Assembly: GCA_028532985.1 (NCBI GenBank)
Contig: JANCIK010000012.1
Location: 2,232,001-2,296,000 of the forward strand
Reading direction: 5' to 3'
Length of the DNA stretch: 64,000 nt
Source of the DNA: Stropharia rugosoannulata
Taxonomy: Eukaryota; Basidiomycota; Agaricomycetes; Agaricales; Strophariaceae
Within the stretch, counting starts at the first letter, position 1; the number at the start of each line of letters is the position of its first letter. This document shows, in pieces, positions 1 to 64,000 of the stretch. The notes beneath the pieces are model-generated. The model had not been told where the DNA came from, searched no databases, and saw only the letters and a program-made list of their open reading frames with translations. Made by a program: the position numbers and the translations under genes.

Positions 1-3000
1 AACCTTGATGTGATTCCAAGTGTGCGTGTATATGAAGACTGCATGATCGAACTCTGAGCGAGTGAAGCCAAGTTTACGGAGAACTTCACGCAGAAGGAGA
101 TACCACACACGCGAGGCTTGTTTAAGGCCATACAAGGACTTCTTCAACCGCCAGACGGAGGTGGAAGATGATGACGTAGACACAAAGCCAGCAGGACGTC
201 GCATGTAGATGACCTCAGAGAGATCACCCCAAAGGAAAGCCCTTGTTGCATCGAAGCAGTCAAGATGCCAGCCTTGGGAGATCGCGTAGACAGCGATGAT
301 GCGAACACTTACGGACTTGGCAACTGGCGCAAAGGTATCAGCATAATCGACCAAGGGTACCTGAGAGAAGCCTTGTGCAACAAGACGGCCTTTGGGCATG
401 GGTAGAGATCCGTCGTCTGAGAGCTTGAATTCAAACACCCAACGATTTCCAATAGCTCTACGACCCGCCGGGAGATCCTCCTCTTCATATACCCCCATGG
501 ACTTGAGCATGGAAAGCTCCTTGTCGACAACGGCTTGCCACTCATTAGCGTCAGTACGGGCCATCGCCTCACGATAGGTCGCAGGTGGAATTGACATATC
601 ATATGTGGGTGACAGAGGACTGCGCCGAACGTCACTGCGAATTGAGAGCATTGCAGTTTCACAGTAGGTGTCAATGTCGCGTGCCAGGTACTCCTCGGCA
701 TCGAGAGATAAAGCAGTAAAGTCACCGTGAAGAGACGGAACGGGTGCGTTGAATATTTCTGTGGAACAGAGGCCGACAAACGGATTGTCTGCATCGTCGC
801 CAGAAAATTCTGCTAATGGTGAAGGCGAATGCGTTTTGGCCCGATGTTCTTTCTGAGCATGAATAATGCTATCGTAGAATGTGCCTTTCTCTGTTCGACA
901 GCGCTCACGAGAAGAGGCGCGAAGCGGAGGGGGAGGCTGAGGAGCTGTAGAATCGGGCAGAGAAGATGATGAGGGATTCGACGGTGAAGGAGTGGGCGGT
1001 TGAATAGACAGAAGTGGAGTCGAATGCGCTGAAGATGGTGAAACCGAGTTGAAGTCATCTGGAAGAGTTTGCTGCGAATCAGTGGTAGCAGGAGCGGTTG
1101 ACGGAGATAGACGTTTGAGAACGGATGGAGAGAAGGGTAGAGAAGAATAGTCGATTGGTACAGTAGACGGAACGTGTAGAGCTTTGTAAGGGATGTTTTC
1201 GTCGAACATAACATTAGTGGAGTCAAAGAAGTGATTAGTTTTTAAGCAACGAACACGGTAACCACGGCCACCGGGAGGATAGCCCATGAATAGGCACTCC
1301 ACGGACTTAGCACCAAGTTTGGATTGCTATTCGAGAGGGACATGCGCGAAGCACCTCAGGCCCCAGACACGAAGATGAGCAAGATTGGGCTTGCGACCGT
1401 GCATTAGTTCGAACGGGGTGACTCCATCAGAGTTAGTTGTAGTGACATTGACGAGATACGCAGCTGTGAGGGCTGCTTCTCCCCAATAAGTGAGAGGAAG
1501 CTGCGCTGTAATGAGCATGGCAAGCATCCGTTCTTGCAAGGTTCGCATGATGCGCTCCGCTTCGCCATTCATCCAATGCTCCGTGCGTGGGGTGACATCT
1601 AAAAATATCCCTTCGGCTGTCAGATATTCGGAGAACTCGGCCTTCCACTCGGATCCACCGTCGCATCGGAATGTTTTAATGACAGCGCCTGTCTTTTTCT
1701 CCCACCTGGCCTTCAGAGCCTTGAACGCAATAAGGGTCTGCTCGGGTTCGCGACTGGCCAACAACTGAACGTTGACAATTTTCAGATTCGAGTCACGGAA
1801 GGCCACGAAGCAGGACTTATGATGAGGAGTGAGGACTGGGAATGGCCCACAAATGTCACCGACGATGCGCTCGAGAGGTCCAGGACGAGGTTGATCAATG
1901 GCGCTCTTTGGGTGAGGGTGATTTACATGCTTCGCTGTTATGCAAGGCTCACAAACAGGGAACGAACTGTTGACGATGGAGTTCGCATGTTGAAGAGCCT
2001 TGATAAGAAGACGAGTCGTACGTTCGCTGGGATGACCGAAGCGAAGATGCCAGAGCTCGACAGTCTCGGCTACCTTGGCGAACATGACACAGAGAGACGG
2101 CTCCTTCACAAGAGTCGACCTGAGAAAGGCGGCCGGAATGAACTGGAGCTGAAGCACGAAAAGACAGTTACCTGTCATGTTTCCTTCTGCAAGCGGAACA
2201 TCGTCCTTGTAGAGAGTGACTCGACCATCAAGGTCAAAGGATGGACGAATGCGTGCCTTGATCAGCTTACCAACGGAGACGAGATTAACTGCTCCAGTTG
2301 GAGAGTGCAGGGAGTTGTTGAAGCGCATGCGAATCGTTCGTCCATTGTAGGTGACATTGGCGACGCAGGTACCGCCCCCATAAGTGGTGAGTGTCCCGAG
2401 ATTGGCTGTGGTGACATTGCGCGCCTCTTGTTCACTGTATGAACAGAAGAAGTCCTTCGATTTGATCAAGTGCGACGAAGCGCCGGAGTCTAGCAAGGTG
2501 GAATCGGGGTTGAGGTGCGCTACGAGACTCGATTCTCCATCTAGGCTGACGATGGATACGCAGGATATTTCGCCAGAGTCTGAGTCTGAGGAAGTGGCAG
2601 CGGGAGCGGGCTTAGCAGTCACGGCAACGGAAGCAGATTCTCCGGATTTGCTCCCGCTGCTGCCCTTGGCGGCAGACTTGGCTTTCTTCTTAGACCTGAC
2701 CTTGAATCCTTCAGGAGCTTCGTTCTCCATTCCACCGCCAGGGGAGTAGCAGTGGGGTTTGTCATGCGAGTGGCCCCCACAGTTGTCGCACGGAATACCA
2801 TCTGGATTTTTGGAATGTTTGCGAATAGGACGACCACCGGATTCTTTCTGAGCGCTAGAATTGGCGCTCGCCAAGCCAGAATATTCCGATCCCGGAGTTG
2901 CCTTTTTTGGATCATCGGACTGCAGTCGATAGCATTCAAGAGTGATGCGCGAGATAATGCGATTCAAGAGTGTGTCCGGAGGAGCGGCGTCTCTGCCCTC

Positions 3001-3607
3001 AGCCTTGGCTTTGATCTCGGAATCAATGTGGTCCTGCATCAGCTGAATCATAAGCTGTTTGAAGTGAGGCCAGGCATTGACGGACGGAAGACCACGGACG
3101 ATCTGGTGCGCCATGTCAGTTTCGGGGAAGGGAACGCCCATGGCCAGAAGACGATCGCGTCCAGAGCGAAAGATACTGAGGTAGTTATCAATATCGCTAT
3201 AGTCCTTCAGTTTGAGAGACATTAACTGCTCCTTTAGATCAAACTGGGCTGTGACGTCGATGCGGGCATATTTGAGCTTCAATTCTTCCCATATAGTCCT
3301 GACGGGAGTATCATCGTTAAGGGTGATATTGTCGTACGTGACTCGCGAGTCGGCGGGTGATGATTCCGCGCGCGCGATGATCGCCCTTCCACCAGGCCAT
3401 GAAGGCAGCGCGAACGGCTGCATCTGAATTGTCCGTCAAAGCCGCAGGCTGTGGGATTCTCGGATGAATGGCAAGGTGGTTGTCACTTCCCTCCACATGA
3501 CCCCAAAGTCCTTCGTCGACGAGGACCTGAGAAATGTACCTTTTCCACTCGGGGTAGGAGGCGGCACTGTCAAGCTTCGGAACATGACTGAGTTTTATTG
3601 TAGACAT
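1..3607 (-). pseudogene. copia Gag-Pol polyprotein, broken, partial
   Basis: The product would be the structural and enzymatic polyprotein of a copia retrotransposon. Translation begins at 3607 with a Gag region; the zinc knuckle has CDNCGGHSHDKPHC, followed by the protease motif LLDSGASSHL, the GAG-pre-integrase segment WHLRFGHPS, an integrase core, and a reverse transcriptase with AIGNRWVFEFK and LYGLKQASRVW that leaves the window still open. Two breaks are visible. The frame changes between about 3317 and 3423 within Gag, consistent with a 1-base indel. An in-frame TAG lies at 1327-1329 in the integrase C-terminal region; after it the frame stays open to position 1. The breaks are few, so inactivation is recent, or one of them is a sequencing error. 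Confidence 0.92.
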
Positions 3608-3658
3608 TGAAAGGTGAGTCTCGGATGTTCTCGTGTACGCTGGTTCAGTAGTCGCCTA

Positions 3659-3672
3659 CAGGGCTCATAACC
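3659..3672 (-). promoter_or_regulatory. copia primer-binding site, half-tRNA(iMet) type
   Basis: Immediately inside the 5' LTR the plus strand reads CAGGGCTCATAACC, which matches the anticodon arm and loop of eukaryotic initiator tRNA-Met (anticodon CAT). The element RNA would therefore pair with the middle of the tRNA rather than its 3' CCA end. Drosophila copia is known to be primed by a 5' half of tRNA-iMet cut in the anticodon loop, and this site has the same design. Confidence 0.75.
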
Positions 3673-4051
3673 TGTGAAAACTAGTTTCTCGTAAGTACTT
3701 GGAACTCAGCGTTGAGAAGAACGACTAATGTATTTATTACCTAGTTTCTCGTAAGTACTTGGAACTAGATAATCAAGTTAGTACGTAGTGTGTACGTGAA
3801 TGAATGAAATAGTCACCTCAGCGTTGAGAAGAACGACTGAGGGACTGTGAAGTGAATGTGAGTGATAAATAGTATGTACGAAGATATGCGTTGAACGGAT
3901 AAGGGAATCGTGAGCATGTGCGCAGAGCGCAATGTATCAGAGAATACGTAGTGACGTGACTGGCGCTACGAAGATGCGTAAGCGAGACAGCAATTAGAAG
4001 GCAAAGAGCGATAAAGGAAAGAGCGATAAAGGCAAACGATTTACTTCAACA
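3673..4051 (-). repeat. copia 5' LTR, 379 bp
   Basis: Read on the minus strand it begins TGTTGAAGTAAATCG and ends TTTTCACA, giving canonical TG...CA termini, with the primer-binding site directly adjacent. It holds two internal direct repeats: CTAGTTTCTCGTAAGTACTT (plus strand, near 3680 and 3742) and CAGCGTTGAGAAGAACGACT (near 3708 and 3819). The 3' LTR lies outside the window, so the boundaries rest on termini, PBS and the junction with gypsy A. Confidence 0.85.
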
Positions 4052-4705
4052 TGTTTAGCTTTTGTTAGGGTCTTTACTGTGAAGTGTATTGTGAATCATA
4101 GAAGTTTTGGATAGCTTCTGGCCACCGGGTCATTTGGAGAGCTCAGCGGGGAGTCAGTGCAACCGTGTACGAAAACTCGCGCTGTAGTGTTTTGTGAATT
4201 GAGACTGCACCACCGGGTGAACAAGGTTCTGGATAGCCTCAGCGGAATAGGACTTTGGACAGTCCCAGCGGAACGACTTTGGATAGTCAGCGGAGCGAGG
4301 CACAATTGGGAATACCAGCTTGTGTGAGCATCTGCATCGGTCACTGGACCTCAAACCCACTCAGCGGAATAAGCCCCGCGGAGCCACCATCAAAACTATA
4401 CATTACTATCGATACCCTGCGCTCAGCAGAGGTCGCCCAGACATTAATCTGAGACTTCTAGAATTAAACCCCTCCTTAAAAACGAACTTGCAGGCACTGT
4501 ACAGCAGACATCCATCTGGACAGAACTTACGAGACTCTCAAACATCACAGTCTGCTCAGCGGAGAGGACCAGGAGAAGCGTAGACATCTATAATCCGTTT
4601 AGCTGAAGAGCGTCGCTCGATCTAAGGGATAGGATCTCGCTCCGCTGGGGTTGTGTGTGTTTGTGTTTCTTGTGATTCGAGTCTAGCCCCGCGGCAGAAC
4701 TCTCA
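4052..4705 (+). repeat. gypsy A 5' LTR, 3' portion only
   Basis: This 654-bp stretch corresponds base for base to 19968-20621 with one substitution. It ends CTCTCA directly before the primer-binding site. The missing first 764 bp (equivalent to 19204-19967) should lie left of the copia insertion, outside the window. It contains seven copies of CAGCGG or its complement. Confidence 0.92.
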
Positions 4706-4725
4706 TCTGGAGCCCACCGCGAGGG
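4706..4725 (+). promoter_or_regulatory. gypsy A primer-binding site
   Basis: TCTGGAGCCCACCGCGAGGG follows the LTR end. The same 20 bases occur at the LTR edge of gypsy C (26943-26962, minus strand), the best evidence that this is a functional primer-binding site. After a two-base TC spacer, TGG matches the complement of a tRNA CCA end; I could not assign the tRNA. Confidence 0.8.
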
Positions 4726-4748
4726 ATAGGTTCAGAAATCTCATGTAG

Positions 4749-6839
4749 TGTTTCGGGGACCACGGCTTAGCGCCTATTACAAAACATTTCAAAATTTCAA
4801 ATACAACGGGGACGAGTAACAAGCGAGGCAAATTTCCTGCACCATCGTCGCTAGCAGAACCAGCGGAGGCTAGACCATCATTTGGTATATTGCCTCCAAG
4901 CGGGCGATCGACTAGGAGCAAAAAAGGCGCTGAGCTTGTGGAACCATTGGTGATTACACCTACTCGAGATAGAAAAGCGAAGAGGAAAGCAAGGGAAGAG
5001 GCGTGGCTACAGATAGAAATGCAGGATCTTGCTCAGCGCGTACCAGGAGCGCTTACAGAGAGTGACTCAGAGCGGGAGGACGGGCCCAGCGGATTCTGGG
5101 GACCGCCTTCTGGAATTGAAACAGACGACCGCTCAGCGGACGGAGACATTACGCTTGAAGTTGCACCATTTGGCTCATCAGATAGCCAAGCTACTCAAGA
5201 CACACCTCCTCCGTTTTCGGAAGTATTCGAGACTGCTAAGAGATCCGCTCAGCGGACGACAGATAATAGTGAGAGTGAGGCCGAGCGCGTGGCCAGAGAT
5301 ATATTTGAAGGAGAATTGTCAGACCTTTCCACAAGTGAACACGAACCGCCCCCTGAAATTATCACCATGCCTAAGGAAACATCTATGCCTGTGCGCGGAG
5401 CGCGCGGTGCACCAAGCTTCGACCCCTCCGCTGAGCGTGATGAACTCCCACGCTACTTCGAGGACTTAGAGGACTGGTTCAAGCGCGCTGAGGTGACGGA
5501 GGATGATGAGAGGAGAGGCTATGTAATCAAATATGTACCCATGCAGACAGTGGAGGAGTGGAAGAATTTACCAGGCTATGACACCAAGAGTTACGCTGAG
5601 CTGAAGAAGATGATCCTCAATGAATATCCTGAGGTGATCAGTATTCAGACGGGGTCCATCGCGCGCCTAAAGAAGCTGTGCAAGGAGAACCAGCGCATCT
5701 CGGAGGAAGACCTCCAGGTGCTGTTGGACTTCAAGCGGGCATTCTTAGCGGAGGCAGCAAAGTTGACCAAGGCGCCTACCTTGCTGGCCAATCATACGCT
5801 GGTGACCTACTTCACCAACAGTCTCACAGCGGGGTTCAGGGAGAGGTTGTTTAACAAGCTGGATATTGACTACACTACGAGAACGTCGTTTGACAAGTAC
5901 CTAAAGGAACGCAATATACCCTTTACGGCGCCGGCGGGGATTCAGGTGGAAGCGCGGACTGAGGACATGTATCCGCTGAAGCAGGTGGCGGAAATGGCAG
6001 AGCAGATGGCGCGCACCAAGAACCCTAGTACTTCGCTCAGCTTGAGTCGAGACTCAGCGGACGGGCTCATGCCTGTGCCTGCCATCAAAACCGAGTCAGC
6101 GGAGGTGCATACGCTGCGCGGGGAGATTGAGGACTTGAAGGGTTTTGTAGCGTCGTTTAAAGATACGTTGTCGCTGGTAGAAAAGACGGTGTCGAAGTCA
6201 AAAGAGACCAATAAGAAGGAGTTGGAAGATATTCTGCGCAATGTAATGTCGTCGCGGGCAGCGCCTGTCGCTGCGCCAGTCCAGCCAGCAGTACCTATGA
6301 TGCCAATGGGAGGACCAGGTTTCAGCGGAGCGCCGCCGCGTCCGTTTCAATACCAACAGCGACCTGAACCGAGGTGCTTCTATTGTAAACAGACGGGACA
6401 CATCATAGCGGAGTGTATTGTGAGGCAACAGGATCTGTCCGCTGGGAAGATAATCATTATGGAAGCTGGAAGGCTCCAGCTGCCAGATGGATCGTCATTA
6501 CCTTGGGACCCTTCGCGTGCTATCAAAGAACGTGTAGACGAGTGGCATAAGAAGAATGGGCCGCCAGCGCAGCAGACCTACATGGCGCCGGTACACCCAG
6601 CGTACATGGGCACTCCGCCGAGCATGGTGTACGCCCAGGTCTACCAACCAGTCAGCTCTCTCGATGAGACTTATGAAGAGCAAATTCGAACGCTGCAGCA
6701 GGAGCTGGACAGTCGGAAGGCGTTTTTAAAAGAGCGCTCAGCGGTCAAGACGCCAGAGGAGGTGATAGAGGAGCAGCGGCAGCTGATCGCGACTATGAAA
6801 GCAGAGCGGGATGCAGCGCTGAGCCAGGGTTTCGATTGA
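4749..6839 (+). CDS. gag: gypsy A Gag (capsid/nucleocapsid)
   Basis: Gag would form the intracellular particle that packages element RNA. The frame is open from 4749 to the TGA at 6837-6839. There is no ATG in frame until 5016, so the true start is uncertain: 5016, a non-AUG codon upstream, or a spliced leader. The Ser/Glu-rich N-terminus is followed by a helical capsid-like region beginning near APSFDPSAERDELP, shared with gypsy C Gag (APSFDSEKPEELL). A CCHC zinc knuckle follows (CFYCKQTGHIIAEC), then the LPDG...LPW segment also seen in C, and a coiled-coil C-terminus. Many Ser-Ala-Glu/Asp triplets come from the CAGCGGA motif read in one frame. Confidence 0.88.
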   Translation, partial: CFGDHGLAPITKHFKISNTTGTSNKRGKFPAPSSLAEPAEARPSFGILPPSGRSTRSKKGAELVEPLVITPTRDRKAKRKAREEAWLQIEMQDLAQRVPGALTESDSEREDGPSGFWGPPSGIETDDRSADGDITLEVAPFGSSDSQATQDTPPPFSEVFETAKRSAQRTTDNSESEAERVARDIFEGELSDLSTSEHEPPPEIITMPKETSMPVRGARGAPSFDPSAERDELPRYFEDLEDWFKRAEVTEDDERRGYVIKYVPMQTVEEWKNLPGYDTKSYAELKKMILNEYPEVISIQTGSIARLKKLCKENQRISEEDLQVLLDFKRAFLAEAAKLTKAPTLLANHTLVTYFTNSLTAGFRERLFNKLDIDYTTRTSFDKYLKERNIPFTAPAGIQVEARTEDMYPLKQVAEMAEQMARTKNPSTSLSLSRDSADGLMPVPAIKTESAEVHTLRGEIEDLKGFVASFKDTLSLVEKTVSKSKETNKKELEDILRNVMSSRAAPVAAPVQPAVPMMPMGGPGFSGAPPRPFQYQQRPEPRCFYCKQTGHIIAECIVRQQDLSAGKIIIMEAGRLQLPDGSSLPWDPSRAIKERVDEWHKKNGPPAQQTYMAPVHPAYMGTPPSMVYAQVYQPVSSLDETYEEQIRTLQQELDSRKAFLKERSAVKTPEEVIEEQRQLIATMKAERDAALSQGFD

Positions 6840-6844
6840 GTCTG

Positions 6845-8113
6845 ATGAAGGGAAGCACGGGCAGAGTTCAGCATAGTGGCTCTGATAAACCCAAGAACCC
6901 GGAAGACGTAAATAAGAAGCTACCAGTAAGAAGCACACCAAGGACAACTATCGAGGAGGTCGACAGCGGAGATGAGGAAGAGTTCATAGAGGAGATCAGT
7001 AGACAGGCGCCCAGTGGAGCGGAGAAAAAGAAAGTAAGCTTTGCAGCGCCAGCGCAGAAAGTTGGGGAGAATAAAAAGCCAGCGCAGGTACCGTATGTAA
7101 TGGTTCCTCCGCTGCACGTACCAGAAAAGAGTCGGCCGCCTGTAAGAGAGGCGCCGATGCCAGTGCTAGAGAAGAGGAAGCCAGCATATAAGTTGCGCGC
7201 GGCCATTGAGGATGAGGTGCAAGCGGACGAAGTCCTTAAGCGTTTAGAGAGCCAGAAAATAGAGATCACTCAAGGACAATTATTGGGGATCTCTACAGCG
7301 GGGTTTAGGAGGAAGTTTGTCGAGCGTATCATACCGCGCAAGGTTCCGCTGGATGTAAATACCATGCGGGTTTTGCAGCTGGATTATGAGGCAGAGGAGT
7401 GGGAGATGGACGAGGCCATCGCCCAGCTAAATCAGGAGAACGAAGAAGAAGAGTTCATGCGGATGGACGAGCTCCCAGCGGCGACATTCCTCACTTGCAC
7501 GGAGGAGCGCGGTGGCTTACAACCCGGCACAATAATCATGGAGGATCCTTATGAGCAATACATCTCGACGTTACAACCGGGCGAAAAGCCAAAGGGATTA
7601 ATTGTGGCACGAGAGTCGCACCATCTTAAGGCGGTATTTCCGCTGATCAATGGGAAAGGCCGTGCAGAGACTCTGCTCGACAGCGGATCGCAAATAGTGT
7701 CCATGGCGCAAGATACCGCGGAGCGACTAGGCTTAAGCTGGGATCCTGACTTTACCATTAGGATGCAGAGCGCTAACAAACAGGTCGAGTCGACTAAGGG
7801 TTTAGCGCGGAATGTACCTTTTGTGTTCAGCAGACTGACAGTGTACCTACAAGTGCACGTTATCAGCGCGGCTGCCTATGAGGTTCTGTTGGGGAAGCCG
7901 TTTGAGATTCTCACTGAAAGCAATGTGAAGACGCGCGGGGATGGCACAGTGGAACTTACGCTGACGGACCCAAACACTCAGCGGAAGCTAGTGGTACCCA
8001 CGTATAATCGAGGGTGCGGGCCGAAGATACTTCAGCGGGAACCAGATGTGCAGGACTCCAGCGCAGCGGGGGAGCCGCACGCCGACCAGGATTTTCAGTC
8101 CTCGATGATTTGA
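6845..8113 (+). CDS. gypsy A protease ORF
   Basis: This ORF encodes a retropepsin-type aspartic protease that would process the polyproteins. The catalytic motif LLDSGSQIVSM lies in the C-terminal half, followed by a conserved retropepsin-like block ending in LLGKPFEI. The first ATG at 6845 overlaps a second in-frame gag stop as TGATG (6843-6847), just after the gag TGA at 6837. The ORF ends TGA at 8111-8113, overlapping the pol ATG as TGATG. The acidic, proline-containing N-terminal 250 residues have no domain I recognise. A separate protease ORF is unusual; most gypsy elements fuse protease to Gag or Pol. Confidence 0.85.
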   Translation: MKGSTGRVQHSGSDKPKNPEDVNKKLPVRSTPRTTIEEVDSGDEEEFIEEISRQAPSGAEKKKVSFAAPAQKVGENKKPAQVPYVMVPPLHVPEKSRPPVREAPMPVLEKRKPAYKLRAAIEDEVQADEVLKRLESQKIEITQGQLLGISTAGFRRKFVERIIPRKVPLDVNTMRVLQLDYEAEEWEMDEAIAQLNQENEEEEFMRMDELPAATFLTCTEERGGLQPGTIIMEDPYEQYISTLQPGEKPKGLIVARESHHLKAVFPLINGKGRAETLLDSGSQIVSMAQDTAERLGLSWDPDFTIRMQSANKQVESTKGLARNVPFVFSRLTVYLQVHVISAAAYEVLLGKPFEILTESNVKTRGDGTVELTLTDPNTQRKLVVPTYNRGCGPKILQREPDVQDSSAAGEPHADQDFQSSMI

Positions 8114-11100
8114 TGCATCAAGGAGAGGTCGCGTTAATGTTCGAGCGGGATGATAGGACTGGAAAGATAGAGATAGCGGGGTATGCATTGCCAAAGAAGG
8201 GAGGGAGATTTGGCTCCGCTGAGCTGAGAGATGTGTACATGGCTCAAGCTGTGCACGAGGCTAAGATGGAGGATAAAGAGAAAGCATCAATTTATAAGTA
8301 CTTTCAGCAAAAGGAATGGCGAGAAAAAGAGACGGTGAAAGGAGAGCCTAGGGGGCAATTCCGCTCAGCGGACCCCGAGCAAGGCCAGTCAGCGCGGAAA
8401 GGAGTAACTAGAAAGCGGTTAAGTGGTAAGAATGCCACTACCATAACCGTCTTTGCAGGAAAGAAATATAAGCCGGTCGCTGACAAGGTCAGGCCCGTTT
8501 ATCAAGAGCTACCAGAGAAATTCAGGATAGTGAGAGAAATAAAGGGAGATCCGCTGAAAGAAATGCCTCCGCTGACGGTACACCCACCAGAGTTTGTACC
8601 CACGGGAAGGTACACAGCGGAGCGGAAGGAGGAAATAGATAAAGCGCACGGAGGAGATTTCCTGTGGCCAGAGGAGCGCAAGCTAGTACATCAGGTGTTC
8701 ATGCAGCAGAACGAGGCATTCGCGTGGGATGACACGGAAAAGGGGAGGTTTAGAACAGACTTCTTCCCGCCGGTGGATATTCCAACGGTAGAACATACGC
8801 CGTGGGTACTGAAAAATATACCCATTCCGCCAGGCATGTATGAGCGGGTGTGCGAGTTCATCGCTACTAAGATCCGCGCTGGGACTTATGAACCATCCAG
8901 TTCATCATACCGGTCGCGCTGGTTCACAGTAACGAAGAAAGACGGGGTGTCCTTTAGAATAGTACACAGCTTAGAGCCGCTGAACGCTGTTACCATCGCA
9001 CACTCAGGATTGCCACTGGCAGCGGAGAGTTTGGCAGAACACTTCGCTGGGCGTGCGTGTGGCGGAATACTGGACTTGTATGTAGGCTACGACGAGCGGC
9101 TCTTAGCGGAGTCGTCTCGCGACCTAACAACATTCCAGACACCGTTTGGTGCGCTCCGCTTAGTGACCTTGCCAATGGGTTGGACCAATTCTGTACCCAT
9201 CTTCCATGAAGATGTAACTTATATTCTCCGCGATGAAATACCAGACGTCACGGAACCGTACATTGACGATGTGCCTATCCGCGGACCAAAGACACGGTAT
9301 GAATTAGAGGATGGAGGGTATGAGACGATTCCAGAGAACAGCAGAATCAGGCGTTTTGTGTGGGAACACATGCAGAATGTGAATAGGATAGTTCAGCAGA
9401 TGAAGTACTCAGGAGGGACTTTCAGCGGAAAGAAATCCATATTGTGTGCAGCGGAGATTGTAGTGGTGGGACACTTATGTACCTACGAGGGTCGAAAGCC
9501 AGCGCCAGATAAAGTACATGCTATCCTCAACTGGGGGCCGTGTAAGAATGTCAGCAATGTGTGCGCCTTCATGGGTACGATGGGGCTCCTGCGTATTTAC
9601 ATCTCAGACTATGCTAAGCGAGCGGAGCACATACAGCGATTGTTGCGTGGGAAAGAACCCTTCGAGTGGGGGCCAGCGCAGCAAGCCAGTATGGACGCAC
9701 TGAAGGATGGAGCGCGGAACGCACACTGTGTTAAGCCGCTGGACTATACACTGCCAGGACCAATCACGCTGGCAGTAGATACGTCTTGGCGCGCTGTAGG
9801 ATTTTATATCTACCAGCAAGATCCGCTGAACGCGAAGAAGTGCGTGTACACCCGCTTTGGGTCAATTCTGTTAACTGAGAGGGAACAGCGGTTCTCACAA
9901 CCAAAGAGAGAGCTATACGGGCTATTGCGAGCGCTGCAGGCGTGCTATTACTGGCTCATCGGAGCGCGGAAGCTGGTAGTGGAGATGGACGCCAAATATC
10001 TCAAAGGGATGTTGGATAATCCAGGCATGGGACCTAACGCTACCATTAACTGCTGGATAGACAAGATCCTTATGTACCACTTTCAGCTGAAGCATGTAGC
10101 AGGCAAAACGTTTGGCGCGGACGGTCTGTCGCGACGAGAAGGACAGCCAGGAGATGAAGAGTATGAGCACTCAGCGGAGGATGATGACCAAGAAGTAGGT
10201 CCGCTGGAGTACGAGAAAGTGTATGAAGAGGATCCCGATCCGCTGAGTTTAGAAGAGTTCAAGGACCAGATTGACGACCGCGGAGGGTATCTACAAGCTG
10301 GATTCCTCAACGAGTTGTTTGATGGTCCCGCTGAACCAGCTAGAGCGGAGGCACATTCGGTGGACTGCTTCCAGTTAGAACTGGAGCGGGCCAGAAAAGA
10401 GACGAGAGAAGAACAGCGGACAGTGCGTAACTTACTACAGACAGAGGAGGTGTCGCCCGCTCAGCGGGCATACTTAGAGAAATTTGTTCTGGCACATGTA
10501 ATTCCAGAGTCGAAGATAGATGAGTTGGAAGACGAAGAGTACGATGAGCGGAACAGAACATCAGCGGGGAAGGACATGGATGATAAGCTGCCAATGATAA
10601 GGTATTGGCTGCAAAATCCCAGTACAAGACCCAAGGATATGAGCGAGCGGGAGTATCAGAATTTCATCCGCAACACACGAAACTTCTTCTTAGACAAGGA
10701 TGGACGGATGTACCGGCGCTCAGTGGACGAGGCACATAAGCTGGTAGTTGATCCCGCTCAGCGGACGCGCATGTTGCGCGCCGCGCATGACAGTTTGGGG
10801 CACAGAGGCGCATACGCCACACGCAAACTGCTAATGGAGCGCTTCTGGTGGCCAGAGCTGGAGCGGGATGTCTACTGGTATGTCAAGACATGCCATGTGT
10901 GTCAGCTGAGGCAAAAGACGATTATCCAGATTCCGCGGACGGAGACACATACGCCTTCCATCTTCCAGCAGCTACACGCGGACACTATGCACATGTCACC
11001 TGCCTCGAATGGGTATAACTACATAGTGCACGGACGGTGTGCGCTGAGCTCATGGGTGGAAGGTCGTCCGCTGAAGAAAGAGAACGCAAGGGCAATAGCG

Positions 11101-12048
11101 CAGTGGATGTTTGAGGATATTATCTGCCGCTGGGGATGTCTTAGAGAGATAATCACAGATAACGGTGGACCGTTCCGCGCAGCACTCAAGTACTTAGAAA
11201 AGAAGTATGGTATTACAGGGATTACAATCTCAGCGTACAACTCTCAGGCGAACGGAAAGATAGAGCGGCCCCATTGGGACATCAGACAAATGTTGTGGAA
11301 AGCGTGTGGAGGTACCGAGGGTGCACATAAGCGCTGGAGCAAGTTCTTCTACCATGTGCTGTGGGCGGACCGCGTTACAGTGCGCCGCGGATTTGGGTGT
11401 TCACCCTTCTTCATGGTCACTGGCGCGCACCCGATACTACCGCTGGACATCGCTGAAGCGACGTGGCTGGTCAAGTTACCAGATCGGGTACTTACCACAG
11501 AGGAGTTAGTAGGGTATCGTGCGCGCACGCTGGCCAAACATAGGGACACAGTGGAGGAGATGCGTCAGCGGGTGTCGAAGATAAAGCGGGATGCTATCAG
11601 AGAGTTTGAGCGAAAACACTCTGCTAAGATTAGGGACTATGCGTTCAAACCCGGCGATGTCGTACTGATGCGTAACTCTGGCATTGAGTCCAGCTTAAAT
11701 CGCAAAATGTTGGCGCGCTGGAATGGACCATACATTGTTATCGCGTGGAAGGAAGGTGGCGCTTATCTAGTCGCTGAGCTGGATGGGTCGGTGCTGAAAG
11801 ACAAAGTCGCAGCATTCCGCTTAATACCCTACTTTGCCAGGCGCCAGCTGAAGCTGCCAGCGGACTTAGACGATATCATTGATCAAACGCGCGAGAACCT
11901 TAACAAGATGATGTCAGCGCCAGACTACGAGCCGGCCATACCTAAAGACTATATCTTTGATGAACCAGGAGTGGTTTCAGGCAGCGGTCAAGTCTCAGCG
12001 GACGAAGAAGATGATGATGAGGATGGGTGGGCGGAGCCCGATGCTTAG
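8113..12048 (+). CDS. pol: gypsy A Pol: reverse transcriptase, RNase H, integrase
   Basis: A single intact frame encodes RT (LPMGWTNSVPIFHED, active-site YIDDV), then RNase H (LAVDTSWRAVGFYIY, KRELYGLL, VVEMDAK, GKTFGADGLSR), an integrase HHCC zinc domain (HDSLGHRGAYATRKLL ... CHVCQLRQK) and an integrase core with aspartates in LHADTMH and ITDNGGPF and the glutamate in NGKIERPHW. The C-terminal tail has a GPY-like element (RWNGPYIVI). The start ATG at 8113 overlaps the protease stop. No stop or frameshift was found, so the enzyme may be functional, in keeping with the near-identical LTRs. It ends about 120 bp from the stop of a convergent antisense gene. Confidence 0.95.
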   Translation: MHQGEVALMFERDDRTGKIEIAGYALPKKGGRFGSAELRDVYMAQAVHEAKMEDKEKASIYKYFQQKEWREKETVKGEPRGQFRSADPEQGQSARKGVTRKRLSGKNATTITVFAGKKYKPVADKVRPVYQELPEKFRIVREIKGDPLKEMPPLTVHPPEFVPTGRYTAERKEEIDKAHGGDFLWPEERKLVHQVFMQQNEAFAWDDTEKGRFRTDFFPPVDIPTVEHTPWVLKNIPIPPGMYERVCEFIATKIRAGTYEPSSSSYRSRWFTVTKKDGVSFRIVHSLEPLNAVTIAHSGLPLAAESLAEHFAGRACGGILDLYVGYDERLLAESSRDLTTFQTPFGALRLVTLPMGWTNSVPIFHEDVTYILRDEIPDVTEPYIDDVPIRGPKTRYELEDGGYETIPENSRIRRFVWEHMQNVNRIVQQMKYSGGTFSGKKSILCAAEIVVVGHLCTYEGRKPAPDKVHAILNWGPCKNVSNVCAFMGTMGLLRIYISDYAKRAEHIQRLLRGKEPFEWGPAQQASMDALKDGARNAHCVKPLDYTLPGPITLAVDTSWRAVGFYIYQQDPLNAKKCVYTRFGSILLTEREQRFSQPKRELYGLLRALQACYYWLIGARKLVVEMDAKYLKGMLDNPGMGPNATINCWIDKILMYHFQLKHVAGKTFGADGLSRREGQPGDEEYEHSAEDDDQEVGPLEYEKVYEEDPDPLSLEEFKDQIDDRGGYLQAGFLNELFDGPAEPARAEAHSVDCFQLELERARKETREEQRTVRNLLQTEEVSPAQRAYLEKFVLAHVIPESKIDELEDEEYDERNRTSAGKDMDDKLPMIRYWLQNPSTRPKDMSEREYQNFIRNTRNFFLDKDGRMYRRSVDEAHKLVVDPAQRTRMLRAAHDSLGHRGAYATRKLLMERFWWPELERDVYWYVKTCHVCQLRQKTIIQIPRTETHTPSIFQQLHADTMHMSPASNGYNYIVHGRCALSSWVEGRPLKKENARAIAQWMFEDIICRWGCLREIITDNGGPFRAALKYLEKKYGITGITISAYNSQANGKIERPHWDIRQMLWKACGGTEGAHKRWSKFFYHVLWADRVTVRRGFGCSPFFMVTGAHPILPLDIAEATWLVKLPDRVLTTEELVGYRARTLAKHRDTVEEMRQRVSKIKRDAIREFERKHSAKIRDYAFKPGDVVLMRNSGIESSLNRKMLARWNGPYIVIAWKEGGAYLVAELDGSVLKDKVAAFRLIPYFARRQLKLPADLDDIIDQTRENLNKMMSAPDYEPAIPKDYIFDEPGVVSGSGQVSADEEDDDEDGWAEPDA

Positions 12049-12169
12049 AGGCATAAAAGTAGAAAAGGAGACCACAATAGAATGTATTGGGTAAACTAAA
12101 GGAGAAAGGTACAAAAGAAACTAGCTAAGGACCACTTTGAGGCGCTCAGCGGAGTAATTAAGAGGGCCA

Positions 12170-13484
12170 TCACTGCAGCGCGGGCTCCTCAGCGAGGCTG
12201 GTCCCAGTCAAATCCAAGCTGCGCTGTAAAGTCTCTAACTCTTTAACGAGCAGAGCGCGGCGCTTCAGGATGAAGTCAATCTTGTGCAAGTCACAGATGA
12301 TCTCAGCTTGCAAGTCTCCGATGAGACGGCGAGTGACGAGCTCGGACGGGTTCCCGGTGTTCAGCGGTTCCTTAATGAGGTTGGTAGCAGCGTCAAGACA
12401 GGCATTGACCTTGTCATTCGAGAGAGTAAGATTGGTACCTAAAAGAGGATGACATAGTTCAGCGGACGCAACAGAGAAGAGTGAGGGCAAAGAGCGCACC
12501 CTGTACAATGAAAGGGGAATCGGCGAAAGTAGGAACGCCGTCAGCGCCGAGACGGGCCTTCTTAGAGGAAGCATCGTGGAACGGTGTGTCGCGCGGAGAG
12601 CGCCGGTTGTCAGAGGAGCGGAGTGTCATGCCGCGGCCAAGCACACGAGCGCAATGTCCGCTGGCCTCAGTATGCTCCCGCTGACATGGAAGTGAGAAAG
12701 TAACGGGGGAGGGAAAACGCAACAAAACGAACCTGACGAGGAGTGTCGGGAGGAGGCGCTGAGCGCTTCTTCGAGGGACTAGGCTCTGGGGTATTCTGGC
12801 GGCTAGGTACTCCGCCCTCAGTGGCAGCCTCGATCTTGTCATCAAGGGCCATCTTTTTAAGGAGGAGGTACAGCTGCATGTTAGTAATATCTAAAAGAGC
12901 GAAGGAAGTCAGTCACACCTTGTCATCATCAGAATCGGGGGAGGAGGTACCTCCAGGGGCAGAGACCGTCTCAGGATCGGCAGCGGAGCGCGAGAGGAGG
13001 CGAATGTTGCGCTGAGTGGACGGTTAAAGGGATAATAAGAGGCAGCAAGCGCATAGCGTACTGGTCCGGTGGGAGTATGCATGCGCTGACGCGAAGCAGC
13101 GGCTTTCGCTTTTAAAACTTGCTCATGCAGAGTGATAAAAGCGTTGGCAGCGGGAGAGAAAGTGCGGAAGTGGTGATCTGCCTCCAAGGAGGTGTAGATG
13201 GCATGCATCTCGTTGAGAATATCAACAGCCTCGCTGTTATTAATGATACGAGTAATGCCGCCGTGGGGATCACGCCAGCGGTTCTAAAAAGTTCGAGTGG
13301 TCAGCGGAGTAAAAGACCCAGCGGACCAGCTGAGTGTTGTGCATACTAAGTCAATAGCCAGAAGCTCGAGGCTCCCGGTATAGTTGGAAGGCATGGCGGA
13401 AGCCAAGCCCCTGATATCTTGGATTAATGCCAGCTGATGCTTGACATTACTAAAGTTGTACAGCGGAGCGGGTGCATTGGACAT
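12170..13484 (-). CDS. antisense accessory gene acc3 of gypsy A, six exons
   Basis: I assemble six exons on the minus strand: 13347-13484, 13062-13283, 12919-13011, 12733-12873, 12500-12680 and 12170-12438. All introns are GT-AG and 46-63 bp, and joining them keeps one frame to the stop at 12170. One intron has a good branch site (TTACTAAC) before its acceptor. The protein has a helical N-terminus beginning MSNAPAPLYNF, a middle rich in Ser/Pro/Asp with basic KKR stretches suggesting nuclear location, and a helical C-terminus ending SLAEEPALQ. I recognise no family. A TATATATA box lies upstream of the start. The dispersed CAGCGG motif also occurs in its exons and introns. Confidence 0.7.
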
Positions 13485-13519
13485 GAGTGGCTGAGTGATT
13501 GAAAGTATGAGAGTAGGGC

Positions 13520-13529
13520 ATATATATAG
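13520..13529 (-). promoter_or_regulatory. TATA box of acc3
   Basis: A TATATATA run lies about 37 bp upstream of the acc3 ATG (13484), followed on the minus strand by a pyrimidine-rich stretch. This supports an independent antisense promoter inside the retroelement. Confidence 0.5.
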
Positions 13530-13936
13530 GCTCAGCAGAGTGCAGAGGACCTAATGAGGGGCGGCCAGTGGCGAGGAATGTGGCATCCCAGCGGACCAGA
13601 CTCCCAGCGGAGTTATGGTATGAACGCTGGAGGTAGAGACAGGCCACCACATGCAGGCTCGCATAAAACGGGGTGCAGAGCGGGAGCAGTTGATAGACGA
13701 AATGAGATCCAGCGGAGAGGCGCGCCTAGCTGAAAGCGCTCAGCGGAGGCTGATCGTGTGATTACCGCATTTGGAAAAATTATGTCCGAATCAGGTATTG
13801 GCACCGACAATACATAGTGCCTAACTAGATACTTGTCATTTCAAATAGCTATGGAGGAGCCACATGTAGAGCCATTTACTCTGGTTACTGTAACAAGGGT
13901 ATTCTACGGAGTAAACCAAGGAAGGGGCGCAATGCC

Positions 13937-14483
13937 TCAAACATCCTGACATAATCCTGGTCTCAGCGCAGCGGAGAAGGAAGAGAAAAGGGGACAGATG
14001 GGGAAGAAGTCCTCCTGGTAGAAATGCTGGGCGGCATAATGGAGGCGTTGAAAGTGTTCGGTGTGATTAAGAACGCCGTAGTGCTCAGCGTCGTTGGTAC
14101 CACACAGGCGAAGCACAAGTTCGGTGTAATACAGCTGAGCGCAGAGATGAGAAAGAAGCAGTGAATGACAGGTGGACTCGGTCAGCTCTAGGCCGCGCTG
14201 CACGGACTACTCAGTGGAAAGTGCATGGCCAGCGGAGAAAGGGGCTTACGGCGTGATCTTGAACTCGGTTAAGCAGCGGGAGGCAGACACCCATAGGTAG
14301 CTGTTCCTCCACAGCGGAGTCCAGAATATAGTGAAGGGCAGTTATATAGATTCGGCATACTCGGGCTACATCGTGGGGAGGAATGTCACTCAGCGGACGT
14401 CTAGACAAAGCATCGAGACGAAGGATGCGAGGATCGGAATGTGCAAGTAATAAGAGATTACTCTCAGCGGACAAGGAGGGCAT
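13937..14483 (-). CDS. antisense accessory gene acc2b of gypsy A, two exons
   Basis: Exons 14250-14483 and 13937-14197 are separated by a 52-bp intron with GTAAGC donor and TGCAG acceptor; the join is in frame. The product is about 164 residues, mostly helical, starting MPSLSAESNLLLLAHSD and ending GLCQDV. I recognise no domain. A TATATAAT box lies about 30-45 bp upstream of the ATG. It could instead be the 3' part of acc2a if an unseen intron bridges 14567-14470, but the local TATA box favours a separate gene. Confidence 0.6.
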
Positions 14484-14513
14484 GTTGACGTATACGAATA
14501 CAGACAGAGGGAG

Positions 14514-14527
14514 TTATATTATATACG
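14514..14527 (-). promoter_or_regulatory. TATA-like promoter of acc2b
   Basis: The minus strand reads GTATATAATATAACTCCC about 30-45 bp before the ATG at 14483, followed by a CT-rich stretch. This is a plausible core promoter. Confidence 0.4.
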
Positions 14528-14552
14528 TAGATGGTCAGCGCAGTGGACCGCC

Positions 14553-15025
14553 CTAATCAGAGCACACGTCGTCTACGATGAGCGCGGCATCAGGGTCCAC
14601 TTCTTGAACATCGGCTGCAATTCGCTCAGAAGAAGGCAGCAGATGGAATCGCATGCCCAGATGACTGTATCGGTCGAGAACACGTAAGGCGGCATTACTG
14701 AGTAGGCGGGGGTCGAAGTGATCATCGCTGAACTTCTGCTGGGCGCGGGCCTCGTAAAACACGATGGTCATGAGGAACGATAGAAATTGACGATTAAAGT
14801 CAACGAATCTCAGCGGAAGGGTAATACGATCCTGTGGAAAATAGTCAGCGGAGTAGAATCTATGGAAGTAGGCCTTACCAGAGCACGGACAACCGCCTGT
14901 GCGGACTGCAATGGCAAATGGAGCGTGGTCTCAGCGGAGTCTTCGGTGAGCTCAGCATGGACAGCCAGCTGCTTGAGGATGCAGGTGAACTGGCGGGCGA
15001 CGTTGGTACGCTGGTAGCGTTGCAT
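14553..15025 (-). CDS. antisense accessory gene acc2a of gypsy A, two exons
   Basis: Exons 14879-15025 and 14553-14831 flank a 47-bp intron (GTAAGG...CACAG) and join in frame to give about 142 residues. It starts MQRYQRTNVARQFTCILKQL and ends VDDVCSD. The sequence looks like a compact helical protein; I recognise no family. Its core promoter is well marked: TATAAAA at 15072-15079, directly next to a perfect inverted repeat at 15054-15071 and a short CT-rich leader. The same inverted repeat, with compensating base changes, stands upstream of acc1, suggesting shared control. Confidence 0.6.
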
Positions 15026-15053
15026 GACTAAAGGAAGAAGAATAAAGGGTCTG

Positions 15054-15079
15054 TCAACTGAGGACAGTTGATTTTATAG
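15054..15079 (-). promoter_or_regulatory. acc2a promoter: TATA box plus inverted repeat TCAACTG-AGGA-CAGTTGA
   Basis: On the plus strand TCAACTG (15054-15060), AGGA and CAGTTGA (15065-15071) form a perfect 7-bp inverted repeat with a 4-base centre, next to TTTTATAG (minus strand CTATAAAA). It is 29 bp upstream of the acc2a ATG. It could be a dimeric-factor operator or a hairpin at the 5' end of the mRNA. Confidence 0.65.
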
Positions 15080-15558
15080 TGAAGGGGAGAAAGGCCGCTA
15101 AAAGAGGGCCACGGAGCACGTATGGGGAAAGAAGTCCGCTGAGCGGACCTGAACATAGGTTCAGAGAACGGAAGACTTTAGCAGACACAAGGAGAAAAGA
15201 GTCAGGGCAATCAGCATAGCCGAAGCGCGGGGTCAGCAGGGCATGTTGCTACAACGAAGAGAGAAGCTCAGCTGAGAGAGATGCGGGAAAGAAAGGAAGA
15301 TAAGAGATAACAAGGAAAGACGCTTACACAAGGGAGCTGGTGGGCATGACTAGTCTCAGCTGAGCGGGGCCCCACCTGGAAAAAGAGAACTTAGAGGTCA
15401 CACAAAAAGAAGGACAAGAAAAGCATATTTTGAGTATTTCTAAAACAGTTAAAACTACATTACATATGCTAGATAATGTAGACAAGAGGCAGACCACACA
15501 AGAAAATAAAATAAAAGACCAGAAGGCCTGAAGAAAGGAACCCCCAGGGGCAAGCGAA

Positions 15559-18500
15559 CTAAGCGCCCTCCGCACGAGCATCGTCGGTGTCTGCCTCGCT
15601 AGGGACCCGGGAAGGGGTCAAGAAAACGGGGCGCAGCTGAGGGGTAGGGCGAGCGGAGACAGGAGTCTTGCCCTTCGAAGAAGATGCGACAGGAGGAGGG
15701 GTAGGGCCAGTGGAGACCGGAGTCTTGCCCTTTGAAGAAGAGGCGGGGGGAAGAGGAGCACTAGGCTCAGGAAGAGGGGCAGGAGGAAGGTCGGGGGAGA
15801 TCTTCTTACTGGATTTCTTCTTTTTCTTCTTCTCCGCGGAGATGAGGGCGTCGGCGTCGCTTGCTTGGCGGCCCGCAGCATCTTCAAAAACTTGCGACTC
15901 GGTAGCTAAGAATTCCTCGAGGGTGATGGCCTGCTCTGGCTGGGGGGAGGGGATAAAGGTGGAGGGGTCGTAACGGGGATGCTTGGGATCATAAAACTTA
16001 GCGAGCGGGGCAACGACAGCGGGGTCCTCGATAACGACGGGCTCACAGAGCGAGGCATACGCTTCGCGGAGGCGATCCAAGTCCAGACTGCGGAGCGCGT
16101 CGAAAGTCTCACAATCGCGGAAGCGAGGTCCAATAACCAAGCCAGTGGGGAGGGTCAATGCCATTGCCTGCACGAGTAGAGACAGCTCGACCAGCTGAGC
16201 GAAGTAAAGTCGCTCCGCTGCCCTACGCTGCTCCTCCGCCACGCGCGCTTGATCAGAATATGTGCTGAGGCGCGAGAAGCCAGACAAAAGACCTAAAAGG
16301 TCATTGGGAAATAGATGTAAGAAAAATATAATAAGACAAGGGAGAAAAAGAGGGCGTACTAGTCAAAGAAGTGCGGTGCCAGAGAGTAGTGTCCTCGATG
16401 GCCTTGTCCAGCTCCGCGGGTTCCATGCAAAAGAAACACTTCCCCTTTGACTGGGTGCTGCAAGTGCAGCAATTACGAGCCCAACCTCGACAAATGCATT
16501 GATGTAAGCCCTCGTTCATGCGAGTATTGAAGGGGCGGGCGCAGTGGTTGCAAGTCATTCCTTTCTAAGAAAGACAAGGGGACGTCAGCTGAGGGGAACA
16601 AAACAAATACATAAATAAAAAGTAAAATTGAAACTTACCACGATTGCCCCTTGAAGGCGGCGCTCAGAAGGAAGGAGCTCGAGCCCAATAGCGTCTGGCA
16701 GCGGAGTACCGGTGACAGGGCTGCTTTTTGGCTACGGGTGTAAACAGTTAGAAGGTCCGTTAGTGGGATAGCTGCGCGCGGGAAACACAGAGAGACTAGA
16801 GTTGAGCCTGCCTCATAGTCTATAGCTATCAGCGCGCTTTTATGACTGTAAGCGCCTGCACGCACCATATTGCGAGAGGGATCGGTCAGCGAGCTGCACA
16901 GTCTAAAGTGCATAGTCTGGTCATCTGTGCGAGCGATCGGAGAGGCGTAGAACGGTTAAGCACCAGCAAAGTGCGGTGTGAGTATAGCTGAGCGAGTACC
17001 AAGGGCGGTGTGAAGGGCTGTGCGCGCATCTCATGTGCGCGCATCGCAAAGGCAGAATTTGCCTAAGTCCACACATCATGTGACCGTGGCGGCGCGCATC
17101 AAAAGACGCGCAAAAGCCCGAGGGAATGAACGACATGCGCGCAGCGAATGCCAAGGGATCAGGACACTCGAAGGGAAGCCCGGATGCGATGCGCGGACCT
17201 TTGGCTGCGCGTTGCTAGTATTTACTTTACCTTATTATTAGTACACATGCACGCATCGCATATAAACCTGTATCCTTGTCTATAGTAATTTAAGCAATTG
17301 TCTACCCACTAGATCTGTGTGCTGGGTTCCGTCCCAGGCCGTCAGCAGGCTGTGTTTAGCTTTTGTTAGGGTTTTAACTGTGAAGTGTTTGTGAATCATA
17401 GGAGTTTTGGATAGCTTCTGGCCACCGGGTCATTTGGAGAGCTCAGTGAGGAGTCAGTACAACTGTGTACGGAAACTCGCACTGTAGTGTTTAGACTGTG
17501 AGACTGCACTGCCGGGTGAAAGACTTTGGAGAGTCTTGGGATTGTTGGACTTTGGAGAGTCCGCGCATCGTACAAGGTCACCGGACCCGGAAGTGCGCGC
17601 AGCGAAGCCGTTCACTAAAACAACTTATTTCATTCATCATCTTGCCTAGCACACGCCACTAGCAACCGGGCTCTATCCGAGATTTACTAGAATTAAACCC
17701 CTCCTTACAAACGAACTTGCAGGCACTACTTGCTATTACAAAGACTAGAGGACACGAGGTGCGCGCATCGCACGCCCAGAACGGGAACCAGAGCAGAGCA
17801 TAGATTATACTACCATTTAGTTGAGGGCATTCGCTCGATCTAAGGGATAGGATCTCGCTCCGCTGGGTGTGTGTGTGGGTTGTGTTTCGCGATTTCGAGT
17901 CTAGCTACGCAGTAGACCTCTCACCGGCCAGTGCCATTTTAGCGGAGAATACAGGAGGGAGAACGTCGAGAATGGGATAAGTCGACTTGTAGGCCACCTT
18001 ATTTAAATCAGGCTTGAGGTTCGTGATCTCGGGGATTCCGCTGGACACTAGAGCCGCCGGGGGACCGTCAGAAGAAGGAGGGACGACCAGCTCAAAACCC
18101 GGAGTGTCCCAATCGGACTCAGCAGCGGCAATGGCGGCATTGGTAGCAGTGGCCACAAGAGCAGCGGGGCGCTGCCGCTTGGTGGGCTTGGGACGGGGCG
18201 CAGCGGTGGGCACGATAACAACAGGCGGGGTAGGAAGGCGTTTACGCTTGTCTGGACGGACAGCGGAGGGAGGGGGCGAGGCGTTGCGGTCTGAGGCCAT
18301 GTCGACGTCGCCGGACAAGTCAATGACGTGCTCAGCGTGGGGCGTCTCTGGACGACCGATGAGAGGGCGGGGAGCGGCAGTGTCTGAACCGTCCCAGGCG
18401 GTGGGGAAAGCTGTCTTGAAGTACTCGATGTAAGATTCCAGCGGAGCGTGTCCGCTAGTGAGCCACATAGCGTCAGTGGGGAGCTCTTCGATGTCTCCGC

Positions 18501-18801
18501 TCGCCAGCTGGACTTCGGCGATGTAGGACAGCAGAATGCAGAGCTCGCGGACGCCGGGGTGATAGAGACCATCGGAAGGATAGCGGGACAGGTGGTGTTC
18601 GACAGCGGAGGTGATCGCACTCTTGAGCTCGCCGAGGCGCGTGGTGTCCGAAGAGGAAAGGCGGTCGCGGCCAGCGAGGGTTTCAAATTCCGTATAGACG
18701 AGAAGAGCGGGGCGTAGACGGCGAAAACGATCCTGGTCGTCCAAGAGACGCTCGGAGCGCTTGTAGTCGCGTTGACGGCGGTCGAAGTTGCGGAAAGCCA
18801 T
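15559..18801 (-). pseudogene. antisense accessory gene acc1 of gypsy A, split by solo LTR B
   Basis: Coding parts are 17924-18801, 16639-16708, 16360-16564 and 15559-16292. The first two were one exon before the LTR insertion: removing the LTR and one CCGG copy gives 948 bp, a multiple of three, and the frame continues through two GT-AG introns (74 and 67 bp) to a 628-residue product. It has a charged helical N-terminus, two basic clusters resembling nuclear signals (DKRKRLP, KPTKRQRP), a Cys-rich module near residues 320-362 (CNHC, CRGW, CCTC, CFFC) likely to bind zinc, a coiled-coil segment, and a Lys-rich, Pro-rich tail. As it stands, the 5' part would end in the LTR at 17905. No family is recognised; the makeup suits a nuclear nucleic-acid-binding protein. 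Confidence 0.72.
16713..17923 (+). repeat. solo LTR of gypsy family B, 1211 bp
   Basis: It begins TGACAGGGCTGC and ends CTCTCA, like the gypsy A LTR (TGACAGGCCTGC ... CTCTCA), and much of it aligns with LTR A: TTTGCCTAAGTCCAC, CAATTGTCTACCCACTAGAT, TTTAGCTTTTGTTAGGGT and AATTAAACCCCTCCTTA are shared. It is flanked by CCGG at 16709-16712 and 17924-17927, a 4-bp target duplication (5 bp, ACCGG, if the final A is counted). It lacks the CAGCGGA repeats of A except one, and carries GCGCGCATCGC-like repeats instead. It is what remains after LTR-LTR recombination. Confidence 0.9.
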
Positions 18802-19165
18802 GACGGTTCAGTAGAGAAAATAAAGAAGGCAGGTGGTCTGCGAGGAGAGGAAGGAAAAGAATGAGGGCCAGAAGGGAGCAAGGTCCCAGGTTCTTAACCA
18901 AATACCGGTTCAATGGAGGAATCTTCTGGAAAATAAAAATACGTTGGGGCGGCGTCAGACAAACTTTCAGGCAACCTACATAGAGAGCGGGTTTAGAGGT
19001 AGCGGAAAGAAACACAAAATAGGAAAAGAATATCCTTAATAAGAGAAAGAACCAGATAACAATGAAACTGGCCAGCGGAGATGCGCGAAAGATTTAAAAA
19101 AATAGCCAAATAGGCGCTGGGAGATCTGAAAATAGAACAAGGGACGCTAAAAATAAATGCCGAAG

Positions 19166-19183
19166 TTGACTGAGGACAGTCAA
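19166..19183 (-). promoter_or_regulatory. inverted repeat upstream of acc1: TTGACTG-AGGA-CAGTCAA
   Basis: This is the counterpart of 15054-15071: the same AGGA centre and a perfect 7-bp inverted repeat, but with both arms changed in step. A TA-rich run (AAAATTTTTAGTGA on the plus strand) stands in the place of the TATA box. It lies 365 bp upstream of the acc1 ATG, so an untranslated leader, perhaps with an intron, is expected. Confidence 0.6.
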
Positions 19184-19190
19184 AATTTTT

Positions 19191-19203
19191 AGTGAGGGGG
19201 AGA
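19191..19203 (+). promoter_or_regulatory. gypsy A polypurine tract
   Basis: AGTGAGGGGGAGA lies directly before the TGACAGG start of the 3' LTR, as expected for the primer of plus-strand DNA synthesis. Its position after the antisense genes shows that they lie inside the element. Confidence 0.8.
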
Positions 19204-20621
19204 TGACAGGCCTGCGTCTACTTCAAGGCTGTAAGTGGCCACAGCGGGCGGTTCGGGTCGAAGTGCAGGGGTCCAGCGGAGCAGTGACTAGCCTGGTCAG
19301 CCGTCTCAGTGCTCAGCGCGTGCATCACAAATCATCACGCGTGTGCTCAGCGGGCAGTTATGTGGGGTTCAGCGGACTGTACAGGCCATAAGTACACAGT
19401 TGAAGTACCGTAACAGCTGTCAGCGGAGCACATAACGGTTACTGTCGTCCCAGCGGAAGGCAGGAGTACAGCTGAGCGGAAAATATCAAAGGCGACGAGC
19501 AGGACTGTGTGTAGACGGCGTCTCAAAAGGGCTCAGCGGAACACATCACGAAGGCGAAATTTGCCTAAGTCCACTCGTCAGGTGACCGTGGCGTGCGTGC
19601 TGGAGCATGTGATGCCCGAGGGAATGCATAATGCACACAGCATGGACTCCGCTGGGGAACTTTGGCAGCGGTAGCCAGGCCTCGATGACCAAGATGGAGT
19701 CGCGCAGTGGAGTTTAACGGCGTCTCTCGGCGGAGGCCGGTAACACAACAGGATCAGGTCGCGCTCAGCGGAGTAGCCATCAAGGCGCCCAGCGGAGGCA
19801 CATGCGCTCAGCGGACCTTTGGTCCGGCGTTGCTAGTATTTACTCTCCACCTAAATTAGTACACAACACGCATCTATATAAACTTGTAATTGTAACTACG
19901 GAAATCAAGCAATTGTCTACCCACTAGATCTGTGTGTTGGGCTCTGTCCCAGACCATCAGCAGGCTTTGTTTAGCTTTTGTTAGGGTCTTTACTGTGAAG
20001 TGTATTGTGAATCATAGAAGTTTTGGATAGCTTCTGGCCACCGGGTCATTTGGAGAGCTCAGCGGGGAGTCAGTGCAACCGTGTACGAAAACTCGCGCTG
20101 TAGTGTTTTGTGAATTGAGACTGCACCACCGGGTGAACAAGGTTCTGGATAGCCTCAGCGGAATAGGACTTTGGACAGTCCCAGCGGAACGACTTTGGAT
20201 AGTCAGCGGAGCGAGGCACAATTGGGAATACCAGCTTGTGTGAGCATCTGCATCGGTCACCGGACCTCAAACCCACTCAGCGGAATAAGCCCCGCGGAGC
20301 CACCATCAAAACTATACATTACTATCGATACCCTGCGCTCAGCAGAGGTCGCCCAGACATTAATCTGAGACTTCTAGAATTAAACCCCTCCTTAAAAACG
20401 AACTTGCAGGCACTGTACAGCAGACATCCATCTGGACAGAACTTACGAGACTCTCAAACATCACAGTCTGCTCAGCGGAGAGGACCAGGAGAAGCGTAGA
20501 CATCTATAATCCGTTTAGCTGAAGAGCGTCGCTCGATCTAAGGGATAGGATCTCGCTCCGCTGGGGTTGTGTGTGTTTGTGTTTCTTGTGATTCGAGTCT
20601 AGCCCCGCGGCAGAACTCTCA
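19204..20621 (+). repeat. gypsy A 3' LTR, 1418 bp
   Basis: TG...CA termini; preceded by the polypurine tract. The last 654 bp match the 5' LTR remnant with one change. It carries about 18 CAGCGG/CCGCTG motifs, the densest part of the element. A TATATAAA-like stretch (CATCTATATAAAC, near 19873) may be the LTR promoter. It is followed by ACGGGATACC, so the target duplication should start ACGG. Confidence 0.92.
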
Positions 20622-23600
20622 ACGGGATACCATCCCAAAACTAAAAGCCCTTGAGGATGATGAAAATGGCGAACCAATATTCCTCACACGCTCTGACCAA
20701 ATGGCTGAAGAAGCGAGAAAATACCACGAAATCCTACAAACCCTAGACCCCCCAACAGCAAATGCGCACCAACTGGACAATGTCCTATCCCACCTCCACA
20801 CTAGGTTAACTACCCAGGAAAAAGGGAAACTAGCGACCTACATCACGGAGGATGAAGTGGCCAATGCAATTGGCATACTACCTGATGGGAAAGCCCCCGG
20901 AATTGATGGCATCCCACACGAACTCTGGAAGCACCTACTGAACCGCCATAAAATAAATGCCAAATACAATATCGACTCCTTCAACATAGCAAAATGCCTA
21001 GCAGACGTCTATAATGACATAGAAAGACACGGGGTCTCCCCCACAACTGGCTTCTCAAAAGGATGGATGTGCCCAATATTTAAAAAAGGGGATAAAACCC
21101 TTATCAGCAACTACCGACCTATTACAGTCCTCAACACAGACTACAAACTCATGACGCGGGTACTAACAACAAGGCTCTCTCAAGTCATTGACCCCCTAAT
21201 CAACCCTGATCAGGCTGGCTTTATCAAAGGACGTAAGATCGAAGACCAAACAGACCTAATTAGACTCACCCTAGACGCCTGCGAACTCGAGGAAATAAAT
21301 GGTGTAATAGTCTGCCTCGATCAGGAGAAGGCCTACGACAAAATAAGCCATGAATTTATTTGGAGAACCCTACTGACCATGAATTTCCCCCTACACTTTA
21401 TTAATACAATCAAGTCCCTGTACACAGATGCAGAAACAGTAATCATAATAAATGGTGAAATAAGCAAACCATACACTGTGAACAGAGGCGCAAGGCAAGG
21501 TGACCCCCTCTCATGTCTAATCTTCGACCTAGCAATTGAATCCCTGGCCCAGATGCTACGCCTTTCCCCCCTTCAAGGCATGAAGCTTAAAGGCGATGTG
21601 AAACGCCTTATCGCCACTCTTTTTGCTGATGACACATCGGTATACTTATCCTGCAGCGACAAATTCAGTGTACTGCAAAACATCCTGACCGACTGGTGCA
21701 AAGCCACAGGTGCAAAATTCAACATCACAAAAACAATGATTGTCCCTGCAGGGACCCCAGAATACCGTGCACAGCTACTAGCAACAAGGCTGCTATCCCC
21801 TGACTCAGATGAGCCCATACCACAAGACATACATATCATCCCAGATGGGACACCTGCCAGAGTACTAGGAGCATACATAGGCAACAACATTGACCTGCAT
21901 CAGATATGGCTGCCAAAACTAGAGAAAATTGATAAGTCCCTGGCCCAATGGGCGAAATCTCACCCTACCCATGAAGGGAAACGCCTTATAATCAACATGG
22001 TAGTGGGTGGCCAAACCCAATACCTAGCAAGAGTCCAAGGTATGAACAAAGACATAGAGAGAACCCTACAAAACAAGATATCAGCGTTTATGTGGGAGGG
22101 CAAACAACCTGCAGTTAATAAAGACACAATGCAACTGTCACCCCTTGAAGGGGGCAAGAGCGTCCTAAACATCGAAATGCAGAACGACGCAATACAGCTT
22201 TGTAAACTGCGCGCATACACCACAAACTCAGACTCACGCCCCCGCTGGGCCTACATAGCTGATCACCTGATTGCTATGAACATCCCCACCCCACAAAGTG
22301 TAGACACCTCCTCAGGTGCAGCAATCAACATGTATACCCAGACCTGGACAACTAACCTGTCAAGACACTCCACCCTACTGCACTCCATTAAAAATATGCT
22401 CAAGGTTGCGAAAAAATACAATGTAACTTTAGAAGTTACCACCCCACACCCAGATCTCCGCAGAGCCCTCCCCCTTTGGCACCATATTGCCCTATCAGGA
22501 AGACACGATATACGGAACAACGGACCCAAGCAAACCTGCCTGCAGACAATCCACAAAGTTCTCACTGTAGGCGATGCCGCAAATCTAGTACAAGGGTACA
22601 ACATTGTGCATAACCGACCATGCAGTAATCGTGTAAATTGTGCATGCGCACTCTGTCGCCATGACCGCTCCAAAGGCTGCCCACATCCAAGTAAATGTCG
22701 TGAAATGGCAAACAAAATACTAACAGCACTTCCCCCAAAATGGGACCCCTCACATGTACTCCAGTCCGATGGACTTGACCTCTCAGATCACCTGCGAGCA
22801 CAGAACATGGTCCTTCTCCAAAATAATGCAACACTTCTATTTGACCCCACTACCATATCCTCCACATCCCCAAATAAAGAGCTTAGAGTCTTCTGTGGAA
22901 GAGTACCCCCCCATACACAACTTACCCCCTCTCGCCCCCCACCTGCCCTGCCGAGGGAATCCATCCCGCTATGCACAGTCTTCATTATGACACGCACACT
23001 CCACCCAGACTCGGAAAACTGCTTCTCCCTAGCGACAATGTACTACGGCCAGAGGAATGAAAATAACTGCACCCTAGCATGCCTACAAAAGACCAATAAC
23101 CGCCCATGGCCCTCCATTGCAGTAGCACTTAGTGCCATAGCATATGTCCTGTCCAACATAGATAACAATACCATACTAGAAATAAAGATAAATAACTCCC
23201 AATGTATTACTGCCCTCACCACAAAACTCCAGGACCTGGAAAATAACGGCTGGCACATCGGCAATGCCCCTGCCACAGTCCTCAAGAACACTGTTGCACT
23301 GCTGAGACAACATAGCTCACGAATACGCCTCTGTCTCCTGTCCAAGAAGACCACCGCTAGAGGAATACTTGCCCGGATGTCAGCCTTAACCACATCTGCA
23401 GTGCATACCAGGCCCATGAACACTCTTCCATCACCCAGACCTCTACCTCATGATAGCATTACACCCACAACCTCCGGGATGTGCCTGCACTCAATCACAC
23501 AAGCCCGTGCATATCACACTATACTTACCCTAAATAAACCGCTAACACATGAAGCCACACGCGTCATTATAGAGAGGACACAATCTGCCACTGAGGAACT

Positions 23601-24511
23601 CTTAAAATATACACCCGCCACACCAGCTATATGGAGGTCGTCCCGAAATAAGACCAATATACCGCTCTGACTACGAGGCTTCCTATGGCGCCTGCTACAT
23701 AACTCCTACAAATTAGGGAACTACTGGATCAGAGTCCCAAACAGAGAGCACTGGGCTGTATGCTCCAGATGCGACAATGCAACAGAAGACATAGATCACA
23801 TCCTCTTCGCATGCAACGTGTCAGGCCAAAGAACTGTCTGGAGGGATGTCGAACGTCTATGGTCCCACACAAACTTACCCTGGACACAACCCTCCCTTGG
23901 ACTTGTACTGGGCAGTGGTCTTACCAAATTTAAGCAACCAGGCACCAAACGCCCTGCACCTGGCATAAATAGACTATACAATATACTGCTGACAGAAGCC
24001 GCTCACTTTATCTGGAAGATACGTTGTGAGTGGCGCATACAAAACGATGCACAAGAAGACAAAATACTCCCTGAAGCGGCAGTCATGAATAAATGGTCTG
24101 CTCAACTCCAACGACGACTCCTACTAGATAGACTACACACGGACCACTCCCGCTATGGCAGCAAAGCCATCTGCAGTAACCTTGTATACAATACTTGGGA
24201 GAAAATACTGACAAACATAGAAGACATTTCTGATGACTGGGTCATCAATACCGGGGTTATAGTGGGTATTAAAGGGCACCGTCCTCCGGGACGGAACCGC
24301 TAGTCCAAGACTAGCCGCCCTTTGGAGTCCCACACTACTAGCTAAGGCTGTGTGTGCGTAAAAGCATTCCTCGGGGTGGATATGATTTACACGTAGGGGC
24401 ACCCTGCCCTTACACATATCTAGCTGGTAGAAGGAGTACCCCCTGCCACAGCAGAATACTGCCTCCCTACCATTAAAGCTCCACCAAAAAAAAAAAAAAA
24501 AAAAAAAAAAA
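20622..24511 (+). mobile_element. LINE (non-LTR retrotransposon), 3' part
   Basis: This is the 3' part of a LINE cut by gypsy A; its 5' part should lie beyond the left edge. It encodes reverse transcriptase, an RNase H-like region and a zinc-binding C-terminus, and ends in a run of 26 adenines (24486-24511). The poly(A) junctions with gypsy C protease sequence at 24512, so the LINE inserted into gypsy C. RT plus RNase H suggests the Tad1-like group of fungal LINEs, which I infer without a database comparison. Confidence 0.9.
20623..24303 (+). pseudogene. LINE ORF2: reverse transcriptase, RNase H-like region, zf-RVT
   Basis: The RT contains FKKGDKTLISNYRPITVL, DQAGFIKGRKI, the GARQGDPLSCLIFDLAIE block and the active site ATLFADDTSVY. 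A region with an RNase H-like pattern lies near 22950-23350. The end has a CCHC module typical of LINE RTs (CSRCDN...DHILFAC). One in-frame TGA (23668-23670, where CGA would fit) divides an otherwise continuous frame that runs to 24303, consistent with a CpG C-to-T change. The 5' end is cut by the gypsy A LTR at 20621/20622; a chance open frame continues into the LTR, but the first in-frame ATG is at 20701. Confidence 0.88.
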
Positions 24512-25276
24512 GTATTGGACTACCGTATCAGTTACTACTATTGTACCCGCTTGACCTATTTCTGAGTCGTGTGGCAAGATACAATAGTTGGTACACTGCG
24601 GCAAGTCTGCGATATATATTTCTACCCGCTTTTGGGCGTCTGATATTATATCTAGGCTTGGTTCGACATCTAGCTCTATTGCTGGCTCAGAAGTGCTAGG
24701 TAGTACTTCTTGACTAACAAATGATAGACTCCCTTCCGGATCAACCGGTTTATTTATTTCCCCGTCACTTTCTATATACTCATCATACCAATCTTTCCTG
24801 TTCTCGTCCTCTGTGATGTTTACATTGGACGCGACTGTAGGCTGGACTGGTACTCTGACTTTAGAAATATGCCAGGTTAATTCTTTTAATAAAGCGGGCG
24901 AATTGCCCAGCAATTGCCCCACTGTAGTACCTACCGGCGTATTTAATATTAAGTCTACTACGTCTTTTGTTACTGCGCTAGCTTCCACTGGTGCTCTGGT
25001 CTGATAAGCGGGTATATGTTTCTCTCTCGGGACATCCCTCCTATGAACTTCGTTCAAAGGCCTTACGTCCACGAAAGGTACCTCTGCCACTTGGCTAGGC
25101 GGAGGGTTCACAGTTTCCTCTATACTTCTCGTTTGTGCAACCGGCTTCTTTCTAGCGTTCATAACAACTTCGACTATTTTATTTTTATTTTTCATCTTTG
25201 GCTGTTTTTCTAATTTGTCCTCCGGGGCTGATAAACCTACTAAGCTAGCCAACTTATTAGGGTCAGCTGATCCCAT
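24512..25276 (-). pseudogene. gypsy C protease ORF, N-terminal part
   Basis: Starts at 25276 (MGSADPNKLASLVGLSAP), 11 bases after the gag TAA. It resembles the N-terminal half of the gypsy A protease ORF, with the shared theme of an acidic, Pro-rich segment followed by GTIVV near the cut (A has GTIIMEDPYEQY). The catalytic part is lost at the LINE insertion; the apparent poly-Phe tail is the LINE poly(A) read in reverse. Confidence 0.8.
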
Positions 25277-25287
25277 CCTCGAACGCT

Positions 25288-26547
25288 TTAGAAATTTTCT
25301 TGGTCTGCGTCTTCCTGCATTTTACCGTATAGGTATTGCCTGACGTCGTTCAGATCCATTTTGTCCAGAAGGATTTCCAAATCAGCCTGGGTTGAATCAC
25401 CCGGGTTGAATTGTTCTCCTTCGGCTCTGTGAGCAACTGTGTGGTTGAACTGTATTATACCGGGCTGGTTCCTTGGTTTCACGTTAAGATTAACCGTGAC
25501 CTTGCCATCGACAAACAGAGCCTCAACTCGCTCTTTTACTGAGTCCCCTGCTTTGCCCCACGGAACAGGTCTTCCGTCAGCCAATTTAACTTTGCCATAG
25601 ACATCTACTAATATCCATCCTTTAGCTATATGATCCCCTTTTACCGGGCATTCATTTTTCATATGGCCAGACTCATTGCAATAGAAACAAATTCCTGACG
25701 GGCTGCTGCTAGCACCATACCTAGGTCCGTTACTACCTGAGGATTGGGCTAGCACCCTAGACTGCGACATTAACCGGGTTAATTCCTCAATCTTATTATT
25801 GATAAGTTTCATATTGCTCTCAGCCTGTTTAGCTTGGATATTAAAGGTATCTTTCATCCTGCATATCTCAGCTTCTACCTTAGTAGACATTTCTGGATTA
25901 GCCCGGCTGTTTTGGCTTGTACTCGCGCGTGACGTTAACGATTTGTAGGTCGTTCGGGAACCTTGACCAATCGATATAGCCGTCTCGATCACATCGTCCA
26001 ATTTATACCGGTCTTCGGGTCGTACTTTTCCTTCTACAGCTTTACTTGTTACTTCTAAACGGCTCTGAATGTTACTTCTAAACTCTGGCTCTAGACACTC
26101 CAAGAACATTTCCACGGCTTCTCTGTTAGACAGTAAGGCGGGTTCTTTTTGTAGTTTAGAGACCTCGGCTACAAAGCTTTGTATCAAAGATTTCAGGTCC
26201 ACGAGGTCGGTCTGATCGATTCCTCTATGATCCTTGCATAGTCGCTGTAATTTCTTAAGCGAACCCCGTTCTTGGTCGGCTGCCTGGGGATATGAGTCTA
26301 TTAGTTCACTTTTGAACTTCTCCCAATTTTCCCCAGTATAGGATTTCAGATATTGCCACTCCATTTCTGAAGTCGCATCTGCGTATTTCCCTAGATTGGT
26401 AATCTTTTCCTCGTCCTCTGTGATTGAGTACTTTTTGTATAAGTCCTCCATTCGACTGATGAATCTCAGGAGTTCTTCTGGCTTTTCCGAATCAAAGGAC
26501 GGGGCGTCCCTTGATTGGGGGTTGGGCATTCTGCTTTTATCCGCCAT
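25288..26547 (-). CDS. gag: gypsy C Gag
   Basis: A 419-residue Gag from the ATG at 26547. The capsid-like region (APSFDSEKPEELLRFI, DLYKKYSITEDEEK) is homologous to gypsy A Gag. A CCHC knuckle (CFYCNESGHMKNEC) and the LADGRPVPW segment follow. The frame is open upstream of 26547 to a TGA near 26770 without an ATG, with Gag-like composition, matching the ATG-less extension of A. The motif ACCCGG/ACCCGC and complements are scattered in the coding region. The frame is intact. Confidence 0.88.
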   Translation of the reverse strand: MADKSRMPNPQSRDAPSFDSEKPEELLRFISRMEDLYKKYSITEDEEKITNLGKYADATSEMEWQYLKSYTGENWEKFKSELIDSYPQAADQERGSLKKLQRLCKDHRGIDQTDLVDLKSLIQSFVAEVSKLQKEPALLSNREAVEMFLECLEPEFRSNIQSRLEVTSKAVEGKVRPEDRYKLDDVIETAISIGQGSRTTYKSLTSRASTSQNSRANPEMSTKVEAEICRMKDTFNIQAKQAESNMKLINNKIEELTRLMSQSRVLAQSSGSNGPRYGASSSPSGICFYCNESGHMKNECPVKGDHIAKGWILVDVYGKVKLADGRPVPWGKAGDSVKERVEALFVDGKVTVNLNVKPRNQPGIIQFNHTVAHRAEGEQFNPGDSTQADLEILLDKMDLNDVRQYLYGKMQEDADQENF

Positions 26548-26942
26548 ATTTTCTAGAGGAGGTATACTCTCTGTACTAGTAGTGGTTTGGAAGTTTAAGC
26601 GGGGTACTGGTTTTAAAACTCGTTTACGGACAGTGGGTACTAGACCACTGGATAACCCGGCAGTAACTGAATTTAAAGTCGCGCGTTTCTTAGGAGCACC
26701 AGGCGGTTGTAATGCACTGATGGCTAATGAGGAAGTAGCGGCTTGTTTTGCTCGGCCTAACTTAGTCGCTCATTTGACTGGCGACGACGTTTTACTAGAG
26801 CTTTTGTTTTTAGAAATTTTTGTAACCAGCGAAATCTTTACTAAGATCCAGTAATGATTTCAACTGGGCAGAACTGAATTCTTTATATAAAGAACCTGTT
26901 TATTTAGGTTTATATTATAATAACTGTAATCAGTCTAAAACC

Positions 26943-26962
26943 CCCTCGCGGTGGGCTCCAGA
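26943..26962 (-). promoter_or_regulatory. gypsy C primer-binding site
   Basis: The minus strand reads TCTGGAGCCCACCGCGAGGG directly after the LTR end CCTTCA. It is identical to the gypsy A site at 4706-4725. Confidence 0.82.
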
Positions 26963-27298
26963 TGAAGGACCTTGTTTGGGTCTGGTCAAGTGCTCGGTGA
27001 TGGCCCGTTTGTATGTCCTGCTAGAAATGATCTAACACAACACAACCAACAACCACAAAAACACACAACCAATCTCAAACAAATGCTTCTTTAATGCGAA
27101 GTCGGGGGTCTATGTACAAAAGAAAGACACAGTTGTCTTTTATAATATAAGCCGGGTAAACATTTTCTTAACACAAAGACTCAGCCCAAGGGCGTGGTAG
27201 TGTAATGTGATAAGTGTAGTTTGTGTGCGTATAGCGCGAGGTGCTCGAATGAGACTTAGTCTGACACGACGATCAGAAAGAGAACTGAAAACTGTTTA

Positions 27299-27420
27299 AC
27301 CGCTCCAGGTATGTGCGCGACGACACTGCCTGCAAAATGACCGCTCCAGGTATGTGCGCGACGACACTGCCTGCAAAATTAAACCGCTCCAGGTATACGT
27401 TAAACGTTGCCTGCAAAACT
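27299..27420. repeat. tandem repeat, three units of about 41 bp in LTR C
   Basis: The unit begins ACCGCTCCAGGTATGTGCGC and ends GCCTGCAAAA. Two copies are nearly identical (27299-27339, 27340-27380) and a third is diverged (27383-27420). It lies in the LTR, possibly in a regulatory part. Confidence 0.8.
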
Positions 27421-27934
27421 GCTTTCAGACTCAAGACTTAGTCAAGTAATCTGTCAAAAGCTTTGAACTCTCTCTAAACTCGCAGTGAGGACTTTAACCA
27501 TATATATTCACTCTAGGTAAATCTACTCGGGGGAACCTGCTATTCTACGTTACATGCTGGGGTATTTATACGTTTCTGGGAGAAGGGTTTTCGTAGGCGC
27601 CCGGAGGCGTTCTCTACTAAAACCTCGTACCCGATTGGTTTGTAGGTCCATACGGTTCTGCCCGTTTTAATTACATTTTAGTCGTTCTAGATGAGTGGAG
27701 TAAGAATTTGAAATAACTGAAAAAGGATAGATTCTGAAGGCTTGTCAGGAACGAGCTTATTTTTAGAACGGTTAAACCGTCTTTCGGTGCCTGGGCGTCT
27801 GTCTGCCTCCTGAGTACAGTCAGTTTTACTACGCCTTGGCTTTTTGGAATGTAAGCCGGGACAGAGTTACCCCACTGGTGAGTCATCTCGCCTCCGACTG
27901 TACCCGCTTTCCAGGGTCTATCAGGCTCCTGCCA

Positions 27935-28650
27935 AATAGCCCGCTATATTCCCTCTGTATGGCCAGTACGAGGCCCCGCTAATTAGCCCGGTAGAACTGT
28001 CTAAGTTTATTAGCCCGGCTTATTGACCTTTGCTAATTAACCCGGTATAACGTTCAATCAAACAGCCCGGTATAATGACTAAGTCATTTAGCCCGGTATA
28101 ATGCCTAAGTCAAATAGCCCGGTATAATTACTCGAGTTAAATAACCCGGCATAATGATTTGCTTTTCCTAATCTCTCGTTTTCGATGGCTGGTTTTTAGA
28201 AGACTGACCCGCTATAAGTCTCTAGTCGAGTTTCTTCGTTATGGTTGGTGTCATTTAACCCGGTATAATTTAACCCGGTATAATGCCTCTGCCTTTGCAC
28301 TCTGTTTAACCCGCTTATCTGACTTCCTCGAAATTGACGACATTACTAAGTGTATTTCTTGGGCAGTAACTTTACATTTAGCCCGGTATAATTATACCGG
28401 GTTAAATGCAAAGCGTACCTGTGCTCTCCTTTATGCCTAGCTTATTATTATTCTAACTTTAAGCCGGTCAGATGCGCTTATAAGCCATACTGGTCATGCG
28501 ACTAAGTCCAACCGTAAAGACTTATTAACCCGCTTGTTTAAAGTCTCTTGGTTTACTCTCCAGTTAAGTTCTTTAACGTGGACAGTTACCGTCGTCACTT
28601 TTACTTAAGCTTTTAGTGTGGTTTCGCTTATAGTTAAAATAGCCCGCTTA
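27935..28650. repeat. irregular array of the gypsy C motif TARCCCGSTATAA
   Basis: About 18 copies in 0.7 kb, for example TAACCCGGTATAA near 28036, 28254 and 28268, TAGCCCGGTATAA near 28088, 28115 and 28378, and TAACCCGCTTA-like forms near 28304 and 28525. One pair faces each other at 28378-28407. Spacing is irregular (often 25-28 bp), so this is not a tandem duplication. More copies occur in gag. Confidence 0.85.
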
Positions 28651-28892
28651 ATTGATTAAGTGGAGGTCTACACTTGTCTTCGTTATTCTCTGTCTCTCAT
28701 TGGGTCATACTGAAGTCTTTAATACGACTTTAATAGTCTAGACTATTGCAATGATAGGATTTGTAGTAAAATCGCAAAATTTCATGGCCAGGCACTTAGG
28801 TGCCCTATCAGCGTGAAACACGGTGTATGCATGCGGCTCCCCCGAAGATACTGTTCACATCCCTTCTATTATAGCTCACCGTCTCTATTCAC

Positions 28893-31800
28893 ATGTCGGA
28901 AAGTGTTGGCTCCCTGTAAGTAATGTTCTAGGACAATTGTAGGCTATAATAACTTTGATTTACACTCAATTCTGGATTGGATTCAGCCTGCCCCAACCGC
29001 CCCATGTGGGAGTAAGCAATTCTCCCGACTCAAATGTGCCCGCTGCTGCCAGTGCTGCTCCTGAGTCTTCTGTACCTCGTCGGCGTGGGAGACCTCCAGG
29101 AAGTAAGCGCCCAAAGGAAGCGGACCCCCCTAAACGTCGCGGAAGGCCGCTTGGGTCGGGCTATAAGCAGAAGCAGCGCCTTCTTGAAGGAGAAACTGAT
29201 GTCGCTCCGAAGAAACCACGCAGGCGGCCTAGAAAGCATGTGTCACCATCGCCTTTAGTGACAATTGAATTTTCAGATAATGTACGTACATTTATTAACA
29301 AATGAGGCCTATTAAAGTAAATTCATGTTAGGCAAGTTCAATCTGGGCAACAGACGTTCCCCAAGTGCGTAGAATGCCGCTTGTATACACTCCACCACCA
29401 GGGTCGCCTTTGCGACCTGAGGTGGATAATAATACACCTTCCGAAGGTGCCGTGACTTACCAGTCAATCTTGCCCCATGAAGACCCACAACGGCCCATCG
29501 ATACTTTGGATATTGATGAAGAAGAAGGTGTTGGAAACGGACTCGGAGAGGAAGATGATGTTGTGGATGACATTGAGGACAAAGGGGAACCATCAGGGCC
29601 TGGTCCTGGGCCTACACGACGCCCACTGCCTCCATGGCTTATGGAACAGTTTCATGTGAAGCTAGAGGAAGCTGGGCAACTAAATTCGGACAACGTACCA
29701 CTACTGTATGCCGAACATAATACATTCTGGTTTCCAAACAAATCAATTTGGTTTATTCTTCAATCCGGGAATGTATCGCCTACAGATCTGTATAACCTGC
29801 GGTTCTACCTGTGGGACCCGGAGCGACTATGCAAGAAACTTCCCTGTCCTGTTTGCAAATATCCTCTACAGCGGCATGGCCATATCTCTCGTCCACGGCG
29901 GGTGATTGACATCGACTCAACATTCTGGATTATTGGATTCAGATACCGCTGTCCACAATGCATTCATCCCACATCCAAAAAGAAAACCGTGACATACCAT
30001 AGCTGGGACAACGATATCTTAAAGATGCTGCCGCCTGAACTTGCAGCAGAATTTCCGGCCCGTCTCAGTCATCGAAGCGGCGTATCTAATGCTGTATTTA
30101 TGTTGCTGCGATCGTGTATGCAAAGTGGCATGGGCACGAAGCAATTTTCGGACTCCCTTCGAGTCCAGCATCTTCTGGCATATGATCGACTGCAGTTGCA
30201 GTACTTGGAGCACATATACAGCCAAAAAGTGTCCTTAGATTCATGGATGGGGATCACATATGAAAGTTTTCTTCCATTTGATGATACCAGTCCCAAAGGT
30301 CGTCATGGGTACATTCCTAATGCTCAGTGGTTCGCAAACATGTATGACACCTACATAGAAAAACACCAAGATGACTTCAACCAGCACACTGCTATGCTCA
30401 CTTGCGACATTGGAGCAATCGATCATAGTCACAAGGTGCGTGTATATTTTATTTGTACTTAGTGTATTGCATTTTATTGATTCTCTACTTGAAATATACT
30501 TAGGTAACCAAGCATATAGCAAGAGTCGAAGGAGAGCAGATTTTTACAGCAGTCTTCTCCGTTACCAACCGCTTGGGGGAACTGCGTGGATGTAATTTCG
30601 TCGCCACAAAAGCTCAAGCTCAAGCAGAACTGACATTAACTGGAATACGTGATTCGCTTGCCTTGTACGGCCATTCACAACCCCAAGTTCTATATACCGA
30701 CAATATGGCGGATAAGGCATGGGTTGAGCGCTGTTTTCCATCGCTAAAAATGGGAGTAGTTCCCATTGAGAAGTATAGTCATCTCCCTGCTCTTGAAATT
30801 TCACCACAAGCTCAGGTTCTTATAAGAAGCAACACAGTCTCTATCAATGACACTGCTCGCATAATACTCGATGATGTCCCAGTGTCAGAGGGTGCCATTG
30901 CGATTGGTTTTGACACTGAGTGGAATGTTGATATTTCGTCTTGTGGGTCTATTGAAGGTCGATCCAAGACGGCCATTATTCAGATTGCCTATGGAGATAA
31001 TGTCTACATTCTTCAGGTATGTTTCTCCAGTCAACTACGTCAGTTACCAGTAGTGCTGCGCTGACTCTATTTATAGATTGCAAGCATGATCGCACATGGA
31101 ACTCTACCGCTTCAGCTGAAAATTCTACTGGCTCATCCCCGTGTATTAAAGGTCGGCAGGATGATTAATGCAGATCTATCATACCTTCAAGAAGCATGTC
31201 ACTCAGATATGCCATTCACTGGAGCATTAGATCTCGCAAAGTACGCCAAGGACCGCTGTCTGATATCCAACATTTCTAAAACAAGTCTTTCGGATCTTTC
31301 TGCACTGGTATTGCACAAGCGACTTAACAAGAATATCTCCGAGCAAATCAGCCAGGACTGGGAAAACACAAATCTCACGCCTGAACAGTTAGATTACGCA
31401 GCAAAAGATGCGTATGCATCACTGCTGATCTATCACAAACTGTCTGCACTTGATATTCCCCAGCCGTTATCACTCTCTCCTCTACCACTCACTCCAGTGC
31501 TCGTCTATAGTACAGACAATACATCCATAATCGCTGAAGGCAAGATATCCGACTATCAACCTAATGCTCTCGATGGAATTACTATCTCGCCCGCTCGTAT
31601 CTTGGTTGACATCCTCAAGGTTCTTGTTCCTGGAGCTATTATTGTGCCACATAAGCGTCCGCTTAGCAGCTTTGGATCAACGCCATTCTCACTGGTCTGT
31701 CTACGGAGTCACTTGCGCTCTCAGCCATCCCGACCACTGTTCTCTATGCCTGAAGTTGCTCCTGTTAGCACCACCACCACAATTGGTTCTAGTCCTCCTA

Positions 31801-33717
31801 CCACAGACCTGCTTGATGCACAATACGAGGATCTGGGACTTGAACAGCCAACATCTGTGGAAAGTGAGCTAACACAGAGTACTGATGCACCGGGAATAGA
31901 TATTGCTTGCTTAGATCAAGACCCTGAGAGTATTGCACTTGGAAGAGAAACTCTTGGGAGCAATCCTTTAGAGTGGGACTTTCAAATTCACAGTCGCGTT
32001 CTCAAGGACATCTGTACGTCTTCCATATGTTTTACATCTCTCTGCCACCACGGTTGTCGAAAGCAGTTTGCACGCGACTTACGTGATGCTATTTTATCCC
32101 GATACCGAGGACAAAGCAAGAATCAATGCATGGGCGCACTGCAAAATCCTCCTACTACTTATGACATCTTGCGTAACACGTCCTCTGAATGGCTGCACAA
32201 GCGATGCAAACATGTTGTCCCACCACCGCATTTACTTTACCCTCTTGTGGCTGAGGTATTTGAACATATGGACCGCTACGTGATCCAGTCACAAAAAAGC
32301 CTTTATTCTCGCGTGATAACTGGAAGACGGCAAAAAATGTATTGGAACTAATCAAGAATGGGTTTCTATCTGATCCTCCTGGCGTAGCACTATACACAGC
32401 AATCTCAGCTGATACCAAAGCACCGGGGCTTATACTATATCGGTGTGCACGAGGTACCAACACAACGAAGGAGGTATCCACTCTCACATTCGTTCATGCC
32501 TACCTAAGTTTGGAGCGTCTGTCTGGCACATTCAAGCAGCATTGTTAGACTATGTACTCCATCATAACCTGCTGGTATGTATTCTTATATTTAACTCGTT
32601 TATTATGGGTTACTAATCGTATTCAAGAACTACAGATCACTCTAAACGACGTAATGCGCAATAAAGTTCAGATTAGCAGTTGGATAAACGGCGACTTCTA
32701 TGTTCCGACAAAGGAGATATTAGGTATTCTACCAATTCCCCCTGCCATCAGAACATGAGTGCTATGTCACCCTTTTTGGTGACTTTGACCAACCTCAGAA
32801 ACATGGGTATCTCGCACGTATGCAGGGCACGCGAAAGCCCATTTTACCTGTTCACACGCCAACCGAGAAACAACTCTTTCGTGAGTTTATGCGCAATAAT
32901 CCGCATTTCAGTCCAGAACATGGTGAGCCACACTGGAAAGAGGCCGTCCGAGTGTGGAACTTCAATGCTGATCGTCTTGAAGATGTATATTACAAAGTAA
33001 GTCTTAAATTAATATCTCTTAATTGTTCAGTCCAGATTAACAACAGATTATTTGTAACAGCTCATCGAACAACTCAAATCATACTATGCAAAGTGGAAGC
33101 TAATTTCACACATAAAAGAAACTCTCACACTTTCGGCAGACGTGTGCAAGTCACTTTCCGCAATAATTCACAATCCCCAGCGTTCGAGAAGAGCGCCTCC
33201 TGTACTAGATCGACTGCGCCAAGCGCCCTACGTTCCAAGTGGGCTTCGGCCCATTGCCCCTTCACAAACAGACTCGAGTCCATCCTCACTGTTATCACCA
33301 TTAGTGCAGACGCCTTCAGAACCTCAATTTCAACCGCCCATGGTTGTTGTTGGACCAAGTCTCACTGTGCAGACTCAACCACCTGCACTTGGTGCGTATC
33401 CGGGTCCATCACTACCTGATCCGTCCCTCGGATCAACGCACATGGTGCCGATGTTTTTCCAGCCTGGAGGTAGTGCTCAGGTCCAGGCTCTTGCACAGCA
33501 GTGGCTTGCTGCTGAATCTTCAGAGCGCGAAGTTGATGACTCTGGAAACACCCGGAAGCCTCGTACATGTAGGAAGTGCGCAAGGCCTGAATGCCCAGGA
33601 AAGGGAAAGGTGATCTTTTGTAGGAATCCATGTCAAGACTGCGGAAAGGTGAACTGCCGAGGGAGGAACAGCAGGAAGTCCAAGAAAACATGCTCAAAAG
33701 GATGGGAAAAAACATAA
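28893..33717 (+). pseudogene. transposon-like gene, left copy: AT-hooks, DEDDy exonuclease, Cys-rich ends
   Basis: I place the start at 28893 (MSESVGSL), with exons 28893-28915, 28987-29281, 29332-30435, 30504-31016 and 31077 onward, and more introns near 32578 and 32998. In order: two AT-hooks (RRRGRPPGSK, KRRGRPLGSG); an acidic stretch; a Cys module (CPVCKYPLQRHGH ... RCPQC) of the kind I associate with fungal DUF6729-like proteins; a region with LTCDIGAIDHSHK and VLYTDNMADK that could be an RNase H-fold core; a RNase D/WRN-type 3'-5' exonuclease (FDTEW, NADLSYL, YAAKDAYAS); and a C-terminal Cys cluster (CRKCARPECPG, CRNPCQDCG). Small indels after about 32000 break the frame. Confidence 0.75.
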
Positions 33718-34079
33718 TTACTACAGTAGATACAAGTCCTACAAGGCAACATGACATAATAAGCTCAAGCGCACAACTGTGAGCAATGTGAGCTTAAGCG
33801 AGAGGTATCTTATGCTGATAAATCAAAAAAAAAAGGCATAGAAAAAGGGTCATCACGAACTGAGCCGCAACTGAGCGCAATCCCATTTTTAAGCGAGTGC
33901 CCGGCTCGCTAGACAGCACAGCAGCTCAGCACAGATTAATAATAGACACGATAAGCATGATGGAGTGGTTCATTGGTAATCATGACAGTCTACATACGGT
34001 ACAAGTAGTCAACAAACTTCCTTTCCCCTTTCCCCTCCCCTATTTCTTTTTCTTTTTCTTTTTTGCCCCACATACGGCC

Positions 34080-37000
34080 GGATAGCGGTGTATGTGGGGC
34101 AAAAAAGAAAAAGAAAAAGAAATAGGGGAGGGGAAAGGGGAAAGGAAGTTTGTTGACTACTTGTACCGTATGTAGACTGTCATGATTACCAATGAACCAC
34201 TCCATCATGCTTATCGTGTCTATTATTAATCTGTGCTGAGCTGCTGTGCTGTCTAGCGAGCCGGGCACTCGCTTAAAAATGGGATTGCGCTCAGTTGCGG
34301 CTCAGTTCGTGATGACCCTTTTTCTATGCCTTTTTTTTTTGATTTATCAGCATAAGATACCTCTCGCTTAAGCTCACATTGCTCACAGTTGTGCGCTTGA
34401 GCTTATTATGTCATGTTGCCTTGTAGGACTTGTATCTACTGTAGTAATTATGTTTTTTCCCATCCTTTTGAGCATGTTTTCTTGGACTTCCTGCTGTTCC
34501 TCCCTCGGCAGTTCACCTTTCCGCAGTCTTGACATGGATTCCTACAAAAGATCACCTTTCCCTTTCCTGGGCATTCAGGCCTTGCGCACTTCCTACATGT
34601 ACGAGGCTTCCGGGTGTTTCCAGAGTCATCAACTTCGCGCTCTGAAGATTCAGCAGCAAGCCACTGCTGTGCAAGAGCCTGGACCTGAGCACTACCTCCA
34701 GGCTGGAAAAACATCGGCACCATGTGCGTTGATCCGAGGGACGGATCAGGTAGTGATGGACCCGGATACGCACCAAGTGCAGGTGGTTGAGTCTGCACAG
34801 TGAGACTTGGTCCAACAACAACCATGGGCGGTTGAAATTGAGGTTCTGAAGGCGTCTGCACTAATGGTGATAACAGTGAGGATGGACTCGAGTCTGTTTG
34901 TGAAGGGGCAATGGGCCGAAGCCCACTTGGAACGTAGGGCGCTAAGCAGTCGATCTAGTACAGGAGGCGCTCTTCTCGAACGCTGGGGATTGTGAATTAT
35001 TGCGGAAAGTGACTTGCACACGTCTGCCGAAAGTGTGAGAGTTTCTTTTATGTGTGAAATTAGCTTCCACTTTGCATAGTATGATTTGAGTTGTTCGATG
35101 AGCTGTTACAAATAATCTGTTGTTAATCTGGACTGAACAATTAAGAGATATTAATTTAAGACTTACTTTGTAATATACATCTTCAAGACGATCAGCATTG
35201 AAGTTCCACACTCGGACGGCCTCTTTCCAGTGTGGCTCACCATGTTCTGGACTGAAATGCGGATTATTGCGCATAAACTCACGAAAGAGTTGTTTCTCGG
35301 TTGGCGTGTGAACAGGTAAAATGGGCTTTCGCGTGCCCTGCATACGTGCGAGATACCCATGTTTCTGAGGTTGGTCAAAGTCACCAAAAAAGGGTGACAT
35401 AGCACTCGCGGTTCTGATGGCAGGGGGAATTGGTAGAATACCTAATATCTCCTTTGTCGGAACATAGAAGTCGCCGTTTATCCAACTGCTAATCTGAACT
35501 TTATTGCGCATTACGTCGTTTAGAGTGATCTGTAGTTCTTGAATACGATTAGTAACCCATAATAAACGAGTTAAATATAAGAATACATACCAGCAGGTTA
35601 TGATGGAGTACATAGTCTAACAATGCTGCTTGAATGTGCCAGACAGACGTTCCAAACTTAGGTAGGCATGAACGAATGTGAGAGTGGATACCTCCTTCGG
35701 TTGTGTTGGTACCTCGTGCACACCGATATAGTATAAGCCCCGGTGCTTTGGTATCAGCTGAGATTGCTGTGTATAGTGCTACGCCAGGAGGATCAGATAG
35801 AAACCCATTCTTGATTAGTTCCAATACATTTTTTGCCGTCTTCCAGTTATCACGCGAGAATAAAGGCTTTTTTGTGACTGGATCACGTAGCGGTCCATAT
35901 GTTCGAAATACCTCAGCCACAAGAGGGTAAAGTAAATGCGGTGGTGGGACAACATGTTTGCATCGCTTGTGCAGCCATTCAGAGGACGTGTTACGCAAGA
36001 TGTCATAAGTAGTAGGAGGATTTTGCAGTGCGCCCCATGCATTGATTCTTGCTTTGTCCTCGGTATCGGGGATAAAAATAGCATCACGTAAGTCGCGTGC
36101 AAACTGCTTTCGACAACCGTGGGTGGCAGAGATGTAAAACATATGGAAGACGTGCCAGATGTCCTTGAGAACGCGACTGTGAATTTGAAAGTCCCACTCT
36201 AAAGGATTGCTCCCAAGAGTTTCTCTTCCAAGTGCAATACTCTCAGGGTCTTGATCTAAGCAAGCAATATCTATTCCCGGTGCATCAGTACTCTGTGTTA
36301 GCTCACTTTCCACAGATGTTGGCTGTTCAAGTCCCAGATCCTCGTATTGTGCATCAAGCAGGTCTGTGGTAGGAGGACTAGAACCAATTGTGGTGGTGGT
36401 GCTAACAGGAGCAACTTCAGGCATAGAGAACAGTGGTCGGGATGGCTGAGAGCGCAAGTGACTCCGTAGACAGACCAGTGAGAATGGCGTTGATCCAAAG
36501 CTGCTAAGCGGACGCTTATGTGGCACAATAATAGCTCCAGGAACAAGAACCTTGAGGATGTCAACCAAGATACGAGCGGGCGAGATAGTAATTCCATCGA
36601 GAGCATTAGGTTGATAGTCGGATATCTTGCCTTCAGCGATTATGGATGTATTGTCTGTACTATAGACGAGCACTGGAGTGAGTGGTAGAGGAGAGAGTGA
36701 TAACGGCTGGGGAATATCAAGTGCAGACAGTTTGTGATAGATCAGCAGTGATGCATACGCATCTTTTGCTGCGTAATCTAACTGTTCAGGCGTGAGATTT
36801 GTGTTTTCCCAGTCCTGGCTGATTTGCTCGGAGATATTCTTGTTAAGTCGCTTGTGCAATACCAGTGCAGAAAGATCCGAAAGACTTGTTTTAGAAATGT
36901 TGGATATCAGACAGCGGTCCTTGGCGTACTTTGCGAGATCTAATGCTCCAGTGAATGGCATATCTGAGTGACATGCTTCTTGAAGGTATGATAGATCTGC

Positions 37001-39446
37001 ATTAATCATCCTGCCGACCTTTAATACACGGGGATGAGCCAGTAGAATTTTCAGCTGAAGCGGTAGAGTTCCATGTGCGATCATGCTTGCAATCTATAAA
37101 TAGAGTCAGCGCAGCACTACTGGTAACTGACGTAGTTGACTGGAGAAACATACCTGAAGAATGTAGACATTATCTCCATAGGCAATCTGAATAATGGCCG
37201 TCTTGGATCGACCTTCAATAGACCCACAAGACGAAATATCAACATTCCACTCAGTGTCAAAACCAATCGCAATGGCACCCTCTGACACTGGGACATCATC
37301 GAGTATTATGCGAGCAGTGTCATTGATAGAGACTGTGTTGCTTCTTATAAGAACCTGAGCTTGTGGTGAAATTTCAAGAGCAGGGAGATGACTATACTTC
37401 TCAATGGGAACTACTCCCATTTTTAGCGATGGAAAACAGCGCTCAACCCATGCCTTATCCGCCATATTGTCGGTATATAGAACTTGGGGTTGTGAATGGC
37501 CGTACAAGGCAAGCGAATCACGTATTCCAGTTAATGTCAGTTCTGCTTGAGCTTGAGCTTTTGTGGCGACGAAATTACATCCACGCAGTTCCCCCAAGCG
37601 GTTGGTAACGGAGAAGACTGCTGTAAAAATCTGCTCTCCTTCGACTCTTGCTATATGCTTGGTTACCTAAGTATATTTCAAGTAGAGAATCAATAAAATG
37701 CAATACACTAAGTACAAATAAAATATACACGCACCTTGTGACTATGATCGATTGCTCCAATGTCGCAAGTGAGCATAGCAGTGTGCTGGTTGAAGTCATC
37801 TTGGTGTTTTTCTATGTAGGTGTCATACATGTTTGCGAACCACTGAGCATTAGGAATGTACCCATGACGACCTTTGGGACTGGTATCATCAAATGGAAGA
37901 AAACTTTCATATGTGATCCCCATCCATGAATCTAAGGACACTTTTTGGCTGTATATGTGCTCCAAGTACTGCAACTGCAGTCGATCATATGCCAGAAGAT
38001 GCTGGACTCGAAGGGAGTCCGAAAATTGCTTCGTGCCCATGCCACTTTGCATACACGATCGCAGCAACATAAATACAGCATTAGATACGCCGCTTCGATG
38101 ACTGAGACGGGCCGAAATTCTGCTGCAAGTTCAGGCGGCAGCATCTTTAAGATATCGTTGTCCCAGCTATGGTATGTCACGGTTTTCTTTTGGATGTGGG
38201 ATGAATGCATTGTGGACAGCGGTATCTGAATCCAATAATCCAGAATGTTGAGTCGATGTCAATCACCCGCCGTGGACGAGATATGGCCATGCCGCTGTAG
38301 AGGATATTTGCAAACAGGACAGGGAAGTTTCTTGCATAGTCGCCTGGTCCCACAGGTAGAACCGCAGGTTATACAGATCTGTAGGCGATACATTCCCGGA
38401 TTGAAGAATAAACCAAATTGATTTGTTTGGAAACCAGAATGTATTATGTTCGGCATACAGTAGTGGTACGTTGTCCGAATTTAGTTGCCCAGCTTCCTCT
38501 AGCTTCACATGAAACTGTTCCATAAGCCATGGAGGCAGTGGGCGTCGTGTAGGCCCAGGACCAGGCCCTGATGGTTCCCTTGTCCTCAATGTCATCCACA
38601 ACATCATCTTCCTCTCCGAGTCCGTTTCAACACCTTCTTCTTCATCAATATCCAAAGTATCGATGGGCCGTTGTGGGTCTTCATGGGGCAAGATTGACTG
38701 GTAAGTCACGGCACCTTCGGAAGGTGTATTATTATTCACCTCAGGTCGCAAAGGCGACCCTGGTGGTGGAGTGTATACAAGCGGCATTCTACGCACTTGG
38801 GGAACGTCTGTTGCCCAGATTGAACTTGCCTAACATGAATTTACTTTAATAGGCCTCATTTGTTAATAAATGTACGTACATTATCTGAAAATTCAATTGT
38901 CACTAAAGGCGATGGTGACACATGCTTTCTAGGCCGCCTGCGTGGTTTCTTCGGAGCGACATCAGTTTCTCCTTCAAGAAGGCGCTGCTTCTGCTTATAG
39001 CCCGACCCAAGCGGCCTTCCGCGACGTTTAGGGGGGTCCGCTTCCTTTGGGCGCTTACTTCCTGGAGGTCTCCCACGCCGACGAGGTACAGAAGACTCAG
39101 GAGCAGCACTGGCAGCAGCGGGCACATTTGAGTCGGGAGAATTGCTTACTCCCACATGGGGCGGTTGGGGCAGGCTGAATCCAATCCAGAATTGAGTGTA
39201 AATCAAAGTTATTATAGCCTACAATTGTCCTAGAACATTACTTACAGGGAGCCAACACTTTCCGACATGTGAATAGAGACGGTGAGCTATAATAGAAGGG
39301 ATGTGAACAGTATCTTCGGGGGAGCCGCATGCATACACCGTGTTTCACGCGTGCTCTACATGCAGCTGTTTCCAAAATGGTAAATGAGACTGATGACATC
39401 ATGACTACTACATAAGGCAGTTCGGCCCGGGCAGTATCCGCTATCC
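34080..39446 (-). mobile_element. possible full element of the palindrome right copy with 9-bp terminal repeats
   Basis: GGATAGCGG at 34080-34088 (palindrome centre) and its complement CCGCTATCC at 39438-39446 (outside the right arm limit) could be terminal inverted repeats of a DNA transposon carrying the exonuclease gene. No target duplication is obvious. The left copy lacks the inner end, as if lost when the palindrome formed. Tentative. Confidence 0.3.
34448..39268 (-). pseudogene. transposon-like gene, right copy, broken
   Basis: Mirror copy of 28893-33717. Its ATG is at 39268. Frameshifts near 38624, 38577, 38345, 38190 and 38112 break the N-terminal half, while the exonuclease and following region (35549-37600) are in better shape than in the left copy. 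At every place compared, at least one arm keeps the open frame. The gene is therefore probably intact in an ancestral or correctly sequenced copy. Confidence 0.75.
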
Positions 39447-39809
39447 AGTATCCACCACATACATGAATAAGCAGCCCGAAATGCAAGTCCCGTCAGCCTA
39501 ATTGTACTAGCTAGTACGATCCCACTGCCAGACCAGATTATACTTATTGCAGTTTGTCCTACCCCCTGACGTCAATAACATCATAATATTGGCATTACCG
39601 AAAATGCGGAGTAATCGGGAACGCTTATATAAAACGCGGTTAAAGGAGCTTGAAAGGTTGTTGAAAGGAGCCTCGAGACGATGTTGTAAAACAACTAATA
39701 CTGGACCAAGAACTCTGTATTTACTGAGATGTTTGATGTAGTGTTAATTGCTAAGTGACACGCTGGTGGCACGACGCAACTGCTTGGTCCCAGAAGCATT
39801 CGTCGTTGT
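39447..39809. other. intergenic, no gene seen
   Basis: Between the palindrome and the SDR gene. A 64-codon open frame (39547-39741) is basic but has no recognisable domain or coding support; I see nothing else. Confidence 0.5.
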
Positions 39810-41051
39810 TTAATCACAAAATACACCTCCGTTTATGGAGATCTTTAGGGTTGTGAGTTTATGACCAGAGATACTCCGAAGAATTGAACTCACGCTTTGC
39901 CCTGTAACGAAGCGCGAGTTGGGTGATACGAGATAAGACACCAGGTCTGCAATATCCTCTGGTTGACCATTGAATCCACAAGGACTTTCATACTTCTAGA
40001 CGACAAGTTGAACACCGTGGCATAAGGAGGTAAAACGACTCGTACCTTCAAGGACAATGGGCCACCGTCACCTGTGTGTATATTTGCTTCGGAAACTGGT
40101 TCATTCAGCCATGTAAACAGGTCTTACACTAATGAAGACAGTGGATGTATTCGTTACCCATATCCGTTTCAATATGTCCAGGAGCATATGCATTAACGGT
40201 GATTCCGTGGGGCGCTAATTCCTGAGCTGTGAAGTTATTTATACGAGGTCAGATCCCAGCGTGAGACTTCATTTTTACAGTTATACCTGCGCATTGAGTC
40301 AATCCGCGTACTGCAAACTTCGTTGAGCAGTAGGTTGATATAAAGCTTCCCCCTAAAATACTAAGTGATGAGGGGGGTAAATATTTTAACGGGTTCTATT
40401 CACCTTGCTTTCCTGCAACTGAGGACGCGCCGATGATTCTACCACCCTTCCCCTGCTTGATCATCTGGGCAGCTGCATACTTGTAGCAAAGGAACGCGCC
40501 TCTGGCATTAATTCCAAATACTCTGTCCCATTCTTCTGTGGTGACTAGTTTGACAGCCATGTGAGCCTGACTATTAAAAATGCTGATAAGTTACGTACTA
40601 TCGTTCAAGTACCCAAAGCTCGCGACTCCCGCGTTGGCCACCATCTAAGTATGGAATGGGATCGGAAGGGAATGCATGGTTAAAAATAAGTACGTACGAC
40701 ATCTACACTTCCCAGCCTCTGCGCCGCCCCGTTCACCAACCTCTGGACATCTGCTTCCACTGACACGTCTCCTGTACATATGAAGGCCTGTCTGCCCGCC
40801 GCAGCAATTGATTCACTGACGTCCTGCAGCTTTTCCTCGGATACAGGAAGGTCGTTTATGGCGACGTCGAAGCCGTCATGTGCGAGCCTCAGTGCGATGC
40901 TTCGCCCAATTCCTCTTGCTGCCCCTGTTACGACAGCAACTCGAGCAGGCGAGGATGTTGCCGTAGAAGATAGCAGTCTTCTCTGCGCGGTTGTCAGGGA
41001 AGTGAGCCTGCTCTGGAGAAGAGGACGCGGGGCTAAGAGACGAAAGGCCAT
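39810..41051 (-). CDS. short-chain dehydrogenase/reductase, SDR copy 1
   Basis: Multi-exon gene from the ATG at 41051 to the TAA at 39810; exon 1 is 40698-41051 and exon 2 begins at 40644. It encodes a classical NAD(P)-dependent SDR: cofactor motif TGAARGIG, the VANAG motif, an active-site serine in GASSVAGKQG, the YCSTK catalytic Tyr-Lys pair, and a C-terminus ISINGGVFCD. The N-terminus is basic, Ser/Leu-rich and free of acids, as in a mitochondrial targeting peptide. Substrate unknown; the end resembles diacetyl/acetoin-reductase-like SDRs. It is an inverted paralogue of 45754-47022. Confidence 0.85.
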
Positions 41052-41597
41052 GGTATGGTGGATATTGTGGGGGTTCAACGTTCAGCGTTCAACAGCAGAT
41101 GAACGACTGGTATGCTCTTTTATACATTCAGATCAATTGTAAATAGTCATTATTGTTAATCCATTACCGATGAGAATAACATCAATACTTAGCGTAGATA
41201 GCACTATTTATTCGCTTCCGGATGTTACTGGTTCTCACTGTCTCGCGAGCAAATCAGGGACTGTGTAGTATGACATCCTGTTCCTTTTCTCGAGGTTTAG
41301 GGCTCAATAGTGGTGGATAAGAAAAAACGAGAATGCTTATACGACCGCCGGCGATGGTCCGTTCGCTCATGTCCTCCGAGGCCAACATGTTCTCCGCCAA
41401 CAGCCCAGTAAGCTCGAATCTGAACTTGACTTTGATACGGAAGTCAAGAAGGCCTGCCAGACTTATCAATATGGTTAACGGAATGATTCACACAGACCAA
41501 AAATGAAATCCATAATTTTTGGACAGTTTAAATGAAATAGACAGCTATACATACATAGTTTGGTATATTGATAGTATTACACAATCAAAAATAAGTT

Positions 41598-44586
41598 CTA
41601 GTTTAGCTTGATTTTGGTCCGTCTTCTTAGAGTCTCGCCGCCCCGTTTCCGCTTCCCTTCATTCGACTGGAGCGTCCCTTCTAGCCCTTGTAGGAAATCA
41701 ATAGGGGAGAGCTTCCTCGTCGCCTGCTTGAGTAAATTCATGTTTAAGCATGCAATGGGATGTTCATCCGTGTCTGGGTCCTCCTCCACGCATCGCTTGA
41801 GGTTGGTGTCCGCGGGGAATGACGCCACGACTCGAAGCAGAGAAAACTTGCCAGCATCAGTGCGCTTGTGCGGTAGTGCAAGTAAATTTTGCTCGGTGTC
41901 GGAGGTGAGCGATGGATGGCTGGCAGGGGAGAACTGGTGTCCTTCCTTCAGACAAAAAAGATTCAGTAGGTCAGGATCACCAGTGTCTTAAGTAGAGCGA
42001 TCACAAAGAGTACCTTGTCAATAAAGAACATCCCCGGGGTGACACTGCGGATGGCGCGCCTTAGGTGCATGCGGGACAACGTCTGCTTCTTCCTCGACGA
42101 GTACTTTGCCTGCAGCGCGACCCAGATGAGCGAGCGATCGGCCAGGCGCAGCACGAAGAGAAGATCGGGGCCCATGGAACTATGGGGGAAGCAGATCGGT
42201 GAGTTCGTTTGGTGGGCGAGCCACGCGAGGGTGCTTTCAGGCGACTTCGCGTTTGTCCCGAGTGTCACGGAAGGTCCCGTGGCCTGAAAGTGCCGCACCA
42301 CGTTTTCCTCCGCGCTTGTACCACCGGGATCAACGCGGTGAAGTGCGACGAGCTCTGCGTCTAGAGCGCTCCACGCTGGAGGTACACCGACGAAGGTGAA
42401 CACGTCACTGACCCGCCGGCGCGTGGAGAACAGCATGTCGAGGCAGTACGCGATGAAGTTTTCGAACCCGTTAGAGTCTGGGTCGTGGAAGTGTATCTGA
42501 TTTGCGAAGAATTTGTAGCTCGAGCGGTGGTTCAGGTTGATCCAGTGCGTCGCGGCGAGAAGCACGAGGGGCTCGTCTACCGCGACGGTTTTGGTATCTG
42601 CGTCAACGAAGCGGGCGAACCCGTACTCAACGTAGATAGCTTCGTCTTTCCCTAGTGTTGTGGGGAGAACGGAGCGCATTAAATAATGTGTCGTAAGCTG
42701 GTGAATTGTCGATAACATATCAGCATCTGCTGGGCTTGTAAGTTACAGCATAGCATGTAGATGATGACAAACTCGCACTTTTCTTCAACTTGGAAAAATC
42801 AAGGCGATATTGGGAGAAGGTGGGCAGACTTTCCGATCCCTCCAGCTTGACTAAGTGGGGTGCGTCGGTTACGGTGAAATTTGTGAAGTGGTGGATGTAC
42901 GCATTCAACAGGCCATGCGGCCGCTTGAAGCCATTGAGTAGCAGCTCCGCGACATATCCGGTGGTGAAGCGGTACCTACAGTATATGAGCGACAACCTGT
43001 TAAAATACGGTAAACACGGACCTGCCATGTAGCCAATACCAAACCCTTTCTATTAGTCTTGAACCAGCCTTCGATGCAAGTAGCTTTTTCGGGAGATATT
43101 TCCGCAGATAATCAGCTTGAACATCTTGTCGGTCAAATGCTCCCGTGTCCGAGCACCATCGATATTTCGAATCTTTCATGATCGCGGACGCCATCGCCTG
43201 GTCCACCACGTCTTTTGATATCCCTGTCCCGGCAACGACCATGAAAACGCCTTGGCCAAACGTCTGTCCCTCCCAAGCCTTGACTATTTCACGCAAAATA
43301 GGCCGATGAGCCCCGTTGTGGTCGGACCGGAAGGACGAGTTGTGCTGAGTCGCTGCGTGCTGTGCTTCGTCCAGTACGCAGAACAAGGGTGTCTGAGTTA
43401 CCTCACTTGTGGACATCTGCGCTGGGGGAGAGGTGCCATGAACTCCAGACAGACGCGCACATCGAGTGCGCACGTTCGTCAATAACAAGTGCGTCCGCTG
43501 GTTGATGAAGCTCTCAGTTGCATCTGAGAGTTTCGAAGCAAGCTGGTCAAAGACGTCCCACATCTGAGGGTGTACGAATGAAGGTTGGAGCTGGAGAAGA
43601 AGCCATCGAGTTTTATACGTACGAGAGTCCTTTGGAGCATCCTCATTGGAGGAAATATGTTCTACCATAGCTTCGGTAAAGGCGTTGAATATGATCAATC
43701 TGGCCAGGAAGATTTGACGAAATACGCGATTAGCTATGTCACGGTTGACCTTGAGAGCCGCATCGTATCCTGGGGACCCCATTGGTGGCAGCACGCGACG
43801 GAACTGTTGAGCATCGGGAACGTGGGTGTGAATACCGTTCAGTACATCACTAGAACCAAGTAGACTGGAGTCGACAAGGGAAGTAAAATAGAAGCCCCAG
43901 TATTCACAGAGGCCCTCGAGAAGGAGGCGTGTTTTGCCAGAGCCAGAGGTGTTGACAAGAAAACTACGAGAAACTCCTAAGTGACAGCTTGCAATGGATG
44001 AGCTGGCTGGCGTACGTGTGGCTATTCGGCATGAATATGTTCTTCAGACGTTTTTCTAGCTGTGTATCCCGCGTAAAGCTTCCAAGTTCGTGCAAAAGAA
44101 CATTTGGCTTGCCTTTCAGACAAGGAATGTTCAGTGATACGAGGTGCTTTGCATCTTCAGCGCTAACAGAGCCCCGAGGGGGTACCCAGATGGGAAGGAC
44201 GATATCCCCCGCTACGAGCTTCTTGACCATTGGTCGAATGTCATTGAGTAAGTTGCTAATCTTTCCCTCAATTTCCGCGTCGTGGCTCATAGGGCTTTCA
44301 ACAGAGATTTCTATGGATACGTTAAATATATCCCTGTCAATATGGAAAATTACGCACTATGCCATTTTCTTATTGTTCCGTAGTTCCCCTCAACATGAGC
44401 AATCTTCAGAGCTTCATAGAGCTTCCCGTCTTCAGAGAGAGCAGTGATACAGTCTTGCAGTTTTGAATATGACGGGTTAGTTTGGCGTAAAATGTACCAG
44501 AGCAGATAGGACGCTTCTTCTAGTATTTCAATGTCAAATTTGGAGCCGAGATTGCGTATCTCGAAATCACTAAGAGTTTCGTGCAT
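41598..44586 (-). CDS. Crinkler-type effector-like protein: P-loop NTPase plus nuclease domain
   Basis: Exons on the minus strand run from 44586 to the stop at 41598, with introns near 44291-44350, 43940-43980, 43000-43030 and 41930-41990. A Walker A motif (NTSGSGKTRLLLEG) lies near 43935 and a Walker B-like FCVLDEAQHA near 43370. The C-terminal half has a restriction-endonuclease-like core (GPDLLFVLRL followed by VALQAKY, a PD-(D/E)xK variant with Gln). The NTPase-REase architecture is known from the Crinkler/CR class of eukaryotic effectors, which act on nucleic acids in nuclei. No stop is seen inside the exons I outline, but exon limits are approximate. A symbiotic, competitive or defensive role is inference. 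Confidence 0.65.
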
Positions 44587-45753
44587 AGCGCGTTAGAATG
44601 GACAGTAATGGTATTTGGAGCGCCTCTGGGGCATAGCTGGGATTGAAGGGGAGAAATCAGTGGTTGACAAAGTGAAAGTCAAGAACGCGTCGTGGATTGG
44701 TCGTGGAAGTTGGTTGCATCACATGGAAACCAGGATTGTCTCATGCTGTGATAGGATAACATCGGCTGGTAATGCCGATCAAATGCCGACAATTGTTAAA
44801 TATAATAAATATAATAAATACAATATACTCAAGTACAGGAGTTATCGCGGGACCGCGAACCAACCGCGAACAGGTCCGATTCGTAGAACCCTTGGGCCTT
44901 GACGCAAGATTTTGCGTTTGTTTTGTGTAGCGAACATTGAATTACTGGAAAATTTGAGAGAAGGAGGTGGGGTCTGGGGTGGGTTTAATTCGATTCTGGG
45001 TTGTACTCACTGGCAGTGCCGTGAACGTACTCGGCTGGCATAAAGGCGCCACGCGGTCCCCTTTCACAAAAAGTAAAATAAAACTGCAATTGAGATAGAC
45101 CATTGTTGTCAACAATAGACTGTGCTTATCTCTCTTTCCATGATATCGACTCACAATGGATCATTGAGAATACTGGATTGACTGTGATAAGCAGTGGACA
45201 TTATTTTGCTCTCCTTGATGTAGGATTACTAGTGCAGTAATGAGTTTTAAACGAGCAGGTTAATATGGCAGCTCACTACCAAGCAGATCCGAGGCGAGTC
45301 TTGCCACGGGGAAATAAGATTCCGTGTACCACGGGTGTACTCAGCAGTCAGAGGTTGAGCTTGAGTTTGAGTACTTGAATTCTCACCTATGAGGCTTGAC
45401 AAGTCGCTTAAGCTTATTAATCTACTAGTCAGAGAAGGAACCTTCTTGCAATGAAGAGGTCTCTATCCCCGAAAGCTGACCGCTGGTACTGCTCAACTTT
45501 TCAGCGAGTGTACAACAGTGTATGTATTTATAGACTACCGTACGTTATAGCAGCAGGCTATAATACGTGATGCATGATGGCCCGATCGATAGCTCTGGCA
45601 TGGTCACGGTCGTTGTGGTATCTAAGAACGTATATTTTAAGGTTGTCCTACATATAATATGTGAAGGAGACTGGATGGGCGCCGCATATACTCCACTGTA
45701 AAGAATCATAGCAGTCGTTCATCGTTTGGCGTTACACCACAATCCACAAAACC
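44587..45753. other. intergenic, AT-rich
   Basis: Contains an AATAT-rich stretch (44800-44830) and a CGCGG-containing segment near 44850. I see no convincing gene; it holds the upstream regions of the divergent effector-like and SDR genes. Confidence 0.4.
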
Positions 45754-47022
45754 ATGGCCTTTCGTCTCATAGTCTCGCGGCCTCTGCTCTGGAGCAGACT
45801 CTTTCCTCTTCCAACCACTACAAGAAGGCTGCTATCTTCCACAGTAGCATCTTTGCCCGCTCGAGTTGCCGTCGTAACAGGGGCAGCAAGAGGAATCGGG
45901 CGAAGCATCGCACTGAGGCTCGCACATGACGGCTTCGACGTCGCCATAAACGACCTTCCCGGGCCCGCATCCGAGGAAAAGCTGCAGGACATCAGTGAAC
46001 TAATTTCTGCAGCAGGCAGACAGGCCTTCATAAGTACAGGAGATGTGTCAGTGGAAGCAGATGTCCAGAGGTTGGTGAACGGAGCGGCGCAGAGGCTGGG
46101 AAGTGTAGATGTCGTACGTACTTATTTTTAACCATGCATTCCCTTCCGATCCCATTCCATACTTAGATGGTGGCCAACGCGGGAGTCGCGAGCTTTGGAT
46201 ATTTGCACGACAGTACGTATGTCATGAGTATTGATTATAATCAGGTTCACATGCGTGTCAAACCAGTCACGACAGACGAATGGGACAGATTATTTGGCAT
46301 TAATGCCAGAGGCACCTTTCTTTGCTACAAGTATGCGGCTATGCAAATGATCAAGCAGGGGAAGGGTGGTAGAATTATCGGCGCGTCCTCAGTCGGAGGA
46401 AAGCAAGGTGAGAATGGGACAATAATCATCTAGTCTGAGTTTCCTTATAAATTATATTAGGCGCGAGCCTAGGGGCTACATATTGCTCGACAAAATTCGC
46501 AGTGCGTGGTTTGACTCAATCTGCTGGTATGTTAACAATAAGTTTAATGTGGTCTGGAGAGTTGGAGTTGAAAATAAATTTTGTAGCGCAAGAGCTGGCC
46601 TCTCATGGAATAACAGTGAATGCTTACGCCCCGGGCCTCATTGAAACCGATATGGGTAAGTCGAGAAGTCTGCGTCCTGAATGATTTAAAGAATGTCAGT
46701 TTACATGTCTTTATGTACCAGCGGCACTCGCGGTTCAAGTCGCAGGCATGGATGACGGCGAGACGTTGGATATAAAGGTGAAGCATCATACTACACTCCT
46801 TCTTATTCAAATCAGACGAGCCAAACCGTTTATATAGAAATATACTAGTCCTTTAGGATTCAATGGCCAGTCGGAGGATATTGCGGGCCTGGTTTCCTAT
46901 CTGGCATCACCTAATTCGCGTTTCGTTACAGGCCAAAGCGTGAGTTCATCTTTTCATGATTTTTTGGTCCTAAATTCATAGTGCTGTAGATATCCATAAA
47001 CGGAGGTATATTCTTCGATTAA
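45754..47022 (+). CDS. short-chain dehydrogenase/reductase, SDR copy 2
   Basis: Multi-exon gene from the ATG at 45754 to the TAA at 47022; exon 1 ends at 46113 and exon 2 starts at 46167. Motifs: [28 protein letters not shown], and [10 protein letters not shown] at the end. Coding sequence and even the first intron (GTACGTACTTATTTTTAACC) are nearly identical to copy 1, so the duplication is recent. A three-residue insertion (GPA) near [10 protein letters not shown] separates the products. The two copies lie head to head in inverted orientation around the effector-like gene. Confidence 0.85.
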
Positions 47023-47139
47023 TTGATGATTAATGCTTCTCTTGGACCAGGGAAATGTGTCGTTCCACACAATACTACTATTCGTGACATTGTATGAAAT
47101 GATTCTTATTTTGAAAAATACAACCCCAGTCTAGTAATA

Positions 47140-47797
47140 CAGTCGTCATTTTCATAATGCATATATGTCATAATGCATAGGATTTGGGCGGGAACGAGCT
47201 CGGGAGGCGGGGATTATGCATCATTTTCTCATACGGCATAATGCATAGACTTTTTGGAAAAATTATGCATTATGATGTGGGGTCAAACTCAATTTTTGGC
47301 ACATTGAGATGCCTTTTTATGTTTTATTTTATGTGCATTTAGACATAACATTTGATTTTATGAGAAAGCGACACGTCAGCAGCAAAAAACCACTATTGCT
47401 ACACTATTGATACATGCACCACCAATACCTCACATTCCTACGCGTAAACCTCGCCCAAATACAGCACCATACCAGCACCGCAAACCTCAAAAGCAGCCCA
47501 AGTCCAAAGATATACCAAAGTCATTGGTCTCTGCCAGAAGCTTGAGGGGCTGTGCATAGAGCATGGAAACTACGAGGATTCTCTCAGCCTTTCTCGTCTT
47601 CTGCGGAAGTATAAGGTACATTTAGCAAAGGAACAGGGGAAGCAGTCTGAGCAGACGAAGATCGATGGGTTCTTTCGCAGGCAGTAGATTATGTAACGTA
47701 ACGTAGTCACAATGTCACAATTGTCGTTCCGCATAAATCTCATAATGCATAGATATTTCATGGGAACCGAGCTTATGCATTATGAGCATGACGACTG
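47140..47797 (+). mobile_element. non-autonomous pogo-type (Tc1/mariner superfamily) DNA transposon
   Basis: TA target duplications at 47138-47139 and 47798-47799 flank terminal inverted repeats that start CAGTCGTCAT and continue TCATAATGCATA. The subterminal 11-mer CATAATGCATA or its complement recurs about seven times and may bind transposase. The interior keeps a remnant of a transposase C-terminus: a frame ending KIDGFFRRQ before a stop near 47687, as at the end of pogo/Tigger proteins. The catalytic core is absent, so the element depends on another copy. Confidence 0.85.
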
Positions 47798-48328
47798 TAT
47801 GACATCCTTAAGTTAGGAGCTATGATTCGGGTCCGACTCCCATAAACATAATCGGGCCCTGTATGATCGTATATGGTCTTGATGGTTGAAGTTGCCAGAA
47901 TGCAGTTTGAAGATACCCTTAATTTGCACTTGATTTGCACTATAATATAACTTCACCCACAATGTCGCACCATACTTCTGCTTCCTATATACCATCATGA
48001 GTTCTATTCACATCACAGACTCTGAAACTATTCTCTACGACGCTGTATCATATTTTTTCTCATTGATCACCTCCGCCACTCTGTTACGTTGCTCTTACGC
48101 ATGGACGCACTGATTTCAACCCCCGCCCGGAAACTTCCATCCCGGAGAAGTACGGCCGTCTATCCACCGCGATCATTTACGCTTTCATGGAGATCCTTGC
48201 TTGCTTGAACTTTGCCATGGTCTCTGCGAGTTCAAGGTGGCCGTAAGCACCTCTTGATAATCTTACGACGCAGGCTGTACGTAGTTTGAAGCTATGGGTA
48301 TCCTCGGATTGAACCACTGGTCTAAATT

Positions 48329-49078
48329 TTGCAGGCTACCGGCTCCGCGGCCAATGGTTCTGGACGAAGGCCTCCTTTGCCCTCTGTTTTGAGGCGCCCA
48401 TACCCTGACTCTTGCTGCCATTCGGAGGAAGAATATAATCTGAAATTTTGCATGGATGTTGCAAATTCCTTTAGGGAAACTTTGGACTGTATCTCCTACC
48501 GCGCCCAGGACTCACTGGCTGTGTGGCTAATTTATACTCCCCTCTCAGTCTGGTTCGGCGTCCTGCTGTGTTACATATCAGTTCCTCTGGTATTTATCTC
48601 GTCCTACTTGCTTTGTGACTTGCACATTTCAAAGGAAACTAGCAAGCCTCTAATCGTGATCGAATCCGCCTCTGAGGCTGACATTTCGATGGAAGAAACG
48701 TCAGCCTCCAGAAAAGAGATGTATAAAAGCGCCCACATGCAGTGTTCCTTAATGACGAACAATATCTCGCTTGCGGACTCTGGGCTCGGGGACTCTCCTT
48801 CCCTTGACTTGAGCGTTATCTTGGCCGACCCGCGCGCCGACGTGTCGAGTCTTATGCTTCTGCAGATGCTACCTCTGCTTCCGGAGATACATGTAACGCT
48901 GGCAGACCAAGTTGCAGGACCATTGACCTCATTGGAGAGTTTTCTCGACCCAGCTGAACTCTGCATGTCCACATACCTTGAACAAGAGGTTGTCACCAGA
49001 GCGCTTCCCGGTACAATGGAGAAGGGAATGCCTTACCGACCACTCCGTCGATTCTTAGCTTTGCGGGGCTGTCAATGA
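48329..49078 (+). CDS. hypothetical protein with one hydrophobic segment, doubtful
   Basis: An open frame of about 249 codons follows a good splice acceptor (TTTTGCAG at 48326-48333), so it may be exon 2 of a gene starting near 47997 (MSSIHITDSETILYDAV). It holds a strong hydrophobic segment (WFGVLLCYISVPLVFISSYL) near residue 80 and an acidic Ser-rich C-terminus. No family is recognised. Coding-like fragments continue to about 49600. It may be a real gene, or a decayed one. Confidence 0.3.
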   Translation: MQATGSAANGSGRRPPLPSVLRRPYPDSCCHSEEEYNLKFCMDVANSFRETLDCISYRAQDSLAVWLIYTPLSVWFGVLLCYISVPLVFISSYLLCDLHISKETSKPLIVIESASEADISMEETSASRKEMYKSAHMQCSLMTNNISLADSGLGDSPSLDLSVILADPRADVSSLMLLQMLPLLPEIHVTLADQVAGPLTSLESFLDPAELCMSTYLEQEVVTRALPGTMEKGMPYRPLRRFLALRGCQ

Positions 49079-51903
49079 TGCTTTCGTTGCTCGAGAACTC
49101 CAGTTTGGATGAGACTGGCTGCCCCAATTAGTCATAGGAAGACAGCAGGTTCATGCTCAAACGCGAGGACAGTCTCTTGATCAACCGGACCCCATTGGCG
49201 GAAACAGGATGGTCTGCAGACCCCAGCATGGTCTCGCCCCGAGGGAACCGTCTCCTCATTCTTCACCGGACCCTCTGAATGTTGCATATGACTCAGAAAT
49301 AGGTCAGAGTCAGGAAGTTGGGACCGCACTTGCAGATGTACAGGTATGTCGAATTGAACGCGCTTTCCATTCCTGACGCTGACATTTACGGTTTGGCTTG
49401 CCTCTCAGGTTATATCGCCCGAACCTGCAGAGGCCGTTGTCACAACGAGCAGGTCATTACTTGGTATGGGCACCAATGATGGACATACGATCTCAGGCGC
49501 AGGTGAGGTTGTGCTGATAAATTATCCCCTATTTATCAGTTCATTTAATTAATAACCTAGATACAGGCTGGCTGCGGAGAGCATACTTACATATGCCGAG
49601 GTACGCGGACAAGTTTGAACCAACCATAGGATAATGCATAACGTTAGTCTTGAATATAGATGAAATTCGTAGCAGAAATGCTGGTTACGCTCGATACGGT
49701 GGTCGACCAGCGTGTTCGATCACATCTCCGTCTGCCGCCTCTAAGCTGAATTACGCGCCTGGCAGTCAAAGCCTTTGACTCCTTCGCGCGCTATCGGGAC
49801 CACATATGGAGGTACTTCACTACGTGAACAGCAACCTAGAGATGAGATATATTTGACTCATTCTGCTGCTGCAGTTCGCAGGGTCGAGGCTGTACACCAG
49901 CATACAGCAACCAACTCCTGAAGTGGTCCTCGGCGGAGATGATGTGTTATAGCGCGCTGCAACGCTTCAAGGCAGCATGGCACGTTATTTTGTATTTTTG
50001 TTTCGTCGCCCGTTGTACTGATTGCCGAGTCAGCAGACGCCTCCATTCTTTGGCACTTCGCTTTGCATACCAGCGCGTTGCGCAGTGTGCTGGAAATCGC
50101 CCCATGCCTGGCGTCTTAGCGCCAGGCTGGGCTGGAGCGATTCCAATAGTTTCACCGCCTGCCAGCCGCAGAAGGCGCGGAACTGGAGGTTTGGAGGAGC
50201 GTGGCGCTTGTGCTAAGGAGGTGTAAGAGAGGCAAACGGAATGGGTGCTTTGAGATGTGGGGGATGATTCGGTCTACCTGGACCATAAAACAGGAAATTA
50301 TGAGAAATTATGATTACTATGCAAACCATATGTAACTCTTATGTACTCTATGACAACCCTATGGTTATAATTATGATTTATTTTATCTATTGTCTTATTT
50401 ACGGTGCTTAAGTAACAGCTGTGTCCCTTGCTTTTTGAAATGGATAACTGATGTCAATGATTGATGACCATCCATGCTAAAAGTACTGTGTCCATTCTTG
50501 AACCATGTGCCCTCAGTACCGTTGCATATCTGAGCCCAGTTGGAAGTTTTATAAAAAGGTTAGAAGAGGGAGCGTAATTGTAATATGGTATGTATATCCA
50601 GTACTAACCGAGTCCGTGGCCGTAACTGAAAGATGAATTCCCATCAAGTTGAGTGTAAAGTTTAAACCTCAGTGAGCCCAATATTGCCGTACAGTATCGA
50701 GCGGCGACGCTCCCTGTACTATGTCGCTTGAAGTAGAAGCCCTTGGTCGAGTAGGCGGTAGGATGGCCGTCGAGCTAGTAGGACTCTAGATCATTCATTG
50801 GTTGCTACTTAGCAGTGGTGGTCAGATTGACCTCGTCTATGACCTGAATTAGTTAAATACGTACTTGAACTCTCAGATCTCAGCTCTGCATTTGATACAG
50901 CATGCTAATATGAGCAAATGATAAGAAGTGTGAATTGGTTAAACATACGCATTGCGTGCGTGAGTTATAATGAGAGGCAGAAACAGATATCCTAGGAATA
51001 TCCCGAGCGGTCGAAACGGAGGTATATGCATGATAAAGAGCATGAAACTTCTTTGAGCTCCAGTAGTCGTCAGGGAGGTGCTTAAATATTCCAGCACTAC
51101 AATGAATGTGCCGGTGTCATCATGCTTAAGCTTTAAGCTTCAACTTATCCTTGCCTGCGTCAACTATCAATTTTATACGTGAAGCTTGAAGCGCAAAATA
51201 ATTGTCTCTCGGACCCTCTAATATATGATATATTGATATCCTCCTATTTAAAGATATAAACACTTTAACTTATGAATGGAAGCGACCACTGTTCGAGTGG
51301 TCGGTACACTCTTTTATCTCAAACAATACGACTCAGTCAATCCCAAAGACACAGCTTTAAATATTTGAATACTACTCTACACACCGAGTAAGACTTGCGT
51401 TTAGTACAGCTTTTATTCCCGTCTTTGATGAATACAAGTTGGGTCAGTTCTTAACACAAGAAAACGTAGTTCAAGAATTGATTTTGCTACCATTAGAACT
51501 TTGTAGTGTTACTGGCTCGATATGGTTTCTGAACTTCCACCACTTGAAGTTTAGCCACACTCCGATAAGATCCTGACAGACTGGTTAGAGGTCGGAGAAC
51601 ATAAAAAAGGTAGAATTTACGTACTCTTTGGCTCCCGAAAATAACACCAGCAACAAGGGGCACTAATATTGAATGACATATTTAGCTGGAATAGTTTGCA
51701 ATAAGAAATAATTGGCTTACATGAAGCAAGAACGATATTCACTCGGCTTTGCGTTGCTATCGTTATGTTGTAATGTGGAAGGTATTCAAAAAAAGAAGCA
51801 CTAGGGAAACCGAGCGTTAGTGACGAGGCCATGCCATTAACTCCGAGTCGAAGGAAAGAGTTTTAAAAAAACGACTCACGCCAACGCAAGTATTGGGCAA
51901 AAG
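49079..51903. other. intergenic or decayed sequence
   Basis: Scattered short coding-like pieces near 49140-49610 could belong to exons of the preceding doubtful gene. From 50250 to 51900 the DNA is AT-rich, with no gene I can support. Confidence 0.4.
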
Positions 51904-53109
51904 CTAAATATGAGGACGCGAGTCGCTACGTCTGGCGTAACGGGCGGTGCGATATTTACTGAGGATGAACTGGCTGTGACTTTCCACTTCCTCCGGATCG
52001 TGAGAAATACCTTTCCTGTATGTCCCACCATCACTGGAGTGAGAAAGCCTTGTTCTTGATGAATCGATGATGTGATGCATTCGAGACTCACCTCCCAGGA
52101 TCAGAAACGTCACCATGGCGAGTATGGTGATACCAGCTGTGACTTTGCTTCTGAATATCATGATTAACAGATTTAGTTTCGAGTCGTTGTATAGTTGCTG
52201 CTAGTCAACAGTGACGTACGGAAGACCTGAATTCAGATTGCAGTACATTCCGGTGTGGTCTCGTTGAATAGTCTCGGGGTACAGTACCCCTATCTATATG
52301 AAAGATTTAGTGAAAGCTTGACACCGATCGGACTTGCGACGTACTGTGAGTACTTCAATAATAATTGCAATAAATGTTCCGCATGGCAGAGCGTGTATCT
52401 GCGTGGTTGAAGGTTAGAAAGTGTGGATATAGAGCTAAGGAGAAGTACCATTATCATAGTTTTCCTCGACAAGTCCAATGAGCGGTATGTGATGGCATTC
52501 CGTATTGAGAGATAGAGCTACGAATAATGGTATTCAATTCAACGTCAGTCCTGCATGTGTATTTTCTCGCAATACAAGCTTGTCACCTGGATCATAAATG
52601 CAACAGCATATAAAGATGACCTGGGAGATATCGGATAAGAATTTACCTCTAATTGGGCCGAGAAAACACAGAACGACACATACAGCGCAGGCGTTCCATA
52701 TATCAGAGCGGCTTGAAACAAACACACAGCTCCACCAGGACAAGGACCGGTCTGCTGTCCGAGAATTATCAAGTTGGATGCACTGGTAAAGAACCACGCG
52801 ATGATGAACATGAACCATGTCGAAGCTCGTCTGATATTCCCTGAGCGCCAGGCTGTTAGGAGAATTGTGGCTAAAAACACCAAGCCGAGGATGTACAGTC
52901 CATCGAATACTGCTACGAAGTTAGAAATTGCAACGTTGGAGCAGACACTTGCACCAATGTTGCTGGAATTGGATGCTATTTGGGCTATTGACCTCTTGTC
53001 AGATCCACTGACACCGGATGTTGTAAATTGAAAAGAGCTTACTCGCTATAATTGGTGCATCAGACCAAGTCCACTCCGACGAGTATTGAGTCGTCTTTAT
53101 TGACGGCAT
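51904..53109 (-). CDS. multi-pass membrane protein, Agaricomycete hypothetical type
   Basis: The likely start is 53109 (MPSIKTTQYSS), followed by a short intron with GTAAGC donor and a long exon with several hydrophobic segments: GLYILGLVFLATILLTAW, WFMFIIAWFFTSASNLIIL and a third around ALIYGTPALY. Further exons lie near 52560-52700 (VVLCFLGP..) and 52320-52450. The last exon (51904-52161) has a final membrane segment (AGITILAMVTFLILGG) and a polar, Ser/His-rich cytoplasmic tail. Overall it fits the large family of seven-helix, receptor-like membrane proteins of unknown function in mushrooms. Exon borders are approximate. Confidence 0.55.
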
Positions 53110-54097
53110 CCAAGTCCGCGTTAGATACTAGAAAGAAAACACAAATGAAAGTTGGATGAAGACGAAAGGGATCAGTAGCCTCGAGGGAGAGTCAGAAGAG
53201 GGTCAAGAAGGACTCTCACTGGCTCAATCCATCACTGCTGTTGAATCATGGATCGAAGACTGATTTAAAGTAAAGACATCATGGCAACATACATCAGTAT
53301 GTAGTTGAACCGAAGTTGAACAACTGTATACACCCTTATCTTTGCCGAGAAGCCGACAAAAGAACATCACATATCTCATTCTACCAACATACACTTGAAG
53401 AAAGTGTCACCTCTGCGCAGATCATCACAGGGAGGCGAACAGCCGGATGATCTGTATGTCGTAATGTCCAAGCTGCAATAATATTATAAGAAACACTTCT
53501 TGACGGCATTCATTTGCACTTCCGGCTGGCTTGGTTCCAAGTCCTTGCCGGCCGGGCAAAAACGTTACAAAAACGCCTGCATTCGTGTTTAACGCGTGTG
53601 TCATTCATTACTGCTCACATTGTGAGTATAGAAAGTAAATATTTGACATTCAAGGACTGCAACTGACTCATTTCAATTTAGCAGAGTCACGTAAATATTG
53701 CTGACGATGAGGAGAAATCAGGGCTTATTAAGTTGCTATTAAGGGTTTAATGCAAGGTTTATGAGGGCAGTGCGCTTAGCATGGAGTCATCGCCTCTCCC
53801 ATGTTACAAACTCCTCGTGGGTGTATCATACATTTCCTTAAAAAGCCATAGACTTATCAATAGCTGCTGGAAACATAGCAAAGCTGTTCACCCATGTGTA
53901 TTTTCGTCCCTGACTCGGTATTTATTTCGGAGTCAGTCCACGTGAGGTTTGAACTGACTAAGCAAATAGCTGATCCTTGCGCGCCAACCGTCAAGCGACC
54001 TTGTCTTCCACCACCAATCAGTAGTAATGGCAGATAAAAAGGTTCTTATTCTGTCCCTTCTACCGGACCAGGACGTTAACATTCTTTTTCTCATTAG
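53110..54097. other. intergenic, no gene seen
   Basis: Divergent upstream region between the membrane protein gene (minus) and the PIN-like gene (plus). No open frame or repeat worth naming was seen. Confidence 0.5.
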
Positions 54098-55325
54098 ATG
54101 CCCAACAATACTCCCGGAAAAATAGCCATGTCGCGCGCTCTCGGAGCTGCTTTTCTCAGCCACCAAGTTGAACAGCTCGAGAAGACAGTGTCCAGCAACG
54201 GACCATCCTCGGGCAACTGGAGGGACAGAAAGGCGGCTGTTAACACCTACACATCGCCGAATGGCGGCAAACGGGGTGTCAATGTCAACACAAACGCTCA
54301 GCCTACCCCGGCGAAAGCTATTCAGAGAAGAAGCCCGCCGAAGGGCAGGGACACAGATCGTAGCGCCACACACCAACGGCGGACATCCGAAGAATCCTGG
54401 ATTCGTGATGCCGACGTTATAGTCGTCGATGCTAGTGTGCTCATCCATGCTCTGTACCAATTGAAGAAATGGGCCCGGGACGGCCGGGATGAGGTCGTCA
54501 TAGTTCCCCTCGAAGGTGCGTGTCCTTTTGTCGTAGAGGAATGATAGATAGCTGACTGGTATGCCCGCAGCGTTGAACACCCTCGATCTCCTCAAGAAGG
54601 GAACTTCTGCGATCGCACAGAAGGCTCGCGCAGCATCACGCATCCTTGAGGCTCAAGTCGGAGCTAATCCACGCATCCGTGTCCAGCGCGACGACGCTTT
54701 CGTCCTTTGGGACTCTGTTGAGTTCCCCGAGGCACCCCCTGGTGATGCTTCCGTACCGTGCCCTGAGTGGGTACGCCGTATTATCTGCTGCGCTCGCTGG
54801 GAAGTAGAGCATGTCTCAGAAGAGCTAGCCGCCGTCCCCAAACCTGCAAAAGACCCCCGTGTTGTGCTTGCATATGTCGGCAGTGCCCCGATCTCCGCAA
54901 CCCCCGATGTCGAGGCTCCGCTTACCCCCGTACCGCTCCCCGCACCCAGTGCTGCTCATGCTGGGCGGTACGAACAACGGGCGCAAGGTAAACTCGTTGC
55001 TGACTGGGCCACCCGTGCGGGTGTCAATTGCCTCCAGGTCGACCCAGCTCTCCCTGGCCGTGGGGCCGGGATTGAAGTCGAGGACGAGAGGGAGCGGGAG
55101 CGCGTAGTCCAGAAACGAGGCGGACATGGGGGTGGTCAAGGCGGCATCGGCCGCGGGCGCCGGCCTTCGGGAAGCGAGCCGCACATGCACGGCCACGGTC
55201 ACGGAGGCCGTGCAGGGCTTGTCGAACGACCGCCTGCTGTCATGGCCATGATGGAAATGGTCGCTCAGCCTAGCAAAGTTGTGCGAGTCCTCGCTCGTGG
55301 GGAAAAGCTCGATCCTGATCCGTGA
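54098..55325 (+). CDS. PIN-like domain protein, two exons
   Basis: Exon 1 is 54098-54515 and exon 2 begins about 54571 after a roughly 55-bp intron (GTGCGT...CCGCAG); the join gives VPLEALNTLDLLKKG in one frame. The PIN-like fold starts at VIVVDASVLIHALYQLKKW, with an acidic residue in the first strand, and continues through EVVIVPLEALNTLDLLKKG and a helical block ending ASRILEAQV. Such domains act as RNA endonucleases or RNA-binding scaffolds. The C-terminal third is Gly/Arg/His-rich (GRGRRPSG, HMHGHGHGG). The N-terminal 100 residues are disordered and basic. The precise cellular role is not clear. Confidence 0.7.
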
Positions 55326-56460
55326 AAGAAACATCCGACGTTTGGTAAGCCCTGGAGTATTCCTCATATTTCGTGTACTGACGATGACATCCAGACGACA
55401 AATCAATAGACAAGAAAGTCTGAGCTGGAAGCAACGGCTATCAGTTGGTCCTCGCCGCACTCAGTCACAGGATGCTATGTGCAGATTGTGTCTGACTAGG
55501 CGTGGCATGCTGCGCAGCAGTCGGCGGGACTTTGCTAGAGCTGGGGGCCTCACCCAGGGCGGTAGTGTATCACGGGGTAAAATGATGTGGATGTGGATGT
55601 GGCGTGCAGTTTCGCCGTAAAGGTGCGGGCGGAAAGCACGTCTTATCTCTCATCTTATCAAAGCCCACAGGACTGATCCGGTTAGGTTACGGTTTACGGT
55701 TTTCGTATGCTTGGAACGAGCTGTTTCATTTTCACTTTCCCCGTGTGCCACATTCACCCCTTCTCGCTCTTTCTATCCCATCCCTTACTACCCATATTAA
55801 TCCTCTTTCTCCCCACTCTGTCACTGTGTCCTTGGCTGTCACCTTCTGTGAAATGGCAGTCGGATACATATGATCCCCAGAGTGGTGAAGGTTATAGTTT
55901 GGATAGTTATATGCCATCTTTTTCTTACTTTTCGTTACTTTTCTATCTTTTGTCCCGTTCCTTGTATAATTTATAACCGTTCTTCTCAGTTTACAGTGCG
56001 CTTGTAAGGATTAGTCGCTTTCAGCTACTGTTATCGGTGAGTGGACGTTAATTATGATCTGCTTGCTGATTTCTGCTCAGGATGCAAATGTGGCTCGACT
56101 GAATCCGTTCAGACATGGATCGCTTTAATCGCGAAGTTGCTGAAGAACCGGGCCGTTGTCAACTGTTGCTGTGGTTTTTCGTCAAAGAGTCTGGATCACA
56201 ATGTAAGGCCGCCTCATGTCTGTTAATAAGGCCGCTGGTACGCTTATTCAAATTAAAAGGGGCCCCGTTCACATTGTTATACCACGTTACCCACCACGGA
56301 CTCCTGTGGCTCTAGCGGCCACATCTTCACCAAAATTGGAAGCACAATGGGCGTTGTGGTTGCAACGCAAACGCTTCACTGTTAGTTTGGCCAACATATA
56401 AATTGGGTTTTGGAAAAGTTGCTTCTCATTCATCTGTTCCTTCGAGTCCCATTATCAACA
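55326..56460. other. intergenic, upstream region of the SET gene
   Basis: Pyrimidine-rich stretches (55730-55960) resemble a fungal promoter; no gene is supported. Confidence 0.4.
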
Positions 56461-58959
56461 ATGTTCAAGGACGCCTCCAACAAGCGCTTGTCCACCGTCG
56501 AGGACGCGCCACGCCGATCGTCGCAGGCGACGAAAGGCAATAGACACAAGTCTGTGACGTTCAGCCCCAACCTCATCGTTCATACAATTGACCGACTTCC
56601 TACACTTGCGGATGATTCGAGCGTCGAGCGCACATCACGCCGTTCGCCTAGTGTGGCTTCCCCCCGTACTTCGTCGGGCCACCGTCATGCTCACTCTTTG
56701 CCGACCTTGACCATACCTTCATCGACTCCAGCCAAGGCCCAGGTACCCACTGGTAAACTGAAGAAGCGAAGGCATTCCGTCGCGACCGTATCGCCTGTAG
56801 AAGGGTCGGGCACCCTTACTTCATTGGGACCACAGGTCTCATCAAGCAAGAAGCATCTCTCTTCTCCAGTTCACCGCTTGTCATACCAGATCTACAGCTC
56901 ACAGGGACGACAACCGACAGCTCACAGCACTCCAGTGGCTTCTCCCGTCATTGGCCCCGCTGGTGAGCCGGAGAGGGAGTCGCGTAGTGAGAGGCATAAG
57001 TCCTCTGACCGCAGCCGTAGGCGCTCGTCTTCTCGAAGGCACTCTTCCTTGGACCCGCGCACTTCCCGAGTATACGAACGCGTCGAAATCCCCTCTGCAC
57101 CTACGCAGGTTGCTTGGCGCACCTATTTCAGATCTAACCAGTCTGGCCATGCTTTCTCTCCCAATCTCCCGGCGCCTACCACTTATGGGCCAATTTACGC
57201 AGACAATGCGATCATCGTAGGACGTATTCCACCGATTTTGCCCGTTTATCCCACTGTCGTTTACAATGAACGGAGCATGCATGATGACTGGGCGGAATCC
57301 TTGCATCATGAGCGGGGAAGGTCTCCCTCGCAGAAGCGCCTCTCTTCTAGTTCGCGACAGCCACGGGTACATGAACACGATGAAAATAACCGCGATGCGC
57401 CTACAAGGGGCCGGCGCACCGAACCTAAGCAGATCTATGCTCCTCGAGCGCCCGTACCGAAGTTTAGATCTACTGGCGTGGAGTATGTGTACGCATACCA
57501 GGAAAGCAACCAAACCCCACAGTCGCCGTCCCCTGCTGTCTTGTTTAACTGGTCTCCTGATATCGGGGCCCACCACGGCATCCATACGCCTCTGCAGGTA
57601 GCGCCTGCTACACTGGGCTCTCCTTCTTTCCCTCACCAACCTTTGTGCTCCCCAGCTATTCGTGCTCCCAAGCGTAGGCAATTCTTACCACCTCCCATTT
57701 TCACGATCGGGATTGCGCCGAACGAGAAGGGGTCTGGAGTCTTCTCTGCGAAAGACTTACAACCTGGCGAGATTGTCTTGCGGGAGCACCCCTTCCTCAT
57801 TGTTGAATACGCTGTTGGATCAGACCCACGGGATGCATACAACCAGATCATCGAGAGCCTCAAGCCCGGTATGTTGGAACGTGCGGAAGAGCTTGTTCGG
57901 TGGGACCAACCCCGACCCATGGGCCGGAGGGAACTGGCCTCTGTCCTCTGTACTCATGGCGTCTACATCACGCTCCGCAACTACGCCACCTCTGGCTTCG
58001 ATGGTCATCTTGCGTTGTTTCCTACTCTGTCCCTCGTCAACCACTCCTGTGGGCCTAACGCCCTCTTCTGCTGGGACGGAGAGACGTATACGCTCAGCCT
58101 GATAGTGGTACGCCCGATTCGTGCTGGACAGGAAATTTCGGTGTGCTACGCAGGCGTGCCTATTGGGAGCCCCGCGCCGATGCGCCACCAGTTTTTGCTG
58201 TCGACTTACCACTTCCAATGTGCCTGCCAACACTGCAGCGACGGTCCTGCCATGGCCCGTGGCGATGCCGTGCGCCGAGAGCTAGGCGCGTTCTGGGTCC
58301 CGTTTGGCGCTGGAGAGCAGATGGGGAGCCGCAGGGAGACAGTGCCGAGGATGGACGACTGGCTCCATGATGCGCGTATTGACGAGGGAGCGCTCATTCA
58401 GCGGCACTTGAGAGCTGTTCAGCTCATCGAGCAGGAGGGTCTGGAAGCTGCGGACGATACAGCGTTTGAGGGGGTCGCCGACCACACTGGGAACGGTCCT
58501 GCCCCTCCCTTACCACTTCACGCGGGACATAGGGCTTATGGGAGGGGCGCCCAGACAGGTCGCGGATCGCCTAACTCGTTCGCTGTGCAGGGGAACCCAC
58601 ACGTGCATGAATTATCCCATATGCCACGGGAGCTCACACACCATGTCGATGCACTCGCGGCGTGCTATGGGGCGTTGGCGGACGAGCAGAGATTCATTAC
58701 GTGGACACAGCGCGGGATACAGGCGCGCCGCGTCTCTCTCGCTGCTCTGCAAATGGGTGGTTCTTTCCGTCATGATGTAGTTTATCAGGCCAGCGAGGAG
58801 GCGCTGATTAGGCGTGAAATCCAGAAGTTCGAGGACTGGGTTAGGCACCCTAGGCGCTTTCCTGTTTGGGGTTCTCGTGCGATGGTCAGCGCTGCTGCCC
58901 AGGAGAGATTAGGTGCTCCTGCGCTTCCCTATGGCAGCGGCTCAGTTCGGCGGCGTTGA
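56461..58959 (+). CDS. SET-domain protein with long disordered N-terminus
   Basis: A single long exon of 832 codons. I start at 56461 (MFKDASNKRL; context CAACAATGTT) rather than the upstream in-frame codon at 56410. The first 400 residues are Ser/Arg/Pro-rich and disordered. The SET domain follows (FTIGIAPNEKGSGVFSAKDL, then SLVNHSCGPNALFCWDG, RAGQEISVCYAG), with a post-SET zinc motif (CACQHC). The layout resembles SMYD/SET5-type lysine methyltransferases, which methylate histones or other proteins. The substrate is unknown. A helical C-terminal region continues for 250 residues and may be TPR-like. No break is seen. Confidence 0.85.
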   Translation: MFKDASNKRLSTVEDAPRRSSQATKGNRHKSVTFSPNLIVHTIDRLPTLADDSSVERTSRRSPSVASPRTSSGHRHAHSLPTLTIPSSTPAKAQVPTGKLKKRRHSVATVSPVEGSGTLTSLGPQVSSSKKHLSSPVHRLSYQIYSSQGRQPTAHSTPVASPVIGPAGEPERESRSERHKSSDRSRRRSSSRRHSSLDPRTSRVYERVEIPSAPTQVAWRTYFRSNQSGHAFSPNLPAPTTYGPIYADNAIIVGRIPPILPVYPTVVYNERSMHDDWAESLHHERGRSPSQKRLSSSSRQPRVHEHDENNRDAPTRGRRTEPKQIYAPRAPVPKFRSTGVEYVYAYQESNQTPQSPSPAVLFNWSPDIGAHHGIHTPLQVAPATLGSPSFPHQPLCSPAIRAPKRRQFLPPPIFTIGIAPNEKGSGVFSAKDLQPGEIVLREHPFLIVEYAVGSDPRDAYNQIIESLKPGMLERAEELVRWDQPRPMGRRELASVLCTHGVYITLRNYATSGFDGHLALFPTLSLVNHSCGPNALFCWDGETYTLSLIVVRPIRAGQEISVCYAGVPIGSPAPMRHQFLLSTYHFQCACQHCSDGPAMARGDAVRRELGAFWVPFGAGEQMGSRRETVPRMDDWLHDARIDEGALIQRHLRAVQLIEQEGLEAADDTAFEGVADHTGNGPAPPLPLHAGHRAYGRGAQTGRGSPNSFAVQGNPHVHELSHMPRELTHHVDALAACYGALADEQRFITWTQRGIQARRVSLAALQMGGSFRHDVVYQASEEALIRREIQKFEDWVRHPRRFPVWGSRAMVSAAAQERLGAPALPYGSGSVRRR

Positions 58960-59194
58960 AACGTATTCAATTCAGACCAAGATACAATATTATTTATGCT
59001 GCTCTAGGATGTATCTTAGTTAATGATAGTGTTATATGCTCAGTTATAATTCTCGACAATGCTCATGTATTGATCGACTTGTTTTAAGTAAATCATTCTG
59101 TAGTCAACGATTCCTCTCTTCGTGCTTGAACATATGTATATGATTACTACTATGATCATTTTTGTGGACATGAACTACATGTTACATCCTCAAC

Positions 59195-59852
59195 TTATCC
59201 CCTCTGGGCCTTTAGCTTATCCATCTGGGCCTTTTCCGAGAGTGCAACGTTGTGTGATATCGCAGCCTTTGCCATGGAAGTATGAGCGCTTCTGACATCT
59301 TGGGCAGCGAGAGCCTTCGACCTGTTTGCGTGATCAACATGTGTATCATGTCCCCCATGTCCAAGTTCTCCTCTCTCAGCTTTCTCAGCCAACGACATGT
59401 GTGACGCCGCCGCTTTGCGGCTACTTGCAGCCTGCTCTTTGTGGAATTTCTCCATCACAAGGTGCTCATTGCTCTTTGAAACATTTAATGTGCCAAGAAA
59501 GTGGGCATCACCAGCATTGCGATGGGCTACGGCGGCATTGTCGTGCTCCTGAGCAGCGAGATTGTGTACGGCAGCAGCACTCCTATGAGCTGCTGCGGCA
59601 TCAGCAGCGGTAGCTTCGGGCGCTCGGCGTGCCAGATACGACGGGCCATTATTGTCATAGCTCCTTCTCTGTCATGATAGTCAGACATGCTCATCGAGAG
59701 AAATATCGAATGATGCTTACACTCAAGCTGGAAAGCCCATCCTTTTGCAAGTTTCTGGCCTGCAGTAGGCCCTGCGAGCCTGGGGAGGCAAGGAGTGCCA
59801 GTGCGCCTGTCCATAAGAAAGCGAGGGTTGCAAGGGAACTGAAGAATTTCAT
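59195..59852 (-). CDS. small secreted Ala/His-rich protein, copy 1
   Basis: Starts at 59852 (MKFFSSLATLAFLWTGALAL, a clear signal peptide) and ends with TAA at 59195; one intron of about 50 bp near 59640-59695. The mature protein begins with a basic segment that has a possible KEX2-like RR site (SRRSYDNNG, LARRAPEAT), then about 130 residues of Ala/His-rich helix with heptad-like spacing (AAAAHRSAAAVHNLAAQEHD). No known enzyme domain. Paralogue of 60314-60978, in tandem, with a similar TTTTAAAGG promoter and leader. Confidence 0.75.
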
Positions 59853-60058
59853 GTTTGGATCTCGACCAGCGAAGATAAAGTGGTGGATTGTTTGGGAAGA
59901 GCACAGCTCAAGGCGTTCGGATACGCACATTGGTCCCTTTTAAAGGTCCTGCATCCCGTCATCTGAGCAGAACGATTTCATCAAACTGCCATCAAAGTCG
60001 GGATGTCGAACGATCGGGCGTCATGGCAAAGGCCGCGACATCGCGTACCACTCCTGGT

Positions 60059-60105
60059 CACGATCCTTAACACTTTCACAATGTAAGTAAGTGTTAAAGA
60101 TCGTG
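60059..60105. repeat. inverted repeat, 17-bp arms
   Basis: CACGATCCTTAACACTT (60059-60075) faces AAGTGTTAAAGATCGTG (60089-60105), 16 of 17 matching, with a 13-bp loop. It lies between the two secreted-protein genes and may be a terminator-like hairpin or part of a miniature element. Confidence 0.55.
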
Positions 60106-60313
60106 GCGGGCGTGTATTGAGCGCAAACAGCATGAGTCTGTGTTATAAATGATGATTACAGTCAGAGAAGCGGTGACCTGCGGTGACTTCAAAGAGAATA
60201 GATCTGATTCCACAATAACCAAACGCATCTTTTTGAAGCGCCCCGTGGCTCTCAATTCTCATGCAACATACATTGATGCTATGGAAAAGTTCTACGACAC
60301 AGTCAACTACACA

Positions 60314-60978
60314 TCAGACCCGCCTCTGACTCTCGTTCCGCGCGTTTGTTACAGCTTCAGAAATCTTGGCATTCGATTGAGAGGCATAAGCGCTTTTAAC
60401 CGCATGTTCAGCTTGATTTTGGGAGCGATGCGCGTAATCAAGCTGCTCTTTATGTTCCTTATGTTTAAATTCGCCCCTGTCAGCTTTCGCAGCCTCTTCT
60501 AAATGCTTCGCTGCAAAGTTCCGATGGGCTTGCGCTTGGAACTTGTGTGCGTTCTGCTCGGCATGGTGAGCGTCTCTATTCTTGACGTCGTCGTGCGTTA
60601 TGGTGTTGCCCAGTAACTGAGCATTGCCGGCATGGTAATGAGAATCGGCAGCTTTTTCGTGTTCTGTGGCAGCGAGAGCGTGCATGTTGGCGGCACTTGT
60701 ATGAGCATCTGAGACTTGAGCCGCAGTCGTTCTCCCGAATGCCCGACGCGTGAGGGTCGACTGGCTGCCACTGTCATAGCTCCTCCTCTGCGATGATAGT
60801 CAGACACACGACGAAATGATATAAGAAAATATGCAAAGGCGCTTACACTGAAGCTGGAGGATCCGTATTTCTGTACACTCCTGGCTCGTAGTAGCTCCTG
60901 TGAACCAGCGGAAGAGATGAAAGCGAGTGCGCTCGTGCAGAACAAGCCAAGGGTTGCGATGGAACTGAAGAATTTCAT
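60314..60978 (-). CDS. small secreted Ala/His-rich protein, copy 2
   Basis: Starts at 60978 (MKFFSSIATLGLFCTSALAF, signal peptide), ends with TGA at 60314, one short intron near 60785-60850. As in copy 1, a basic RRSYDSGS segment follows the intron, with a dibasic TRRAFGR site, then a His/Ala/Lys-rich helical region (HAEQNAHKFQAQAHRNFAAK). Signal peptide and intron position are conserved between copies while the mature parts have diverged strongly, as often seen in effector-like or cell-wall-associated secreted proteins. Function unknown. Confidence 0.75.
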
Positions 60979-61053
60979 GGTTGCGATCTCGACCAGCGAA
61001 GATACAGGGGATGTTTCGGAAGAGCACAGCTCAAGATGTTTGTCGATGTACAT

Positions 61054-64000
61054 TGGCCGCTTTTAAAGGTTCTGGATATCATCATCTTATCAGTCAGTAA
61101 TGTAACTTACAAAATTATACAAATGTGGGGCGCTTTCGGGTAGCACGGCCGAGGGCGAATCAAATACAACGGCGTCGACTCACGCTCTGTCGCATTGTAC
61201 AGCAAAGCTGTCAAATAAGGATTGAATACATAGAACTTCAAAGAAGCCTTATATGCTCCGGTCCTAGGGGGATCTACCACCTTGATGTTAATGCGCCGCA
61301 TGTCCAAGTATGACCAGCGATCTGATAACATTGATACGTATTCACGTTTTAAGATAAATGATAGAAGACTGGGCAGTGGGAAGTTGGAAATGGAACCTCC
61401 ATTTTCACGGTAGGCTGACTAGCAGGGGATTTCAGTATGTAGATCCATACCCTTGTTAGCAACTGCAAGGTGGGAACCAAATCGGAACGGAAACAAGTAC
61501 GCTAGATAGGATATACTCTCACGCCCCTGAGATTTTTTAATCTGCCGATTGATTGCCGCGCAAGCCTCACACTAAATTGCATTCCGGCTTGATTCCGGCA
61601 TAGCGTACCGCATCCAGGCCGCTCCTCCTTCCTTAGGTATCAGGAAGTATAAGTGTACATATGTAACGTACAATTGCCCGAAGTAGTTAGGGAGATTAGA
61701 CATAGCAAGCAAATGCCTAACGCTAAGTCCACACGGCTGAGGTCGTGCTCTATTTCTTGATAGAAGAAAGTGCAAAAGGCATAGGCCACGGATTGATGGA
61801 TACTCGTACAACACAATAAATCTAAATCAAAGCTTGACACTGGAAGCTTAAGCTCGATATGTGGAATATATAAGCACCTGTACCAAGCTATCGGAGAACT
61901 TCAATTTCTCATATTGCTCAGTATCATCATGATAAACCCTCTGACTCCACCACAACTTGAGCTACCTCAGAAAAACATATTTCTGTCTCTCATTATAGCT
62001 TATATCGCTGTTTTATGCGTGAGTGCCCTCTCCTTACTTGGTCTTTTTTATAGTTTCTTTGATTGGGCAGGGGACGGGGTTAATGCATTGGAGACATAGG
62101 ACGGTCAGAGCCAATGGTCTCCTTACAGACACAAATTCGGGAGTAGGCGTCCCCCGGGGGGCATGTTTTGGCAGCTTTATCACCCCATGTCGAAGGAACC
62201 ATCGATATAATCAATGAAAGACATACCGAGTGCTGCCCCCCGCACCTATCTCTTTTAACCCTCTACGAGCTAGCACATCGAATGATTGTTAACATATGTT
62301 CACACAGAGTGCGGTGTGCTGACCACCCACCCCTCCATTGCCGCCGCAGGCCGACATCCGACGATGCGGGATGGCAAATCAAAACGTGGAAGTCGATCGG
62401 CGAGGCTCTTGTTTTACATCGGAGACGGTCTTGTTTCAATATCCCAGCCCAGCTCCTCAACACACCAATAACAGTGGATATTATCGAATGCATGTGTTTA
62501 TAGAATAGCGGCAGCCGGTGGGCGATGGACAAAGTTATGTTCAACGAAAACGCGATTGAGTATTGGTTTTCTGAAGCTGGTGTTTCCTCACAGAACGACG
62601 TGAGGGGATCTTAAAGACTAAAGGCATCTATGACATGCAGCAATATGTCATTGCACTGTTTTTCTTTTATGTCTTAATACATATAATTGCATTGATTTTG
62701 TCAGACTTGATCGTGTGAGAGGATAAAACTTCATATAATTTGTTAGTATATTGAAGCACGGTAAGAAAATTTGATTCATGGCTACTGCATATGAAATATT
62801 TCTTTAATCAAGCGTACTCTATACGGTTGGAAGCCGGAAAAATGCAGGGTATCAGGAAGAGGCCTAAAATAGATTACCGCACTAACTTGCACCTTTACTC
62901 AAACCTGCAAAATTAACGTACGTGAAGGTCGCTTCGCGATCTCGTGATGATAAATTGCTAGCCCTGTTTATGTAACTCTTGATCTCGCCTCTTTCTTCCG
63001 TTCCACCACCATCGTCAGCCTGGCTGCCGATGCTTGATTCCCTCATGGCAGGAGTGATCCTAGCACCGTGGTAGGCTGTGGGTGTCGTACTGTCGTCCAA
63101 CATACATTTCGAGGGGGAAGTCGAGAACCCGTCCCCATCTAGTAGATGCTCTAGTGTAGGTGCCTTTGCGGTGGGTATTTTGTCTGCATATTATGCATGC
63201 GATCTGTTGTGGTAACCCTTGTCGCTGTGGTCCACATCGACACTGCCGATTCATAACCCTCCGTATACAACCTTCAATCGAGATATGCTACTCCGGGTCT
63301 GCGAGCTTGAAATGGCTCACTATATACGCGACTTTTTCTGAACCCACCCTTCCCTCTTTTAATGAATTAGGAGCCATCTACACGCATGGTAAGTTTCTTT
63401 CGTGCATAAGCATTTCATGAATCATCCCGCTGACGGTTGAGTGTTTATTTGAATTTCTTTGTCTGCTCATCTCTAGGCGAATATATGTTTCTTGGGTTCA
63501 AGCCAATGCCTGCCTGCGTCCCGAAATTATGTACATAATAGACGGAAAGCTTTTCTCAGGTTGGCGATCAACTGCTTATACCGCTTATAAATCGCTCAAG
63601 ACCCAGCCCATGATTATTCCACGGCCTTGTGTGATACGACTAATATATGCGCTCTAGATTTCGAAATAAGGGGTATATTCTTACCAGTAAGTCCAGCATT
63701 ATCGTTTACGCTGCCAAAGGCTGATCAGCTTTGCCCGTGTATCGAGTCTCGTGTCACATAGGAATGTATATGGCTTGCAACAATGTCAGTGAGCATCGAC
63801 TACTGCTCGCAATCTTAACCGGTCTCTGATTACTGTCACCGTAATAACTTGTATTAGGTGGCCTTTTTTGGTTCCACCACGGTGTCTTGACTTCTTCGGA
63901 CACTTTCTTCCGGTGACCGAGGCCACCATGATAGACCCATGATATGCTTGGTCTTGAGGACCTACTTCCCCCCGCGATCGTCTAAACTAGCAAGAAAGCA
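61054..64000. other. right end: no gene supported
   Basis: Two weak candidates only. A 61-codon frame at 61914-62099 has a hydrophobic segment (LSLIIAYIAVLCVSALSLLG) with a TATATAA-like site upstream (61869), and could be a small membrane peptide. A minus-strand frame ending at 62882 (about 63165-62882) follows a possible splice acceptor and has a polar Ser/Thr tail, possibly the last exon of a membrane protein gene reaching beyond the window. Neither can be confirmed here. Confidence 0.3.

Follow-up and report, generated by a model that had tools for sequence, protein, structure and literature searches.

The window, a stretch of 64,000 nucleotides from Stropharia rugosoannulata, contains an LTR retrotransposon (element A) at positions 4052–20621. 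Pfam matches in the order protease, RT-RNase H and integrase zinc-binding domain, together with the LTRs, correspond to the Ty3/Gypsy layout; a separate Pfam match for the RT domain proper is absent from the A pol. The features of this copy and of a neighbouring element are listed below, where sites are occurrences of CAGCGG or its complement.

4052–4705, forward strand: 5′ LTR of the A copy, starting inside the LTR; 654 bp with one mismatch to 19968–20621; 7 sites.
4749–6839, forward strand: gag ORF with one CCHC knuckle (under the Pfam cut-off); 13 sites.
6677–8113, forward strand: pro ORF, gag-asp protease; 12 sites.
8008–12048, forward strand: pol ORF with RNase H and integrase zinc-binding domains (Pfam); 29 sites.
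12049–15150, reverse strand: post-pol region with antisense gene 2 in several exons; 26 sites, 23 of them in element sense.
15151–16712, reverse strand: 3′ part of antisense gene 1; 8 CAGCTGA (both strands counted) and 3 CAGCGG.
15559–16245, reverse strand: coiled-coil-like and basic exon of gene 1, within this 3′ part.
16304–16564, reverse strand: cysteine-rich ORF of gene 1, also within the 3′ part.
16713–17923, forward strand: solo LTR of family B, the sister of A, interrupting gene 1; bears the B word GTGCGCGCAT.
17924–19146, reverse strand: 5′ exon of antisense gene 1 (MAFRNFDRRQ...) with KRKR-type basic stretches; 8 sites.
19204–20621, forward strand: 3′ LTR (TGACAGG...CTCTCA), with a purine tract before it; 12.9 sites per kb over 19147–20621.
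24470–28830, reverse strand: Gypsy element of family C, probably with its own word (CGGGYTA / CCCGGTATAA); gag at 25291–26769, LTR at about 27858–28823.

The complete A LTR measures ~1.42 kb (19204–20621); thus, the 5′ LTR beginning at 4052 is truncated. The original prediction put about 110 copies of CAGCGG or its complement into the 16.6 kb of element A, and 114 are indeed present (87 CAGCGG and 27 CCGCTG). The claimed excess over random also holds, but the background of about 8 assumed there rises to 11.3 (s.d. 3.0, maximum 18) in 100 Markov simulations. The counts of two in the copia stretch and one in the LINE stretch were reproduced. In the remaining window 21 sites are found in 47.4 kb (0.44 per kb), which is about the level of a random hexamer. 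Of the 114 sites, 82 continue as CAGCGGA. In the comparison with its single-base variants this 7-mer counts 79 (5.2 expected) and none of the variants exceeds 16, some of them likewise lying above expectation (CAGCGGG 16 versus 3.2, CAGCAGA 13 versus 3.6). The word is not confined to the window copy, since CTCAGCGGA occurs 1471 times in the 48 Mb genome and 280 times in the reversed control. It is common to 15 A copies, with 30–59 CAGCGG per pol locus.

Sites are present in all main parts of the element, with densities of 5.7–12.9 per kb over the 5′ LTR, gag, pro, pol, the post-pol region and the 3′ LTR. The coding parts (gag, pro and pol) have 5.7–7.5 sites per kb versus 8–13 per kb for the LTRs and the post-pol region. 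The claim that the word pervades the entire element does not extend to two segments. The solo B LTR has one CAGCGG in 1.2 kb; in one B copy both LTRs match it at 93–94% identity, and another A copy lacks it. Segment 15151–16712 has three CAGCGG in 1.56 kb and is part of an exchanged antisense-gene cassette. Compared with the A copy L047, the alignable parts of this cassette are 73–75% identical, while identity is 94.5% before and 92.5% after it. The gene-1 cassette of the window is written partly in CAGCTGA, not in CAGCGG. CTCAGCTGA was considered as a separate family word and rejected, its genome-wide count (475) being near the control (377); its prominence is local, in the exchanged cassette only.

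Alignment of the sites in element A reveals no flank conservation outside YCAGCGGA(G), and therefore no duplicated unit. The gaps between sites are irregular (CV 1.09) and periods of 3, 10.5, 147 and 165 bp are not detected in the site spacing. Unconserved flanks and irregular spacing confirm the proposed non-tandem origin. The additive, position-free distribution is consistent with a word that spreads itself among copies like an uptake sequence, by promoting recombination, integration or template switching among copies that share it. Exchange of the gene-1 cassette between A copies also points in this direction. However, what template switching requires is long homology, not a 7-mer, and we consider self-spread quite improbable. 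The DNA uptake sequences of Neisseria and Haemophilus are short exact words dispersed over both strands of coding and non-coding DNA, but they label an entire bacterial genome for uptake, whereas here one transposon family is marked.

Codon usage had been named as a possible trivial cause. It does not apply, since the LTRs are enriched too and CAGCGG exceeds the maxima of synonymous shuffles (protein fixed, 1000 per ORF) in all three ORFs: gag has 13 sites (mean 2.45, maximum 9), pro 12 (mean 2.9, maximum 9) and pol 29 (mean 4.9, maximum 14). Codon usage, base composition and tandem duplication are ruled out as causes by the shuffles, Markov controls, flanks and variant counts. A wider mutational or compositional artefact, including CpG effects or biased repair, is suggested by the CpG inside the word and by the CpG-depleted copy L035, which has 22 CAGCGG, 20 CAGCAG and 13 CAGTGG (45, 6 and 6 in the window copy). 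Yet the enrichment is not reproduced by synonymous shuffles, Markov controls or the reversed genome control, the single-base variants are much less enriched, counts outside the element are low, and the sister family B bears a different word in the same genome. An artefact of this kind is thus very improbable.

In the A pol each strand exceeds the shuffles (17 sense sites versus 3.1, 12 complements versus 1.7; 0 of 2000 in each case). Outside gag-pol most sites are in element sense, with ratios of 23:3 in 12049–15150 and 17:2 at the 3′ LTR, and this bias continues across the antisense genes. The A copy L047 has 53:8 outside gag-pol and family C 15:2 in element sense; L045, the representative of a third family, has 11:7, the A pol 17:12, and the B word is palindromic. 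The sense bias, including that within antisense genes and in family C, would suit a word read on genomic RNA (in packaging, dimerisation or nuclear export) by Gag or an accessory protein that sorts the RNA of the family into its own particles. Packaging signals with many dispersed copies of a short motif are known in RNA viruses and, in the available text of PMC6281560, sit in RNA stem-loops. Here no such presentation is predicted: the 87 sense sites have a predicted unpaired probability of 0.395 versus 0.386 with shuffled flanks (s.e. 0.020), so that presentation in RNA loops is not seen. Furthermore, the complement is itself enriched in pol, L045 has little strand bias, and the zinc knuckle of Gag is nearly identical in A and B. 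Reading on RNA is therefore unlikely. Enrichment on both strands of the A pol and the palindromic B word fit double-stranded DNA.

The sister family B is closely related to A. The pol proteins are 89–91% identical (79% at the DNA level) and gag is 85% identical, with two residues differing in the CCHC box. Family B has no CAGCGG enrichment and bears TGCGCGCA instead, in its LTRs as well as in pol and the antisense genes. Per pol locus, the 14 B copies whose sequence was read have 4–10 CAGCGG but 17–27 TGCGCGC/GCGCGCA, a tally in which the 8-base palindrome scores twice. Over 1000 synonymous shuffles of the B pol, TGCGCGC (both strands) reaches 16 versus a shuffle maximum of 11, and CAGCGG 3 versus 2.2. 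The hexamer GCGCGC occurs 15, 14 and 15 times in three copies and rises above the shuffle maxima (15, 16 and 14, respectively) in the third alone; the 7-mer z-score is 6.5 with a null maximum of 6.2. The case in the B pol alone is weaker than in A. Amino-acid identity between A and B is 79% at motif codons and 92% elsewhere. These data support that the sister families A and B exchanged one word for another.

Motif columns, taken in single copies, vary 0.56 times (A) and 0.52 times (B) as much as expected. Among other CpG hexamers taken as controls, 7 of 27 in A and 5 of 25 in B vary as little as the word. For GGCGAC, a single-copy control in A, the ratio is also 0.53 but falls short of significance, and no usable ratio came from the B control. 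Counts above synonymous shuffles, the swap in the sister family and the lower column variation support a family-private mark under selection. The earlier notion of a self-mark is upheld to this extent, with the reservation that some control CpG words vary equally little.

Words of this kind are present in further Gypsy families. In one copy of the third family (L045), TCGGAAA occurs 9 times in pol (shuffle maximum 6) and 6 times in gag/pro (maximum 5). CGGGYTA in family C has a 7-mer z-score of 9.3 versus a null maximum of 5.1, which probably makes C a fourth family with its own word. Four distant Gypsy stretches have no such word in three cases and a marginal one in the fourth. In the 7-mer scan L041, L044, L049, L050 and L051 are within the null range, as are the LINE, the copia, the palindromic stretch and flanking DNA. 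Marginal values were obtained for L043 (5.6 versus a null maximum of 5.5), L042 (6.8 versus 6.1) and the C pol stretch L048 (6.2 versus 6.2). L049 was left out of the grouping; its longest ORF aligned to no other pol, and a pol match with one stop maps there.

CGG, present in three of the four family words, is the half-site of fungal zinc-cluster activators. This resemblance may indicate host factors (transcription activators, insulators or replication factors), a different one for each family, that are recruited many times. No element-encoded reader would be needed, and families without gene 1 would be accounted for. However, host factors should require few promoter sites rather than ~110 over gag and pol, the lower amino-acid identity at motif codons argues against them, and the window outside the element is near random. 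Recruitment of host factors is rather improbable.

Gag zinc knuckle and pol are poor candidate readers because A and B differ in their words but scarcely in either of these. The integrase-related role offered earlier as an alternative is disfavoured for the same reason. The best candidate reader in A and B, judged from sequence, is antisense gene 1 with its cysteine-rich exon. The gene-1 exon was found next to 14 of 15 A copies and 23 of 28 B copies. The cysteine-rich exon is 67–100% identical to that of the window in all 14 A copies and 35–45% in all 23 B copies where it was found, and the two ranges do not cross over. A and B are two clades only, so that the match of reader and word is one evolutionary contrast. 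Gene 1 is strongly variable among A copies (exon 3, 48–100% identity) while pol keeps the word. Comparison of match lists by eye gave no antisense gene-1 match on the 3′ side of loci belonging to family C or to the TCGGAAA family; thus, gene 1 does not qualify as a reader for all families. In Pfam, five ORFs of gene 1 (three in the window, one in L047 and one in L039) have no match over the cut-off, including the VANC domain (DUF1985/DUF287); a sub-threshold match is FYVE_2 (E 1.3). No homologue of gene-1 exons 2–3 was found in the protein database, and no convincing relative of the cysteine-rich exon among solved structures (best E 0.065). The structure model of this exon (pLDDT 51) is unusable for a fold search.

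The likeliest reading is a self-address at the DNA level of the VANC type. Each word would be a family address on double-stranded DNA, read by an element-encoded nuclear protein that keeps its own copies expressed; we advance this tentatively, with a chance somewhat short of even. In A and B the gene-1 protein is probably the reader. Its cysteine-rich exon and, by eye, its basic NLS-like and coiled-coil-like stretches suggest a DNA-binding protein. It would bind the word of its family, and binding at many sites per copy may counter silencing or activate transcription. The word of each family would diverge so that its protein serves its own copies alone. It is possible, if more doubtful, that a whole LTR-retrotransposon lineage carries such a self-recognition code, in which a co-evolving zinc protein reads an element-wide word of 7–10 bases in chromatin and families split by joint change of word and reader.

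VANDALs of Arabidopsis are DNA transposons whose VANC anti-silencing protein binds a motif, with demethylation demonstrated; in the available text of PMC5735166 and PMC10398659 this motif is chiefly non-coding, grown by tandem repeats and arrayed in one orientation. Shared with that system, as far as described there, are a short word dense in one transposon family and rare elsewhere, many copies per element, different words in related families (CAGCGGA in A, TGCGCGCA in B, TCGGAAA in L045) and a fast-evolving element-encoded protein, here a candidate known from sequence, beside conserved replication proteins. Unlike the VANDAL motif, the word arises by point changes in coding and non-coding DNA alike, without tandem arrays. 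Its orientation gives a mixed picture, mostly one-way in family C and in A outside gag-pol, 17:12 in the A pol and 11:7 in L045, with a palindromic word in B. The host element is an LTR retrotransposon with a Gypsy-type pol, not a Mutator-like transposon. The VANC parallel drawn originally is thus retained in logic and in the fast-evolving candidate reader, and fails in anatomy and in the VANC domain.

Maize Grande, rice RIRE2 and Silene Retand are LTR retrotransposons with extra antisense ORFs located between pol and the 3′ LTR; in the available text of PMC7264820 these ORFs have no clear relatives and no known function, and some products are nuclear. The position and lack of clear relatives are shared with the antisense genes described here, which differ in the cysteine-rich exon and the accompanying element-wide DNA word. 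Botrytis Boty brtn is reportedly named alongside such retrotransposons. A literature search largely confined to papers free of subscription turned up no LTR retrotransposons reported to carry a family-private word along their whole length.

To our knowledge, it is little understood beyond Arabidopsis VANDALs how a transposon can evade silencing while its rivals stay silent. The sister families described here have nearly identical replication proteins, different words and many copies each in one genome, which opens reader and address to simple binding assays. If the proposed reading is true, a retroelement can have its protein-coding sequence recast to carry a dense signal at the DNA level, even where this costs some amino acids.

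Element A (4052-20621) is identified by its domains as a Gypsy-type LTR retrotransposon; Pfam finds protease, RT-RNase H and integrase zinc-binding domains, and gag carries a CCHC knuckle. About 760 bp are missing from the start of the 5' LTR at 4052, and the outer edges of this copy show no matching target duplication. Another copy of family A (L046) aligns unbroken to 12399-16712 and 17923-20624, and thus 16713-17923 is an insertion. This segment is assigned as a solo LTR of the sister family B, based on 93–94% identity to the LTRs of a B copy, a TGACAGG start, a CTCTCA end and CCGG on both sides. The same start sets the A LTR at 19204-20621. Two antisense gene regions lie between pol and the 3' LTR. 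In L046, gene 1 is read as an exon containing basic stretches, followed by a short one rich in cysteines and one that is coiled-coil-like and includes a run of lysines (introns placed by eye, with a frame change within the first exon). The cysteine-rich exon of the window has the pattern CX2C-X14-C-X8-CX2C-X7-C, and its six cysteines are invariant in four aligned copies (three A-type, one B).

Of the 135 sites of CAGCGG or its complement in the 64-kb window, 114 (87 and 27) fall within element A, in line with the original hand count of about 110. This is far above the 11.3 (sd 3.0) expected under a first-order Markov model of the element, whose highest value in 100 runs is 18. In this model all other hexamers are far below CAGCGG, except words overlapping it. 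Elsewhere in the window there are 21 sites in 47.4 kb, and eight genomic loci have 1.0 site per kb besides the extended site used to pick each, a selection that biases this sample upwards. The extended form is YCAGCGGA(G), with A at position 7 in 72% and T or C at position 0 in 73% of the sites. CAGCGGA occurs 79 times (5.2 expected) and each single-base variant at most 16 times, a few of them reaching three to five times expectation. The flanks are hardly conserved; thus the sites arose singly and not as copies of a longer unit, and tandem duplication is dismissed, as it already was in the original reading. The exception is the seven sites of the A LTR, which occur twice, once per LTR.

Sites of CAGCGG or its complement in parts of element A
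5' LTR and leader: 10.0 per kb
gag: 5.7 per kb
pro: 7.5 per kb
pol: 7.2 per kb
12049-15150, post-pol region with antisense gene 2: 8.4 per kb
15151-16712, part of the gene-1 cassette: 1.9 per kb
16713-17923, B solo LTR: 0.8 per kb
17924-19146: 6.5 per kb
19147-20621, with the 3' LTR: 12.9 per kb

The word had been described throughout the element. This holds for the LTRs, gag, pro, pol and the post-pol region, but not for the B solo LTR and the poor stretch 15151-16712. The latter, belonging to the window's gene-1 cassette (15151-19146), is enriched in CAGCTGA. Codon usage does not explain the word: the counts in gag (13), pro (12) and pol (29) exceed the maxima of 1000 synonymous-codon shuffles (9, 9 and 14, respectively). 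In pol, each orientation exceeds 2000 such shuffles; the complement count is reached by 6 of 2000 in gag and 29 of 2000 in pro. Outside gag-pol, element-sense sites dominate (23:3 and 17:2).

The genome (48 Mb, 20 contigs), probably that of a basidiomycete judging by the appearance of its genes, was searched with pol and 44 of 455 candidates were scored; copy numbers are lower bounds. At least 15 loci are 95–100% identical (A) and at least 28 are 89–91% identical (B). In pol loci of ~6.1 kb, all 15 A copies are rich in CAGCGG (30–59), whereas the 14 B copies whose sequence was examined have 4–10, near background, and instead 17–27 TGCGCGC/GCGCGCA. Thirteen of the 15 A copies contain this B word 2–5 times. 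The other two have 13 (L022) and 17 (L023); 9 and 14 of these lie within 1.5 kb of the start of the locus, a part that is read as flanking B-like DNA. One A-like copy (L035) is CpG-depleted (observed/expected 0.62). CAGCGG is less frequent in it, and CAGCAG and CAGTGG are more frequent, a shift that looks like decay by cytosine methylation. Genome-wide, GTGCGCGCA is found 1893 times and its reversed control 342 times.

In one B copy the B word reaches 13 per kb in both LTRs, 2.4 in gag, 4.0 in pol, 7.3 in gene 2 and 5.3 in gene 1 (the palindromic word being counted twice). In B pol, TGCGCGC occurs 16 times (synonymous-shuffle maximum 11) and CAGCGG 3 times (2.2 in shuffles); the hexamer GCGCGC alone shows no clear excess over these shuffles. 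Where A aligns with the B solo LTR, it has 13 sites; 12 of these are missing from that LTR, several opposite gaps, and a B word lies at or beside the place of a few. Amino-acid identity of A and B in pol is 79% at motif codons and 92% elsewhere.

Motif columns were defined in one copy and diversity was measured in the remaining copies. They vary 0.56-fold relative to expectation in A (12 references, median p 0.010, worst 0.113) and 0.52-fold in B (14 references, median p 0.001, worst 0.004). This supports selection on the word but is no proof, because several other CpG hexamers are as invariant (7 of 27 in A, 5 of 25 in B), the ratio of one control hexamer in A is similar though not significant, and the control in B is unusable.

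Beyond pol, the sequence examined comes from a single B copy, two further A copies, a single copy of the L045 family and two stretches of family C. In a uniform 7-mer scan (40 Markov-2 simulations per stretch), the z-scores are 19–24 for A, 15 for B 3' DNA, 10.1 for L045 (TTTCCGA) and 9.3 for the Gypsy family C in the window; the null maxima are 5.1–6.6. B pol alone (6.5, null maximum 6.2), L042, L043 and a C pol stretch are marginal; the remaining stretches lie within the null range. The marginal word of L042, a distant Gypsy, is GCGCTTA (z 6.8, null maximum 6.1), and most of its copies cluster at the 3' end of that stretch. L045 shares 39% identity with A in pol; it has TCGGAAA 9 times there (shuffle maximum 6) and 6 times in gag/pro (maximum 5). 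By pairwise identity in pol, A, B, C, L045, L050 and L051 form one group (37–53%, A/B 89%) and share 21–29% with L041-L044 where alignable. The scan found no word in L050 and L051; the habit is thus not universal in the group. The examined B copy (L039, L040) is inserted in a family C LTR 97–98% identical to window 27858-28823. In the window, 28811-39350 is an almost perfect (99.4%) 10.5-kb inverted repeat, either a true palindrome or an artefact of fold-back assembly; its arms contain one ORF with DUF6729 and one with a 3'-5' exonuclease domain.

A protein reading the word would be expected to differ between the two families. For Gag, A and B share 85% identity, with two residues of the knuckle differing, and for pol 89–91%. 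On sequence grounds, gene 1 stands out as the candidate. Its cysteine-rich exon has 92 genome-wide matches (26 at 81–100%, 5 at 66–67%, 61 at 35–47%) and is present 3' of pol in 14 of 15 A copies (67–100%) and 23 of 28 B copies (35–45%); no clear relative was found in any database searched. Against gene 1, exon 3 ranges from 48 to 100% identity among A copies carrying the same word. Furthermore, the block is swapped as a cassette between A copies: L047 and the window share 73–75% in alignable parts, and the flanking DNA 94.5% before and 92.5% (LTR) after it. Inspection by eye also revealed no antisense gene-1 match 3' of the listed TCGGAAA-family or C loci. Gene 2, 94–98% identical within A in the longer ORFs and mostly 63–84% between A and B, remains a second candidate.

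Binding at the DNA level is favored for the word, as a candidate function, because the complement is enriched, the word of B is a palindrome, and shuffling the flanks leaves the predicted RNA pairing at the sites unchanged. VANC proteins, the anti-silencing proteins of Arabidopsis VANDAL transposons, bind motifs that are tandem and mainly in non-coding DNA (PMC5735166). The words of the present elements are neither, and this different anatomy places them outside the VANDAL/VANC system, but they may work similarly. By analogy with VANC, some copies would encode a protein that binds many sites on all copies of the family, and this binding would counter silencing or activate transcription.
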